Both the position numbers and the translations under genes were made by a program. A stretch of 64,000 nucleotides of DNA from Synechococcus sp. RSCCF101 (GTDB lineage: Bacteria; Cyanobacteriota; Cyanobacteriia; PCC-6307; Cyanobiaceae): positions 558,001 to 622,000 of the forward strand of contig NZ_CP035632.1 in the NCBI RefSeq assembly GCF_008807075.1. The letters are read 5' to 3'. Positions 1 to 64,000 of the stretch are shown here, piece after piece. Below the pieces are notes generated by a model, which ran no database searches, was not told the origin of the DNA, and was given only the letters and a program-made list of their open reading frames with translations. Positions within the stretch are counted from its first letter, which is position 1. Each line of letters starts with the position of its first letter.

Positions 1-1095
1 CTGGGGATTGAGCAGGCCGCGCAACACGGTGAGATCCCGGCTGCCGGTGACCCGGTAGACCACGCCGACGAGCAGAAACAGCAGGGCCGAGATCAGGCCG
101 TGGCTGAGCATCTGAAACAGGGACCCGCTCAGGCTCACGGGTGTGGCGGCGGCGGCGGCCAGCATCACCGTGCCCATGTGACCGACCGAGCTGTAGGCCA
201 CCATCCGCTTCATGTCGGTCTGCACGATGGCGGCCAGCGACCCGAACAGCACCGAGACCGCCGCCCAGCCGGCCAGCACCGGCCCCAGATCGCTCCAGGC
301 TTCTGGGAACAGGCCGAGGCAGAAGCGCAGCAGGCCGTAGGTTCCCAGTTTCAGCAGTACCCCTGCCAGCAGCACCGACACCGGCGTGCTGGCCTCGGTG
401 TGGGCATCCGGCAACCAGGTGTGGAAGGGCACCAGCGGGATCTTGATGGCGAAGCCCAGCAGCAGCGCCAGCATCAGCAGCCGCTGGGTCCCGGGGCTGA
501 GCAGGGCGGCCAGCTGGGGATGCACGCCGAAGTCCACCGAGCCGGTGGTGAGGGCCAGGCCGAGAAAGGCGGCCAGGATCAGCCCGCCGGAGACGGCCGT
601 GAACAGCAGGAACTTGGTGGCGGCGTAGGCCCGGCGCTCTCCACCCCAGATGGCGATCAACAGCCAGAGCGGGATCAGCTCCAGCTCGTAGAAGAGGAAG
701 AACAGCAGCAGGTTCTGGGCCAGGAAGGCGCCGTTCACCGCACCGCTGATCAGCAGCAGGAGGGCGTAATACAGGCGAGGGCGGTTCTGGATCGGCCCGG
801 TGCAGACCACCGCCACCAGGCAGAGCAGGGCATTGATCAGCAGCAGCGGCAGGGACAGTCCGTCGACCCCGAGCCGGTAGAGCAGCCCCAGCCGTTCGAT
901 CCAGACCACCGATTCGACCATCTGCATCCCGCCATCGAGGGGATCGAACTGGAGCAGAACCCGCACGCTCCACAGCAGTTGGAGCATCAGCAGCGCCGCC
1001 GCGGTGCGCTGCAGCCGCTCGGGGCTCCGCTCACCCGGCCAGAGGACCAGGGCGAGGGCTCCGAGCAGGGGAATCAGCAGCAGGGCGCTGAGCAT
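1..1095 (-). CDS. ndhD4: NDH-1 subunit NdhD4 (partial, 3' end outside window)
   Basis: Proton-translocating membrane subunit of a specialised NDH-1 complex that hydrates CO2 at the thylakoid. The 365 visible codons give a strongly hydrophobic protein starting MLSALLLIPLLGALALVLW, with the NdhD/ND4 signature FLFYELELIPLWLL (conserved membrane glutamate) followed by a conserved helix containing AATKFLLFT. The ATG lies 6 bases after the ndhF4 stop, so the two are co-transcribed. NdhD versus NdhF is clear from the sequence; the '4' (CupB-type, constitutive CO2 uptake) is inferred from pairing with this ndhF and from the alpha-carboxysome context. The gene runs off the left edge. Confidence 0.85.
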   Translation of the reverse strand, partial: MLSALLLIPLLGALALVLWPGERSPERLQRTAAALLMLQLLWSVRVLLQFDPLDGGMQMVESVVWIERLGLLYRLGVDGLSLPLLLINALLCLVAVVCTGPIQNRPRLYYALLLLISGAVNGAFLAQNLLLFFLFYELELIPLWLLIAIWGGERRAYAATKFLLFTAVSGGLILAAFLGLALTTGSVDFGVHPQLAALLSPGTQRLLMLALLLGFAIKIPLVPFHTWLPDAHTEASTPVSVLLAGVLLKLGTYGLLRFCLGLFPEAWSDLGPVLAGWAAVSVLFGSLAAIVQTDMKRMVAYSSVGHMGTVMLAAAAATPVSLSGSLFQMLSHGLISALLFLLVGVVYRVTGSRDLTVLRGLLNPQ

Positions 1096-1101
1096 GGGAG
1101 G

Positions 1102-2895
1102 TCAGAACGAGGTGGTGGCGGGCAGGACCCAGGCCAGGCCGGCCAGAAGCATCACGATCGCGGCCACAGCCGTGAGCACGTAGGCCTGGCTCTGGCCGCT
1201 GATGCTGAGCCGCAGGGCCTCGGCGCTGCCGAGGGAGATCCTTGCCAGCTGGTGCGCCGCTCCGTCCACCACGGTGCGATCGAACCAGCTGACCGATCGG
1301 GAGAGGAAGGCCACCAGGTTCACGATCGTGAGCCGGTAGAAGCGCTCGGTGTGGAAGTCGAAGGCGAGCAGATCCCGCAGGGAGCGCAGGGCCGGCTGGG
1401 GCCAGGGCTGCTGCGAACTCCTCAGCGGCTGCAGCGCGCCGGCCAGCAGGCCGGCCAGGCCGCTGCCGATCAGCAGCAGGGCGGTGGTGGGGGAGAACGA
1501 CGCGATGCCCGGCACCGGATCGAGGCGGGCCATGAGCGGAGGCGTGAGCAGCACGATCACGGTGAGCGTCACCATCGGCAGGGCCATCTGCCAGTTCACC
1601 TCGGGCGTGCGGCGGGTCTTGGGCCGGGCCGGGCCGAGGAACACCTGCCGGTAGACCCGCGTGAGGTTCCAGACGCTGAGCAGGTTGGTGAGCAGCAGCA
1701 CCAGGGCCAGGCTCAGGCCTGCCGGGGTCAGCAGGTCGAGGGCCAGTCCGCTGCTCCAGAAGCCGCCCAGGGGCAGCAGGGCCGTGAGACCGGCGCTGCC
1801 CACCAGGAAGGCCGTCGTGGTGGCGGGCATGCGGGGCGCGAGGCCACCGAGTTCGGTGATGTCCTGGGCGTTGCTCACGGCGATCACGGCGCCGGTGCTC
1901 ATCGAGAGCAGTGCCTTCGCCAGGGCATGGGAGAGCAGCAGCAGCAGGGCCACCGCCGGCAGGCGCTGGGCGATGCAGAGGAACACCAGCCCCAGATAAG
2001 CGGTGGTGGAGTACGAGAGCGTCCGCTTGATGTCCACCTGGGCCAGCGCCACCAGGGATCCCCCCAGGGCGCTCACCGTGCCGATCAGCTCGAGCACCAC
2101 CAGGCTGACCGGTGCCTGCTGCAGGATCGGCATCAGGCGCAGCAGCACCAGTGCGCCGCAGGTGACCACCACCGAATTCCGCAGAATCGAGGCGGGGTTT
2201 GGGCCCTCCATGGCCTCATCCAGCCAGAGGTGCATCGGGAACTGGGCGCATTTCCCGGTCGGTCCCGCGATCAGGGCGAGGCTGATCAGGGTCATGGCCA
2301 GGGGCGGCAGCGGCGAGCCGGCCGCCCAGCTGTAAAGCTCCTCGAAACTCATCACTCCCGAGCTGGCCGAGAGGGCCACCACACCCATCAGCAGGGCGAT
2401 GTCTCCCACGCGCTTGGTGAGGAAGGCGTCGCGGGCGGCGGTGACCACCAGCGGCTGGGCGTACCAGAACCCCACCAGCAGATAGGTGGAGAGGGTGAGC
2501 ATCTCCAGCAGGAAGTAGCACTGGAACAGGGAGTCGCTCAGCACCACGCCCACCATGGCTCCCTCGAAGAACCCCGCCAGGGCAAAGAAGCGTGCCAGGG
2601 CCCATTCCTTGTCGAGGTAGCCGAGCGCGTACACCTGCGAGAGCAGGCTCAGCACCGTGATCAGTTCCAGCGCGCCCAGGGACGCCGTCGAGAGATCGAA
2701 GCTGATCACCAGGTCGAGATCTCCCACCTGCAGCCAGGACCACTGCAGATGGCGGGCGCCGTTGCTCGCCACATCCCTCAGCACGATCGCCCCGTGCAGC
2801 ACGCCCAGCAGGCTGAGGAGCACGTTGCCGTAGGCCGGCGGACGGGAGGCGTTGCGCGACGGCCAGCCCGTGGCCCAGGGCAGGGACAGCAGCAT
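1102..2895 (-). CDS. ndhF4: NDH-1 subunit NdhF4 (CO2-uptake type)
   Basis: Large antiporter-like membrane subunit of the CO2-hydrating NDH-1 complex, converting cytosolic CO2 to bicarbonate. At least 597 residues with many membrane helices; diagnostic segments are ARDAFLTKRVGDIALLMG and KCAQFPMHLWLDEAMEGP, typical of the NdhF3/NdhF4 branch rather than respiratory NdhF1. The first in-frame ATG is 2895, but translation upstream to the in-frame TAA (2989-2991) gives family-like sequence (LSWCIPLYGFAGM), so the true start is probably 2929-2988 at a non-canonical codon (several CTG, one ATT at 2988; no GTG or TTG). It follows the bacterioferritin gene on the same strand and precedes ndhD4. Confidence 0.88.
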   Translation of the reverse strand: MLLSLPWATGWPSRNASRPPAYGNVLLSLLGVLHGAIVLRDVASNGARHLQWSWLQVGDLDLVISFDLSTASLGALELITVLSLLSQVYALGYLDKEWALARFFALAGFFEGAMVGVVLSDSLFQCYFLLEMLTLSTYLLVGFWYAQPLVVTAARDAFLTKRVGDIALLMGVVALSASSGVMSFEELYSWAAGSPLPPLAMTLISLALIAGPTGKCAQFPMHLWLDEAMEGPNPASILRNSVVVTCGALVLLRLMPILQQAPVSLVVLELIGTVSALGGSLVALAQVDIKRTLSYSTTAYLGLVFLCIAQRLPAVALLLLLSHALAKALLSMSTGAVIAVSNAQDITELGGLAPRMPATTTAFLVGSAGLTALLPLGGFWSSGLALDLLTPAGLSLALVLLLTNLLSVWNLTRVYRQVFLGPARPKTRRTPEVNWQMALPMVTLTVIVLLTPPLMARLDPVPGIASFSPTTALLLIGSGLAGLLAGALQPLRSSQQPWPQPALRSLRDLLAFDFHTERFYRLTIVNLVAFLSRSVSWFDRTVVDGAAHQLARISLGSAEALRLSISGQSQAYVLTAVAAIVMLLAGLAWVLPATTSF

Positions 2896-3014
2896 GCCCG
2901 CGAAGCCGTAGAGCGGGATGCACCAGCTCAGCTGGGTCGGCAGGGCGAGGTCAGAGCTCAGGGGCTGGGGCAGGGGGCGGGCCGGAATTTAGGTCGGCAA
3001 GCGGCCCGTTCCCC

Positions 3015-3506
3015 TCAGAAGCGCGCGCGTTGGTACGCGGCGTAACCCCGACCGCGGCCGACCGAGCCACCCAGGGCCTTGAGCCACTCCTCCAGATCGC
3101 GCCCGTGGGCCCGCTCCTCGTTGAGCAGGGTCTCGAAGAAGGCGGCGTTCTCGCCATCGCCGATCAGGGTGCAGTGGCGGTGGCTCTCGGCGTAATGGTG
3201 GATGAGATCGTCCTCCAGCCGGATGTTGCCCTCCAGCAGGCCGAGCAGATCGGCGGCAACACTCACGGGGCGCAGCTGGGAGGCGGCGGGGGCGGCACCG
3301 AGCTGCAACATGCGCTGCACGATCGACTCGGCGTGCTGCATTTCCTCCACCGTCTCCTTGCGGAAGCGTTCGGCGGACTCGCTGTCGCCCCAGAGGTCCA
3401 GCAGGCTGGCCTGGGTCATGTACTGCTGCACCGCGGTCAGCTCCAGGCTGAGGGCGCGTCCGAGCAGGCCGAGAACGCGCGGGTGGACAGAGGGGGTCAC
3501 GGTCAT
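3015..3506 (-). CDS. bfr: Bacterioferritin-family protein of the carboxysome operon
   Basis: A 163-residue four-helix ferritin-like protein. All six ferroxidase-type ligands can be placed with Bfr spacing: E22, E55, H58, E98, E131 and H134; M56 directly follows E55, matching the haem-ligating methionine of bacterioferritin. It should therefore bind iron, possibly haem, and may assemble into an iron-storage shell. It sits 14 bases downstream of csoS1E on the same strand; bacterioferritin-like genes are known companions of cso operons, for example in Halothiobacillus. Its role there (iron buffering or redox protection) is unproven. The ATG at 3506 is the obvious start. Confidence 0.85.
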   Translation of the reverse strand: MTVTPSVHPRVLGLLGRALSLELTAVQQYMTQASLLDLWGDSESAERFRKETVEEMQHAESIVQRMLQLGAAPAASQLRPVSVAADLLGLLEGNIRLEDDLIHHYAESHRHCTLIGDGENAAFFETLLNEERAHGRDLEEWLKALGGSVGRGRGYAAYQRARF

Positions 3507-3520
3507 GGGCGGATCGGCGC

Positions 3521-4078
3521 TCAGTAGCGGGTCGCGTGGGTGGGCACCAGAGCCGATTCGACCTCGGCGTGCGGTCTGGCGATGATGTGAGCGGCGACGA
3601 GACCGTCACCCACCCGCTCGCAGGCATCGGCGCCCGCGCGGACAGCCGCATTCACGGCCCCCGTCTCGCCGCGGACCATCACGGTGACGTAGCCACCACC
3701 GACGAACTCGCGCACGATCAGGCGCACCTCGGCGGCCTTGGTCATGGCGTCGGCGGCCTCGATGGCGGGAACCAGGCCGCGGGTCTCGATCATGCCCAGG
3801 GCGATGCCGTATGGGCGGGGCTCCGGAGCCGGGCCGGCCGCCGCTCCGCCGCTGGATCGGGGCGGGGTGCCGCGGGCGGCACTGCCGCCGCGCCTGGCGG
3901 GTGTGGAGCGGGCGGGCGGAGCGCTGCGGCGGGTGGTGGTCCGGGCCGGGCTGGCCGCGCGGCTGGTGGTGCTGCGGCCGGTGGCCGCCGGCGTTGCCGC
4001 TGCCGGGAGGGCCGCCGGAGCCGGTGCGGGTGCGGCGCTCTTGGGATCGGGGCTGGCGGGGGTGCTTGCGGTGGCCAT
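3521..4078 (-). CDS. csoS1E: Carboxysome shell protein with long N-terminal extension (CsoS1E-like BMC-H)
   Basis: 185 residues: a disordered Ala/Pro/Ser/Arg-rich extension (about 1-88, with many TTTRRS- and PARRG-like basic stretches) followed by a complete BMC-H hexamer domain (about 89-175). Residues 91-170 match the main CsoS1 of this operon at 78 of 80 positions, so the domain should enter the same shell sheets. The basic extension could reach Rubisco, CsoS2 or the shell lumen; that is inference. The ATG at 4078 opens the frame and is 71 bases after csoS4B. The name is based on architecture and position; it could also be called a CsoS1 paralogue. Confidence 0.83.
   Translation of the reverse strand: MATASTPASPDPKSAAPAPAPAALPAAATPAATGRSTTSRAASPARTTTRRSAPPARSTPARRGGSAARGTPPRSSGGAAAGPAPEPRPYGIALGMIETRGLVPAIEAADAMTKAAEVRLIVREFVGGGYVTVMVRGETGAVNAAVRAGADACERVGDGLVAAHIIARPHAEVESALVPTHATRY
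3815..4078 (-). other. Low-complexity basic Ala/Pro extension of CsoS1E
   Basis: Codons 1-88 encode almost only A, P, S, T, R and G, with clustered arginines at 40-72. No repeat unit is exact. The segment has no BMC fold features and is probably disordered. Confidence 0.7.
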
Positions 4079-4149
4079 GGGTCGGTGAAGGGTGGTGGGG
4101 AGCGGAGCGTGAGGCCGGGGCGGCGCCTGCGGCGGCCTGGCCCTGGGCC

Positions 4150-4401
4150 TCATCCGTCCGGACACCAGTGGTCGATGATCCCGCCGATGGTCAGATCGGT
4201 GATGGTGGCCGGGTCCGGGCAGGCGAAGCGAGCCGCCGAGCCACTGGCGGTGAAGACCCAGTTGCCGGGGCGGGCGCCCACCGGATCCACCGCCACCATC
4301 TGCTTGCCCTTGTTGTTGCGCAGCAGGCGCAGATGCATGTGGCCGATGCCGGCCACGCGCTCGGTGCACACCAGGGAACCGGTCACCTGCATGATCTCCA
4401 T
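4150..4401 (-). CDS. csoS4B: Carboxysome vertex protein CsoS4B
   Basis: An 83-residue EutN/CcmL-family (BMC-P) protein that forms pentamers capping the icosahedral vertices of the alpha-carboxysome. The start MEIMQVTGSLVCTERV and the core LRNNKGKQMVAVDPVGA are typical of CsoS4B, as is the ending LTIGGIIDHW. Its ATG overlaps the csoS4A stop by one base (TGATG), so translation is probably coupled. The length is normal for the family, unlike its neighbour csoS4A. Confidence 0.93.
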   Translation of the reverse strand: MEIMQVTGSLVCTERVAGIGHMHLRLLRNNKGKQMVAVDPVGARPGNWVFTASGSAARFACPDPATITDLTIGGIIDHWCPDG

Positions 4402-4763
4402 CAGCGTCGCGCGCCTCCGCTGGACGGTGTCCCTGTGGCCGGTGCACCTGTGGCCGGGGAGCCGGCTGCCGGTGCTCCGGAGCTCGGGCTGCCGGTCGAG
4501 CCGCTGGGGGCCTTGGGTGGGTCGGGTTCCCAGTGGTCGATGATCCCCACGATCGTCAGGTCGCTGGGATACGACTTGCTGCCGGCCGCTTCGCGGGCCG
4601 CCGAGCTGCTGACACAGATCACCCAGTCGCCGGGCTTGGCCCCCACGGCATCCACCGCCACCTTCTTGGTGCTGCCATCCAGCACCACCTGGAGGTGCTT
4701 GTGCTCGAAATCGGGAATCCGATTCGTCGCCACCAGGGGTTTCACCACCTTGCAGATCAGCAT
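4401..4763 (-). CDS. csoS4A: Carboxysome vertex protein CsoS4A with extended tail
   Basis: EutN/CcmL-family pentamer (BMC-P). Residues 1-80 (MLICKVVKPLVATNRIP to IVGIIDHWEP) form the standard domain, including VDAVGAKPGDWVICVSSSAAR. Residues 81-120 are an unusual Pro/Gly/Ala/Ser/Thr-rich tail built from imperfect units such as GSPATGAPATG; CsoS4A usually ends near residue 85. The gene starts 3 bases after the csoS3 stop and overlaps csoS4B by one base. The tail may project from the vertex; no function is known to me. Confidence 0.93.
   Translation of the reverse strand: MLICKVVKPLVATNRIPDFEHKHLQVVLDGSTKKVAVDAVGAKPGDWVICVSSSAAREAAGSKSYPSDLTIVGIIDHWEPDPPKAPSGSTGSPSSGAPAAGSPATGAPATGTPSSGGARR
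4404..4529 (-). repeat. Low-complexity repeat tail of CsoS4A
   Basis: Codons 79-120 encode imperfect repeats of the GxPATG/SSG type (Pro, Gly, Ala, Ser, Thr only, apart from the basic last two residues). Confidence 0.65.
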
Positions 4764-4766
4764 CGT

Positions 4767-6281
4767 TCAGTGAGCGGCCTCGGGCGCGAGCGGGATGGAC
4801 ATGGCGATGGTTTCCGCCGGTTCGCCCCGATCCCGGTCGCGGATCGAGAGCAGGGTGTGCAGCAGACCGCGATCGCACAGATCCCCGTAGCGCACGTGCA
4901 TGGCCTCACGCACCCGCTCGCAGTCGGCGATGGCGCGTTCACGGGCCCCGGGGATGCTGCCGCTGTAGTCGAATCGGATCACCACGGGGATCGGCAGACC
5001 GCGGGACACGTTGAGGCCGCGGAAGATCTTGATGCCCACGTCCAGGTCGGAGGCGGCTTCCTCGACCGTCTCGAGATGGGCGAAATAGGTGAGGTTGCGC
5101 AGATGGACCTCCTTGAAGCCGATGCCCACGCCGATGAAGCGTTCGGCGTGGCCGGCATCGCTGTAGGCGCCGCCGAAGTGGCTGCGCACCAGGTCGATCT
5201 GGGAGATGTTGTGCTCCAACAGCAGGGCGATGAACCGCTGCATGCCCTCATCGCACTGACCCGGGCACGCTTCGGCGACGCGCTGGGCGATCAGCTCGCG
5301 GCCCTGCTGGGGGCTGAGGCTGCTGCTGTCCTCGTAGAGGGCCAGGCCATCGACCCAGTGGAGCAGGTCGATCACGTGATCCGCGGCCGGCACATGCACG
5401 CGGATGGCATCGGTGTCGGTGTCCATCCCGATCAGGAGCAGATCAACCGACGCGCCGCAGCAGAAGCCGTTCTCAATCGCCTGGCGGAAGTCCTGAAGCC
5501 TCTGCAGGCCCGCGGCAGCAGCGGCGGCGTCATCGCTGCCATGGGCGGCGCAGCCCTGGTGGGAGGGATCGCGCGAGCTGAAGTGGTACACCACCACCTT
5601 CAGATAGCTGGTCGGTTCCGTGGCGGCGTTGGGCACTGATTCACGGAAGCGGCGGTGCTCGGTGCCCACCCAGCGCTTGACGCTGCGGCTCACGTCGAAC
5701 ATCGCGCCGGCATGGGAGCGGCGTCGCACCAGGCCGTAGGGCAGGCGCAGCACGGAGCTGACCGTGTGGGCCAGGCGCCCGTCGGCGCAGGGGCTGATGT
5801 CGAGCAGGTGGAATCCCTGCTCGAGCAGGGTGTTGCCCATGGCCGCCGTGCGCTCGTGCGAGCGGGCTCCCCGCAGCGGGTCATGGCCGAAGAAATCACG
5901 GCTCATGGCCTCGTAGGCGCGGAAGACGCACCAGGCGTAGAGGCGCTTCATGTCGAGCCCCTCCACCCAGGTCTGGTCGAGCACGAACTGGGGCAGGCTG
6001 AAGCCCAGCTGGGCCCGGGCCAGCTCCTGGGCGCGGGCGCTGAAGTCGGGCTCGCGCTGCAGGCTGGCCAGCTGCTGCAGCAAAGGCACGATCCGATCGA
6101 AGCAGCCCTTGATCCGCTCTTCGTAGTCGATCAGCAGAGCGTTCTCCCGCTGATCGGTCAGGGGGTGAGCCCGATGGGGCCTGGAGCCGGAGCCACCGGC
6201 CCCGCCGGGCCGCTGCAGCTGCCGGCGGGACGGTGCCGTGGGGGCCAGTGGTCGCTGGGGGAGGGTGCGGGCTCCGCGCAT
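4767..6281 (-). CDS. csoS3: Carboxysome shell carbonic anhydrase CsoSCA (CsoS3)
   Basis: Epsilon-class beta-like carbonic anhydrase that dehydrates bicarbonate to CO2 inside the carboxysome. About 504 residues. Zinc ligands fit the known pattern: C165 in SPCADGR, H233 and C244 (11 apart, as in Halothiobacillus), with D167 and R169 as the catalytic Asp/Arg pair. The N-terminal 45 residues are Pro/Arg/Gly-rich and may tether it to Rubisco or CsoS2. I chose ATG 6281 over the in-frame GTG 6287 because GAGG at 6287-6290, inside the csoS2 stop region, sits 5 bases upstream as a ribosome-binding site. csoS4A follows after 3 bases. Confidence 0.95.
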   Translation of the reverse strand: MRGARTLPQRPLAPTAPSRRQLQRPGGAGGSGSRPHRAHPLTDQRENALLIDYEERIKGCFDRIVPLLQQLASLQREPDFSARAQELARAQLGFSLPQFVLDQTWVEGLDMKRLYAWCVFRAYEAMSRDFFGHDPLRGARSHERTAAMGNTLLEQGFHLLDISPCADGRLAHTVSSVLRLPYGLVRRRSHAGAMFDVSRSVKRWVGTEHRRFRESVPNAATEPTSYLKVVVYHFSSRDPSHQGCAAHGSDDAAAAAAGLQRLQDFRQAIENGFCCGASVDLLLIGMDTDTDAIRVHVPAADHVIDLLHWVDGLALYEDSSSLSPQQGRELIAQRVAEACPGQCDEGMQRFIALLLEHNISQIDLVRSHFGGAYSDAGHAERFIGVGIGFKEVHLRNLTYFAHLETVEEAASDLDVGIKIFRGLNVSRGLPIPVVIRFDYSGSIPGARERAIADCERVREAMHVRYGDLCDRGLLHTLLSIRDRDRGEPAETIAMSIPLAPEAAH

Positions 6282-6288
6282 GGACACC

Positions 6289-8655
6289 TCAGCCCCGGGC
6301 TCCGCCCGACAGGGTGACGAGGGATCCCTTCTCGGTGTTGCCGCTGGAGCCGGTGATCGGGCTGACGGGCTGATCGCGGTCCCGGTTGCGCTTCGGCTCG
6401 AAGGCCGGCATCGCGGTCATCGGGCCTGGGCGACTGGGGTTGCGGCGACGGGCCGAGGCGCCCTCGGTGCCGGTCACATGCTGGCCGCGGTCCCAGTCAT
6501 CGCCGGTGATGCGGTGGGCTGTGGAGGAGCCCTCACCGGTCACCTTGGGGCTGGTGCGGACCGCACCCACATCGTGCTGTCCGGCCAGTGCGGGGCCGGC
6601 GCCGGCCGGCTCGGGCCGGGCGGGGAGGGCCCGGGGTTGACGGCCCGGGCGGTCGAACCGGAACTGCTCGGTTCCCGTGACCTTGTCCGGGGCCATGTCA
6701 AAGGGTCCGGTGATGCGGGAGCCCTGTTCGTAGCGGTTGCCCGTGACGGCGCGGCTCCGCTGCCGCTCCACCTGGGCTGCCCGCGCCGGCGACTGGACGC
6801 TGAACCGCTGCCAGGGGGCGTCGGCCAGGGGCTGAGGGAAATCAGCGGCGTTGTCGGTGGAAGCACCGCAGGCCTCGCCGATGTGCTCGGGGCCCACATA
6901 GGGCGTGCCGGAGATCGGCTCACAGGCGCCGCGATCGGCTCCGGTCATCACGCCACCGAGCCCGGGCTGCAATCCGGTCAGACCGGGACCCGGCGTGCCG
7001 GCACCCACGGGGGTGCGCTGCCGGATCGACTCCACCTGCTCTTTGCCACACCAGGCTCCGGCCTGCTCGAGGCCGGCGTAGGGCGTGCCGGTCACGGCTT
7101 TGCAGGTGCCCGGTTCATCGCCGGTGACACGGCCGGATCGGCCGGTCTGGGTGCCGCTCACCACCTGGGAGCGGTTGGTGACGCTGAAGCCCACCTTCGC
7201 GGCCTCGGGCTGCGGACGCGCTCCGCAGAAGGCCTCGTACTGCTGCGGTCCGACGTATTCGTCTCCGGTGACCCGCTTGCAGCTGCCGGGCTCGTTGCCG
7301 GTCACATGGGGGGAGCGCCCCACCATGGTGCCGGTCACGCCGGCACCGCGAAGCGTCTGGAGGTTGCCCACCTTCTCGGCCGGTCGGCCGCCGGGGAGAG
7401 GGTCCCGGCCGAGGTACTGATCACCCGTGAGGGTCCGGGCCGAGCCGGCTTCATCACCGGTGACCCTCTCGGAACGACCCACCATCACCCCGGTCACCGG
7501 CCGCCCGGCTTCGGTGCGGCTCAGACCCACCTTGGGGTTGGAGGGGATCGACCCACCGCACCAGCTGGTCATCTGATCGGCGCCGATGTACTCGGTGCCG
7601 GTCACGTTCTTGCAGGTGCCGGGCTCATCGCCGGTGACCTTGTGGGATCTGCCCACTTCGTTGCCGGTCACACGGTTGCCATGGCTGGTGCTGGTGACCT
7701 GCACCTTCAGGGGTTGGCTGGGTTCGGGCTCGGCCTGGCAGAAGTCGCGGAAGATCTCGGCTCCCATGTACTGGGTTCCGGTGATGGTGCGGCAGGTGCT
7801 GGCCTCGTTGCCGGTGGTGCGGGGCGAGCGGTTGGCCTGGGTGCCGGTCACGGTCTGGCCGGTGCTGGTCTCACTGGCTCCCACCTTCCAGTGGGCGTCG
7901 GCGGCTTCGGTGGGGCGATTGATGCCCCGGCGGGGTCCTGTGGGTCGGGTGCCGCCGCTGCGCTGGCTGCCGCAGGCGCCGGAGCGGCTGCGCAGCTCGC
8001 GGACCCGCTGGGCGAGCTCACGGCTGGTGAGGTCGGGATTGGCCTGCCGGGCCATGGACGCCGGTGTCGGGCTCGACTGGCTGGCGGATTTGCCGTGCTT
8101 GGAGAGAGCCTGCCGGCGGGCCAGCACCAGGGAGCGGCTGGGATTCTCGATGGCGCGGCGCTTGACGTTGCGGCGCTGGATGTCGGCGGGCTGCAGAGAG
8201 CGGGCGGAGGCGGCCGGTCGGGCCGGAGTCGCAGGGGCAGCGGCCGGAGTGGGGGCGGGCGCCTGAGCGGCGGCCTGACGGCTGGCCTGATGCACGTCCA
8301 CACGGGTGCGGTCGCGGCTGCCATCGGCGCGCTTGCCACGCCTGGAGAGGGCTTCCCGGCGGGCCAGCACCAGGTCCCGGCTGGGATTGGGGATGCGCTG
8401 CAGGGTTCTGCTGGTGCTCTCCTGCCGCGGCAGGGACACCGGCGCCGGAGCGGGAGCAGCAGCGCGGGTCCTGGGCGTGCTCGGACGGGTCTCCCGCGGA
8501 GTCACCGCTGCGGCCTTGGTGCGGCTGGGCCGGGCATCGGCGGCACCGCGCACGCGCTCGGGGCTCGAGGTGTAGCGGCCGGCGGCTTTCTTGCCGGCTG
8601 TGGTGAGAGCCTTGCGCCTCTCCAGTGCCGCCTCGCGACTCGACGTGCGTGCCAT
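6289..8655 (-). CDS. csoS2: Carboxysome scaffold protein CsoS2
   Basis: Intrinsically disordered 788-residue scaffold that condenses Rubisco and links it to the shell. N-terminal region: four basic helical repeats (about 7-26, 93-111, 173-191, 212-228) with cores such as LVLARREALSRRGKRA, the family's Rubisco-binding elements. Middle region: six repeats (about 259-600) built on VTG motifs and paired cysteines. C-terminal region (615-788): further VTG/ITG motifs and the conserved ending ITGSSGNTEKGSLVTLSGG. The frame is open to 8697, but MARTSSREAALERR at 8655 is the family-like start. I saw no obvious reason to propose a short frameshift product here. Confidence 0.94.
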   Translation of the reverse strand: MARTSSREAALERRKALTTAGKKAAGRYTSSPERVRGAADARPSRTKAAAVTPRETRPSTPRTRAAAPAPAPVSLPRQESTSRTLQRIPNPSRDLVLARREALSRRGKRADGSRDRTRVDVHQASRQAAAQAPAPTPAAAPATPARPAASARSLQPADIQRRNVKRRAIENPSRSLVLARRQALSKHGKSASQSSPTPASMARQANPDLTSRELAQRVRELRSRSGACGSQRSGGTRPTGPRRGINRPTEAADAHWKVGASETSTGQTVTGTQANRSPRTTGNEASTCRTITGTQYMGAEIFRDFCQAEPEPSQPLKVQVTSTSHGNRVTGNEVGRSHKVTGDEPGTCKNVTGTEYIGADQMTSWCGGSIPSNPKVGLSRTEAGRPVTGVMVGRSERVTGDEAGSARTLTGDQYLGRDPLPGGRPAEKVGNLQTLRGAGVTGTMVGRSPHVTGNEPGSCKRVTGDEYVGPQQYEAFCGARPQPEAAKVGFSVTNRSQVVSGTQTGRSGRVTGDEPGTCKAVTGTPYAGLEQAGAWCGKEQVESIRQRTPVGAGTPGPGLTGLQPGLGGVMTGADRGACEPISGTPYVGPEHIGEACGASTDNAADFPQPLADAPWQRFSVQSPARAAQVERQRSRAVTGNRYEQGSRITGPFDMAPDKVTGTEQFRFDRPGRQPRALPARPEPAGAGPALAGQHDVGAVRTSPKVTGEGSSTAHRITGDDWDRGQHVTGTEGASARRRNPSRPGPMTAMPAFEPKRNRDRDQPVSPITGSSGNTEKGSLVTLSGGARG
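6856..7881 (-). repeat. CsoS2 middle-region repeats (six)
   Basis: Codons 259-600 hold six copies of about 50 residues, each with an opening VTG segment, GRS/NRS, a VTGDEPG-like centre and a closing VTGTxY. Five carry two cysteines (C288/C306, C348/C366, C459/C477, C518/C536, C578/C596). The third copy (about 376-420) has none. Confidence 0.8.
7972..8637 (-). repeat. CsoS2 N-terminal Rubisco-binding repeats (four)
   Basis: Codons 7-228 contain four spaced copies of a basic motif of the type LARR-ALS-GK-A. The second and third copies are nearly identical (SRDLVLARREALSRRGKRA and SRSLVLARRQALSKHGKSA); the first and fourth are more diverged. Confidence 0.8.
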
Positions 8656-8762
8656 GTCCCCGGGTGATGTGTGCAGTGATCCAACGCGTGTTGCCATCCC
8701 GCTCGGGACAGCGGGAGACCTCCGTCAGTGAGCCCGGAGATCCCCGATTGCCGAAGCGGCGT

Positions 8763-9104
8763 TCAGCGGGCCTCGAAGACCACGAAGGCTGCACCCTGGC
8801 TCTGGGTGTAGGCGTCGTAGCCGACCATGCGCACGTGGTGATCGGGATAAGCGCGGTGGCAGGCCTCGAGTTCACTGACGATCACGCCGAGGTCCTTCTC
8901 ACCGAAGAAGGGCAGTTTCCAGTACGACCAGTAGGTCGCCATGGAACGACTGGGGTGGATGTGCTCCACGAGGGGCGTCCAGCCCTGGGCGATGATGTAG
9001 GCGATCTGGTCGTAGATCTCGTCCTGGGTCATCGGCGGCAGAAAGCCGAAGGTTTCCAGGGTGGCGACTGTCTGATAGTCACCCACGGTGCTCTGGAACG
9101 GCAT
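8763..9104 (-). CDS. cbbS: Ribulose bisphosphate carboxylase small subunit (form IA)
   Basis: A 113-residue small subunit that caps the L8S8 Rubisco. Motifs: ETFGFLPPMTQDEIYDQI near the start, YWSYWKLPFFGE in the centre, and a family-typical C-terminal strand ending AAFVVFEAR. Its length is that of short form IA subunits of alpha-cyanobacteria and proteobacteria, not of form IB. It lies 90 bases after cbbL, separated by a perfect hairpin, and 107 bases before csoS2. Confidence 0.97.
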   Translation of the reverse strand: MPFQSTVGDYQTVATLETFGFLPPMTQDEIYDQIAYIIAQGWTPLVEHIHPSRSMATYWSYWKLPFFGEKDLGVIVSELEACHRAYPDHHVRMVGYDAYTQSQGAAFVVFEAR

Positions 9105-9148
9105 GGGAGTCCTTGCTGAGGGTGGTGGTGTTGAGGCGAAGTGACCGC

Positions 9149-9179
9149 GACGGCGGATTCACAATCGGAATCCGCCGTC
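9149..9179 (-). promoter_or_regulatory. Perfect 12-bp hairpin between cbbL and cbbS
   Basis: Arms at 9149-9160 (gacggcggattc) and 9168-9179 (gaatccgccgtc) are exact reverse complements around a 7-base loop. The hairpin starts 15 bases past the cbbL stop and has no following U-run on the minus strand, so it looks more like an mRNA-stabilising, processing or partial-termination element than a full terminator. Confidence 0.75.
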
Positions 9180-9194
9180 ATCGGCCGGGTCAGG

Positions 9195-10607
9195 TCAGTT
9201 GACGTCGAGCTTGTCGACGGTGTCGAACTCGAATTTGATCTCCTTCCAGGTCTCCAGGGCGATCGCCAGTTCGGGGCTGTGCTTGGCGGCCTCCATCAGG
9301 ATGTCGCGGCTTTCCTTCTCCAGCTCACGGCCGGCGTTGCGGGCCTTGACACAGGCTTCCAGAGCCACACGGTTGGCGGCGGCGCCGGCGGCCGATCCCC
9401 AGGGGTGACCGTGGGTGCCACCACCGAACTGGAGCACGGAATCGTCGCCGAAGATGGTGACGAGGGCCGGCATGTGCCACACGTGGATACCACCGGAGGC
9501 CACGGCGAAGACCCCGCCCATGGAACCCCAGTCCTGGTCGAAGAAGTTGCCGCGGGTGCGATCTTCGGGGATGAAGGATTCACGCAGCTGGTCGATGAAG
9601 CCCAGCGTCGTCTGACGGTCGCCTTCGAGCTTGCCCACCACGGTGCCGGTGTGCAGCTGGTCGCCACCGGAGAGGCGCAGGCACTTGGCCAGCACGCGGA
9701 AGTGGATGCCGTGCTTGGGATGACGGTCGATCACCGCGTGCATGGCGCGGTGGATGTGGAGCAGCATGCCGTTCTTGCGGCACCACTTAGCCAGACCGGT
9801 GTTGGCGGTGAAGCCACCGGTGATGTAGTCGTGCATGATGATCGGCTGCCCGAGCTCCTTGGCGAACTCGGCCCGCTCGTACATCTCCTCGGGAGTTGCG
9901 GCGGTGCAGTTGAGGTAGTGCCCCTTCTTCTCACCGGTCTCCATCTCGGCCGACTTCACAGCTTCGGCAACGAACTCGAAGCGGTTCTGCCAGCGCTGGA
10001 ACGGCTGGGAGTTGATGTTCTCGTCGTCCTTGGTGAAGTCGAGACCGCCCCGCAGGCACTCGTAGACCACCCGGCCGTAGTTCTTGCCGGAGAGGCCGAG
10101 CTTCGGCTTGATCGTGCAGCCAAGTAGCGGACGGCCGTACTTGTTCATGCGGTCGCGCTCGACAACGATGCCGTTCGGCGGACCCATGCAGGTCTTGATG
10201 AAGGCCAGCGGGAAGCGGATGTCCTCAAGCCGCAGGTGACGCAGGGCCTTGAAGCCGAAGACGTTGCCCACCAGGGAGGTGAGCACGTTGGTGACGGACC
10301 CTTCCTCGAACAGATCGAGGGGATAGGCGATGAAGGCGTAGAAGGACTCCTTGTCGCCGGGGACATCCTCGATCCGGTAGCAGCGGCCCTTGTAGAAATC
10401 CAGGTCGGTCAGCAGCTCGGACCAGACCGTGGACCAGGTGCCGGTCGAGGACTCGGCCGCCACGGCGGCACCGACTTCCTCGCGGGGCACCCCTTCCTGG
10501 CCGGTGCACTTGAAGCAGGCCAGCAGGTCGGTGTCGAGGGGAACGTAGTCGGGAGTCCAGTAGGTGTCTCTGTACTCCTTGACCCCTGCGTCGTACTTCT
10601 TGCTCAT
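9195..10607 (-). CDS. cbbL: Ribulose bisphosphate carboxylase large subunit (form IA)
   Basis: Catalytic subunit fixing CO2 onto ribulose-1,5-bisphosphate, 470 residues. Active-site residues are intact: K167 and K169 in [10 protein letters not shown], and the carbamylated lysine K193 with D195 and E196 in [10 protein letters not shown] (26 residues between K167 and K193, as in spinach K175/K201). [18 protein letters not shown] and the loop [14 protein letters not shown] are also present. The start [17 protein letters not shown] and the cso context place it in form IA. GGAG precedes the ATG by 8 bases. csoS1 lies 71 bases upstream and cbbS 90 bases downstream. Confidence 0.98.
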
Positions 10608-10678
10608 GGGTTAACTCCGTTGTGGTCGTGGGAAATGACGGGAAGGCCGCCTGGGCCGTGCCTGGCGATTCAGTCCGT

Positions 10679-10990
10679 TCAGTCCTTCTGACCAGAGAAG
10701 TTGCCGTTGCCGAGCGCAGGCTCCACCTCACGGTGCGGGCGGGCGATGATGTGGGCGGCCACCAGACCGTCACCGACCCGCTCGCAGGCATCGGCTCCGG
10801 CGCGGACGGCAGCGTTCACAGCACCGGTCTCACCGCGGACGAGAACGGTCACGTAACCGCCGCCGACGAACTCGCGTCCGATCAGGCGCACTTCCGCGGC
10901 TTTGGTCATGGCGTCAGCCGCCTCGATGGCCGGGACGAGACCGCGGGTCTCGATCATGCCGAGGGCGATGCCCATGGTTTCGTTAGCCAT
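10679..10990 (-). CDS. csoS1: Main carboxysome shell hexamer protein CsoS1
   Basis: A 103-residue BMC-H protein forming the hexagonal facets of the alpha-carboxysome. The whole length is one BMC domain: GIALGMIETRGLVPAIEAAD, then REFVGGGYVTVLVRGETGAV and GLVAAHIIARPHREVE. It is the first gene of the cso operon, 71 bases before cbbL, with its promoter probably in the 217-base gap shared with divergent rdgB. Only one such gene precedes cbbL, as usual in alpha-cyanobacteria; the extended paralogue csoS1E lies at the other end of the operon. Confidence 0.97.
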   Translation of the reverse strand: MANETMGIALGMIETRGLVPAIEAADAMTKAAEVRLIGREFVGGGYVTVLVRGETGAVNAAVRAGADACERVGDGLVAAHIIARPHREVEPALGNGNFSGQKD

Positions 10991-11207
10991 TGCCTGCCGG
11001 AAAGGGGTTGATTTGTTCGCGAATGACAATGCTTGTCGGCCATCCCCTCCGTCAAGCGATCCGGGGTGTTCCGGCAATGATGGTCCGTTGTGAACGGAAT
11101 AAGCAGAACTGATTAATTCGTTGTGGAACGTTGCGTGCCGGCTGATCCGGCCTCCGAACGCCTCTGCGGAAGCGGAAGACGGACCCTCCGTCCCTCACAA
11201 TCGCCCC
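10991..11207. promoter_or_regulatory. Divergent promoter region, cso operon and rdgB
   Basis: This 217-base non-coding gap must drive the cso operon leftwards and rdgB rightwards. It is more AT-rich than the flanks. On the minus strand a TTGACG (10 50-55 on the plus strand numbering 11050-11055) could be a -35 box, but no convincing -10 follows. A perfect interrupted palindrome TCCGTT-GTG-AACGGA at 11084-11098 is a candidate operator. Promoter assignment is tentative. Confidence 0.4.
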
Positions 11208-11825
11208 ATGAGCGGACCTTCTTCTGCCGCCGTGCCGGGCCCTTCTCCCCTGCAGGAGCTGGTGATCGCCAGCAGCAATCCGATCAAGGTGGAGGATCTC
11301 ACCACCATGCTGCAGCCCCTCGGGCTGGGCATTCTTCCCCTGCCGGAAGGGCTCGAGATCGAGGAGACCGGCAGCACCTATGCGGAGAACGCCCGCCTCA
11401 AGGCCAGCGGTGTCGCCCGCGTGACCGGTCACTGGTCCCTGGCCGATGACTCGGGCCTGGAGGTGGATGCTCTCGGTGGAGCGCCGGGTGTGCTGTCGGC
11501 CCGCTACGCCCCGACAGCGGCTGAACGCAACGCCCGCCTGCTGCAGGAGCTGGGATCGGTGCCCTACCGGTCCGCCGCGTTCGTCAGCGCCATGGCCCTG
11601 GCCGACCCGTCAGGAGCAGTGGTCCTCGAGGCGGAAGGAGCCTGCCGAGGCTCGATCCTGACCCGGCCGATCGGTCCCTGCGAGGGCTATGCCGCACTCT
11701 TCTGGCTGCGGGAGGCGGCGATGACCTACGCCGAGCTGCCCCAGCACCTGCGCTTCAAGCTGGGCAGCCGCGGCCGGGCCGCCCGTGAGATGGCCGAGCG
11801 GCTGCGGGCCCTGATCAGCGGTTGA
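11208..11825 (+). CDS. rdgB: XTP/dITP pyrophosphatase (RdgB/HAM1)
   Basis: House-cleaning pyrophosphatase that hydrolyses non-canonical purine nucleotides (XTP, dITP) to monophosphates. 205 residues. Family motifs in order: [14 protein letters not shown] (substrate loop), [15 protein letters not shown], and the catalytic [18 protein letters not shown] followed by SARYA. Start: ATG 11208; an upstream in-frame ATG at 11121 only adds non-family sequence. Divergent from csoS1, a linkage I recall for marine picocyanobacteria. Its last 11 bases overlap the 3' end of convergent csoS1D. Confidence 0.92.
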
Positions 11826-11829
11826 TCAG
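11811..11829. terminator. Stop-codon hairpin between rdgB and csoS1D
   Basis: CTGATCA (11811-11817) and TGATCAG (11823-11829) are perfect 7-base arms around GCGGT. The left arm holds the csoS1D stop, the right arm the rdgB stop. No T-run follows, so termination is unproven. Confidence 0.4.
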
Positions 11830-12591
11830 CTGGATCGCATGCATGGCCGCCGCGGCGGCCTCCTCCACATCACCCTCCCGGCCCGCCAGGGTCAGGCGGC
11901 CGAAGGCTCCGACGGCCTTGACATCGACAACGGTGATGTTCGAGGCCTTCTCGGCTTCATTGGCTGCGATCAGCACATAGCCGGCCGGCTCGGTCTCGAG
12001 GATGAACATGCTCATGCCGGCCTGGATCATCGAGCCGCGGCGGTTCTGCCGGTTGATGAGAACCGCGTGATCGGGCGTGATCGCCCGGATGATCTCGGTC
12101 CAGCTCACATCGCAGCGGCTGCGTCGCTCCACGCTGCTGCCGATGGCATCGAGAATCACATCGCCGGAGTGGAGCACATTGCTCTGGTCGCGGTGATAGA
12201 TCGCCAGAGAGCCGAAGGCCCGCTCCACCACCATCTGGCCGAGGCGAACGGTGCTGGCCTTGAGGGCGATGTCGGTGACCCGGTGGACCGCCATGCCGGG
12301 AGACACCTCCAGCCAGAGACAGGCATCACCGGGGATCGGCAGAAACCCCTGCGAGACGGTGCCCATGTAGGCCGCCAGCTGGGGTTGCAGCGAGTCGAGA
12401 AACACGTAGGTGCGCAGCTCGATCGACTGCACCTGACTCGACTGGCGCACCTGGCGGGTGGTTTCGCCGTCGGTGGTGATCACGCAGCTGGGACCGCCGG
12501 CGGCCTCCGGCCGGCTCTGGGTCCCGGTCACCCTGACCGAGCCGGAAGGACGTCGTCCCATCGGTTGCTGGAACGTGGCCCTGCCCTGCAT
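11815..12591 (-). CDS. csoS1D: Tandem-BMC carboxysome shell protein CsoS1D
   Basis: BMC-T protein, 258 residues, forming stacked pseudohexameric trimers with a gated pore in the alpha-carboxysome shell. Two BMC domains follow an N-terminal extension of about 50 residues: domain 1 from [20 protein letters not shown], including [18 protein letters not shown]; domain 2 from [19 protein letters not shown] to [23 protein letters not shown] 12591 ([10 protein letters not shown]) is chosen because an upstream open frame to 12807 resembles nothing known. Residues 21-25 read VTGTQ, like the CsoS2 repeat motif. It is separate from the main operon, on the same strand, beyond rdgB. Confidence 0.93.
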
Positions 12592-12760
12592 GGCGCGCGA
12601 TCCTACCGGCCGACCTGCAGCCGTGACTTGCGGACCTGGACTCAGCCGATACATTCGCACCAGATCTGACTCCGGCACGTCGATGGTGAGCACACCCGCC
12701 TCCGCCGCCAGGCCCAGCGCCGGCGAACCCTCCGCGATGCGGGCCTGGATGAAGGAAATG

Positions 12761-13147
12761 ATGGAGGGAGAAGCCACGCCGGAACGGGCTCTCGCCCTGA
12801 TCGGCATAGGCCTGGTCGGGCGGATGACCGGCTCCTCCAGTGAATCCGAATGGTCCTGGATTCAACCGGAGGATGGAACGGAAGCTCGGCTGGATGGCCT
12901 GCGTCGTCGCCTCGAGACGATCGCCCTGGCGATCAACACCGGCGCTCCGCTCACCACCCAGGAGGTGAGCCAGCTCCTCGGTGCCCGGCCCGGCTCCGAC
13001 CGGGCGCGGCGGGGCGATGTTCAGGCCGAGCGTCTGAGCCGCAATGTCTGGCGTCTCAGCCGGGTCGAGTCCTCCGGGCGTGAGGTCGATGGCGGCCGGA
13101 TGAACGCCGGCTTCAGCGAAGCGGCGGGCCGTCGCCGCCGCCTCTGA
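12761..13147 (+). CDS. Conserved-looking small protein of unknown function next to csoS1D
   Basis: A 128-residue protein I do not recognise. It begins [20 protein letters not shown], has a central region [29 protein letters not shown] that looks helix-turn-helix-like, and ends in a basic tail GRRRRL. AAGGA at 12752-12756 sits 4 bases before ATG 12761, which favours this start over ATGs at 12749 and 12758. It diverges from csoS1D across a 169-base gap and could share regulation with it. A DNA-binding role is only a guess from the fold-like pattern. Confidence 0.6.
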
Positions 13148-13179
13148 ATCGAGACCCGAATCGAACTCCGTTCAGCGGC

Positions 13180-13752
13180 TCATTCGCTGCTGCCGGCGTC
13201 CCCGTTCTCGCCGGCAGCACCGTTGTCGCCAGAGGCCCCGTCCGGTGCGCTGTCATCCGCGTCCTCATTCGCGGAAGCGGCGGGTTCGCTTGCCTCGGGC
13301 TCGGCACAGATCACCACCGAATCCAGCTGGGCCCGGGCCGCGAGCACGGAGGCCGCCTCCAGCTGGAGCGCCACGCTGGCATCGGCCAGGGTCATGTCCT
13401 TCTGCCGCCGCACCTCAGCCACGGCCTGCCGGAACAGCTCCACCTGGTCCCTGAACTCCTTCACCTCGGCCTTCTCCAGCTCAGTGTTGGCGTCCCTCAG
13501 GCTCGCCATCGCCTGATCGAGCTTCGTGCCGGCCGTTTCGGCGTCCTCCACCGTCGATTCCGGCGTCAGGCCTTCCACGCCGGCCACGGCCTCCTCCACC
13601 GCGGCGCGCGCCGCACAGACCGCAGCCACATCGGCGATCACGGCCTGCTCGTCGGATTCGGCCCTCTGCTCGGGGCTGCGGCAGGCGGTGGTCAGCATCA
13701 TCAGCGCCACACCGCTCAGCAGCAGGCAGGCCGGTCCGGAGGGAGAAGCCAT
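13180..13752 (-). CDS. Putative lipoprotein of unknown function
   Basis: 190 residues. A signal peptide with lipobox (LTTAC, lipidated C24) predicts a lipid-anchored envelope protein. The body (about 30-150) is an Ala/Glu/Lys-rich, probably coiled-coil region (TELEKAEVKEFRDQVELFRQ); the last 40 residues are acidic and Asp/Glu/Gly/Ala/Ser-rich. No enzymatic motif. It is transcribed divergently from chlN and convergently with the small gene at 12761. Function unknown. Confidence 0.7.
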   Translation of the reverse strand: MASPSGPACLLLSGVALMMLTTACRSPEQRAESDEQAVIADVAAVCAARAAVEEAVAGVEGLTPESTVEDAETAGTKLDQAMASLRDANTELEKAEVKEFRDQVELFRQAVAEVRRQKDMTLADASVALQLEAASVLAARAQLDSVVICAEPEASEPAASANEDADDSAPDGASGDNGAAGENGDAGSSE

Positions 13753-13807
13753 GGAGGCGATTCGGGTGCAGCGTCTGCTCGACCGTAGATCGGATCAGGG
13801 GATCTGA

Positions 13808-15223
<1,416 letters not shown>

Positions 15224-15283
15224 CTCCGGCGCTCATCTCCACCCCCTCCACACCCACTGTCTCCCCGTTCACTCCCGCCCCCG

Positions 15284-16975
15284 ATGGAACTCACGCTCTG
15301 GACCTACGAGGGCCCACCCCATGTGGGCGCGATGCGCATCGCCGCTTCGATGGAGGGCGTGCACTACGTGCTCCATGCCCCCCAGGGGGACACCTACGCC
15401 GACCTGCTGTTCACGATGATCGAGCGACGCGGTTGCCGGCCGCCGGTCACTTACACCACGTTCCAGGCCAGAGACCTGGGAGGCGACACCGCCGACCTGG
15501 TGACGCGCACGATCGCCGATGCGGTGCAGCGGTTTGCTCCGGAAGCCCTGCTGGTGGGCGAGAGCTGCACGGCGGAGCTCATCCAGGACCAACCCGGAGC
15601 GCTGGCCGCCGGCATGGACCTGGGCGGGGTGCCGGTGGTCAGCCTCGAGCTGCCGGCCTATTCCAAGAAGGAGAACTGGGGGGCTGCCGAAACCTTCTAC
15701 CAGCTGGTCCGGGCGCTGCTCAGACCCCAGATGCCCCCGCCCGGCCAGCCCCGGCCCGATCCCGGCCGCTGGCGCCGGGAGGGCCGCCGGCCGCGGGTGA
15801 ACCTGCTGGGGCCGAGCCTGCTGGGCTTCCGCTGTCGGGATGACGTGCGCGAGATCACCCGTCTGCTGGCCAGCCATGGCATCGATGTGAGCGTGACCGC
15901 GCCGCTGGGTGCCCGACCGGCCGATCTGGAGCGCCTGCCCGATGCCGATGTCAACGTCTGTCTGACGCCCGAGGTGGCGGGCACGGCCTGCAGCTGGCTG
16001 GAGCGCAGCTTCGGCATGCCCTGGGTGCGCACGGTGCCGATCGGCATCCGTGCCACAGCCGATTTCCTGCGGGAGATCCATGGCCTGCTCGAGCTGGAGC
16101 TGCCGCCGGAGCTGGTTCCTGATGCCGGCGGCGCCTGTGAGGCCGAGCGGCGCTCACAGCTTCCCTGGTACTCCCGCTCGGTGGATTCCACCTATCTCAC
16201 GGGCAAGCGGGTGTTCATCTTCGGCGACGCCAGCCATGCCATCGCTGCCGCCCGCATCGCCCGCCACGAGCTGGGCTTCGAGGTGGTGGGCCTGGGCAGC
16301 TACAGCCGGGAACGGGCCCGGGAGGTCCGCGCGGCCGCCAGGGAGTTCGGGCTCAACGCCCTGATCACCGATGACTATCTCGCCGTGGAGGCCGCGATGG
16401 CGGAGGCCGCCCCGGAGCTGGTGCTGGGCACCCAGATGGAACGGCACAGCGCCAAGCGGCTGGGACTTCCCTGCGCCGTGATCAGTGCACCCCTGCACGT
16501 TCAGGATGTGCCGGCCCACCACTCACCCCAGATGGGCTGGGAAGGGGCGAATGTGATCTTCGATGCCTGGGTCCACCCGTTGATGATGGGTCTGGAGGAG
16601 CATCTGATCGGCATGTTCCGGCACGATTTCGAGTTCGTCGACGGTCACCGCAGTCACCTCGGCGAAGGAACCGCTTCGCCGGGCACGCCAGCTGCGGCAA
16701 CTCCGCCTGCACAGACCTTCTCCACCCCGCTGCAGGATCTCTCCCCTGCCGATGCGGCTGAGGCCCTGGCCACGACGGTGGCCGTGGCCGAGGCGTTCGC
16801 GCCGGCGGGCGGTGCTCCCGAGTGGACGGCGGACGGCGAGGCGGAGCTGAACCGCATTCCCTTCTTCGTGCGGGGCAAGGTCCGCCGCAACACCGAATCC
16901 TTCGCCCGGGATCGGGGCCTGGTGGCGATCGACGCCGAAACGCTGTACGACGCCAAGGCCCACTTCAGCCGCTGA
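15284..16975 (+). CDS. chlB: Dark-operative protochlorophyllide reductase subunit B
   Basis: ChlB, 563 residues, partner of ChlN in the nitrogenase-like NB-protein. The start [19 protein letters not shown] is family-typical. D36 ([11 protein letters not shown]) is the unusual aspartate that supplies the fourth ligand of the NB cluster. [15 protein letters not shown] and the C-terminal PCP-reductase domain (about 515-560, [16 protein letters not shown]) are present. A variable Pro/Ala-rich linker (about 460-510) separates the two parts. 60 bases after chlN and 183 bases before chlL. Confidence 0.96.
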
Positions 16976-18067
<1,092 letters not shown>

Positions 18068-18086
18068 GCGGCTCCGGCGGAGCCGC
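18068..18086. terminator. Bidirectional hairpin between chlL and P450 gene
   Basis: Eight-base GC-rich arms gcggctcc (18068-18075) and ggagccgc (18079-18086) flank GGC. It lies directly between two convergent stops. There is no T-run, so it may end RNAs by stability rather than classic intrinsic termination. Confidence 0.6.
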
Positions 18087-18100
18087 CACCCGCGCGCCGA

Positions 18101-19525
18101 TCAGCTGCAGGGTTCGAGGCGGACCCTGCAGCGGCGCTGCAGCAGGCGGAGCGGAAACTTGACGTAGCTGGGCTCATCCAGACGGTGCCAGCGGGTGCGG
18201 GCCATCAGTTCGAGCGCGAACACCTTGGCGATCGTCACGGCCAGCTGAGCCCCGAGGCAGGCATGCACGCCACCACCGAATGGGATGAAGCTGTACCGCC
18301 GGTCGACCGGTGCGTCTCCCAGAAAGCGGTCGGGATTGAAGCGATCGGGTTCCGGGAAGTTGCTGGCGAGGGCGTGGGCGAGTCGAGGCTCAGCGATCAG
18401 CCCCCAGCCCCTGCGGTAGGTCAGGCCATCGAGCTCGACCGTGCGGGTCAGTCGCCGTGTCGCGGTGGAGGAGGGTGGCTGCAACCTCAGGGTCTCGCTG
18501 ATGGTGGCCCCCAGCACGGGGGTGGCCCTGATCGCGTCCATGGCCAGTCCCTGCTCGCTGCCGAGGACGGCGCTGTGGGCCGATGCTTCCTCACGCAGCC
18601 GCTCCAGAACATCGTCATGGCCGGCCACCTGGACCATCCAGGAGGCGAGCAGGCCGGTCACCTCGTAGTGGGCTCCCCAGAGCTGCAGCAGGCACTGGTT
18701 GGCCATCAGGGGATCGCTGAACACGCCGTCGGGATTGAGGGCCCGCTCGTGCAGCATCATCCCGAGGAAGTCACGCGGCGGCGGCGCCTCCTCCGTGCGG
18801 CGCCTCTCGATCACCGCCTCCATGAACCGGATCAGCCGCCTGCGCGCCGCCATGCCCCGCCCGAAGGCCGTCACGGGCACGTCGAAGGGCACCAGGCCGA
18901 AGAAGCCATCGAAGAAGCGCCGGTAGAGGCTCTTGAGCTCTCTGGCGCTGGTGATGGGCAGCCCGTGCAGCCCGGCCATGCCGTCGTCGCCGGCGCCCTG
19001 CTCCTCCCGCAGGCTCACGCCCAGCAGCAGCGGCGCCAGCAGATCGAAGGAGAGGGCCTCAACGCTGTCGAGCACCGGCAACGCCGCCTGCCCCCGCCAG
19101 GAGTCCAGGTGTCGCCGCACCACCCTGTGCAGACGCGGGATGTACGACTCCAGCATTACGCCGGCAAAGGCAGGCTGGAGGGCGCTCTTGCGCTGGCGGT
19201 GCAGATCCGGGCGCTGGAAGAGGCTGTACTCACCGAACATCGCCAGCGTGGTGGCGGGCAGGCCGATCTCCGTGTACTGGTTGTCGCCGTTGAGCACCAT
19301 CTCCACCGCGCGCGGTGAGCCCACGAACACCGTGGTGCCGCCGAAGACCCCCGTGCGGAAGATCGGTCCGTGCCGGCCGGCCCGCTCCAGGCAGAAGCGA
19401 TCGGGGTCGCGGATGAAGTCGATGGTGTCCAGCCAGCCGGGCGTTCCCGGCGGCAGTTCGACCGCGCGGCCTTCGGGCTCGCTGCCCGGCTCATGAACGA
19501 CCAGATCCTCGCTGACGCGTCCCAC
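18101..19525 (-). CDS. Cytochrome P450 (CYP120-like)
   Basis: Haem monooxygenase of 474 residues, apparently soluble. The haem loop FGGGVHACLGAQ carries the proximal thiolate C423; the K-helix ExxR is in SETLRL; the I-helix region has GAHYEVTG. The N-terminal part (ELPPGTPGWLDTIDFI then GPIFRTGVFGGTTVFVG) resembles cyanobacterial CYP120, a retinoic-acid hydroxylase family, so an apocarotenoid or isoprenoid substrate is plausible but not shown. Start: GTG 19525, preceded by GAGGA 7 bases upstream; the frame is open further but overlaps por. It follows por by 10 bases, implying one transcript. Confidence 0.88.
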   Translation of the reverse strand: MGRVSEDLVVHEPGSEPEGRAVELPPGTPGWLDTIDFIRDPDRFCLERAGRHGPIFRTGVFGGTTVFVGSPRAVEMVLNGDNQYTEIGLPATTLAMFGEYSLFQRPDLHRQRKSALQPAFAGVMLESYIPRLHRVVRRHLDSWRGQAALPVLDSVEALSFDLLAPLLLGVSLREEQGAGDDGMAGLHGLPITSARELKSLYRRFFDGFFGLVPFDVPVTAFGRGMAARRRLIRFMEAVIERRRTEEAPPPRDFLGMMLHERALNPDGVFSDPLMANQCLLQLWGAHYEVTGLLASWMVQVAGHDDVLERLREEASAHSAVLGSEQGLAMDAIRATPVLGATISETLRLQPPSSTATRRLTRTVELDGLTYRRGWGLIAEPRLAHALASNFPEPDRFNPDRFLGDAPVDRRYSFIPFGGGVHACLGAQLAVTIAKVFALELMARTRWHRLDEPSYVKFPLRLLQRRCRVRLEPCS

Positions 19526-19535
19526 CGGGCGATCC

Positions 19536-20519
19536 TCAGGCGCCGGCGTCCAGGCCCACCAGGCGCATCGACAGATCCCAGACCCGTTCGGCCGTGCGGG
19601 GATCGGTGGCCTGATCGGAGAGCTCCTGGCTGAACTGCCGTCCGTTGCGGCTCTGGCGGTTCCCCCAGCTCCAGTGCACACCGGAGACGGCGAACTCCGG
19701 ATCGATCACCACCTGCGCCACCCGCTCGCCGGCCAGGGACTGGCTGACGTAGCCGCCGGTGATCGTCTTCTGGAACCAGGGGAAGATGCGCTGGAACAGC
19801 TTCGGGGTGTTGCGGAACAGGGGTGTGTCCGCGACGCAGCCCGGATAGAGGGAGGTGAAGACGATGCCGCTGCTCCCATGCAGGCGCCGGTGCAGCTCCT
19901 GGGTGGTGATCATGTTGCAGAGCTTGCTGTCCTTGTAGGCCTTGCCGGGCTTGAAGGGTTTGCCGTCGGCCATGCTCACCGGGGCCAGGAAGCCGGCTTC
20001 GAATCCGGACAGATCGCCGAGATTCGCCGGGGCCGGAATGGGGATCTTGCCGCCCAGTTCCTTGGAATTGGCGGTGACGGTGCCGAGGATCACCAGGCGC
20101 CGGGAGGGGTGCGTGGAACGCCCGAGGGTCTCGAGCATCAGCTGAATCAGCAGGAAATGGCCCAGATGATTCGTGGCCATCGAGATCTCGTAGCCCTGGG
20201 GCGAGCGCTCCGGCTGCTTGAGCCTCGGCTTGTAGACCGCGGCGTTGATCACCATGGCGTCGATCGGCATGGGCAGCGAATCCACCAGCGTCTCCACGCC
20301 GCTGCGGACGCTTTCCAGATCGCCCAGATCGACCCGCAGGTGATGCAGCTGCTGCGGTGGGATCGAGAGGGTGGCGGCGGCCTCCGCGGCGCGGACGGGA
20401 TCCCGGTTGAGGGTCACCACCGTCCAGCCACGGTCCACGAAGGCCTTGGTGGCGTGCAGGCCCACCCCGGATGTGGTGCCGGTGATCAGAACGGTCCCGG
20501 GCGTCGCGCTCACGCTCAC
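19536..20519 (-). CDS. por: Light-dependent protochlorophyllide oxidoreductase
   Basis: Short-chain dehydrogenase that reduces protochlorophyllide to chlorophyllide using NADPH and light. 327 residues. NADPH-binding motif GTTSGVG at 14-20, catalytic Tyr/Lys in [11 protein letters not shown], and LPOR-specific stretches ([37 protein letters not shown]-like [13 protein letters not shown]). Its 3' neighbour is the P450 and the facing cluster is chlNBL, so both protochlorophyllide reductases are encoded side by side. Confidence 0.96.
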
Positions 20520-20542
20520 AGTGCAGTCAGGGGAAGGTCAAC

Positions 20543-21037
20543 CTAGGGAGTCGCATCGTTTCCGGTCCACAGCACCCGCAGCCGGTTCGGGTGGATCCAT
20601 TGATCCTGCTCCTGCATCACCACGCGCTCGCCACCGATGCTGAAGAGGGAGTCGAAGCGCTCCTGGGCCCGCTGAAGGCGGCCGTCCTGCACCTGGAGGA
20701 TGGCGGTGAGCTCGTGATGGCGGTCCAACCGCTCCTGGTAGGCGCCGGCGAGACGGACGACGCTGACGCCACTGACCAGCAGGAGCCCGATCTTCACGCC
20801 CAGGCCGATGCTGCTGCAGAGCAGCTCACGCCGGTCCTGCTGCAGCTGCAGCGCAGCGGCCCGTTCAGCCGCCGATGCAGCCGACGAAGCCTGGGAGGGC
20901 ATCGGAACGGAGCCGAGCTCACCGACGGGGCGATGGCGTCGTCGGGCACGACGCTGCTCGGAGCGACTCGGACGCGACCGACCGGGGCGTCGCTGCGCAG
21001 TTCCGGCCGGCAGGGGAGCGGGGGATGGATGGCCCAT
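20543..21037 (-). CDS. Single-pass membrane protein of unknown function
   Basis: 164 residues. A basic Arg/Pro/Ser-rich N-terminus (1-45), one predicted membrane helix (about 80-97, GLGVKIGLLLVSGVSVVRL), then a coiled-coil-like segment and the ending EQDQWIHPNRLRVLW. The C-terminal part looks conserved enough to be a cyanobacterial family, but I do not recognise it. It lies between psaM (47 bases) and por (23 bases) on the same strand, which suggests a link to photosystem or pigment supply. Confidence 0.65.
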   Translation of the reverse strand: MGHPSPAPLPAGTAQRRPGRSRPSRSEQRRARRRHRPVGELGSVPMPSQASSAASAAERAAALQLQQDRRELLCSSIGLGVKIGLLLVSGVSVVRLAGAYQERLDRHHELTAILQVQDGRLQRAQERFDSLFSIGGERVVMQEQDQWIHPNRLRVLWTGNDATP

Positions 21038-21084
21038 CTGGACCTCGGGAACCTCCTGGTTGTACCCCCGCTGTCAACCGGGGC

Positions 21085-21189
21085 TCAGGCCCGGTACAGG
21101 CTCACGCAGAGACGCACGGCGAGCACCGCGGCATGGGCGGCGACCACCAGAGCGATGTAGATCTCGGCCTGGGTCAGGGAGCTCACCAT
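21085..21189 (-). CDS. psaM: Photosystem I subunit PsaM
   Basis: A 34-residue single-helix protein, MVSSLTQAEIYIALVVAAHA followed by AVLAVRLCVSLYRA. It matches the PsaM pattern (TQ-x-IYIALVVA, then VLAxRL, then LY near the end); PsaM is a small PSI subunit involved in trimer contacts. It is short enough to be missed by default gene callers. ATG 21189 is chosen; an open frame up to 21267 adds only hydrophilic, non-family residues. It opens a minus-strand run psaM, membrane protein, por, P450, and diverges from the CRR6-family gene. Confidence 0.8.
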   Translation of the reverse strand: MVSSLTQAEIYIALVVAAHAAVLAVRLCVSLYRA

Positions 21190-21275
21190 GATGTTCGGGA
21201 GGGCAGGATCGCGATCATTGTCCTGGCTGCCGGCCCACCGTCCTCGCTGGCCCTGGCCTCCTGTCACAGCTCTTG

Positions 21276-21776
21276 ATGCCGCCTGACGTGTCCCTTCCCG
21301 ATGCCATCCGCGTCTCCAGCGACGCCGTCCGCAGCCTGGATGTCTCCCCCCTGGCGCCCTGGCTCTCGGCGGGGCTGGCCGAGCGGCTCGCCGCCGGACC
21401 CGTTCTGGAGCTCACCATCGACTGGCCCAGAAGTGCAGAGGATCCGCGCGAACTCTCCGAATGCCCGGAGCCGCGGCTCTGGTCGCTTCACCTCGATGCC
21501 CTGCATCCCTGGCTGCCGCTGGTGCTGGAGCGCGGCAGCGGTCAGCTGGCCCGGCACGTGGCCATGCTGCTGCCCCACTCCTTCAGCCGCAGCGAGGGTC
21601 TGCGCTTCGCACCGGAGAGTCTCGAGCTCTGGATCACGCACCGCCTCTTCCTGCTCGACCACCTCGCCACGCGTGAGGGGCTGGTGGTGCGCCAGAACCT
21701 GGCCCAGATGGCCGGTGTGCTCGGCTTCGCCCTCGAGGAGAGCTTCTGGGACCTGGCGGCCCGACCCGGCAGCTGA
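21276..21776 (+). CDS. crr6: CRR6-family NDH-1 assembly factor
   Basis: 166 residues. The block DPRELSECPEPRLWSLHLDA, then HPWLPLVLERGSGQLARHVA and MLLPHSFSRSEGLRF, is the CRR6 (chlororespiratory reduction 6) signature. In plants and cyanobacteria CRR6 helps mature the NdhI subunit of NDH-1. ATG 21276 is used; a TTG one codon earlier is possible. Its stop and that of the facing TauE-like gene lie 3 bases apart within a small palindrome. Confidence 0.8.
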   Translation: MPPDVSLPDAIRVSSDAVRSLDVSPLAPWLSAGLAERLAAGPVLELTIDWPRSAEDPRELSECPEPRLWSLHLDALHPWLPLVLERGSGQLARHVAMLLPHSFSRSEGLRFAPESLELWITHRLFLLDHLATREGLVVRQNLAQMAGVLGFALEESFWDLAARPGS

Positions 21777-21783
21777 GCCTCAG
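21773..21783. terminator. Stop-codon palindrome between crr6 and TauE-like gene
   Basis: CTGAG-C-CTCAG: the left arm contains the crr6 TGA, the right arm the reverse-strand TGA of the convergent gene. Too short to be a strong terminator alone. Confidence 0.3.
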
Positions 21784-22550
21784 GCGCCCGAGAGCAGCAG
21801 GCTCAGCGCCCGCCGGCCACTGTCGAGAGCCAGCAGCACGGCCAGGCCTCGGAGGATCCCCGCCAGTCGCGGCCCGCTGACCCGATCCATCCTGGAGGCC
21901 GACCACTGGGCCGCCAGCGCGGCGGTCCCACCGAGGATCAGGGCCGTCGCCGGCAGACCCCGGCCCTGGGAGAGGAACTGAAGGGACGCGCCGCTGGCGG
22001 AGCAGGCCACCGCCAGGGTGCTGAAGCGGATGGCCAGGTGAATCGGCAGGGTGAGGCCCCGCACCATCAGCGGCACCATCACCAGCCCTCCCCCCAGTCC
22101 GAGCAGGCCGCCGGCGAAGCCCGCCACCGCTCCCACACCGGCCAGTCCGAGGATCGGCTGGGCCATGCCCGGGCCCGGGATCTCGCCGCGCTCACCATCG
22201 GCGGAGCGGATGCTCAGGGCCAGCAGCACGTACATCAGCGCCTGGAGGGAGAGCAGATGCCAGCCCTCCATCAGCCGGCCCATGCGGCTGAACAGCAGGG
22301 CCGCCAGCAGAGCCGCGGCGCCGATGCCGATCGACCCCTTCAACGGCAGGCTGCGGGAGCGCAGGTGCGCGGTCGTGCCGCCGAGCGTGGTGGGAACGAT
22401 GGCCATCGTGCTGGTGGCCAGGGCCTGATGGGGATCCAGGCCGAGCGCCAGCAGCAGAGGGGAGAAGACCAGTCCACCGCCGATTCCCACCAGCCCGGAG
22501 AGCAGCCCCGCCATGATCCCGAGGGGCAGCAATGGCAGCAGGTCTGCCAT
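21780..22550 (-). CDS. TauE/SafE-family membrane permease
   Basis: About 256 residues with about eight membrane helices arranged as two halves, each starting with a glycine-rich motif (GLLSGLVGIGGGLVFSPLL near the N-terminus and VAGFAGGLLGLGGGLVMVPL in the second half), the hallmark of the TauE/SafE (DUF81) family that exports sulfite, sulfoacetate or related anions. ATG 22550 (MADLLPLLPLGIMAG) is preferred; ATGs exist at 22568 and 22613. The 5' end faces the lipoate-ligase-like gene only about 44 bases away. Substrate unknown. Confidence 0.85.
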   Translation of the reverse strand: MADLLPLLPLGIMAGLLSGLVGIGGGLVFSPLLLALGLDPHQALATSTMAIVPTTLGGTTAHLRSRSLPLKGSIGIGAAALLAALLFSRMGRLMEGWHLLSLQALMYVLLALSIRSADGERGEIPGPGMAQPILGLAGVGAVAGFAGGLLGLGGGLVMVPLMVRGLTLPIHLAIRFSTLAVACSASGASLQFLSQGRGLPATALILGGTAALAAQWSASRMDRVSGPRLAGILRGLAVLLALDSGRRALSLLLSGA

Positions 22551-22593
22551 CGATGCGGCCCCCGTCATCACGCAGTCCAGTCCAGCACCTGCC

Positions 22594-23349
22594 GTGCCCG
22601 CTTCTGACCCCACGGCTGCCTCAGCGGTCCTGCTGCCGACCCTGCGGGACCATGGTCGGCGTCAGATGGCCATTGATGCCTGGCTGCTGAGGCGGGCCGA
22701 CCGGCCGATGCTGCGGCTGTACCACTGGAGCGCACCGACCCTGTCCCTGGGGCGCCATCAACGGCACTGGCCCGCCCACTGGCCCTCTCTCGCCGAGGAG
22801 CTGGATCTGCCGGTGGTGCGGCGTCCATCGGGGGGAAGGGCCGTTCTTCATGCCGGTGGACTCACGTACGCCGTCGTCTGGCCACGGGCTCCCCGTCCGG
22901 CGGCCGAGGCCTACCGCGCCATCAGCCTCTGGCTGATGGACGCCTTCGCATCTCTCGGGATCCCACTGGAACCTGGCGGTGGTTGGCAGCGTCACCAGCC
23001 GAGCCACTGTTTCGGCACGGCCACCCCGGCCGATCTGGTGGAAGCCGGTGGCGTCAAGCGCATCGGCAGTGCCCAGCGCTGGCACGGGGCCGACCTGCTG
23101 CAGCACGGGGAGATCCTGCTGGAGCCTCCGGGCGATCTCTGGCAGGCCCTGTTCGGCTCGCCTGCACCGGAACTGCGGCCGTTGCCGGTGCCTGTGGAGG
23201 CGCTGGAGCATCGCCTCGTGACCCTGGCTCAGGGTCGGCTCTGGTCCGATCGCCTGTTGCCGCAGGGATGGCCCGATCAGGAGGGCGCACCCTGGGGATC
23301 GGCCTGGGGTGACACCAGTCCGCTGGTGACCATCCCCTGGGCGACCTGA
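22594..23349 (+). CDS. Lipoate-protein ligase A family protein
   Basis: About 251 residues of the BPL/LplA fold, which attaches lipoate, octanoate or biotin to a lysine. Conserved pieces: QMAIDAWLL near residue 25, LSLGRHQRHW, VVRRPSGGRAVLHAGGLTYAV (substrate-binding loop) and the segment KRIGSAQRWHGADLLQHGEIL. Start uncertain: GTG 22594 keeps the conserved LPTLRDHGRRQMAIDAW; ATG 22513 would overlap the divergent permease gene, and an internal ATG lies at 22666. The 3' end overlaps the convergent site-2 protease gene by 73 bases. Confidence 0.82.
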   Translation: MPASDPTAASAVLLPTLRDHGRRQMAIDAWLLRRADRPMLRLYHWSAPTLSLGRHQRHWPAHWPSLAEELDLPVVRRPSGGRAVLHAGGLTYAVVWPRAPRPAAEAYRAISLWLMDAFASLGIPLEPGGGWQRHQPSHCFGTATPADLVEAGGVKRIGSAQRWHGADLLQHGEILLEPPGDLWQALFGSPAPELRPLPVPVEALEHRLVTLAQGRLWSDRLLPQGWPDQEGAPWGSAWGDTSPLVTIPWAT

Positions 23350-24530
23350 GCCAGCGAGAGCCCCAGCGGATAGGTGTTCTGCTGCCGCGCCGCCTTGATC
23401 AACGGCGGCGGCAGCTTGAGGCCGATCTGCCGAAGCACCCGCTCGCTGAGCTCGAAGCGTTCCAGCGTTCCCTCCGGCAGCCCGGCCGGGCCAAGCACCA
23501 GCAGCCTGCCGCCGGCCGCCTGCTCAAGGGCCAGAGCGGCCTGCCAGAGCGGCGCCTGGGCGCTGATGGAGGACAGGTCCGAGAGGGGACGCAGGTGGTC
23601 GGCCACGCGATCGCTGTCCCATCGCTGAACGGGCAGGTCCCGCAGCGGAGCGTCGTCCACGTACCCCTTCCAGCGGCCCTGGCTGCAGACCAGCACCCAG
23701 TCGCTGGGCCCCTCGCTCTCGTGCAGCCGGAGGCGGCTGAGGTCCCGCAGGGGGCGGTCCTGTTCGAGCACGCGGAAGCGACGACTGGCGGCCTCGTGAA
23801 CCCGCAGATCCGTGAGGGCTTTCTGCAGCGCCAGCATCTGGCTCTGCTGCCGGGAGGCGCCCAGGCCGAACCAGCCGAGGAGCACCAGCCAGAGGCCACC
23901 GATCCCGCCACCCCGCAGGAAGAGCAGGCTTCCCAGCCCGATGGCCAGCAGAGCGAGAACACGGCCGCTGGTGGCGGCCACTCGGGTGCCCTGCCGCTGG
24001 CTGCCGGTCCAGTGCCAGACCAGGGCCTTGAGAATCAGCCCGCCGTCGAGGGGAAGGCCGGGCAGCAGGTTGAACAGGGCCAGCACCAGGTTCAGTGACC
24101 CCAGTTGGGCCACCATCCGGCCGAGCAGCGGACTGACATGGTCGGCGGGGTGCACGCTGGCCAGCAGCAGGCCCGCCAGCACCAGACTCACCAGCGGCCC
24201 GGCCGCTGCCACCATCAGCGATCCCAGTGCCGTGGAGCACTCCCGCTCCACCCGCGCGACCCCGCCGAGCAGGAACAGCGTGATGCTGCGCACCTTCACC
24301 CCCTGGCGGAGCGCCACCAGGGAATGGCCCAGCTCATGCAGGAGAACGGAGACGAACAGCAGCAGGGCGGTGGTGAAGCCCAGAGCCCAGCTGAGTGCTC
24401 CGGCTCCGTCGCCCAGGCTGCGGTACTGCTCCTGGAAGGCCAGAGTGGCCAGGGCCAGGATCAGAAACCAGCTCGGATGCACCAGCAGCGGGATGCCGCG
24501 AATCGTCATCAGCTGCCAGCTCTCCTTCAC
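23277..24530 (-). CDS. Site-2 protease-like membrane metalloprotease (M50)
   Basis: Intramembrane zinc protease of 417 residues. HELGH at about 66-70 provides zinc ligands and catalytic Glu; the second motif LFNLLPGLPLDGGLILKAL gives the third ligand (Asp). Hydrophobic segments fill the first 230 residues. The C-terminal 180 residues are soluble and could be a CBS-like regulatory region (two weakly similar halves, RPLRDLSRLRL and APLRDLPVQRW). Substrates may be membrane-bound regulators. Convergently overlaps the lipoate-ligase-like gene and diverges from trpF (69 bases). Confidence 0.88.
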   Translation of the reverse strand: MKESWQLMTIRGIPLLVHPSWFLILALATLAFQEQYRSLGDGAGALSWALGFTTALLLFVSVLLHELGHSLVALRQGVKVRSITLFLLGGVARVERECSTALGSLMVAAAGPLVSLVLAGLLLASVHPADHVSPLLGRMVAQLGSLNLVLALFNLLPGLPLDGGLILKALVWHWTGSQRQGTRVAATSGRVLALLAIGLGSLLFLRGGGIGGLWLVLLGWFGLGASRQQSQMLALQKALTDLRVHEAASRRFRVLEQDRPLRDLSRLRLHESEGPSDWVLVCSQGRWKGYVDDAPLRDLPVQRWDSDRVADHLRPLSDLSSISAQAPLWQAALALEQAAGGRLLVLGPAGLPEGTLERFELSERVLRQIGLKLPPPLIKAARQQNTYPLGLSLAQVAQGMVTSGLVSPQADPQGAPS

Positions 24531-24599
24531 CGCGCGTGCGCTCCTGCCTGAGGGCCGACCAATGGTTGTTCAATCCTAGAAACTTCCCCAGAGCCGCCC

Positions 24600-25283
24600 G
24601 TGCCGGATGCCCTGCAGCTGAAGATCTGCGGCCTGACCCAGCCGGAGCAGGCCGCCGCGGTGGCGGCCATGGGGGTGGAGGCCATCGGCGTGATCGGCGT
24701 GGCGGGATCCCCCCGCTGCCTTGATTCCGAGCAGCGCGATCGGGTCTTCGATGCCGTCGCCAGCGTGGCTCCGGACTGCGAGCGGGTGCTCGTGCTGGCC
24801 GATCCGAGCGATGCCGAGCTGGAGAGTGTGGCTTCCGCTGGCCGTACCCGGGCCACAGTGCTGCAGCTGCATGGCGGGGAGACACCGGAACGCTGTGCCG
24901 CGATCAGCCGGCTGCTGCCCGACCTGACGCTCTGGAAGGCCTGGCGGCTCAGGGCACCGGAGGAGATTGAACTGCTGCTGACCTACCGCCACAACGTGCA
25001 GGCCCTGCTTCTGGATGCCTGGCACCCGCAGCAGCTGGGAGGAACCGGAACCCGGCTGCCGCTGGACTGGCTGGCGGATGCCGGGAGTCTGGGGCGCTGG
25101 TGGCTCGCCGGCGGCGTGTGCGAAGAAGCGCTCCCGCAGATGCTGAGCAGGGTCCGCCCGAGCGGTCTGGATGCCTCCAGTCGCCTCGAGCGGAGCCCGG
25201 GGATCAAGGATCTGGATCGCGTTCGGCGGTTGGTCGATGCCGTGCAAGCCTTCGACCGACCGCCCGGAGCGGGATCCGGTTGA
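24600..25283 (+). CDS. trpF: Phosphoribosylanthranilate isomerase
   Basis: Tryptophan pathway isomerase (PRA to CdRP), TIM barrel, 227 residues. The catalytic cysteine is in LKICGLTQPEQA near the start; VLQLHGGE and LLLDAWHPQQLGGTG are standard TrpF motifs, and GLDASSRLERSPGIKD is the phosphate-binding end. Start is GTG 24600. Neighbours are unrelated to tryptophan synthesis, as is normal in cyanobacteria. It converges with folE; the two stops form the arms of a hairpin. Confidence 0.92.
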   Translation: MPDALQLKICGLTQPEQAAAVAAMGVEAIGVIGVAGSPRCLDSEQRDRVFDAVASVAPDCERVLVLADPSDAELESVASAGRTRATVLQLHGGETPERCAAISRLLPDLTLWKAWRLRAPEEIELLLTYRHNVQALLLDAWHPQQLGGTGTRLPLDWLADAGSLGRWWLAGGVCEEALPQMLSRVRPSGLDASSRLERSPGIKDLDRVRRLVDAVQAFDRPPGAGSG

Positions 25284-25295
25284 GGCCGGGCCTCA
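25281..25295. terminator. Stop-codon hairpin between trpF and folE
   Basis: TGAGGC (25281-25286), CGG, GCCTCA (25290-25295): perfect arms that begin and end with the trpF and folE stop codons. A second palindrome CAGGAGG-G-CCTCCTG follows at 25302-25316 inside the folE end. Confidence 0.45.
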
Positions 25296-26036
25296 GGTGC
25301 TCAGGAGGGCCTCCTGCTGACGAACGAGTTCAAAGAACTCCTGCTTGAGGCTTGGATCGTGACGGAAATCACCCCGCACCACGGAGTTGACCATGCTGGT
25401 CTGGGGCTCCTTCACACCGCGCCACTTCATGCAGTAGTGCTGGGCCTTGACGATGATGCCGAGACCCTGCGGCTCGCAGAGTTTCTCGATCTCATCGGCG
25501 AGGATCATCACCGCTTCCTCCTGGATGTGGGGGCGGGAAAAGACCCAGTCGGCCACACGGGCGAACTTGGAGAGGCCGATCACGCGCTCACCGGGCTTGA
25601 TGCCGATCCAGCAGTTGCCCAGGATCGGCACCAGGTGATGGGAGCAGGCGGAGCGGACGGTGATCGGACCGACCGTGTAGATCTCGTCCAGCTTCTTGAC
25701 GTTGGGGAAACTGGCCACCTTGGGCTGCTCGTGGTAGCGACCCTTGAACACTTCATGCAGGTACATGCGGGCGACACGCTCGGCGGTCTCCTCGGTGTTG
25801 TGATCGTTGTCGATATCGACGACGAGGCTGCGCAGCAGATCCCGCACCTTGCCGGTCACTTCAATCTCGAGCTGTTCGAGTTCACCCGGCTGGATGTGCT
25901 CGGAGATGTTGTCGTTGGCCAGGAACGAGACGCCGGCATCCCTGAGGCGCTCCCGCAGACGGACGCTCACGGGCTTGGGTGTCACCTCAGGGGTGATCGC
26001 GAGCCCATTGAGGGCGTTGGGCAATGTGGAGGTCAT
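25293..26036 (-). CDS. folE: GTP cyclohydrolase I
   Basis: Converts GTP to dihydroneopterin triphosphate, the first step of folate and pterin synthesis. 247 residues. Zinc and active-site motifs are intact: TVRSACSHHLVPILGNCWIG (Cys, His), GLSKFARVADWVFSRP, and KAQHYCMKWRGV with the second zinc cysteine. The N-terminal 40 residues are a variable lead. It is 8 bases downstream of the SDR gene and in line with accA, so accA-SDR-folE is probably one transcript. Confidence 0.96.
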   Translation of the reverse strand: MTSTLPNALNGLAITPEVTPKPVSVRLRERLRDAGVSFLANDNISEHIQPGELEQLEIEVTGKVRDLLRSLVVDIDNDHNTEETAERVARMYLHEVFKGRYHEQPKVASFPNVKKLDEIYTVGPITVRSACSHHLVPILGNCWIGIKPGERVIGLSKFARVADWVFSRPHIQEEAVMILADEIEKLCEPQGLGIIVKAQHYCMKWRGVKEPQTSMVNSVVRGDFRHDPSLKQEFFELVRQQEALLST

Positions 26037-26044
26037 GGGGGAGG

Positions 26045-26755
26045 TCAGAGAGCGCCCGCGGCGGGCATCAGTGTCAGGTCTTCAATCACCTGGCTGGACG
26101 GTTGCTGGGCGAGATGAAGCAGAGCGGCTGCGGCTTGGTCCACGCCCAGCATGGAGCCGCGATCGAAATCCGCCGCCACGTTATCGCTGTCCCAGAGGGG
26201 ACTGTCGACAGCGCCGAGAGTGAGCGTGCTCACCCGGATCCCGTCACCCCGGTGTTCCTCCCGCAGACAGCGGCTGAACATGTCCAGAGCGGCCTTGCTG
26301 ACGCAGTAGCCGCCCCAGCCGGGGAAGGCGGTGCGGGCGGCGTGGCTGCTCACGTTGATCACCAGACCGCCGCCGGCACGGATCATCGCCGGCAGCACCG
26401 CCTGGCAGAGCTGCATCACGCCGGTCAGGTTCACCCGGATCAGGGTGTCCCAGGTCTCCGGAGCCATGGTCAGCAGTGGCCCGGTTGCGGCAAGACCCGC
26501 GTTGTTCACGACGGCATCGGGTGTGCCGCCGCGGTCCAGCAGGGCCGTGATGGCCGGGAAGATCGCGGTCGGATCGGCCAGATCGAAGGATTCCGAGTGA
26601 ATCCGCCGGCCGGTCCCACGAAGGGACTCCGCCAGCCCGGCAAGGCGCTCGGCATTGCGGCCGGTGATCAGAAGATCCCAGCCGGCCTGCGCGAAAGCCT
26701 TGCAGGATGCCGATCCGATGCCGCTTGAGGCACCGGTGATCAGGGCAGTGGGCAC
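26045..26755 (-). CDS. Short-chain dehydrogenase/reductase
   Basis: Classical SDR of 236 residues. Cofactor motif TGASSGIGSASC at about 7-18, NNAGLAATGP, and catalytic Ser/Tyr/Lys (INVSSHAAR, then GYCVSKAALDM). Start is GTG 26755; the protein reads MPTALITGAS. Sits between accA (34 bases) and folE (8 bases). The substrate cannot be deduced; sepiapterin-like or keto-acyl reduction would both suit the neighbours, but that is speculation. Confidence 0.88.
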   Translation of the reverse strand: MPTALITGASSGIGSASCKAFAQAGWDLLITGRNAERLAGLAESLRGTGRRIHSESFDLADPTAIFPAITALLDRGGTPDAVVNNAGLAATGPLLTMAPETWDTLIRVNLTGVMQLCQAVLPAMIRAGGGLVINVSSHAARTAFPGWGGYCVSKAALDMFSRCLREEHRGDGIRVSTLTLGAVDSPLWDSDNVAADFDRGSMLGVDQAAAALLHLAQQPSSQVIEDLTLMPAAGAL

Positions 26756-26789
26756 GTGGTCAAGCCCTTCGGGCGTCCTGAAGCAAATC

Positions 26790-27788
26790 TTAAACGCTCG
26801 GAATGGATTCCGGGCTGGCCAGTCCGTCGTGGCTGAACTGACCGATGCGCCGGTACTTGCCGTAGCGCTGCTCCTTGAGGGCTTCGGGGCTCAGTCCGAG
26901 GAGCTCCGTGAGGTGACGGGAGAGGGCGCTCTTCAGCGTCTCGGCGGCCTCGGTCGGGGCCCAGTGGTTGCCGCCGCAGGGCTCGTCGAGGATCTCATCG
27001 ACGATGCCGAGCCTGGTGAGGTCCTGGGCTGTGATGCGCAGGGCCTGAGCCGCTTCCGCCGACTTGGCGGCGTCCCGCCAGAGAATGGAGGCGCAGGCCT
27101 CCGGACTCGCCACGGTGTAGACGCTGTGCTCGAACATCAGCAGCCTGTCGGCCACACCGATCCCGAGGGCGCCGCCGGAGCCCCCCTCGCCGATGACCGT
27201 GGCGATGACGGGCACCGAGAGGCCGAACATCTCCCGGAGATTGGCTGCGATCGCCTCCCCCTGGCCCTCCTCCTCGGCCCGGAGTCCGGCATAGGCGCCG
27301 GGCGTGTCGATGAAGCAGAGGATCGGCAGCCGGAAGCGGTGGGCGTGGCGCATCAGCCGAAGCGCCTTGCGGTATCCGGAGGGTGAGGCCATGCCGAAGT
27401 TCCGGGCCACGTTCTCCTTGGTGTCCCGGCCTTTCTGATGCCCGAGCAGCAGCACCGCCCGTCCGTTCAGCCGGCCGATGCCGCCCACCAGGGCGCGGTC
27501 ATCGCTGCCGCGGCGATCCCCATGCAGCTCATGGAAACCATCGGTGATCAGCTGGATGTAGTCGAGCGTGCTGGGGCGCTGCGGATGGCGGGCGACCTGA
27601 ATCTTCTGGGCCGGCGTCAGGCCGCTGAAGATCTCCTCGCGCCGCCTGGCGGCCAGGCTCTCGAGTTGCAGCAACTGCTGGCTCACATCCACTTCCGAAT
27701 CCCGGGCCAGCTGCCGGATCTGCTCGATCTGCTGCTCAAGCTCCACGAGGGGCTTCTCGAACTCGAGCAGAGGGCGTCGGGCGGGCAT
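26790..27788 (-). CDS. accA: Acetyl-CoA carboxylase carboxyltransferase subunit alpha
   Basis: Alpha subunit of the carboxyltransferase that makes malonyl-CoA for fatty acids (and for the nearby polyketide synthase). 332 residues. Start [20 protein letters not shown]; core motifs [12 protein letters not shown]-like [34 protein letters not shown], and [20 protein letters not shown]. Its position 134 bases downstream of the polyketide gene pair is suggestive because Ols needs malonyl-CoA, but accA is essential and such adjacency may be chance. Confidence 0.96.
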
Positions 27789-27922
27789 GGCGATCGCAAT
27801 GGTCGGGGATGAGACGGCGCTGTGCGGTGATGACGTCGGGGCGTCAGCGGCGACTGATCGGTTCAGGCCTTCGATGAAGCGCTGAAGTCCGATCGTAAAT
27901 CAGGCTGCAGAAGCACTCCGTG

Positions 27923-28960
27923 TCAGGCAGAGACGTGGTTCGCAGGCGATGCAGTGACGCGTCTGCGGATGACCAGATCATCAGCAAGAGATGGCTCGAA
28001 GCTCTCCGTATGCGGCCGCAGTCGGATCAGATAGAACCCTGCACAGGACAAGACCGGGGTCGTGATCGCAGACAACGGAGCGGCGGAACCTGCATCGCCG
28101 GCAGTCACTGATGCATCAGCCCTGACTGGGCTGGCCATCAGCCGGCAGGAGTGGATGGGAAGGCTGGCGCGGTTGTACACAGTGACGTAGATCTCGAACG
28201 AGGCCAGCAGGGCGGAGGAGGCTTCGATCTCGAGCGAGCAGTCTGCAGGGAACCAGTCGTAGCGGAACAGGGTGCATGGATCACCGGCCGGGAGGTATTC
28301 GGACTCGATGAAGCGATCCGGCAGGATGCCGCGCAGACGCAGCATCGGATGAACGTAGAAGTGAATCAGTCGATAGAACAGTGTCGTGTGGCGAGCCAGG
28401 TCGTTGTAGACGGCATTCGTGCCATGATCCACGGCCAGTGGTGAGGCCACCGGCTCGGAATCGGCCAGCACGGCGGGCATGCGAGCCGATGGCGCGAGGT
28501 CGTAGTAGCGGATGCCGAGGATGTAGTCGCCGGCCGCAAGGTCGATGGTGCTCCACTGGTCACTCGATTCCGGGTCGAGAGACTGAAGATGAGCGACGGT
28601 TCGGAAGGATGGGAAGGCATAGACGGCGACTGTCCAGGTGTCAGCGCTGTTCCGTGCTTCGTGCGTGTCAACACTCAGCTGCCTGCGGATGCTGACGGGT
28701 CCGAGTGTGCCGATGGTGGCATGGGTGTTCCAGCGTGGACCGCGGGTCATCAGCACCGGCAGGCTCATGGCCCGCTCGAAGGTCTGTTGCGACAACAGCT
28801 GCCACGAGGTGCGCCTGAGTGGATCCCTGGAGATATGGCGTTTGTAGAGCGATGAGATGATCGACTTGCTGATGTGAAAGCTCAGCCAGGAGACGATCGC
28901 GACCGGGAGTTGCCAGAGCAGATCGAGCGAGACGGATCTGATCTGCGGGTTCAGCGCCAA
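27923..28960 (-). CDS. Unknown protein translationally coupled to the olefin synthase gene
   Basis: 345 residues, function unknown. The N-terminus is hydrophobic (LLWQLPVAIVSWLSFHI, probable membrane anchor). Next come TFERAMSLPVLMTRGPRWNTH and ATIGTLGPV, a stretch I associate with a family of cyanobacterial proteins found beside type I PKS genes (possibly DUF6208; not verified). Two beta-rich halves follow, each with a pattern like GDYILGIRYYDL or SFEIYVTVYNRASLP. Start: TTG 28960, supported by GAGGAA 8 bases upstream within the end of ols; the genes overlap by 10 bases. The overlap makes a role in the same pathway likely, perhaps alkene handling or membrane anchoring. Confidence 0.72.
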   Translation of the reverse strand: MALNPQIRSVSLDLLWQLPVAIVSWLSFHISKSIISSLYKRHISRDPLRRTSWQLLSQQTFERAMSLPVLMTRGPRWNTHATIGTLGPVSIRRQLSVDTHEARNSADTWTVAVYAFPSFRTVAHLQSLDPESSDQWSTIDLAAGDYILGIRYYDLAPSARMPAVLADSEPVASPLAVDHGTNAVYNDLARHTTLFYRLIHFYVHPMLRLRGILPDRFIESEYLPAGDPCTLFRYDWFPADCSLEIEASSALLASFEIYVTVYNRASLPIHSCRLMASPVRADASVTAGDAGSAAPLSAITTPVLSCAGFYLIRLRPHTESFEPSLADDLVIRRRVTASPANHVSA

Positions 28961-31900
28961 GGTTGGGGTTCCTCAATCCGGGGGGGTGCATTGGCGTCCG
29001 AGCGCAGCGAGCTGAGGATGCAGTCGCTCAGGGCAGCCGGCGCGTCGATCATCAGGGTGTGGCCGCCCTTGAGGGTCACATGCTCGGCATGGCGCAGGGC
29101 CTGTTGTTCGGCCTGCAGGTCTTCGGGCCGGTTGAAGCTGCTGTCGGACCCGTGGATGGCGAGGGTGCTGGCCTCCAACCCGGAGAGAAGATCCAGATAA
29201 GCCTCGCGCTGCAGGGGGCCTCCCTGAAGGTTGAGCGTGGTGCGGAGCCTCAGCACCGGATCCCAGCTCCAGATGCAGCCGCCCTGGCAGCTGACCGTGC
29301 CGCGGGCGACGAGTCTTTCGGCGTGCTGGGGAGCGAGGGAGGGGAGAGCCGTTCGCAGCCGTTGCCTGGCGTGGTCCTGATCCGGCATCACCTCATGCTG
29401 AGGCGGTGTGAGGGAGCTGCTGACCAGGCTGCTCACGCTCTGGACCACATCGCGCTCCGTTGGCTCTCCGGGCAGTACCGGCTCCACCAGGATCAGGCGA
29501 CGGACCACGGAGGAGCGGAGCCGCGTCAGGGTGCTGGCCACGACCGATCCGAGCGAGTGACCGATCACGGTGAGGTCGCGGAGGGCGAGGGTGTCGACAA
29601 CACCCACGGCATCGCGGATGAAGTCGGTCAGCTGGTAAGTGCCGCCGGGTCCGGCGTGGTCGGACCGCCCGTGGCCCCTCAGATCGACAGCGATCACGTG
29701 GAACCCTGCCTCCGCCAGAGGCCCCGCAATCGGTTCCCACACCAGCGCCTGATCGAGAATGCCGTGGATGCAGAGAACGGGGGGGCCATCCTCAGGCCCC
29801 CATTCGCAGACTCCCAGACGGATCCCCTGGACATCGAGGGTCGACTCCCTGGCCGGTTCCGATGCGGCAGGCTCCTGCCGGCTAGTGGGGTCGTTGGGGA
29901 GGCTGTAGCCGAGGCTGATGGCGAGTTCGGCCGTTGCGGACTCCAGAGGCCGGGGCAGCCGGACCTGCTTCCACCTGTCGGCGAGAGCCGGGTCGATCGA
30001 CTGACGCTTCCTGAAATTGGGATCGCCGATGGACATCGACGTGCCGTGCACACCATCGGTCAGGCGACCGGAGTCATAGGGGGAGAGCAGGCTCGCCTCG
30101 AAGGGAAAACCCAGGAAGGAACAGATGGAACGCAGCTCGGAGCCGGGGTCACGCACCAGGGTTTCGTACCGGACCCGATGCACGCGTTCCGGAGTGCCTG
30201 GCGCGGACTGCAGGCTGGTGACGTTGAGGTTGGATCGTGTCCAGACCGATTCGGCCAGGGCGTAGGGATCGACATCACCCACCGCGAACAGATGCTGCAT
30301 GCGCAGATCCACGAAGGACTGGATCACGGCGTAGGGATGGCGCACCAGGTGGATGACGTGGGCGTCAGTGAAAAGCTCACCGACCCGGCTGAGGGTGCTT
30401 CGCTCGAGCGCATAGGTCGGTGATTTGTCGACCAGGGTGCGGGTCCCGAGGGAGGACTGAAGCCGGGCGTACACCTGTTCAATCGGCATGTCCTGCTCTT
30501 CCCAGGACGCCACGAGGCGCGTCGTGTCCTCCGCACTGAGACCCTCCAGGTCCATCAGGGCCCTGACCAGGCCTTCACCCATGCCGGTCTGGCTGAGCTT
30601 GCGTGCCCGTTCGCCCATGGTGGCGAATGGGAGCAGATGCAGTTCAGGTGGTGAGTAGAGCGACGAATGCCCGGCCAGCATCACCCGCAGCAACGTGGAT
30701 CCCGCCCTCGGGGAGGAGAGGATGAAGATGATCGGCGCCAGCGTTGGTGATGGTGCCGCACTCCGTGCCGCTCTCCGTGAGGTGCGTGTGTCCCCCAGGG
30801 AGAGCGGGGGCAGGAGCGATGCGGTCCCGCCGGTCGACGTGGACAACGCGATTGCACCGGCCGCCGCCGCTGGGCTGGTGCCGTGCAGGCGATCCAGCTC
30901 CCTGGCGAGGTGAGTGGAGAGTGAGTCGAGATCCGGGTGTTCATAGAACTCGCGCGGATAGATCATCAGATCCAGATCGCGCTGAAGTTGCGAAATGATG
31001 TCCATGACCATCAACGAGTCCGCTCCGATGCTCTCCAGGCTCTCGTGATCGCCCACCTGCTCCGGCGGGATGGTGAGGCCCGCAGCGATGACACCTCTGA
31101 GGTAGACCCTGATCGCATCAGGACGGTCCTGCGGCTCCAGCTGCAGCAGCTGGTCCCTGGGTGAGGTGCTGTCACGACCCGGGGTGCCGGATGCGGTGGC
31201 CGGAGCCGGGGCATCGCTGAGCTGTGCCGCGCCTTGCCTGGAGCGTGCGGGGCCCACTGCAGGATCCGAGAGCAGGGCCTCCTGGGCGGTGCGTTGGACC
31301 ACGCGCCGGAGGGTCTCCATCTCAATGGCGCAGACCGCGAGATGCCAGCCGTCGGACGCTTCCCGGTGGAACAGATGGCTGAGCACCTCCCGGTACCGCT
31401 GAGCCGGAAGTGCCCGGATTCCACGCTGCTCCGGCAGCCGGGCAGAGGCATGACGCGAGGGATCCGCGAAGCCGCCGCCTTGCCATGGTCCCCAGCTCAG
31501 GCTCACGGCGGGCAGCCCCTGGCTGTGGCGGTACTCAGCCAGCGCATCGAGAGCCGCATTGGCAGCGGAATAGGCCACCTGGCCGGGCGATCCGATCACG
31601 CTGGTGATCGAGGAGAAGAGAAGGAACTGATCGACCGGGTGGTCCAGGCTCAGCTCATGCAACCGCCAGGCGCCGATGGCCTTCGGCCGGATGACGGAGG
31701 TCCAGCTGTCTTCCGTCAGGTCGGCAATGAGGCTGTCTTCGAGCACACCGGCGGCGTGAACAATGCCCCTGAGGGGCAGGCCGGATTCGGCGAGAACCGA
31801 CTCAACGGCGCTCGAGGTTTCACGCTCGGCGATGTCACCCCTGACCAGATTGATCTGGATGCCCTGGTCCCGCCAGGCGCTCAGCCTCCGCGCCACGGCC

Positions 31901-34900
31901 TCTCCGGGGTCTCCGCGGCCGATCAGGATCAGGGCCCGCACGCCCTCGTCGATGAGCCAGGCGGCGGTCTCCAGGCCAAGGTGGCCCAGACCGCCTGAGA
32001 TCAGGACATGACCGTCCAGCCTGGGCTGGCTCTCCATCCGGGACCGGGAGGAGGGGGTTGAGGGCCCCTGGGCGTGGGCTGCCGCTGCCGTGAGCCTGGG
32101 CACCAGGCGCCGGCCATCCGTGTGGCGGATGTGCACCTCGGAGGCCCCGCGCGTGCCTGCGTGCTGCAACTCCCGCTGCAGGAGCTGGTGGCTCTCGGGT
32201 GAGGCGAGGTCCGGGAGGGTGATGCACCCACCCCACAGACGCGGCTGCTCCAGCGCCAGCGTTCGCCAGGCCCCCGAGAGCAGGGCGTCCTGAAAGCGGG
32301 GGGAACGGCCGGCGGCCCGCACGGCCGCTGTGTTGCTGATGAGCCAGAGCCTCGGGGGAGGCTGCATCTCGCGCTGTTGCAGGACAGCCCGAGCCATCTG
32401 CATGACGCGGAAGGCCTCATGGCCTGAGGATGGGATGTGCTCGTCCGCAGCCGGTGCGGGGGCCTGAAGCAGCCCGAGAACGGGCCCGCTGCGTCCGGTC
32501 TCGCCCAGCAGGCGTTCCCAGTCGCGCACCTCTCCGGTGTTGAGACGCCAGTGCTGCCGGGAGACGCGCTCGCAGGTGGGAGCATGAACCAGGCGAATGC
32601 AGCTCTGTCCATCCGGAAGGGTGGAGACAAACGCCTCGTGCACTGCTTCATCGGCGAGCAGCAGCCATGTCCCCGGCGGGTTGGGTTCCGCGGAATCCAA
32701 GCCGGGGTTCAGGGGGGCAGCCTGCCAATCCACCCGGTAGAGAAGGTCGGCGACCGCATCAGCGGCGTCCGACACCTGCTGGGCTGGCGCGGCGATCCAG
32801 TGATGCGTCTTCCGCCATGGATAGGTGGGGAGGGCCACCCGTTCCGGAGGCGCCGATCCGTAGAGCTGCGGCCAGTCCACATCGACGCCGAGCCTGTACA
32901 GCGCGGCCAGGCTCTCGAACATCTGGGCCATGCCCGGGGTGCCCGGCCTCGAGCTGGCCAACCAGGTGATGTCGTCCCTGCCCAGACTGCTCTGGCCCAG
33001 CTTGATCAGCGTGGCTCTCGGGCCGATCTCGAGATAGGCGGACACACCGCGCTGATTCAGCGTGCTGACGCCGGCGGAGAATCTGACGGGCTCCAGGATG
33101 TGGCGGCACCAGTGCTCGGGAGTGGCGATCTCCGCTCCGATCCGCTCGCCGCTCACCGAAGAAACGATCGGCAGCTGGGGATGGCTGAAGCGGACGCGTT
33201 CCGCGACGGCGCGGAAGCGATCGACCATCGGCTGCATCAGGGGGGAATGGAACCCATGGGAGACATTGAGTTGCCGCGTCTCAAGCCCCGCCTCGCCAGC
33301 GGCACGCTGGAACCGCTCGATCTCGGCGGTGGTCCCGGACAGGACCGTGTTCTGCGGGCCGTTCTCCACCGCTACGGCGAGGTTGGCCCCGCAGCGGGTC
33401 AGTACTGACTCCAGTCGCTCTCTGGTGTCCAGCACGGCCAGCATCGAGCCGCTGGACGGCAGACCAGCCATCAGTCGTGCGCGGGAGGCGACGAGCCTGA
33501 TGCCGTCCTTGAGGCTGAACACGCCCGCGATGCAGGCTGCGGCGTACTCACCGACGCTGTGGCCGAGCAGGCAGTCGGGCTGAAGGCCCCAGTGCTGCCA
33601 GAGCCGTGCCAGTGCGACCTCGTAGGCGAACAGCGCCGGCTGGGTCAGCCAGGGGCTGTCGATGCCGGCCCCCTCGGGATCGCCGATCACCGTCGCGAGC
33701 ACGGCCGGTGCGAGGGTCGCTGCACCGGGTTCCGAGCCCGGCCCGGTCAACGCTGCCAGCTCCGCTTCCAGCTCGGCCAGAGCGGCGTCGCACGCGTCGA
33801 TCACCTCCTGGAACACGGGCTGGCAGCGCAGGAGCTCATGGCCCATGCCGGGGAACTGGGAGCCCTGGCCGGAAAAGAGAAACGCCAGTTCGATGCCTGA
33901 TCCTGCGGGCACGGAAGCCGGCTCGGATCGCTCCAGGGCCGTGATCAGGCCATCCAGGCCTGAGCCGCTGGCGGCGAGCCGGAGGCTGTGGTCCTGCCGC
34001 GTCGTGTTGGCGGAATAACAGATGGAAGCAACCTCGTGGTCGGGCGTGGCCTTGCCGCGGGCCGCCTCGAGTTGCTGAATCAGCCTCTGCTTCAGGGATT
34101 CCAGCGAGCCATGGCTCCGGGCCGAGAGCTTGAGGATGTGCTGTGGGAGGGACTGCCCGTCATCAGCGCGATCCGTGGCAGCGACGGGTGGTTCCGGAGC
34201 CGGCTCCGGTGCCGTGACGATGACGTGGGCGTTGGTTCCGCCGAAGCCGAAGGAACTGATGCCCGCGTGCCGGGAGGTCCCGGGCCAGGGCGTCAGCTCC
34301 GTTGGAATCGTGAAGACTCCGATCGCAGGCTGAATCAATGGATTCAGCTGCCGGAGGTTGATCTGAGGTGGAATCGCCTGATGCTGCATGGCCAGCAACA
34401 CCTTGATCAGGCCGGCGATGCCCGCTGCCGCCTCCAGATGTCCGAGGTTGGCCTTGACTGAACCCAGCCGGATCGGGGCGCTCTCCTCAGGCCTGGCCTG
34501 AAACACAGCGCCGAGGGCATTCACCTCGATCGGATCGCCCAGGCTCGTGCCCGTGCCGTGGGCTTCCAGGTAGCTGATCTCACTGGGATCCAGGCCCGCT
34601 CGTGCCAGGGCCGTTCGGACCACAGCCTGCTGGGCCAGCCCGTTCGGCGCCGTCAGCCCATTGCTGCGGCCATCCTGATTGATGGCGGTTCCGCTGATCA
34701 CACCGAGGATGGTGTTGTTGTCCCGCAACGCCTGATCAAGCGGTCTGAGGATGAGGACTCCGGCCCCTTCGCCTCTCACATATCCGTCGGCGTCGGCATC
34801 AAAAACTTTGCATGTCCCGTCACCAGCCAGCATGCCGGCCTGGCGGAATGTGTCCGTCAGAACGGGGGACAGCAGCAGGTTGACGCCGGCGGCGATGGCC

Positions 34901-37680
34901 GCGTCACTCTCACCCGACTGAATCGATTGCACGGCCAGATGTACCGCAACCAGAGACGATGAGCAGGCCGTGTCGACGGCCATCGACGGCCCGCGGAGGT
35001 CGTAGAAGTAGGAGAGGCGGTTGGCACTGACGCTGTGGGCATTGCCTGTGCCCCAGTAGACGCCGGGCGATGAGGGCTCGGCGTTGATGTGGGCGTAATC
35101 GTTGCTGCTCACACCTGTGAACACCCCTGTGGTGCTGCCGGCCCAATCCCTGGGCTGGATGCCGGCCTGTTCGAACGCTTCCCAGCTCAGCTCCATCAGG
35201 AGCCTCTGCTGGGGATCCATCTGCTCGGCCTCCCTCGGGTTGAGGCCGAAGAACTCGGCATCGAAGGCTTGAACATCACTCAGCAGGCCGGCTGCCTCAG
35301 CCGGAGCCCGGCCGAATCCCCGGTCGTGATTCTCTCGGCGTGACAGATCGCGTTCGATCGCCTCGTCTCCGTTGCAGAGCAGTCGCCAGAAAGCCTCCGG
35401 ACCGGCCGCGCCGGGGAAGCGGCAGCTCATCCCGACCACGGCAACGGCACAGCGATCGGTCGAGCGTCCCGCCTCGTCAACTGCCGTGCTCCGCGGAGCC
35501 TCACGGTGCCCGCCTTCGACTGCGGAGTCGTCCGGTTCGATCAGCCCACTGAGGTGGGAGGCGATCGATTCGATGGTGGGATAGTCGTACGCCAGGGTGG
35601 GCGGGATAGCCAGGTGAGGCAGAGCCGGAAAGGTGTCCGCGATCCAGTCCTCCAGAGCCGCCGTCAGCTGAACGGCCGCGACGGACTCAAGGCCGAACTG
35701 CGACAGGGGTCTATCGGCGTCGATCTGCTGCGCTGGCAACCCCACCTGTGCACTCACGCTGTCACGCAGCCAGAGCATCACTCTCAGCTTGAAGTCGGAC
35801 TGCTGTCTGCTCCGGCCTCCATGACCGGGGGATCCCAGGGAAGCCCCATGATCTGAATCAACCGGATTCCGTGAGGAGCGATGCGACTCCCGATGGTCCG
35901 ACGACCTCAACAGCGAGAGCGTGTTGAATTCAGTTCTGGGCAGCGGACGCTGCCAAGAACCGACGGAAGCGAGACCGTTGCTGAGATAAGCGTTCCTGCA
36001 CGCGTGCCTCTGAATCTTCCCGCTGGATGTCTTGGGAATCGACGCCGGTTTCAGGAGCAGAATTTCCCAGGGCTGCAGCTCATGGGCTTCAGATACAGCA
36101 CTGGCAACAGCGTCCGTGATGGCTTTCACATCAAGACGTCGAAAAGCAGAACGCTCAATTTCCTGGACGATGATCAGCTTTTCTTCGCCGTCAATATCGG
36201 TCGAAAATGCAGCGCCACAGCCGGCTCGGAGGGCTGGGTGAGCGTCCTGAACCGTGACCTCAATGTCCTGCGGGTAAAGATTCCTACCTCTGATGATGAT
36301 GACATCCTTGCTTCGTCCCGTGATGAAGAGCTGCTCATCGCCGTTCTTGTCTTGCCAGAGGAATCCGAGATCGCCTGTGCGGAGAAAGATGCCGGTTTCG
36401 CCGGGAAGTTCTCTGCCGAACGTGGCGGAGCTGAGATCGTCCTGGCCCCAGTAGCCCTTCGCCACACTGGGGCTGGAGACCCACACCTCTCCGATGAGGC
36501 CCGGGCTGAGGACCTGTTGCGTGTCCTGAGAAACGACTCGAAAGCGGACGTCGCTGATGGCAGCTCCACACCCCGCCAGCGCGCGGCCATCTGCAGGGGC
36601 GCCTTGCTGGGTTTCTACGGCCTGATTGGTCGCCAACGCCTCAGCATCAAACTGCTTGACCAGCGGCGGCTGATTGCGGCCAATGCCACTGACAAGCAGT
36701 GTTGACTCAGCCAAACCGTAGCAAGGAAGAAAAGCCTGTCGCTTGAAGCCGTAGGGCTCGAACAGCGTGGTGAAACGGTCAATTGTTTCAGGTCGGACTG
36801 GCTCTGCCCCTGAGAAAGCAAGATCCCAACAACTCAGGTCAATGTTGTCTTCAAAAGACTTGCTTATCCTGTTGGCGCAGAGGTCGTAGGCAAAATTCGG
36901 TGCTCCACTCGTCGTCGCCCGGTACTTGGAGATGACCTTGAGCCAACGCAGGGGGCGTTGCAGAAAGGTGGCCGGGGCCATCAGCACCATCGTGCAGCCC
37001 ACATACAGCGGCTGGAGGATACCGCCGACCAGTCCCATGTCGTGGAAGAGTGGCAACCACGACACCATGACGGAGTCTTCGGTGTCACGAAAGCATCGGT
37101 TGATCAGCCCCGAGTTGTGAACCAGATTGCTGTGGCTCACCATCACTCCCTTCGGATTGCCGGTGGATCCCGAGGTGTACTGCAGGAAGGCCAGTTCGTC
37201 TCCACTGAGATCGGGTGGCCGCCATGCCGTTGCCTCAGCGTCGTCGATCCGGTCGGAACTGATCAGATGGCCTGTGAGGCTGTCGCCGAGACCACTCAGT
37301 CGTTCGGCGATGGTCTCGGCAGAACCTGAGGCCGTGAGAGCCACTTTGGCTTTGCAGTCCTTGAGAATCGCACCGAGCCGATGCAGCAGCTGCTTCGATC
37401 CGGGTGGGTAGGCCGGCACAGCCGTGACGCCGGCATAGAGGCAGCCGAAAAAGCTGCTGATGAAGTCCAGCCCCGGATTGAAGAGCAGCAGGGCCCGCTC
37501 GCCCACCATGCCCGCCTGCTGCAGACGGGCCGCAATCGCCCGTGCACGACGATCGAGCTCGCCGTAGCTGAGTTCTCCCGAACTGGTGCTCTCGTCTCTG
37601 AGAAACCTGAAGGCGATGCGTTCGGGATGAAGGCCTGCGCGGTGTTGCAGCAGCTCTACGAATGTCGAAGCGTGCGGCAT
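28951..37680 (-). CDS. ols: Olefin synthase: modular type I PKS with sulfotransferase and decarboxylating thioesterase
   Basis: A 2909-residue synthase predicted to turn fatty acids into terminal alkenes. Domains (residues from ATG 37680): fatty acyl-AMP ligase 1-575 (YTSGSTGNPKG, YGLAEST, K555 in PKTSSGKIQR); ACP 630-715 (S666); ketosynthase 745-1160 (C906, H1041, H1081); acyltransferase 1260-1600 (S1375 in GHSVGEYAA; HGFH, malonyl-type); ketoreductase 1640-2130 (GGLGHLG, S2024, Y2037); ACP 2180-2260 (S2222); PAPS sulfotransferase 2310-2590 (SSPRAGSTLLR, HLVRHPYAVIQSFVD); thioesterase 2615-2890 (S2709, E2733, H2874). This order equals Ols of Synechococcus PCC 7002: elongate, reduce, sulfate the beta-hydroxyl, then hydrolyse with decarboxylation. 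A TTG at 37689 is an alternative start. No broken domain is seen; the ligase part is GC-poor for this genome. Confidence 0.93.
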   Translation of the reverse strand: MPHASTFVELLQHRAGLHPERIAFRFLRDESTSSGELSYGELDRRARAIAARLQQAGMVGERALLLFNPGLDFISSFFGCLYAGVTAVPAYPPGSKQLLHRLGAILKDCKAKVALTASGSAETIAERLSGLGDSLTGHLISSDRIDDAEATAWRPPDLSGDELAFLQYTSGSTGNPKGVMVSHSNLVHNSGLINRCFRDTEDSVMVSWLPLFHDMGLVGGILQPLYVGCTMVLMAPATFLQRPLRWLKVISKYRATTSGAPNFAYDLCANRISKSFEDNIDLSCWDLAFSGAEPVRPETIDRFTTLFEPYGFKRQAFLPCYGLAESTLLVSGIGRNQPPLVKQFDAEALATNQAVETQQGAPADGRALAGCGAAISDVRFRVVSQDTQQVLSPGLIGEVWVSSPSVAKGYWGQDDLSSATFGRELPGETGIFLRTGDLGFLWQDKNGDEQLFITGRSKDVIIIRGRNLYPQDIEVTVQDAHPALRAGCGAAFSTDIDGEEKLIIVQEIERSAFRRLDVKAITDAVASAVSEAHELQPWEILLLKPASIPKTSSGKIQRHACRNAYLSNGLASVGSWQRPLPRTEFNTLSLLRSSDHRESHRSSRNPVDSDHGASLGSPGHGGRSRQQSDFKLRVMLWLRDSVSAQVGLPAQQIDADRPLSQFGLESVAAVQLTAALEDWIADTFPALPHLAIPPTLAYDYPTIESIASHLSGLIEPDDSAVEGGHREAPRSTAVDEAGRSTDRCAVAVVGMSCRFPGAAGPEAFWRLLCNGDEAIERDLSRRENHDRGFGRAPAEAAGLLSDVQAFDAEFFGLNPREAEQMDPQQRLLMELSWEAFEQAGIQPRDWAGSTTGVFTGVSSNDYAHINAEPSSPGVYWGTGNAHSVSANRLSYFYDLRGPSMAVDTACSSSLVAVHLAVQSIQSGESDAAIAAGVNLLLSPVLTDTFRQAGMLAGDGTCKVFDADADGYVRGEGAGVLILRPLDQALRDNNTILGVISGTAINQDGRSNGLTAPNGLAQQAVVRTALARAGLDPSEISYLEAHGTGTSLGDPIEVNALGAVFQARPEESAPIRLGSVKANLGHLEAAAGIAGLIKVLLAMQHQAIPPQINLRQLNPLIQPAIGVFTIPTELTPWPGTSRHAGISSFGFGGTNAHVIVTAPEPAPEPPVAATDRADDGQSLPQHILKLSARSHGSLESLKQRLIQQLEAARGKATPDHEVASICYSANTTRQDHSLRLAASGSGLDGLITALERSEPASVPAGSGIELAFLFSGQGSQFPGMGHELLRCQPVFQEVIDACDAALAELEAELAALTGPGSEPGAATLAPAVLATVIGDPEGAGIDSPWLTQPALFAYEVALARLWQHWGLQPDCLLGHSVGEYAAACIAGVFSLKDGIRLVASRARLMAGLPSSGSMLAVLDTRERLESVLTRCGANLAVAVENGPQNTVLSGTTAEIERFQRAAGEAGLETRQLNVSHGFHSPLMQPMVDRFRAVAERVRFSHPQLPIVSSVSGERIGAEIATPEHWCRHILEPVRFSAGVSTLNQRGVSAYLEIGPRATLIKLGQSSLGRDDITWLASSRPGTPGMAQMFESLAALYRLGVDVDWPQLYGSAPPERVALPTYPWRKTHHWIAAPAQQVSDAADAVADLLYRVDWQAAPLNPGLDSAEPNPPGTWLLLADEAVHEAFVSTLPDGQSCIRLVHAPTCERVSRQHWRLNTGEVRDWERLLGETGRSGPVLGLLQAPAPAADEHIPSSGHEAFRVMQMARAVLQQREMQPPPRLWLISNTAAVRAAGRSPRFQDALLSGAWRTLALEQPRLWGGCITLPDLASPESHQLLQRELQHAGTRGASEVHIRHTDGRRLVPRLTAAAAHAQGPSTPSSRSRMESQPRLDGHVLISGGLGHLGLETAAWLIDEGVRALILIGRGDPGEAVARRLSAWRDQGIQINLVRGDIAERETSSAVESVLAESGLPLRGIVHAAGVLEDSLIADLTEDSWTSVIRPKAIGAWRLHELSLDHPVDQFLLFSSITSVIGSPGQVAYSAANAALDALAEYRHSQGLPAVSLSWGPWQGGGFADPSRHASARLPEQRGIRALPAQRYREVLSHLFHREASDGWHLAVCAIEMETLRRVVQRTAQEALLSDPAVGPARSRQGAAQLSDAPAPATASGTPGRDSTSPRDQLLQLEPQDRPDAIRVYLRGVIAAGLTIPPEQVGDHESLESIGADSLMVMDIISQLQRDLDLMIYPREFYEHPDLDSLSTHLARELDRLHGTSPAAAAGAIALSTSTGGTASLLPPLSLGDTRTSRRAARSAAPSPTLAPIIFILSSPRAGSTLLRVMLAGHSSLYSPPELHLLPFATMGERARKLSQTGMGEGLVRALMDLEGLSAEDTTRLVASWEEQDMPIEQVYARLQSSLGTRTLVDKSPTYALERSTLSRVGELFTDAHVIHLVRHPYAVIQSFVDLRMQHLFAVGDVDPYALAESVWTRSNLNVTSLQSAPGTPERVHRVRYETLVRDPGSELRSICSFLGFPFEASLLSPYDSGRLTDGVHGTSMSIGDPNFRKRQSIDPALADRWKQVRLPRPLESATAELAISLGYSLPNDPTSRQEPAASEPARESTLDVQGIRLGVCEWGPEDGPPVLCIHGILDQALVWEPIAGPLAEAGFHVIAVDLRGHGRSDHAGPGGTYQLTDFIRDAVGVVDTLALRDLTVIGHSLGSVVASTLTRLRSSVVRRLILVEPVLPGEPTERDVVQSVSSLVSSSLTPPQHEVMPDQDHARQRLRTALPSLAPQHAERLVARGTVSCQGGCIWSWDPVLRLRTTLNLQGGPLQREAYLDLLSGLEASTLAIHGSDSSFNRPEDLQAEQQALRHAEHVTLKGGHTLMIDAPAALSDCILSSLRSDANAPPRIEEPQPWR

Positions 37681-37910
37681 CAGGGGCAATGACCGTCCTG
37701 TGACTGAACAGGACCCGAATCGGTGTGCACCTGCGTCAGCTGGCCTGCACGAATGCCCTCATCATCGACAACCCCTGCGGCATGGAGATGACCGGGCCGG
37801 CACTCTGCAACCGATGTCCCCAGCCCCTCCACTGCTTCTTTCGAGGAATAATCGCCGCTCAGCTTACCAATCAGATCCCGGCACCCTGCCGGTTCTGCCC
37901 GAACCCTCAC
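37680..37910 (-). CDS. Possible small ORF bridging creatininase and ols genes
   Basis: A 76-codon frame from GTG 37910 to TGA 37682-37680. The GTG overlaps the creatininase stop as GTGA, and its TGA overlaps the ols ATG as TGATG, an arrangement typical of coupled operon genes. The translation (MRVRAEPAGCRDLIGKLSGD at the start) matches nothing I know, and third-position GC looks lower than in neighbouring genes. It could be a real small protein, a leader ORF or chance. Confidence 0.3.
   Translation of the reverse strand: MRVRAEPAGCRDLIGKLSGDYSSKEAVEGLGTSVAECRPGHLHAAGVVDDEGIRAGQLTQVHTDSGPVQSQDGHCP
37695..37714. promoter_or_regulatory. Hairpin just upstream of ols
   Basis: GTCCTGT (37695-37701) and ACAGGAC (37708-37714) form perfect 7-base arms around a 6-base loop, 15 bases before the ols ATG. 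It would sit in the 5' leader, and no clear Shine-Dalgarno lies between it and the ATG, so it may affect initiation. Confidence 0.4.
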
Positions 37911-38776
37911 CTCGGTTGGCTGGATGGCCCGCCCGGTCTCGCCTCGGAGTCGGTAGGGAGCGGTGGCCAGTCGCTTCGCAGCAGTCCATCGAACCGGCGA
38001 TGCCAGCCATCCACCAGAGCCTCAAACAGGGAGGCTCCCAGATCAGCGCCAGCCCCCCTGCTGTCGCCGATCACACCAGAGCGGCTGAGGTCCTCGGTGA
38101 GCCAGGCCGAGGGCACGGCTCCCTCCAGCTGCCAGCCCGGTGGCGGCCCCACGGCGTGGGGGGGCTGAAGCAGCCCATCCACCGGCCGCTCCTCTCCCAC
38201 GAGGTCCGGGGCCAGATGCAGCATCAGGCTCGTCTCCGCAAGACCGGCATGCAGGCCCTGGCTGCGTTCCGGTTCCCGAATCAGCCCCGCGATCGACTCG
38301 GGACCGCTCCAGAGAAAACACGGCAGCACCCCCAGGCCGGTCGCCTTCAGGCGCAGCTGCCGGGCGGCCACCTGCAGCAGAGCGATCTGGCCGCCGTGGG
38401 CATTGAGCAGCACCAGCCGGCGGAATCCCATGGAAGCGAGCTGCCGGCCCACTTCCACCACGATCCCGATCAGCAGTTCAGCCGGCAGCGTCAGCGTGCC
38501 CGGAAAGCTCGCGTGCTCCGGCGAGAAGCCGAGCACCTGGGTCGGAAGCTGCGTCACCGGCAGGTCGGGGTCCAGCCGGCTCACAACGGCGGTGCAGACC
38601 CGCTCGGCGAAGATCGCATCGGTCGCCAGGGGGAGATGGGGGCCGTGCTGCTCCAGCGCTCCCATCGGCCAGACGGCTGTGGAACCGGCCCGGTTTGCCA
38701 GAGCCGCCAGGTCCGTCCAGGACGCGGACGCCATCGATGCCGCGCGCTCTCGCTCCGGTGGTGCGGATGGGGACAT
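37907..38776 (-). CDS. Creatininase-family amidohydrolase
   Basis: 289 residues with the creatininase/MftE fold: VWPMGALEQHGPHLPLATDA provides metal ligands (Glu, His, Asp), followed by LLNAHGGQ and AGLAETSLMLHL (His/Glu). Such enzymes hydrolyse cyclic amides; family members act in riboflavin/F420 pathways, peptide maturation and creatinine breakdown. The substrate here is unknown. ATG 38776 is chosen (TTG 38788 and an internal ATG at about 38734 are alternatives). It lies upstream of ols on the same strand and diverges from the S1 gene. Confidence 0.85.
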   Translation of the reverse strand: MSPSAPPERERAASMASASWTDLAALANRAGSTAVWPMGALEQHGPHLPLATDAIFAERVCTAVVSRLDPDLPVTQLPTQVLGFSPEHASFPGTLTLPAELLIGIVVEVGRQLASMGFRRLVLLNAHGGQIALLQVAARQLRLKATGLGVLPCFLWSGPESIAGLIREPERSQGLHAGLAETSLMLHLAPDLVGEERPVDGLLQPPHAVGPPPGWQLEGAVPSAWLTEDLSRSGVIGDSRGAGADLGASLFEALVDGWHRRFDGLLRSDWPPLPTDSEARPGGPSSQPR

Positions 38777-38830
38777 CGGAACGCTCAAGGGCTCTCTCCC
38801 TAGAGTGTGGTGCTGCGATCCTCTTCTCTG

Positions 38831-40042
38831 ATGGCCGGTTCAGGCACCCCGAGGCCTCGGGGCCCTCAGCCCACACCACCGAGCCGAAGCCGCAAGCCGC
38901 CGCTGGTGATGCACATCAGCCGCCGCGATCAGCAGGAGGAGTCACCGGCCGACCTCCAGGCCCCTGTGGAAGCCGACGCTCCGGCGATGGCCACTGCACC
39001 GGTCAGCCCGCCCGATGCTTCCCCGGCAGCCCGGGTCGACCCCGACAGCGACGGGCTCGAGGGTCTCACCATGGCGGATCTGCTGGGTCCCGATGGCCCT
39101 GCGGCCGCAGCCGGCCGGAGGCGGTCCTCACCGGCCGGCCCCCGCACCGTCGATGAGTTCGATTTCGATGAGGCCGCCTTCCTGGCCGCCCTCGATGAGA
39201 ACGAACCGGTGGGCACGACCGGGGAGGTGGTGACCGGCACGGTGATCAACCAGGACGGCGACGGCGTCTATGTCGACATCGGCGGCAAGGCGCCCGCCTT
39301 CATGCCGAAGAAGGAGTGCGGCCTCGGCGTGATGACCGATCTCCGCTCGCGCTTCCCCCAGGGGCTGCCTGTGGAGGTTCTCGTCACCCGCGAGCAGAAC
39401 GCGGACGGAATGGTCACCGTCAGCTGTCGGGCCCTGGCCCTGCGTCAGAGCTGGGAGAAGGTGCGTCGCCTGGCCGAGGCCGGCGCCGTGGTCCAGGTCA
39501 AGGTGAACGGCTTCAACCGCGGCGGCATCACCTGTGATCTGGAGGGACTGCGGGGGTTCGTGCCCCGCTCCCAGCTGCTCCGGGGCGAACAGCACGAATC
39601 CCTGGTCGGGGAAACCCTGGGCGTGACCTTTTTGGAGGTCAACCCCGAGACCCGCAAGCTGGTGCTCTCCGAGAAGAAGGCCAGCAGTGCGGCCCGGTTC
39701 AGCGAGCTGGAGGTGGGCCAGCTGGTGGAGGGGCATGTGGCCTCGGTCAAGCCCTATGGGTTCTTCATCGATCTCGGCGGTGTGAGTGGTCTGCTGCACC
39801 AGTCCTGCGTGACCGGCGGACACCTGCGCCACCTCAGGGACGCCTTCTCCCAGGGGGATCCGGTGCGGGCCCTGATCACGGAGCTGGATCCTGGCCGGGG
39901 CCGCATCGCCCTCAACACCGCTCTGCTGGAGGGTCAGCCCGGCGAACTGCTCACCGATCGGGATCGCGTGATGGCCGAGGCGGAGGACCGGGCCAAGCGC
40001 GCCCAGAGCATCCTCCGGCAGCAGGAGCAGGAGGCCGGATGA
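38831..40042 (+). CDS. rps1: Ribosomal protein S1-like RNA-binding protein (three S1 domains)
   Basis: 403 residues. After a low-complexity, Pro/Ala/Asp-rich N-terminus (1-115) come three S1 domains: about 130-200 (GEVVTGTVINQDGDGVYVDI, AFMPKKECG), 220-285 (VQVKVNGFNRGGITCDLEGL, GFVPRSQL), and 300-370 (GQLVEGHVASVKPYGFFIDL, GLLHQS). Cyanobacteria have two S1-type proteins; this three-domain form with an extended N-terminus fits the second one, involved in mRNA recruitment to the 30S subunit. The stop overlaps the next gene by 4 bases (ATGA). Confidence 0.88.
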   Translation: MAGSGTPRPRGPQPTPPSRSRKPPLVMHISRRDQQEESPADLQAPVEADAPAMATAPVSPPDASPAARVDPDSDGLEGLTMADLLGPDGPAAAAGRRRSSPAGPRTVDEFDFDEAAFLAALDENEPVGTTGEVVTGTVINQDGDGVYVDIGGKAPAFMPKKECGLGVMTDLRSRFPQGLPVEVLVTREQNADGMVTVSCRALALRQSWEKVRRLAEAGAVVQVKVNGFNRGGITCDLEGLRGFVPRSQLLRGEQHESLVGETLGVTFLEVNPETRKLVLSEKKASSAARFSELEVGQLVEGHVASVKPYGFFIDLGGVSGLLHQSCVTGGHLRHLRDAFSQGDPVRALITELDPGRGRIALNTALLEGQPGELLTDRDRVMAEAEDRAKRAQSILRQQEQEAG

Positions 40043-40932
40043 GCCCTGATGCCACCCCATCTGCCGCGCTCGTGTCCCCGGACTGGGAGCTCGACTTCTA
40101 TTCCAGGCCGGTCCAGGACTCCGAGGGGCGCAAGCGCTGGGAGCTCCTGATCTGCTCGACCCCCTCCTCTGACCAGCAATCGGGCTTTCGCCACGTCAAG
40201 CCCTGTCCTGCCGACAGCGTCAATTCGATCTGGCTGGAGGCCGCCCTGGCTGAAGCTCTCACCGCGGCCGAGGCGGCCGGCTTCGGCCGGCCAAGGCGCA
40301 TCCGCAGCTGGCGCGGGTCCATGCGCACCATGGTCCAGCGCTCCGCACAGGCCCTCGGTCTCGAGCTGGTCCCGAGCCGCCGCTGCTTTGCCCTGAGCGA
40401 CTGGCTGCGGCAGCGGGAGGAGGAGGTCTATCCGGGTGAGGAGGGCTACCTGGCCGGTCCCCTGGCTCCGCCGCCAGAGCCGGTGCGTCCGGCTCCTCTG
40501 CCGCTGCCGGAAGCGGCACGGGGGCAGCGCTGGCAGTGGGTGAGGCTTCCGCTCGAGCTGCTGCGTGACGCGGCGGACTGGGAGGTGGATTTCCCGGCTC
40601 TGCTGCCCGTGCCGTCGGGCCTCGAATCAGGCCTCAGCGTTCCCGGCATCCAGATCCTCGACCCGGGCCGGGCCCTGGCGATCGCCGGCTGGCTGTCCGG
40701 CCTTGAACCCCTGCGGCTGGTGATCGATGACGACCAGCTCGTGCTCGAGGCTGGCCTGGAGGACCGCTGGCGTCTCTCCGGGCTCTCGCCTGAGGAGGCC
40801 GGTGCGGCCCGGGCTGCCCTGGAGCAGTCGCGGGCCGAGGTGGCCGGGCTGCAGTTCATCGCCGTCCAGAGCCGTGCGGACTCGGAACGGATGGCGGGCT
40901 TCTGGATGCTGCAGGACCGACCCGATCTGTAG
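40039..40932 (+). CDS. Tab2/Atab2-family RNA-binding protein
   Basis: 297 residues. The opening WELDFYSRPVQDSEGRKRWE is the Tab2/Atab2 (DUF1092) signature, with FRHVKPCPADSVNSIWL-like continuation. Algal and plant homologues bind psaB mRNA and promote its translation, so a photosystem I role is likely but unproven in cyanobacteria. The overlap with the S1-like gene (4 bases) couples it to a translation factor, which fits a role in mRNA translation. No other domains are visible; residues 145-165 are a Pro-rich linker. Confidence 0.82.
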   Translation: MSPDATPSAALVSPDWELDFYSRPVQDSEGRKRWELLICSTPSSDQQSGFRHVKPCPADSVNSIWLEAALAEALTAAEAAGFGRPRRIRSWRGSMRTMVQRSAQALGLELVPSRRCFALSDWLRQREEEVYPGEEGYLAGPLAPPPEPVRPAPLPLPEAARGQRWQWVRLPLELLRDAADWEVDFPALLPVPSGLESGLSVPGIQILDPGRALAIAGWLSGLEPLRLVIDDDQLVLEAGLEDRWRLSGLSPEEAGAARAALEQSRAEVAGLQFIAVQSRADSERMAGFWMLQDRPDL

Positions 40933-40938
40933 AGGCCG

Positions 40939-41763
40939 ATGAGCAATCGGGAGCCCATCGCGCCCCAGCGGGGCCCGTTTGATCGCCCTGACAGCCGGTT
41001 CAACACCCTGGCCGGATGGACCTGGGTGAGCACCTACGGCGGCAGCTTCCTGCAGTGCGACCAGCTGGCGGCGTTCGAGCACGGTTTCTTCACCCGGCTC
41101 TGGCACGGACGCGAGCCGGATGAGCTGGCCGGGATGATCTCGGCCGGCGTCAGCGTGCACCGCGTCAGGCAGGTGCACGGTCCCCTGGTCCTCGCGGCCT
41201 CAACGGTGCGCCATCCCTGGCCCGAGGCCGATGGGCTGGTGAGTGATGGCGGAGCCCAGAGCCTCTGGGTCTGCGGTGCCGACTGCACCCCGGTTCTTCT
41301 GGCCGACCCCCGCAGTGGGCGCGTGGCCGCCTGCCATGCCGGCTGGCGTGGTGTCGCCGGCGGCATCCTGATCGAGGCCGTGGCCCGCCTCCGCGATGTC
41401 GGCTGTGATCCCTCGGATCTGCTGGTGGCCCTCGGGCCGGCCATCGACGGCCGTCGCTACCAGGTGGAGCGAACCGTGACGCTCGCCGTGGCGGCCTCTC
41501 TGAGTGATCGGCCGACGGCACAGCCAGCGGATCCCCTTCAGCGCCTCCTCGACGCCGGTGCGGTGCTGGAGGATGCCGAACCGGGACGGGACCGACTGGA
41601 CATCCGTCGGGTGGCCGCGCTTCAGTTGCTCGATTGCGGGATTCCGGAGGAGCGGATCAGCCACTGCCCGCTCTGCACGGCCCGGGAAACCGAGCTGTTT
41701 CATTCCTGGCGCCGCGACGGCGTCCGGGCCGTTCAGTGGAGCGGCATCGTCTCGCAGGCCTGA
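40939..41763 (+). CDS. pgeF: Laccase-domain (YfiH/PgeF) protein
   Basis: 274 residues of the YfiH family: copper/zinc-dependent purine nucleoside phosphorylase or peptidoglycan-editing factor. The metal site is visible as RQVHG (His), GADCTPVLLAD (Cys) and ACHAGWRGVAGG (His). The typical C-terminal ISHCPLCTARE and FHSWRRDG are also present (usual form: CT...FFSYRRD). ATG 40939 starts 6 bases after the Tab2-like stop; the same-strand run S1 - Tab2 - PgeF - photolyase has short gaps. Confidence 0.88.
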   Translation: MSNREPIAPQRGPFDRPDSRFNTLAGWTWVSTYGGSFLQCDQLAAFEHGFFTRLWHGREPDELAGMISAGVSVHRVRQVHGPLVLAASTVRHPWPEADGLVSDGGAQSLWVCGADCTPVLLADPRSGRVAACHAGWRGVAGGILIEAVARLRDVGCDPSDLLVALGPAIDGRRYQVERTVTLAVAASLSDRPTAQPADPLQRLLDAGAVLEDAEPGRDRLDIRRVAALQLLDCGIPEERISHCPLCTARETELFHSWRRDGVRAVQWSGIVSQA

Positions 41764-41800
41764 GGCCGCGCCGGGCACCCGCGGCCGCCAGCATGATCCG

Positions 41801-43492
41801 ATGGTTGCTCCCACCGTGGTCTGGTTCCGCCGTGACCTGCGCGTGCACGATCACGCGCCGCTGCGGGAGGCGGCCGCTCACGGCCCGGTGCTGCCTCTGT
41901 TCATCCTGGACCCGGCCCTGCTCCATCACCCGGAGACCGGTCCCGCCAGGGTCGATTTTCTGCTCCGGTCTCTCCGTGCCCTGGACCATGATCTGAAGAC
42001 GCGGGGCTCGGGCCTGACTGTGCGAATCGGCGAGCCGTCGGCCGTGCTCGCCGAGCTGGTGCGGGAGATCGGTGCGAGCACCGTGATGGTCCACAGCGAT
42101 TGCGAACGCCTGGTCGGTCGCGTGCGCGATGCACGCGTGGCGGAGCGGCTCGGGCCGCTCGGGGTGCGCCTGCGCTGGTTCGATCCGCCCGGCAGCACGC
42201 CGGACCTGCTCTCCCACTCCCACTGGCGCCGGCTCTGGATCGCCTCCATGGCCATGCCGATCCTCGAGGCGCCGGCCCGGCTCCCGCCGCCGCCACAGTC
42301 CCCCCAAGGCGCCACCAGGATCCCCAGCCTCAGCGCCCTGGGCCTGCCGCCCTCGGACGTGCCCCAGCCCGAGGCGGGCACCGACGCGGCCAGGGAGCGG
42401 CTGCGCAGCTTCCTCGAGGATGGTGCCAGCGAGACCTACTACTGGCAGCTCAGCGAACCCGCCGCCCGGGTGAGCTCCGGCCTGAGCCCCTACCTCAAGT
42501 TCGGTGTCATCAGTCCGCGGGAGGTCGTGCAGCGGCTGCGCGGCTCGGCCCATGCCCACACGGGTCCACGGGCCCGCCGGTCGGTGGGGCAGCTGCTCAG
42601 CCGCCTGCGATGGGCCGCAAGCATGCACCAGCGCTTCCGCTATCTGCCGCAGCTTGAACTGTGCTCGCTCTGGAGCGTCTTCGATGCCGGCGGAGACCCC
42701 AGCGAGCTCGAAGCGCCGCTGGATGAGGCCCTCTACGCCGCCTGGAGAGAGGGGCGAACCGGATACCCGATCGTGGATGCCGCCGCGCGCTGCCTGCTGG
42801 CCGAAGGCGGCTGGCGTTCGCTCAACTTCCGGGCCAGGGCGATCCACTCCAGCTTCCTCTCCAACCTCTGCGGCATCGACTGGCGCTATGGAGCGCTGCA
42901 CTACATGCGCCATCTGATCGACGGAGACTGCGCGATCGATCACTACCAGTGGGCGATGCAGGCGGGGGTCACCGACGGCCGTCCGGGCGGCTGGTCAAGG
43001 ATCTATCACCCCGGCCAGACGGCAGTGACCCGGTGCGATCCCCACGGTCTGTTCATCCGGCGCTGGGTGCCCGAGGTGGCCCACCTGACCAATGATCAGC
43101 TGGGAGAGCCGCCACCGCTGGATGGCTATCCCGCGCCGATCGTCCGCTATGAGCAGTGCCGTGAGCGCCGGGAGCAATGGCTGCTCGAACGTCGCGCCGG
43201 CATCCCCGGTCACGGCGTGGGCCAGCTCGCCAGGTTGCCGCAGTCCCTGCGGCCATTCGCCGCCGAGCGCTTCCCGCACGCGGTGGTCGACTGGAGTGAG
43301 GCCCCGGGCCAGGCGCTGCACCCTCCGGCTCTGCCGTTGGATGGACTGACGCCTGAGGAGGAGCGGGCCCTGCTCAGCTGGTTTCCGGGCAACCGCAACC
43401 GGGTGTCCAGGCGGCGTCCTCCGGCGCGTCCGGCACGGCGCTCGTCGCGCAGGGCCCCCGCACCCGGACAGCTGGACCTGTTCGCCCTCTGA
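41801..43492 (+). CDS. DNA photolyase/cryptochrome-family flavoprotein
   Basis: 563 residues. N-terminal Rossmann antenna domain (VVWFRRDLRVHDHAPLREAA) and C-terminal FAD domain (RTGYPIVDAAARCL, SFLSNLCGIDWRYGALHYMR, WSRIYHPGQTAVTRCDPHG, IRRWVPEV). The FAD region with DHYQWAMQAGVT is of a cyanobacterial type often annotated as photolyase or FAD-binding cryptochrome; repair of cyclobutane dimers is likely but not certain. The Arg/Pro-rich last 35 residues end in GQLDLFAL, matching the bacterial sliding-clamp-binding consensus. ATG 41801 is used; the frame is open upstream inside pgeF. Confidence 0.87.
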   Translation: MVAPTVVWFRRDLRVHDHAPLREAAAHGPVLPLFILDPALLHHPETGPARVDFLLRSLRALDHDLKTRGSGLTVRIGEPSAVLAELVREIGASTVMVHSDCERLVGRVRDARVAERLGPLGVRLRWFDPPGSTPDLLSHSHWRRLWIASMAMPILEAPARLPPPPQSPQGATRIPSLSALGLPPSDVPQPEAGTDAARERLRSFLEDGASETYYWQLSEPAARVSSGLSPYLKFGVISPREVVQRLRGSAHAHTGPRARRSVGQLLSRLRWAASMHQRFRYLPQLELCSLWSVFDAGGDPSELEAPLDEALYAAWREGRTGYPIVDAAARCLLAEGGWRSLNFRARAIHSSFLSNLCGIDWRYGALHYMRHLIDGDCAIDHYQWAMQAGVTDGRPGGWSRIYHPGQTAVTRCDPHGLFIRRWVPEVAHLTNDQLGEPPPLDGYPAPIVRYEQCRERREQWLLERRAGIPGHGVGQLARLPQSLRPFAAERFPHAVVDWSEAPGQALHPPALPLDGLTPEEERALLSWFPGNRNRVSRRRPPARPARRSSRRAPAPGQLDLFAL

Positions 43493-43528
43493 GTGCGCCA
43501 CAGTGTGCGCCCACCGTGCAGCGCAGCG

Positions 43529-44302
43529 ATGTCCGCCTCTCTCCAGGCCACCTACTTCGGGGCCAACGGCTGGCTGCTGCAGTTCGGCCCGATGCGGGTG
43601 CTGGTGGATCCCTGGCTGGTCGGATCTCTCCGCTTCCCCCCGGGACCCTGGCTGCTGGAGGGTCGCCTGCCCCGGGACTGGCCCATTCCCGCCGATCTGG
43701 ATCTGCTGCTGCTCACCCAGGGACTGCCGGATCACTGCCATGAGCCCACCCTGGATCGTCTGCCGCGCACCTGCCCGGTGGTGGGTTCCGCCGGCGCCGC
43801 TGCGCGCTGCCGGGCTCTTGGGTTCGAGCAGGTCCATGCCCTCAGTCCCGGCGAGGCTCTGGAGCAGGGGCCGCTCCGCATCGATGCCACCGAGGGTGCG
43901 GCCGTGCCCAACCGCGAAAACGGCTATGTGCTCAGCCATGAGGCGGGCCGCGTCTACCTGGAACCCCACGGCTTCATGCCGGCCGCCGTGGCGGGGGGGG
44001 CGGTGGATCTCGCCATCACCCCCGTGCTCGATCTGGGCCTGCCGCTGGCCGGCGCCTTCATCGAGGGGCGTCAGCTGCTGCCGCGCCTGCTCAGCACCCT
44101 CCGGCCCCGCGTCGTGATGGCCAGCACCACAGGCGGCAACGTGGCGTTCAGCGGGCTGATCAGCCGGCTGTTCTGGGCGAAGGGATCCCTGAGCGAGGCC
44201 GAAGCCCTGATCGCTGAGCAGGCCCCGGGCTGCCGGTTCATCGACCCGGAACCCGGTCACGCCTACAGCATCGCCAGAGAGGCGCTTCCCGCGACGGCCT
44301 GA
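43529..44302 (+). CDS. Metallo-beta-lactamase-fold protein (UlaG-like)
   Basis: 257 residues. The start ATYFGANGWLLQFGPMRVLVDPWL is that of the UlaG-like beta-lactamase superfamily, but the usual HxHxDH motif appears altered: LTQGLPDHCHEPT retains Asp-His-Cys-His-Glu in a TxGLPDHxH form. It may bind metal differently from hydrolases of the family. Such proteins occur widely in cyanobacteria and plants, without known function. It follows the photolyase after 36 bases and converges with the binding-protein gene, with both stops in a small palindrome. Confidence 0.75.
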   Translation: MSASLQATYFGANGWLLQFGPMRVLVDPWLVGSLRFPPGPWLLEGRLPRDWPIPADLDLLLLTQGLPDHCHEPTLDRLPRTCPVVGSAGAAARCRALGFEQVHALSPGEALEQGPLRIDATEGAAVPNRENGYVLSHEAGRVYLEPHGFMPAAVAGGAVDLAITPVLDLGLPLAGAFIEGRQLLPRLLSTLRPRVVMASTTGGNVAFSGLISRLFWAKGSLSEAEALIAEQAPGCRFIDPEPGHAYSIAREALPATA

Positions 44303-44311
44303 GGGCCTCAG
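44299..44311. terminator. Stop-codon hairpin at 44.3 kb
   Basis: CTGAG (44299-44303), GGC, CTCAG (44307-44311); arms contain the two convergent stop codons. No T-run. Confidence 0.35.
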
Positions 44312-45462
44312 AGCGCCTGGTAGCTCACATCGAAGCGTCCATCGGGAGGCCGACCCGGCCGCATGTTCATCTCACTCGAGGCGCCGTTGGGCCGGATGCG
44401 CTGCTGTTCCGCCCGCAGCCTCAGCCCTTCGCAGAGAGGCACCGGTGTGGCCTCCGGATCCAGCCAGTCGGAGGGATCGAGCGAGCCCGGATCGGCCATC
44501 GCCAGCACGGTCATCACGCCGGCGTCGTAGCCGGCGGCTTCCACAGGACCCGGCAGCTCCACCCAGCGCGTCATGAAGCGCTCCGCGAAGTCGGTCCAGC
44601 CCGGTCCGCGGCTCCCCGCATCCAGCGCCAGAGACGGGGCGAGGGTTCCAGGCACCGCCGGGGCGCCGCTGATGGTGCCCAGGCTCCACCAGCGGCTCTG
44701 ACCGCTCAGGCGCTCGCTCAGCTCCGTCAGCAGCGGCGAAGTCGATGAGGCGATCACCGCCACGGCATCGGGCTGGAGCCAGTCCACGTCGGCGACCAGC
44801 CGATCCAGCCCCTCGCCATCCCCCGATCCGACGGATTGCACCGGTCCTCCTCCGGCACTGACCACGAGACCGCCGGCTGCCTCGTAGCGATCCAGGAACA
44901 CGGCGCTGTCCCGGCGGCTGTCGCTGCTGCCGCTCTCCTCCACCAGCATGATCCGCCTCCAGTTGAGATCCAGGGCGGATTCGGCCAGGCTGGCGAGCCC
45001 CTCGCTGCGTGCCGGTGAGAGCAGCCAGAGGTGGTCCCGATCGCTCGCCGTGGGCAGGGCGTCCAGCGCCGGCCCCCGGGTCAGGGGCAGCAGCACGGGC
45101 ACGGACCGCCGGCGGGCCCAGCGGCCGTAGGCGAGCGGGTCCGCTCCGGGCGGGGCCACCACCAGGGTCAGCTGGGCTCCGGCACGCGGGTCCTGAGCCA
45201 GGGCCGCTTCCGGATCGGCGAGGGCCGGGAGCGCGGTGATTCCCACCGGCTCCGAGGCATGGCCGCAATCAGCGGCTTCCTCGAGAGCGACCTCGAAGCC
45301 CCGTTGAAACGGTGCCGCCAGGCTCGATCCCTGGCGGTCCGAGCCGTGAATGATCAGAACCGATGGCCGGAGCGGCTGCAGGGACACCAGCCCCTGCACG
45401 GCGACCACGGCACAGAGAACACCGGTGGCGCGCATGACGGGCCGGGCCGTGTCGTCGGCCAT
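44308..45462 (-). CDS. Periplasmic-binding-protein-like (ABC substrate-binding fold)
   Basis: 384 residues. A hydrophobic N-terminal segment (VLCAVVAVQGLVSLQPL) suggests export or anchoring. The rest fits a type I periplasmic binding fold of the branched-chain amino acid receptor class: SVLIIHGSDRQGSSLAAPFQ near the start, LNWRRIMLVEESG in the middle and VEAAGYDAGVMTVLAMADP late. No transporter genes are adjacent, so ligand and partner are unknown. It is the last gene of a minus-strand run that begins with hemH; the gap to the upstream small gene is 59 bases. Confidence 0.7.
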   Translation of the reverse strand: MADDTARPVMRATGVLCAVVAVQGLVSLQPLRPSVLIIHGSDRQGSSLAAPFQRGFEVALEEAADCGHASEPVGITALPALADPEAALAQDPRAGAQLTLVVAPPGADPLAYGRWARRRSVPVLLPLTRGPALDALPTASDRDHLWLLSPARSEGLASLAESALDLNWRRIMLVEESGSSDSRRDSAVFLDRYEAAGGLVVSAGGGPVQSVGSGDGEGLDRLVADVDWLQPDAVAVIASSTSPLLTELSERLSGQSRWWSLGTISGAPAVPGTLAPSLALDAGSRGPGWTDFAERFMTRWVELPGPVEAAGYDAGVMTVLAMADPGSLDPSDWLDPEATPVPLCEGLRLRAEQQRIRPNGASSEMNMRPGRPPDGRFDVSYQAL

Positions 45463-45521
45463 CCGCTCAGGGGTGGGTCGGGACGTGCGGGCCAGGGGTC
45501 GGACCAGCGATCGGGCAGAGC

Positions 45522-45773
45522 CTAGGAGTCACCGGAGGCTGTGTCCGGTTGCCCCGGGCCTGGAGCCGGGGTGTCGTCGTCGGAGCGCTCGGGACGGTCG
45601 GGGAAGAGCTGGGTGAGCAGTCCGGTCGCCATCAGGCTCAGCCCCAGCCCGAGGGCGAGGGATCGGTTGGCCGACTCCGGCCCGCCTCCCCAGGCGGCCG
45701 CCGCGAGGAAGGCCGCTCCCAGCAGCAGACTCGGCACGAGCACGATGCCCTTGGCGGTGCGGTTCAGGCTCAT
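45522..45773 (-). CDS. Small membrane protein of unknown function
   Basis: 83 residues with two predicted membrane helices (GIVLVPSLLLGAAFLAAAAW and LALGLGLSLMATGLLTQLF) and a charged, Asp/Pro-rich C-terminus. The ATG at 45773 overlaps the stop of the preceding nuclease-like gene by 4 bases (ATGA), indicating translational coupling. No recognised family. Confidence 0.62.
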   Translation of the reverse strand: MSLNRTAKGIVLVPSLLLGAAFLAAAAWGGGPESANRSLALGLGLSLMATGLLTQLFPDRPERSDDDTPAPGPGQPDTASGDS

Positions 45774-46222
45774 GCGGGCTCCGTGCAGGGTCGGCGGGCC
45801 AGTCCGGCCAGCTCCATCGCCTCCGCCATGTCGCTGCCGTCGTCCAGACGTGTGACATCGGCCAGAAGAACGCCGTCGCTGCTGCCGCGCGGCCTGAGGT
45901 TGACCCGTGTCCCCCGCGGCAGCTCCTGCCTGAGCCACTCGGTGGCCTCCGGGGCGGCCTCGGCCTCCACGTCGAGGCAGGAGATGGCCACCGGCATGCT
46001 GCGGTTGCGGTCACCGACCTGGAGCAGGCCGGGCCCACGGACCTGCAGCACCTCGGCGGCAGCCACAGCCGCGACCGGCAACGCGATGACCTGCAGCGCC
46101 AGCGCCGCGACCAGGGCGACGGCGGCGCAGCTCAGCCGGCGCAGGCGGATCGTCAGAGCTTGGCGCCGCAGTTGGGGCAGTAGAGGTGTTCGTCCAGTGT
46201 GGTGGCGCCGCATTCGTGGCAT
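45770..46222 (-). CDS. Secreted staphylococcal-nuclease-like protein
   Basis: Up to 150 residues. After a basic lead and a hydrophobic signal-like segment ([20 protein letters not shown]) comes a short SNase/thermonuclease-like domain: [18 protein letters not shown], then [18 protein letters not shown] and [10 protein letters not shown]. It is shorter than typical nucleases and key catalytic Arg/Glu residues are not obvious, so activity is doubtful. Start uncertain: ATG 46222 or 46213 would overlap ilvB by about 60-70 bases; otherwise only a CTG at 46156 is available. Confidence 0.55.
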
Positions 46223-48006
46223 TCCCGCGTGGTGTCCAGGGCCAGTTCAGGGTGGCTCGGCAACCCCACCATCTGTGCGTTGCTGCGACCGGGCGGCACC
46301 ATCGGATAGCAGTTCTCGTTGCGCCGCACGTGCACATCCACCAGCACGGGACCGGGATGGTTCAGTGCCGCCGTCAGGCCACTTCTGAGTTCGGATCGCT
46401 CCTGGATCAGCAGTCCGCGCACCCCGAAGGATTCAGCCAGGGCGACGAAGTCGGGCATCCCCGGCAACATGTCCGACGCGGAGTACCGCTCCTCGTAGAA
46501 GCGTTCCTGCCACTGCCGCACCATCCCCTGCCAGTGGTTGTTGATGATCACCACCTTGGCGGCGATGTTGTACTGAGCCAGGGTGCCCAGCTCCTGGATG
46601 TTCATCAGGATGCTGGCATCACCGGCCACACAGATCACCTGTTCGCCGGGCAGTGCCGTCTTGACTCCCAGGGCTGCCGGCATCCCGAATCCCATGGTGC
46701 CCAGACCGGCACTGCTGACCCACTGACGCGGCCCGCAGTTCAGGTACTGGGCTGCCCACATCTGGTGCTGACCCACGTCCGTGGTGACGAAGGCTCCGGG
46801 GGCCAGCTGCCGGAGCGCGAGCAGCACCTCCTGGGGATAGATGGTGCCTTCCTCCGGAGGTGTGGTGAGGGGGTAGCGACGCTTCCACTCGGCGATCCGC
46901 TCGAGCCAGGCCCCGGTGCGCACCTCCACATCCGCCATCAGGCTCGCTTCGACCAGCAGGGCCAGGCTCTGGTGCACGTCGCCCATCACGGCCACGTCGG
47001 GCCGGCGGTTCTTGCCCACTTCGGCGGGATCGATCTCAAGATGCACCACCCGGGCTCTGGGGGCGAAGGTGTCGAGGCGACCGGTGACCCGGTCATCGAA
47101 GCGGGCGCCGGTGGCGATCAGCAGATCGCATTCGGTCACGGCGAAGTTGGCATAGGCCGTGCCATGCATGCCGAGCATGCCCAGGGCGAGGGGATGGTTC
47201 TCGTCGAACGCGCCCTTGCCCATCAACGTGGTGGTGACGGGAATCTGGAAGCGCTCGGCCAGGGCCTTGAGCGGATCATGGGCGCCGGCTGACACAGCAC
47301 CGCCACCCACGTAGAGCAGAGGGCGGCGGGCGGAGCGGATCAGCTCCAGCGCCTCGGTCACCTCCCGGGAGCCGGGGCTGGCCGGGACACGGAAGCCGGC
47401 CGGCCGCACCGTGCCCGGCTCCACAGGCACGTAGGCGAAGCTCTCCTGGCCCACGTCCTTGGGCATGTCGATCAGCACGGGGCCGGGACGGCCCGTGGCG
47501 GCGATCAGGAAGGCCTCCGCCACGATCCGGGCGATGTCGGCCGGGTCGCGCACCACCCAGGAGTGCTTCACGATCGGCATCGTGATGCCGAAGATGTCGG
47601 TCTCCTGGAAGGCGTCGGTGCCGATGGCCGATCGGGGCACCTGACCGGTGATCACCACCATGGGCACGGAATCCATCTGGGCCGTGGCGATCCCCGTGAC
47701 CAGATTGGTGGCACCGGGTCCTGACGTCCCGAAGCACACCCCGACGCGGCCGGTGGCCCGGGCGTAGGCATCGGCGGCATGGGTGCCGCCCTGCTCATGC
47801 CGCACGAGCACGTGTTTCAGCAGCCCTCGAGATTCCGCCCGGTGCAGAGCGTCGTAGACGGGCAGGATCGCCCCGCCGGGGTAGCCGAAGATGCACTCCA
47901 CACCGTGGCGGTGCAGCGCGTCCATCAGGGCATCGGCCCCGGTCATGGTGACGGGATCGCCGCTGGCGGCGCCGGTTGACGCGATGGGGCTGCTGGTGAG
48001 TGTCAC
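46153..48006 (-). CDS. ilvB: Acetolactate synthase large subunit with C-terminal zinc ribbon
   Basis: ThDP-dependent enzyme that starts valine, leucine and isoleucine synthesis. 617 residues from GTG 48006. ThDP glutamate in [22 protein letters not shown] near the start; cofactor-binding [14 protein letters not shown] and [16 protein letters not shown]. The last 25 residues add an unusual CHECG...CPNCGAKL module (C-x2-C-x10-C-x2-C), a likely zinc ribbon. An open frame continues upstream to 48576 but is antisense-like sequence over the M23 peptidase gene. The gene follows the peptidase after 29 bases. Confidence 0.95.
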
Positions 48007-48035
48007 GGCGGAAGGGGACCGTGTCGATGATCCAG

Positions 48036-48650
48036 TCAGCCTAGGGGCTGAACCCGGGCATGGCCCTGCCGGCGCCCCCTGGCCATGGCCCTGAGGATGC
48101 GTGCGGGATCGAGCCACTGCCCGTTGTGACGGATGCCCCAGTGCAGATGAGGGCCGGTCGTTCGGCCGGTGAGCCCCACCCTGCCGATCCACTGGCCTCG
48201 CCGCAGCCGCTGCCCGCGGCGTACGGCACCTCCGGCGAAGCGGTAGACCCCGCTCGCCGTCTGGCCCTGGAGGTGGCAGTAGATGTGCTGATAGGCACCG
48301 GACCGGATCACCAGACCGATGCCGCAGAGACCGTCGTCGATCACGTCCACCACCACGCCCGACCACCAGCTCTGCACGGTGGCACCGCTGGGGGCAGCGA
48401 TGTCGATGCCGCGGTGCATCCCCGGCACGCCGTTCAGCCGGCGCGGGCCGTAATGGCTGGTGAAGCCGTGGAAGTCCCGGATGGGGAACACGCCGCGCGC
48501 CCACACCTGGTCCAGCGCGAAGACCGGGGAGGCCCCCCCGCCGACGATCAGTGCCAGGGCGGCGGCCACGCTCCAACGTCCGGCGTGCCCAGGCGAGGGG
48601 GTTCGGCTCGCCGCCGGGTCAGAGCAGTCCGAGGGCATGGAGAGGGCCAT
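48036..48650 (-). CDS. M23-family peptidoglycan endopeptidase
   Basis: LytM-type zinc metallopeptidase, up to 204 residues, exported: signal-like segment [19 protein letters not shown]. Zinc-site motifs are intact: [14 protein letters not shown] (HxxxD), QHIYCHLQ and [12 protein letters not shown] (HxH). Probably cleaves or remodels cell-wall cross-links. ATG 48650 or 48638 both lie inside the end of hemH, an overlap of 20-32 bases, so it is likely translated from the hemH transcript. Confidence 0.88.
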
Positions 48651-49794
48651 GGCCGCTGAGCAGCTCCACCAGAAAAGCGGAGAAGCCGATCATGGCCAGC
48701 CGGCCGTTCCAGATCTCAGAGCTGTTGTTCCAGCCCCAGGCCCATTTGTCCTGGGGATAGAGCTTGATCCGGCGCGGCAGGGCGGCGGCCTGATCCAGGT
48801 TCACCTCCGGACCGTCGAGGGCGGTCTGCACCAGATCGGCCAGGCCGCTGATGAAGGGGGCGTAGGTGTCGAGGGCGGGAACGCGGTGGAAGCGGGCGAT
48901 GCCGGCCTCGGTGGCGATCTCGCGGTATTCGATGTCGATCTCCTCGAGCGTCTCGATGTGTTCGCTCACGAAGCTGATCGGCACCACGACCAGATCGTCG
49001 ACGCCCGCTTCCCCCAGCTCCCGCAGGGCGTCATCGGTGTAGGGCCGCAGCCATTCGACCGGACCGACCCGGCTCTGGTAGGCGAGGGTGTGGGGGTTGT
49101 CGTGGCCGAGGATCTCGGCGAGGCGGCGCATGATCAGGGCGCTGCAGGATTCGATCTCCTTCTGATAGGGATCGCCGGCCTCCTCGACGTAGCTGCGGGG
49201 CACGCCGTGGGCACTGAAGAACACGTGCGCCGCGTCGGGCTGGGGGCAGGAGCGGATCTCCCGGGCGATCAGCTGGGCCATGGCATCGATGTAGCCCGGA
49301 TGGTCATGCCAGCTGCGGATGCAGCGGATCGGGAGCCTGGAGAAGGCGGGATCGGCCTGGCGCAGCCGTTGCAGCTCGCGGAAGCTGGAGCCACTGGTGC
49401 TGATCGAGAAGTGGGGGTAGAGGGGCAGCACCACCACTTCATCGATCGCATCGGCCTTGATGTCGGCGACGGCGGACTCGGTGAAGGGGTGCCAGTAGCG
49501 CATGGCCACATAGGTGGTGGCCTCGATGCCCCGCTGCCGCAGCAGGCTCTGGAGCTCCCGGGCCTGCTGCTCGGTGATGCGTCGCAGCGGAGAGCCGCCG
49601 CCGATGGAGGCGTAGGCCTGCTGTGACTTGCCGCTGCGCAGGCTGCTGATCAGCCAGGCCAGAGGCTTCTGCAGCGAGGGGATCGGCAGGCGGATGATCT
49701 CCGGATCGGAGAAGAGGTTGTAGAGGAACGGCCCGACGTCCTGGATGCGCTCCGGACCGCCGAGATTGAGCAGCACCACGCCGACACTTGCCAT
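48619..49794 (-). CDS. hemH: Ferrochelatase with chlorophyll-binding-type C-terminal helix
   Basis: Inserts Fe2+ into protoporphyrin IX, the branch point of haem and chlorophyll synthesis. 391 residues. Start [40 protein letters not shown] contains the catalytic His; [12 protein letters not shown] and [17 protein letters not shown] are conserved. Residues 350-391 form a linker and a membrane helix with [13 protein letters not shown], the light-harvesting-complex motif known from cyanobacterial ferrochelatases. ATG 49794; the frame is open upstream. First gene of the minus-strand run hemH - M23 - ilvB. Confidence 0.96.
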
Positions 49795-49930
49795 TCCTTC
49801 GTGGTCGCCGAGCCATACATCAGTGCGGGTGAGCGTAACGCTGCCGGGATGGTCACGGGGTCTGGCCGGCAGGCCTGGTCGTCGGGCGATCGGGTCGTTA
49901 CCGTCCGTCCCTCCCGGCCTGCCGCAGCCC

Positions 49931-51115
49931 ATGCATGGCCCCCCACCGGATCTGGGTCCGCAGCTGGCACAGGCCAACAGCGCCCTTCAGGATCGCGGCA
50001 TCGCCCTGCGCCTGGAGCAGCGTGGCGCCTCCCTCGCGATCCGGGGGCCTCTTCCGCCCCGCCATGGTTCCGGCCCCTACCGGACCCAGCGTCTGAGCCT
50101 GGGCCTGAAGGCGTCGACGAGCGGCATGGAGGAGGCCCGGAGCCGAGTGCTCCAGGTGCAGCGGCAGCTGCAGCAGGGCCGGTTCGCATGGGACGACTGG
50201 GGCGGTCGGCGCACGGCGGGGGGTGCGCCGGCGTCCGTGCAGGTCTCCACCGCGGAGCTGATCCTGCGGTTTCAGGCGGCGTTTCTCGCCGAACCGCGGC
50301 GCAGGTACAACCCGGCCGGCACACGCTCCACGTGGGCCACGGCCTACAGGCCCTACCTGCGCCGGCTCCAGGCCATGGCCGCGCCGGGGCGCCCTCTGGA
50401 GCCCGGCCTGCTGCTTCAAGTGCTGGAGAGCTACCCCCAGGCCAGTCGCAGCCGGGCCCAGTGCGGCACGGCCCTCGCCGCTCTGGCCCGCCATCTGGGG
50501 CTCGAGCTGCCGGCGGACTGGCAGAGCCTGGCCGGTGGCTACGGGCTGCATCGCGCCCGCTTCCGCCAGCTGCCGAGCGATGAACGGATCGAGGCCACCA
50601 TCGCCCGCATCCCGAATCCGGCCTGGGCTCTGGCCTACGGCCTCATGGCCACCTACGGCCTGAGGAATCACGAGATCTTCTTCTGTGACCTCTCCGCCCT
50701 GGCTCCGGGGGGAGACCGGGTCCTGCGGGTGCTGCCGACCAGCAAGACCGGAGAACATCAGGTGTGGCCCTTCCCGCCGCGCTGGGTGGATCGGTTCGGC
50801 CTCGAGCGCCTGGCGGCCGAGCCCGCTGCATTGCCGGCGGTGTGCCTGGACTTGAACCGCACCACCCTGCAGCAGGTGGGACGACGGGTCGGCGAGCAGT
50901 TCCGCCGCTACGGGCTCTCTCACACTCCGTACGACCTGCGGCATGCCTGGGCCGTGCGGACGATTCACATCGGCCTGCCGGACACGGTGGCGGCGCGGAT
51001 GATGGGCCACTCGGTGGCGATCCACACGCGCACCTACCACCACTGGATCACGCGTCGGGATCAGCAGCAGGCCGTGGATGCGGCGCTGGCCCGCAGCCAG
51101 GGCCTGACGGCCTGA
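49931..51115 (+). CDS. Tyrosine-recombinase (phage-integrase-fold) protein
   Basis: 394 residues. A helical core-binding region (about 120-210) precedes a catalytic domain with RI Arg in YGLRNHEIF, Lys in [14 protein letters not shown] in [16 protein letters not shown], and the nucleophile Tyr in RTYHHW. The first box II residue, usually His, is Tyr here (YDLR). No attachment repeats, tRNA, excisionase or phage genes are nearby, and its base composition matches the host, so it is more likely a resident recombinase than a recent element. It diverges from hemH (136-base gap) and precedes the methyltransferase-CobO gene by 41 bases. Confidence 0.8.
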
Positions 51116-51156
51116 GCGGTGCTGCAGCGAGGATTGCTCGGCCCGGACACCGCCCC

Positions 51157-53299
<2,143 letters not shown>

Positions 53300-53363
53300 G
53301 CCAGACCGTTCTGAACCGGGCGCCACCGCCGTCCACCGCCCACACCAACCACCGGATCCCTCC

Positions 53364-53912
53364 ATGGCCAGCAAGGACATCGAAGCGAGTATGCGCAAGT
53401 CGGTCGAGTCGACCCAGCGCACCTTCAACACGATCCGCACCGGCCGCGCGAATCCCTCGCTGCTCGACAAAATCCAGGTCGAGTACTACGGCGCCGAGAC
53501 ACCACTCAAGTCCCTGGCGACCCTCTCCACCCCCGATGCCCAGACCATCAGCATCCAGCCCTTCGACGCCGGTTCGATCGGCCTGATCGAGAAGGCGATC
53601 GCCATGAGCGATCTCGGTCTCACCCCCAACAACGACGGCCGCCTGATCCGCATCAACATCCCTCCCCTGACCGAGGACCGGCGCAAGGAGCTCTGCAAGC
53701 TGGCGGCCCGCTACGCCGAGGAGGGCAAGGTGGCGCTGCGCAACATCCGCCGCGATGCGATCGACAAGGTCAAGAAGCAGGAGAAGGAGGGAGAACTCTC
53801 CGAGGACCAGAGCCATGACCGTCAGAGCGAGGTCCAGAAGCTGACCGATCGCTTCATCGCCGAGATCGAGCGACATCTCGCCGACAAGGAGGCCGACATC
53901 CTCAAGGTCTGA
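53364..53912 (+). CDS. frr: Ribosome recycling factor
   Basis: Splits post-termination ribosomes with EF-G. 182 residues, the normal length. Family features: [51 protein letters not shown] and [21 protein letters not shown] 53364 ([10 protein letters not shown]). It lies downstream of pyrH, and the flavoprotein gene follows after 9 bases. Confidence 0.97.
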
Positions 53913-53921
53913 GCGGCCCCG

Positions 53922-55082
53922 GTGAGCGCCGATGCCGAGGTGATCGTTGTCGGGGGCGGTGCCGCCGGTGCCGCCGCTGCCGTGCATCTGGCCCTGCGGG
54001 GCCGTGCCGTTCACGTCCTCACGCAGCAGTGCGGAGCTCCGGCTCCCGGCTGCGGCGGCGGCATGGCCGCTTCGGTGCAGCGCTGGTTCCCCTTCGATCT
54101 GGCTCCGGCCGTGGAGCAGGTCATCCGGCGGGTGCGGTTCACCTGGAACCTGGCCGATCCGGTGGTGGCGGATCTGCCCGGCGAGGCACCGTTCTGGATC
54201 GTCGATCGGCCCGCTCTCGACCGTCTCCTCCTGGCCAGAGCGGTGGAGCACGGGGCCACGGTCCAGGAGGGCGCCTCGGTCACCAGCCTGCAGCGGGAGG
54301 GATCGCTCTGGTGCGCCAGCACGGCCACAGGGAAGCCACTGCGGGCCCCTGCCGTTGTGCTCGCCAGCGGGTCCAGCTCACCGCTGCCGGCCGCCCTGGG
54401 CCTGGGGCCGTCGCGACCGCGGTTCGCCACGGCCATGGCCGCTGCGGTGGACCCGGCGTCCGATGGAGCGAGCGCCACGGCGGAGCCGCCGGAGGCCACG
54501 GCCTGGTTTGAGTTCGGTCTGGTGCATCACGGCTTCAGCTGGGTCTTCCCGCGGCGGCGGGGCCACAGCATCGGCGTGGGCACCTTTCTGGATCAGGGTC
54601 GTGACGGTGTCGATTTTCAGGCGGTGCTGGGCCGGCTGCTGCCCGCCCTCGGCTGCGGCGCCGATCAGGGGGAGCGACGCCTGCTCAATCTGCGGATCTG
54701 GAACGGTCACCATCGCCTGCATCGGGAGGGAATCGTGGCGGTGGGGGATGCCGCGTCGCTCTGTGATCCCTTTCTGGCCGAGGGCATCCGTCCGGCCCTG
54801 CTCAGCGGGACCCTGGCGGCGGAAGCCCTGGATGGATGGCTGGCGGGGGATGCGGAATCGCTGCAGCACTACAGCGCCCGCATCCGCCGCGACTGGGGCG
54901 ACTCCATGGCCTGGGGCAGACGCATCGCCCAGGTCTTCTATCGCTTCCCGGGAGTGGGCTATCAGCTCGGCATCAAACGACCCACGGCGCCGCAACGGAT
55001 CGCCCAGATCCTGTCCGGTTCGATGGGATACGGCGACATCGCCCAGCGGGTGATCCGACGCCTGCTGCTGCAGCGATCCTGA
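53922..55082 (+). CDS. Geranylgeranyl-reductase-family FAD oxidoreductase
   Basis: 386 residues from GTG 53922. Dinucleotide-binding motif VIVVGGGAAGAAAAVHLALRG near the start, a PxxWxxxR-region analogue (GFSWVFPRRRGHSIGVG) and GIVAVGDAASLCDPFLAEGI (second FAD motif). These mark the ChlP/digeranylgeranylglycerophospholipid reductase family; the protein is a distant member, not the canonical ChlP, and its substrate is unknown (an isoprenoid tail is likely). It follows frr by 9 bases and converges with the cNMP-binding gene; both stops lie in a perfect palindrome. Confidence 0.83.
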   Translation: MSADAEVIVVGGGAAGAAAAVHLALRGRAVHVLTQQCGAPAPGCGGGMAASVQRWFPFDLAPAVEQVIRRVRFTWNLADPVVADLPGEAPFWIVDRPALDRLLLARAVEHGATVQEGASVTSLQREGSLWCASTATGKPLRAPAVVLASGSSSPLPAALGLGPSRPRFATAMAAAVDPASDGASATAEPPEATAWFEFGLVHHGFSWVFPRRRGHSIGVGTFLDQGRDGVDFQAVLGRLLPALGCGADQGERRLLNLRIWNGHHRLHREGIVAVGDAASLCDPFLAEGIRPALLSGTLAAEALDGWLAGDAESLQHYSARIRRDWGDSMAWGRRIAQVFYRFPGVGYQLGIKRPTAPQRIAQILSGSMGYGDIAQRVIRRLLLQRS

Positions 55083-55092
55083 CGAGGTCAGG
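55078..55092. terminator. Stop-codon hairpin at 55.1 kb
   Basis: CCTGAC (55078-55083), GAG, GTCAGG (55087-55092): perfect arms that contain the stop codons of the two convergent genes. No T-run. Confidence 0.4.
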
Positions 55093-55468
55093 CCGCGACC
55101 GCCGCGCGCTTCAGAGAACGCAGGCGCTCATCGATCGAGGCGAGAAGCTGAATGGCGAACATCGGCGTCTCCTGCACCGCGAAGAGGAACTTCTCCCGGT
55201 TCATGACGATTAGGCCGCAGTCGCTGCTGGCGATGGCGGTGCCGAAGCGGGTGTGATCGTCCACAACGAGCGCTCCGGCACCGAACACATCACCGGCCGT
55301 CAGGTCCTCGTGGGCGCGGTCGCCATCCCAGCTGAGCCGGACGGTGCCCTCAAGGATGCCGTACATCGTGCTGCCCGCGTCACCGGCGCGGAAGATGGAC
55401 GCGCCGGCGGAGAGATGGATCGTGTCGCCGGAAGCGGCGAGCGCCTTCATCGTCTCAAGAGCGTGCAT
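55088..55468 (-). CDS. Stand-alone cyclic-nucleotide-binding domain protein
   Basis: 126 residues consisting of one CRP-like cNMP-binding beta-roll: IHLSAGASIFRAGDAGSTMY, GILEGTVRLSW, DLTAGDVFGAGALV, and a C-terminal helix ending ASIDERLRSLKRAAV. There is no DNA-binding domain or kinase, so it is probably a small regulatory or partner-binding subunit. The phosphate-cassette arginine is not obvious in FGAGALVVDDHTRFG, so ligand binding is uncertain. It follows transaldolase on the same strand after 61 bases. Confidence 0.8.
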   Translation of the reverse strand: MHALETMKALAASGDTIHLSAGASIFRAGDAGSTMYGILEGTVRLSWDGDRAHEDLTAGDVFGAGALVVDDHTRFGTAIASSDCGLIVMNREKFLFAVQETPMFAIQLLASIDERLRSLKRAAVAA

Positions 55469-55529
55469 GCCGGACCGCCGTCACTGGGCCTGATCCTCGC
55501 CCCCGCAGGTGAAGATCAGGCAATGGCCC

Positions 55530-56702
55530 TCAGGTGCCGGCAACGGCGAGGGCGGCGCCGAGTCCGGAGCGCACATCCTCCTGCTGCAGTCGGCCATCAT
55601 GGTCGCCATCAAGGGCATCGAAGACCGCATCGCTGCCGAGCCACTCCTCCCGGGTGATGCAGCCATCGCCGTCGAGGTCGTTGAGAAGGAAGATTTCCTG
55701 CACGGCGTGGGTGAAGGCGGCGCCACCCTCGAGGACGGCCAGCCGGTGGGCCAGCTGGGCTTCGAGGGTTTCGATGGCCTTGCTGAAGCCGCGGATGCCT
55801 TCATCGAGCTTGTCGCTGGCCATGCGGTCTTCGGCGAGCATCGAGCGATAGGTGGGTTCGTCGACATGAATCCGCTCCTCGCGCTGGGCGGGCGCTGAGG
55901 GGTCGAGCCGACGCTCGAGCACACCCTCGCTGCTGCGCAGTTGCTCCAGCAGCTTGGGCGAGATCGTGAGCAGATCGTTGCCGGCCAGTTCGATGATCTC
56001 GTCGATGTTGCGGAAGCTGGCGCCCATCACCTCGGTGCCGTAGCCATGGCATTTGTAGTAGTTGAAGATGCGCGTGACCGAGAGCACGCCGGGGTCCTCG
56101 GGGCCCGGGTAGGAGTCGCGTCCGGTGCTGGCCTTGTACCAGTCGAGGATGCGACCGACGAAGGGGGAGATCAGGGTGACACCGGCCTCGGCACAGGCCA
56201 CCGCCTGACCGAAGCCGAAGAGAAGGGTGAGGTTGCAGTGAATGCCCTCCTTCTCGAGCACTTCGGCTGCCTTGATGCCCTCCCAGGTGGAGGCGATCTT
56301 GATCAGCACCCGCTCGTTGCTGATGCCGGCGTCGTTGTACAGACGGATCAGTTTGCGCGCCTTCTCGATGGTGGCCTGTGTGTCGTAACTGAGCCGGGCA
56401 TCCACTTCGGTGGAGACGCGGCCGGGAACGATCTTGAGAATCTCCTTGCCGAAGATCACACAGATCTCATCGAGGGCTTCATGCACCACCTCCTCCGCCG
56501 GAGCATCGGAGCCGATGAGGGCTCGCGACGCCCGCAGGGCTTCATCGATCAGGTTCTGGTAGGTGGGAATCTGTGTCGCAGCCAGAATCAGCGACGGGTT
56601 GGTGGTGGCATCCCGCGGGGTGAAACGGGCGATCGCATCGATATCGCCTGTGTCAGCCACGACCACAGTCATGGCGGAGAGTTGGTCAAGCAGGCTGGCC
56701 AT
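55530..56702 (-). CDS. tal: Transaldolase with C-terminal EF-hand pair
   Basis: Pentose-phosphate enzyme moving a dihydroxyacetone unit; 390 residues. TIM-barrel part (1-325): [13 protein letters not shown], the Schiff-base lysine in [16 protein letters not shown], and [19 protein letters not shown]. After about residue 340 come two EF hands, [13 protein letters not shown] and [13 protein letters not shown], giving likely Ca2+ binding; this fusion occurs in some cyanobacteria. ATG 56702 ([15 protein letters not shown]); an in-frame ATG at 56714 is possible. Downstream of ftsI (86-base gap). Confidence 0.94.
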
Positions 56703-56788
56703 CGTGAGCGGCACCCAGGTGTCTCCGTAACGTAGCCATCGCGGCTGCGCTGACCGCCGCTCTGTGCGTGGCCGCGCAAATGCTCGCT

Positions 56789-58582
56789 TCAGCCGGCCGG
56801 GCTGGCCGGAGCCCCCGAGCTCGGGGGGATCTTCTCGAGCACCAGCAGGGCCTCGATGATGCTGCGGGCCACAGGCACCGCCACGGTGGACCCGTAGGCA
56901 TTGCCGCCCTGGGGTTCGTCCACCACCACCAGCACCACGTAGCGGGGATCATCGATGGGCAGGTGGGCCACGAAGCTGGTGATGCGGGCACCGGGGATGT
57001 AGCGGCCGTTCTCTGCCTTCTGGGCGGTGCCGGTCTTGCCACCGATGCGGTAGCCGGGGATCTTCACGCCCTTGCCGCTGCCCTTGTCCACCACCGTCTC
57101 CAGCCAGTCCATCACCGTCGCCGTCACGGAGGGATCCAGCACCTGAACACCGTCGGGGGCATCGCTGGGAGCCAGCCCATCACCGGCGCGCAGCCCCCGG
57201 GTGATGTGGGGGCTCACCAGACGACCGCCGTTGGCCAGCATGGCGTGGAGCTGGGCCAGCTTGAGCGGGGTCATGGACAGGCCCTGGCCGAAGGCCGCGG
57301 TCGCCGGTTCGATCGGCTGATCCACGAACTGGGTGCGGGTCTTGAGCCAGCCCGCGGCGGCGCCCGGCAGGTCGGTGTCGGGCCGCTCATCGATGCCGAG
57401 ACGGTCGAGCCAGCTCCAGAAGAGGGCCGGCTCCATCCGGTTCATGGCCTTCACCATCGCCACGTTGCTGGAGACCTGAAGCACGGTCGGGTAGTCGATC
57501 ACGCCGTTGCCCTGCCGGTCGTGGTTGTAGATGGGCCATCCGCCGATCTGGAGCAGACCGGTGTCGTTGACCGTCCCGTTCGGATCGATCGCTTGCTCCT
57601 GCAGCGCGATGGCGAGGTTGATCGGCTTGAAGGTGGAGCCGGGTTCGTAGAGGTCCTGCACCGACCATTCCCGGAACAGGGCCGTCTCGAACTCCCAGAA
57701 CCGGTTCGGGTCGTAGGTGGGCGTGGAGGTGAGGGCCAGCAGCGCGCCGCTGTTCACATCCATCACCATCGCCGCGCCGCGCTTGGCCTTCCACTTGCTC
57801 ACCTGGGCCGCCAGGGCCTTGGCAGTGAGCTCCTGCAGGCGCGCGTCCAGGGTGAGTTGAAGCTGAAGATCGTCGCTCCAGAGGGTGCCGGGGGCCATGG
57901 CGGCGGGCAGGGGCGTGCCATCCGCGCCGCGCCGCACCCGGCGGGTCAGCTCGTGGCGCCTGAGATCCCCATCCCGGCTCTGTTCGAGACCGGCCTGGGG
58001 ATCCCGGTTGAGATTGAGGAAGCCAACCACATTGGCGAACAGCGGCCCCTGGGGATAGACGCGCTGGGCGTAGGCCTCCAGGTCGAGCCCGCTGATGCCG
58101 AGGCGGCGGATGGCGTCGGCCCGTTCCGGCGTGAGATCGGTGGCGAGCCGGATGCCGGTGGGCTGCTCTCCCATTTCCGCGATCAGCGCCTCGGCCGGCT
58201 CTGCGAGAACCTCGGCCAGCCGTGCGGCCACCTCCTCAGTGCTGCGCCGTCCCCCCGGGTCATCGCCGGCGAAGCTGAAGTAGTAGGGGTGAGCCCAGAG
58301 GGTGTAGCGCTGCTCGTCGAGCGCCACCAGTCGGCCGCTGCGATCGACGATGGAGCGCCGCTGGCCGAGGGGCTCGGTGGTCTGCGTCTGGATGGAACGG
58401 GCCCGTTCCTCGAGGCTGTCGGCCTGCCGGAGCTGGAGCCAGGCCAGTCGCACACCCAGGCCGACCAGCCCGAGAGCCATCAGGGTGTACACCGCGATCA
58501 GGCGCCCGCCCGGCACGGGTTTCAGCTGCAGAACGCGACCGCCGGACCGGGGACGCTGAGCTCGGGACAGACCGACCGTCAT
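56789..58582 (-). CDS. ftsI: Septal peptidoglycan transpeptidase FtsI (class B PBP)
   Basis: Cell-division penicillin-binding protein, 597 residues. One N-terminal membrane helix (about 28-49), dimerisation region with [21 protein letters not shown], and the transpeptidase domain with catalytic S316 in [11 protein letters not shown] at 371-373 and KTGT at 516-519. ATG 58582 starts 16 bases after a small membrane gene resembling FtsL in position and layout. Cells use it for septum wall synthesis. Confidence 0.95.
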
Positions 58583-58598
58583 GCGGGGCTCGGACGGC

Positions 58599-59072
58599 TC
58601 AGTAGCCGGAACGGACGGGTCGCTGGGCGAGAGCGCCCAGATCGGGCATCTCCGCCATGGCGAAGCCGGGCTCGGGCTCGGGCGCCTGTTCCGCCGGCCG
58701 GGGCAGATACATCAGGTTGGCGGTGCTGGTGGCCACCATCTGCGGCGGTCGGCTGGTGGGGCCGGTGTAGGCCCGCTCCAGGGTGGCGGTGGCCTCCCTG
58801 AGGCGATGCTCCAGCAGCTGGGCGGTTTCCAGAGCCTCGAAACCGCGGCTCCAGCGGTGCTGCCAGTGCAGGGTCAGGCCGGCCAGGATCAGCACGGCCG
58901 CTCCCACGCCGATGAGGCTGCCGTCCACCAGCCGGTGCAGGCCGGCCAGCCAGGGTGAACGGCGATCGACCCGGGCACCGGAGAGGGAGCCCTGAATCAG
59001 GGCGAGAGCACGGGTGCCGCTGCTGGCGCTGCGATGGCCGGGGTCCTCCCGGAACTGACGACTCGCGGCCAT
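58599..59072 (-). CDS. Bitopic membrane protein, probable FtsL-like division partner
   Basis: 157 residues: a cytosolic N-terminus, one membrane helix (about 52-72, GSLIGVGAAVLILAGLTLHW), and a helical segment (about 75-105) followed by a Pro-rich tail. Sequence identity to FtsL is not recognisable, but size, topology and the position 16 bases before ftsI match FtsL in other bacteria. ATG 59072 (MAASRQFRED) is preferred; another lies at 59120. Confidence 0.6.
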   Translation of the reverse strand: MAASRQFREDPGHRSASSGTRALALIQGSLSGARVDRRSPWLAGLHRLVDGSLIGVGAAVLILAGLTLHWQHRWSRGFEALETAQLLEHRLREATATLERAYTGPTSRPPQMVATSTANLMYLPRPAEQAPEPEPGFAMAEMPDLGALAQRPVRSGY

Positions 59073-59150
59073 GGTCCTGCCTCGCTGCGCAAGTGAACCA
59101 TGTGCATCGGTCCGCTTCAAGGGCGATCGGGTGCGCAGGGGCCGGTCCGG

Positions 59151-60575
59151 TCAGCCACCCAGCACGATCAGATTGGCGAAGGTGAAGCCGTTCCAGAGGG
59201 CGTGCATCAACACGCAGGGGGCCAGGCGTCCGCTGGAGAGCCGCAGCCAGCCCAGAGCGAAGCCGAGCACCAGTAGCGGCAGCAGCTCCCCCAGGCTGAG
59301 GTGGGCTGCTGCGAACACCAGCGCACTCCCCACGAGCCCCAGCAGTCGGCTCTGGCGGCGGACGAGAACCGGAAGCAGCACGCCGCGGAACAGCAGTTCC
59401 TCGAACCACGGCGCCAGCACGGTGGCCGTGAAGGCGAGGCAGAACAGCGAGAGCCCGTCCCGACTCCCGAGCACGACCTCAAGCAGAGGGTTGCTGCCCC
59501 CACCCTCGCCGAACCAGCGCTGGGCCAGCCAGCCGGCCAGGCTCACCAGGGGAAGCACCATCAGCACGCCGCCGCCGGCCAGTCGCAGCCCCGAGCCCAG
59601 CGGTCTCCAGCGCCACTGCAGCAGGCCCCCCTCGATCGGGGGCCGTCCCCGCAGCATGAGCGCCAGGATCATCAGGGGCAGGGCCATCAGGCTGCTGTAG
59701 AGGAGCACCACCCCCAGGGCCTCCGAGCGGGGAGGCTCCAGGCCGAGAGCCGTGGTGACCGCCTGAGCCAGCGGCAGCGCCAGCAGCGGCACCACGGTCT
59801 CACCCAGAACGACGAATCCTCCGGCGATCAGAAGGGTCACGTCCACAAGCGTCAGGTCCGGGCCCCGCAGAGGCGGCTCCGGGGGGAGTGACCTACGCCA
59901 CCGGCACCAGGCCAGCCTGGCGATCAGCCCCAGCCCGCCCAGCAGCAGCAGCAGGGGCAGCACGCTGACCATCGCCAGCTTCACGGCAGCCGCCCGCGCC
60001 TCACCGGCAGCGACGCAGTCCTCCGGGGCAGCTGCCCCCAGCACCTGGCAGCTGAGGCGGGCGAGCAGGGGGTCCTCCGCGCCGGACCCGTCCGGAAGCG
60101 ATGCCGCGTCGGGAGTCGGGTCGCTCAGGGCCCGGGCCAGGGCACCGGCCGGGCCCGGGTCACCGCTGGGAAGCTCGGGCAGGGACGGAGGCAGAGAGCG
60201 GCCGGTGCGTCGCGCCAGAAGCTCCAGAAGCACCCGCTCACGCCCGCTCTGAAGACTGGCCGGGTCGTCCAGGAGGGCCTCCAGCAGCCTCTCTTGCGGA
60301 TCGGAACCCACCACGGCCGAACCGACCGACCCCTCCAGGGCCGGAGCGGCGAGCACGGCCAGTTCCAGCTGGCGCCGATCGAGGGCAGGGCTGACCGATG
60401 GCCGCTGCAGGCTGTCCAGCAGGCCGTTCGTCCAGAGCAGGAGGCTGAGGCTGAGGCTGAGCAGGGCGAGCACCTGCTTCCAGGTGGCGTCGCGCTCCGA
60501 CGCGGTGGTGGGACTGGTGATGGCGGTGGCCCCGGGCGGGTCGTCGGCGCTGATTCTGGCCGCGGGGTCCCCCAT
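59151..60575 (-). CDS. CPBP-family intramembrane metalloprotease
   Basis: 474 residues. N-terminal helix, a soluble region (about 35-160), then about eight membrane helices. The CPBP (CAAX-protease/bacteriocin-processing) motifs are complete: WFEELLFRGVLLP (EExxxR), FAAAHLSLGEL (His) and VLMHALWNGFTF (HxxxN). May process membrane peptides or prenylated substrates; unknown in cyanobacteria. Start ATG 60575. The frame stays open far upstream, but that part overlaps the phosphatase gene on the other strand. Confidence 0.9.
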   Translation of the reverse strand: MGDPAARISADDPPGATAITSPTTASERDATWKQVLALLSLSLSLLLWTNGLLDSLQRPSVSPALDRRQLELAVLAAPALEGSVGSAVVGSDPQERLLEALLDDPASLQSGRERVLLELLARRTGRSLPPSLPELPSGDPGPAGALARALSDPTPDAASLPDGSGAEDPLLARLSCQVLGAAAPEDCVAAGEARAAAVKLAMVSVLPLLLLLGGLGLIARLAWCRWRRSLPPEPPLRGPDLTLVDVTLLIAGGFVVLGETVVPLLALPLAQAVTTALGLEPPRSEALGVVLLYSSLMALPLMILALMLRGRPPIEGGLLQWRWRPLGSGLRLAGGGVLMVLPLVSLAGWLAQRWFGEGGGSNPLLEVVLGSRDGLSLFCLAFTATVLAPWFEELLFRGVLLPVLVRRQSRLLGLVGSALVFAAAHLSLGELLPLLVLGFALGWLRLSSGRLAPCVLMHALWNGFTFANLIVLGG

Positions 60576-60578
60576 ACG

Positions 60579-61985
60579 ATGACGACCCCCTCCGCCGGCC
60601 CCTTGACTCTGCGTCTGATCCTGATCCGACACGGCCTCAGCACCTTCAACGTCGAACGGCGCATCCAGGGACGGGACGATCTCTCCACCCTCACCGACGA
60701 GGGGCGGGGGCAGGCCCGCCGGGCCGGGCAGGCCCTTGAGGGGCTGAGCGTTGAGGCGCTCTGGGCCTCTCCTCTCAAACGCGCGGCGGAGACCGCCCGG
60801 TCGGTCGCCGCCTCCCTGGCCGGGATTGAGGAGGGGATCACCTGGTCGGACGATCTGCTGGAGGTGGACCTCGGTCCGTGGAGCGGCTCCACGGCGGCCG
60901 ACCTGCAGGAGAACCATCCCGAGGCGTGGGCCACCTGGCGGCGCGATCCCTCGGTGCTGCAGCTGGAACGGGCCGATGGCACGCCCTACTTCCCGCTGCA
61001 GGAGCTGATGGCGCAGGCGGAGCGGGCTCTGGCCGCCCTCGTGGCCCGTCACCCTGCCCGCGGCGCGGACCGCACCGTGGTGGTGGTGGCCCACAACATG
61101 ATTCTCAAGGTGATGCTGCTGGCGATGCTGGGGCGAGACCTCTCCAGCCTCCGCAGCCTCCGCCTCGACAACGCCTCCATCTCCGTGGTGAACGTGGCCG
61201 CGCTGGCCGGTCCGGATTCCGGCGCTGCACCCGCTGCGGCTCTCCGCTTCTGCGAGCGCCACAGTGTGCAGCTCGAATCGGTGAATGGCACGACCCACCT
61301 GGGTGACGGCTGGCTGGAGCGTCCGCCCGAGGGGCTCCGCCTTCTCCTCGTGCGTCACGGCGAGACCGACTGGAACCGGGAGGGCCGGTTCCAGGGGCAG
61401 ATCGACATCCCGCTGAACGACCGGGGCCGTGAGCAGGCCGACGCCGCCCGCTCCTGCCTGGAGGGGGTGTCCCTGCAGCGTGCCTGGAGCAGCCGCATGT
61501 CGCGGCCACGCGAGACCGCTGAGATCATTCTCAGAAACCACCCTGCCGTGCACCTGAGCCTCACCGATGGCCTGCGGGAGATCGGCCATGGTCTGTGGGA
61601 GGGGCGACTGGAGGAGGAGATCCGGGCGGACTGGCCCGATCTGCTCGATGCCTGGAAGCGGGCGCCGGAGACAGTAACGATGCCGGAAGGGGAAACGATT
61701 CAGCAGGTGTCCGACCGGGCCGTGGCCTGCTGGAGAGAGATCGTGGCGGCCCTGGTGCCCGGCGAGACCGTGCTTGTGGTGGCTCACGACGCGGTGAACA
61801 AGACCATCCTCTGCGAGCTCCTGGGCATGACGCCCGCGGCCATCTGGTCGATCAAGCAGGGCAACGGTGGCGTCAGCGTGATCGACTACCCACAGGGTTC
61901 CGAGGGGGTGGGCGTGGTCACGGCTCTGAACATCACCGCCCACCTCGGCGGGGTGCTCGATCGCACCGCTGCCGGTGCGCTCTGA
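60579..61985 (+). CDS. Double-domain histidine phosphatase (phosphoglycerate-mutase-like)
   Basis: 468 residues with two histidine-phosphatase domains. Domain 1 (about 10-230): LILIRHGLSTFNVERRIQG and VVVAHNMILKVML; domain 2 (about 245-450): LLLVRHGETDWNREGRFQG and LVVAHDAVNKTIL. In domain 1 the usual second catalytic His remains (AHN). The two-domain layout recalls plant 2-carboxyarabinitol-1-phosphate phosphatase, which would fit Rubisco maintenance, but a general phosphatase is equally possible. ATG 60579 begins only 3 bases from the ATG of the divergent CPBP gene. It overlaps the next gene by 11 bases. Confidence 0.88.
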   Translation: MTTPSAGPLTLRLILIRHGLSTFNVERRIQGRDDLSTLTDEGRGQARRAGQALEGLSVEALWASPLKRAAETARSVAASLAGIEEGITWSDDLLEVDLGPWSGSTAADLQENHPEAWATWRRDPSVLQLERADGTPYFPLQELMAQAERALAALVARHPARGADRTVVVVAHNMILKVMLLAMLGRDLSSLRSLRLDNASISVVNVAALAGPDSGAAPAAALRFCERHSVQLESVNGTTHLGDGWLERPPEGLRLLLVRHGETDWNREGRFQGQIDIPLNDRGREQADAARSCLEGVSLQRAWSSRMSRPRETAEIILRNHPAVHLSLTDGLREIGHGLWEGRLEEEIRADWPDLLDAWKRAPETVTMPEGETIQQVSDRAVACWREIVAALVPGETVLVVAHDAVNKTILCELLGMTPAAIWSIKQGNGGVSVIDYPQGSEGVGVVTALNITAHLGGVLDRTAAGAL

Positions 61986-63294
61986 CGCCGGCGTGCCGGA
62001 GAGCGTGCTGCTGCGCGGAGTCAGCGTGCTCCGCGATCCTCACCGCTCGCCGGAGCCGGAGGATGTGCTGCTGGAGGGTGAACGCCTCGTGGCCCTGGGC
62101 GAAGGGGCTGCAGAGCAGGGCCGGCGCATGGGTCTGGCGCCTCGCCCTGCGGCGGGTTGTCTGCTGGCCCCCTGTCTTGTCGACCCCCACAGCGTGCTCG
62201 AGCGTCCGCGCGATGGCGTGGAGGAGACCCTCGATTCGCTGCTCCGGTCCGCCGCAGCGGCGGGGTACGGCCAGGTGGGGCTGCTGCCGCGGGCGGCGTC
62301 CTGGCGGGATCGTCCCGATCGCTTGCTGCAGCACCACGAGCACCCGGTGCGGCTCCACTGCTGGGGGGGGTTCTCCCTCGATGGCGCCGGCAGGGATCTG
62401 GCGCCGCACCGGGACCTGCTCGGCGCCGGTGTGGTGGGTCTGGCGGACGATCTCGTTCTGCCGGATCCGGCCCTGCTCGACCGGGGGCTCCTGCTGGGCG
62501 AGATGGGTGAGGCACCGCTGTTGCTCGCCCCCCGCGATCCCTCTCTCTCCGCCGGCGGTTTCGTGCGTGAGGGGATCGAGTCGATCCGGGCCGGCTGGCC
62601 CACCGACCCCGCCGTGAGCGAGCTGCTGCCGCTCCGGACCCTGCTCACCCTGGCGGAGGTGCATCCGTCCCGCCGGCTGGTGCCGATGCACCTCTCCACT
62701 CAGGCCGGCGTCACCCTGCTGGCCCCCGCCGTCGAGGCCGGCCACTGCCGCGCGGCCACGGCGCACTGGTGGTCCCTGGTGCGGGACACCTCCCTGCTGG
62801 CCCCGGCGGATGAAGGCTGGACGCTCGTTCCCTCCCTCGGCGGTCCCGGGGACCGGCAGGCCCTGATCGATGCGCTGCGCCGGGGGGTCATCACAGCCGT
62901 GGCCGTCAGCCATGAACCGCTCGATGCCGAGGAGCAGGGCCTGCCCCCCGATCAGAGGCGTCCCGGGCTGGCGGGCCATCGCTTCGTTCTGCCCATGCTC
63001 TGGGAGGCGCTGGTGCGGCAGCGCGGCTGGAGCGTGAGCGAGCTCTGGCAGGCCCTCAGCTGGGGACCTTCCGCCCTGATCGGGCGTGAACCGGAGCAGC
63101 TGCTGGAGGGCAGCAATCGCTGGCTGCTGTTCGACCCGGCCCACCGCTGGATTCCGCGGCAGCAGGACCCGGACAGCTGTCTGGCGGCGAACCAGCCCCT
63201 GCTGGATCAGCCCCTGCTGGGCCGCGTGGTGGGCTGCGGGCTGGCCGGAGGCCTCAGGGTTGTGCCTGAGCGCCTTGGGGCAGGGGATCCCTGA
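61975..63294 (+). CDS. Dihydroorotase-like protein, metal site altered
   Basis: 439 residues from GTG 61975 with the amidohydrolase/dihydroorotase layout: LLRGVSVLRDP start, VLLEGERLVALGEG, then CLVDPHSVLERPRDG. In active dihydroorotases the last region reads DxHxHxR; here only one His remains (DPHSVLE), and the expected bridging lysine and terminal Asp motif (VSHEPLD) are also atypical. It is probably a non-catalytic PyrC-like protein, as found in other cyanobacteria. Overlaps the phosphatase gene by 11 bases and converges with lepB by 41 bases. Confidence 0.75.
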   Translation: MRSDAGVPESVLLRGVSVLRDPHRSPEPEDVLLEGERLVALGEGAAEQGRRMGLAPRPAAGCLLAPCLVDPHSVLERPRDGVEETLDSLLRSAAAAGYGQVGLLPRAASWRDRPDRLLQHHEHPVRLHCWGGFSLDGAGRDLAPHRDLLGAGVVGLADDLVLPDPALLDRGLLLGEMGEAPLLLAPRDPSLSAGGFVREGIESIRAGWPTDPAVSELLPLRTLLTLAEVHPSRRLVPMHLSTQAGVTLLAPAVEAGHCRAATAHWWSLVRDTSLLAPADEGWTLVPSLGGPGDRQALIDALRRGVITAVAVSHEPLDAEEQGLPPDQRRPGLAGHRFVLPMLWEALVRQRGWSVSELWQALSWGPSALIGREPEQLLEGSNRWLLFDPAHRWIPRQQDPDSCLAANQPLLDQPLLGRVVGCGLAGGLRVVPERLGAGDP

Positions 63295-63991
63295 TCAGCA
63301 GCGAGCCGGCCCTGTTGAGCGGCCAGAACCGCCACACGGCCCGCCCGATGATCTGATCGTTGGGAAGAAAGGCACCGCCGGGCCAGAAGCGTCCGTCCCA
63401 GCTGTTGCCACGGTTGTCCCCTAGCGTGAGAACGTGCTCGTCGGGAACGACGGCCTCCAGCGTGCGGCAGGGACCGACCCCCTCCGCTGTCACCGGACAG
63501 AAGTTGGAGACGTAGGGCTCCTCGAGCCGCTCACCATTGATGCGCACCTCACCTCTGGGGTCGACACTCACCCGATCGCCGGACACGGCCACCACCCGTT
63601 TGATGTAGGCATCGCAGGCGGGGTGGTGCAGCCCCGGCACGGAGCTGATCAGAGGCAGGTTGGCCAGCAGGCAGCGAAGCCGGCCCGGTTCGGGTTCGCT
63701 CCGCAGAGCGGGATCGAAGGAATAGGGGGAGTGGAACACCACGATTTCCCCGCGCTTCGGCGCACGCCCCCTCAGGCTGAGCTTCTCCACCAGCAGGCGG
63801 TCCTGAACCTGAAGGCCGGGCAGCATGGAGCCCGAGGGAATGAAGCGGGCCTCAGCGAGAAACTGTCGGATGCCCATGTAAAGGGCGAGTGTGACCAGCA
63901 CCGGACCCCAGAAGTCCAGCAGGGCATTGCGGCGGCTCGCTGGTGGTGGATCCGAGGGATGAGGTGCGTCGCTCGGGGCCTGTCGGCTCAA
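63254..63991 (-). CDS. lepB: Signal peptidase I
   Basis: Membrane serine protease that removes signal peptides. 245 residues. One N-terminal membrane helix (about 26-45), catalytic S55 in FIPSGSMLPGL, general base K131 in YIKRVVAVSGDRV, and GDNRGNSWDGRFWPGG near the end. The start is TTG 63991; codons upstream remain open to the window edge, so the real start could lie beyond it. A cysteine-containing insert (RCLLANLPLISSVPGLHHPA) lies between the two catalytic residues, as in some cyanobacterial forms. Confidence 0.93.
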   Translation of the reverse strand: MSRQAPSDAPHPSDPPPASRRNALLDFWGPVLVTLALYMGIRQFLAEARFIPSGSMLPGLQVQDRLLVEKLSLRGRAPKRGEIVVFHSPYSFDPALRSEPEPGRLRCLLANLPLISSVPGLHHPACDAYIKRVVAVSGDRVSVDPRGEVRINGERLEEPYVSNFCPVTAEGVGPCRTLEAVVPDEHVLTLGDNRGNSWDGRFWPGGAFLPNDQIIGRAVWRFWPLNRAGSLLIRDPLPQGAQAQP

Positions 63992-64000
63992 GGGTGGTGC

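Follow-up and report, generated by a model that had tools for sequence, protein, structure and literature searches.

The window analysed here (64,000 nucleotides of Synechococcus sp. RSCCF101, contig NZ_CP035632.1) very probably encodes a complete olefin synthase (Ols) whose gene, in a cassette with a gene of the DUF6208 family, replaces the alkane genes aar and ado in place, likely by recombination through the flanks, with DUF6208 as a dedicated partner of Ols. Judged by its architecture, the enzyme itself is an ordinary Ols. As far as could be found, the new elements are the alpha-cyanobacterial host, the swap in situ and the partnership with DUF6208. The first-pass annotation had noted neither the replacement of aar-ado in place, nor the DUF6208 gene overlapping the end of ols, nor the related loci of marine Synechococcus.

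The host genome (2,984,853 bp in one contig, 98% complete) is the sole genome of its genus. The first-pass annotation had recognised an alpha-cyanobacterium from the alpha-carboxysome, and rightly so: CsoS2, CsoSCA and the RuBisCO large subunit are encoded at 4767-10607 of the window, and the creatininase and S1 genes of the host form one clade with those of picocyanobacteria of the same family.

The olefin synthase gene and its predicted product

The open frame spans 28951-37689 on the (-) strand, with a TTG start at 37689 (2912 aa); the ATG at 37680, from which residues are numbered here, lies three codons in. Pfam profiles match the protein in the order AMP-binding, PP-binding, ketoacyl-synt N and C, Acyl_transf_1, KR, PP-binding, Sulfotransfer_3 and Abhydrolase. 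It carries FAAL-ACP-KS-AT-KR-ACP-ST-TE, the domain order of Ols, in one intact chain:

28951..37680 (-), ols, complete olefin synthase, with ATG at 37680 (Pfam domains and motifs)
35950..37680 (-), FAAL (fatty acyl-AMP ligase) domain, GC-poor (Pfam AMP-binding, FAAL families)
35545..35784 (-), approximate bounds, first acyl carrier protein (ACP) domain, Ser in GLESV
34060..35445 (-), ketosynthase (KS), C-H-H (DTACSS / EAHGTGT / NLGHLEAAAG)
32980..33882 (-), acyltransferase (AT), malonyl type by motif (GHSVGE, GFHS)
31480..32013 (-), ketoreductase (KR), S-Y-N (GGLGHLG)
30907..31104 (-), second ACP domain, with its serine in GADSL
29890..30735 (-), sulfotransferase (ST), SSPRAGST; closest solved relative CurM ST 4gbm, E 1.5e-96
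28990..29847 (-), predicted decarboxylating thioesterase (TE), GHSLG / LVEP / GGH; aligned to CurM TE 3qit

Motif inspection of all domains found every checked catalytic motif intact. The ST is also near 4gox, a second solved Ols-type ST, and the TE matches 3qit (E 1e-63) with S2709, E2733, H2874 and R2813 aligned to a Ser, Glu, His and Arg that we take to play the corresponding roles in the solved enzyme. Both domains are thus of the CurM decarboxylating type. In the KS-AT and ST-TE trees, which include few non-Ols PKSs and so have a thin outgroup, the window protein falls among cyanobacterial Ols. The first-pass annotation had proposed a complete Ols at 28951-37680 with its active-site residues in place and a 24-residue spacing between S2709 and E2733, to be checked with KS and TE trees. 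The spacing is exact, no checked motif is missing, and domain order, motifs, homology to the CurM ST and TE, and trees all agree on the identification.

The catalysis and the product can be predicted by homology with the established chemistry of Ols and CurM. A fatty acid would be adenylated by the FAAL and loaded onto the first ACP, a malonate unit would be added via KS-AT, and the beta-keto group would be reduced by the KR. The ST would then sulfonate the beta-hydroxyl with PAPS as donor. At the TE, decarboxylation and loss of sulfate would accompany release of the chain as a 1-alkene, which has one carbon more than the fatty acid loaded at the start. If C14 and C16 acids are used, the products would be C15-C17 1-alkenes, i.e., 1-pentadecene and 1-heptadecene. 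A PPTase gene elsewhere in the host genome, at 1.786 Mb, could arm the ACPs.

The accA-linked slot

In most cyanobacteria ado and aar cluster with accA, according to PMC4094844. We found Ado (TIGR04059) in 276 of 300 genomes of the host's family and in 196 of the 197 of high quality; the sole high-quality exception is the window genome, where a profile search did not find Aar (TIGR04058) either. The first-pass annotation had suggested looking for these two genes, and their absence from the genome is as an Ols reading predicts. Ols ST-TE was detected in the window genome only, among 400 family genomes (251 of high quality). Six other family genomes (G023, G037, G048, G061, G074, G297; loci L188, L189) match by a stand-alone sulfotransferase only, without Ols ST-TE; these proteins have ~400-470 aa and are 31-36% identical to the Ols ST, and the genomes keep ado.

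ST-TE pairs are also found in CurM of curacin biosynthesis, and the window protein might on that account be a PKS for another lipid (e.g., a sulfated or curacin-like product), the loss of aar-ado being unrelated. We regard this as very improbable, given the full order from FAAL to TE, the placement of KS-AT among Ols, and a genome in which hydrocarbon genes are otherwise absent and ols occupies the hydrocarbon locus.

The gene order trpF-folE-SDR-accA-aar-ado-creatininase-S1-pgeF was present in 20 of the 20 alpha-cyanobacterial genomes inspected, with folE not found in the stretch examined for three of these loci. The window has the identical order except that DUF6208-ols stands in place of aar-ado, with short and clean junctions (217 and 134 bp):

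24600..26755, trpF (+), folE (-) and SDR (-), native flank in standard alpha-cyanobacterial order
26790..27788 (-), accA, native gene on the downstream side of the exchanged block
27923..28960 (-), DUF6208 (PF19713, by Pfam), overlapping the ols stop by 10 bases
37907..38788 (-), gene of the creatininase family, native, on the upstream side of the exchanged block
38807..41763 (+), S1-domain protein gene, a further gene and pgeF, native flank

A search of the window for remnants of aar or ado, gaps included, gave no match above chance level (best E 0.014, near 56 kb). The ols-DUF6208 cassette has replaced aar-ado exactly in position, with creatininase on one side and accA on the other, and the native flanks are kept. 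The most likely mechanism of the exchange is recombination via the conserved genes on either side, the evidence for which comes from relatives rather than from the window strain.

Apparent exchange and decay in related loci

Family f10, in which near-identical species carry either pathway in the slot, bears signs of recombination beside it. Between genomes G385 (with ols) and G374 (with aar-ado), S1 is 98%, accA 97% and SDR 91% identical, whereas creatininase is only 78% and ADO 52% identical. The creatininase of G385 is nearer (84%) to that of G308, a genome of a different genus with an S1 identity of only 69%. Given these identities, the creatininase-ADO-ols-DUF6208 block looks exchanged as a unit. 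The ADO beside ols in f10 genomes (G308, G341, G354 and G385; loci L056, L107/L184, L109, L149, L185, L186) is divergent, about 47-53% identical to normal ADO, and retains all six iron ligands. No aar above the cut-off was found in the f10 ols genomes, three of the four being less than 90% complete. According to PMC4094844, ado and aar are retained only as a pair; the orphan ADO of f10 is an apparent exception both to this joint retention and to the mutual exclusivity of the pathways. In G308, a 268-aa ORF without Pfam match lies between ols and DUF6208 (L056, 12865-13668, (+)).

Two marine metagenome contigs, L069 (PACT01000045.1) and L084 (PAFA01000053.1), are binned as Crocinitomicaceae and Phycisphaerae, respectively, and are misbinned. 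An origin as bacteroidete or planctomycete genes, as the bin names would have it, was ruled out by their S1, creatininase and start of accA, which are alpha-cyanobacterial: S1 groups with that of L156 (support 97/98) and creatininase lies inside a clade of marine genomes (98/95). On these genes, the contigs are alpha-cyanobacterial DNA, from marine Synechococcus. Their order is S1-creatininase-ols-DUF6208-PPTase, and L084 continues into accA. Between creatininase and ols, L084 carries a decayed start of ado over 36 aa (56%, E 6e-9), and L069 one over 25 aa (68%). A scrap of aar precedes accA in L084 (NLTALGGFISIIFE, E about 3e-5) and a stop-ridden one is found in L069 (KTAQ*KVDNTMDLA, E 0.002). 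These E-values come from a small set of gap sequences, in which reversed-query controls reach only E 0.05. The simplest reading of these sequences is that ols-DUF6208 entered between ado and aar and that both then decayed.

The remnants thus suggest insertion then decay in the marine contigs, not clean exchange. The same may have happened in the window: in the alpha lineage, ols-DUF6208 may have landed next to the ado-aar pair or within it, with the old genes lost later and no allelic exchange through the flanks. The position of the scraps, with ado on one side of the cassette and aar on the other, speaks for this, as does the ADO that f10 retains next to ols, but the junctions of the window are clean and free of remnants beyond chance, and the f10 block moved as one between near-identical flanks. 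We consider insertion and decay a plausible but rather doubtful account of the window locus, and favour exchange through the flanks.

The trees of KS-AT (support 99), ST-TE (99) and DUF6208 (98/96) all place the window in one clade with the Lyngbya confervoides locus L064 and with L069/L084. Since three trees give this one clade, ols and DUF6208 have travelled together. The three trees disagree in their inner branching, and each has a long branch for the window; the KS-AT and DUF6208 trees disagree on whether L. confervoides or the marine Synechococcus contigs are the nearest kin.

Ols might also be ancestral at the slot and have been replaced by aar-ado in most alpha-cyanobacteria, with the window and L069/L084 as survivors. 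The window and L084 are indeed as far apart in Ols (KS-AT about 50%) as in creatininase (57%), and together with one other genome they make up a single clade. Moreover, ols adjoining accA is widespread: among 49 named Ols loci whose flanking sequence was long enough, sorted by hand, accA is close by in 18 (15 downstream of ols-DUF6208, three divergent), while the other 31 are not beside accA. Yet aar-ado is found almost throughout the family, and the ado and aar remnants of L069/L084 show that ols reached a locus already holding aar-ado. An ancestral Ols is therefore improbable, and we retain the replacement of aar-ado by the cassette.

Horizontal transfer is supported by the trees and the locus, not by base composition. 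The first-pass annotation had taken the GC-poor ligase part as consistent with transfer; its base counts (28 G/C of 60 at 36121-36180, 41 of 60 at 22801-22860) are exact and transfer stands, but on these other grounds. The FAAL part has 59.4% GC and 68% GC3, against 68.7% GC in the window and a GC3 of about 80-88% in the immediate neighbours. AT, KR and TE are at background GC, DUF6208 has 62% and the native folE is also low, at 61.7%. GC is weak as proof of transfer, with only FAAL, ACPs and DUF6208 low; the deficit of the FAAL part is real but mild, and supporting only. A plasmid origin was unsupported, Ols-like ST-TE being found on two cyanobacterial plasmids only, at about 42% and without link to the window.

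DUF6208, pathway exclusivity and known systems

The window DUF6208 scores 269 bits with the Pfam profile (gathering score 25). Among the same 390 genomes of the class, 35 encode a full Ols, 36 a DUF6208 and 34 both (Fisher 2e-45, a test that ignores relatedness), which makes DUF6208 a near-obligate partner of Ols. In the sole Ols genome without DUF6208 (G576), Ols lies at the edge of a contig; DUF6208 without Ols occurs in a 73%-complete genome and in G613. The latter, an aar-ado genome without Ols ST-TE match, encodes DUF6208 at C56:158519-159385 and is the one clean exception to the pairing. The pairing persists when the genes are unlinked, as in PCC 7117, where 1.1 Mb separates ols from DUF6208. 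Of the 35 Ols genomes, 31 lack Ado; the four that have it all belong to f10.

The AlphaFold model of DUF6208 (pLDDT 89.9) consists of a 34-residue N-terminal helix and beta domains. Comparison of folds did not assign a function, with only distant resemblance to the uncharacterised 6ans, 2p3y and 3u07 (TM about 0.41-0.45). The protein is probably membrane-anchored and might, as a weakly held guess, deliver either the alkene or the synthase itself to the membrane. We found no mention of DUF6208 in the literature searched; its pairing with Ols provides it with a function-linked context.

Why cyanobacteria have either Aar/Ado or Ols, never both, has been a question since 2014 (PMC3903477), and PMC3903477 and PMC6361979 state that the two were not found together. 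PCC 7002 engineered with both pathways tolerates them (PMC6361979), so that simple incompatibility is not the answer. Term searches of PMC3903477 and PMC4094844 returned no mention of the two pathways alternating in one slot. In the loci compared here, Ols and Aar/Ado behave as interchangeable alleles of a single locus linked to accA, and this shared position provides a testable explanation of their exclusivity, at least in part. We propose tentatively, as a view whose chances fall a little short of even, that allele exchange at the accA slot across lineages, picocyanobacteria included, and not biochemical incompatibility, underlies much of the mutual exclusivity, and that DUF6208 is a required component of olefin synthesis. 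The hydrocarbons of marine Synechococcus are generally taken to be Ado alkanes. The loci described here extend the predicted 1-alkene pathway to alpha-cyanobacteria, marine Synechococcus among them.

The aar-ado alkane pathway, absent from the window genome, has the same chromosomal slot as the window ols and presumably the same role (membrane hydrocarbons), but its enzymes and chemistry are unrelated. The Ols of PCC 7002 (Synechococcus/Picosynechococcus) and its kin match that of the window in domain order and in the 1-alkene chemistry predicted for it; in PCC 7117, whose genome also encodes DUF6208, ST-TE is 45% identical to the window's. That system differs by its beta-cyanobacterial host, an ols away from accA and a DUF6208 over a megabase from ols. 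The closest ST-TE relative (52-53%) is the Ols of Lyngbya confervoides BDU141951 (L064, genome G450), which has an adjoining DUF6208 and is also without ado and aar, but lies outside the alpha-cyanobacterial family and has its ols not beside accA in the stretch examined. CurM of curacin A biosynthesis (ST 4gbm, TE 3qit) shares with the window the ST and the decarboxylating TE, with Ser-Glu-His and the 24-residue S-E spacing; it is, however, the terminal module of an assembly line made up of several proteins, whereas the window Ols is a single protein that would start from a fatty acid.
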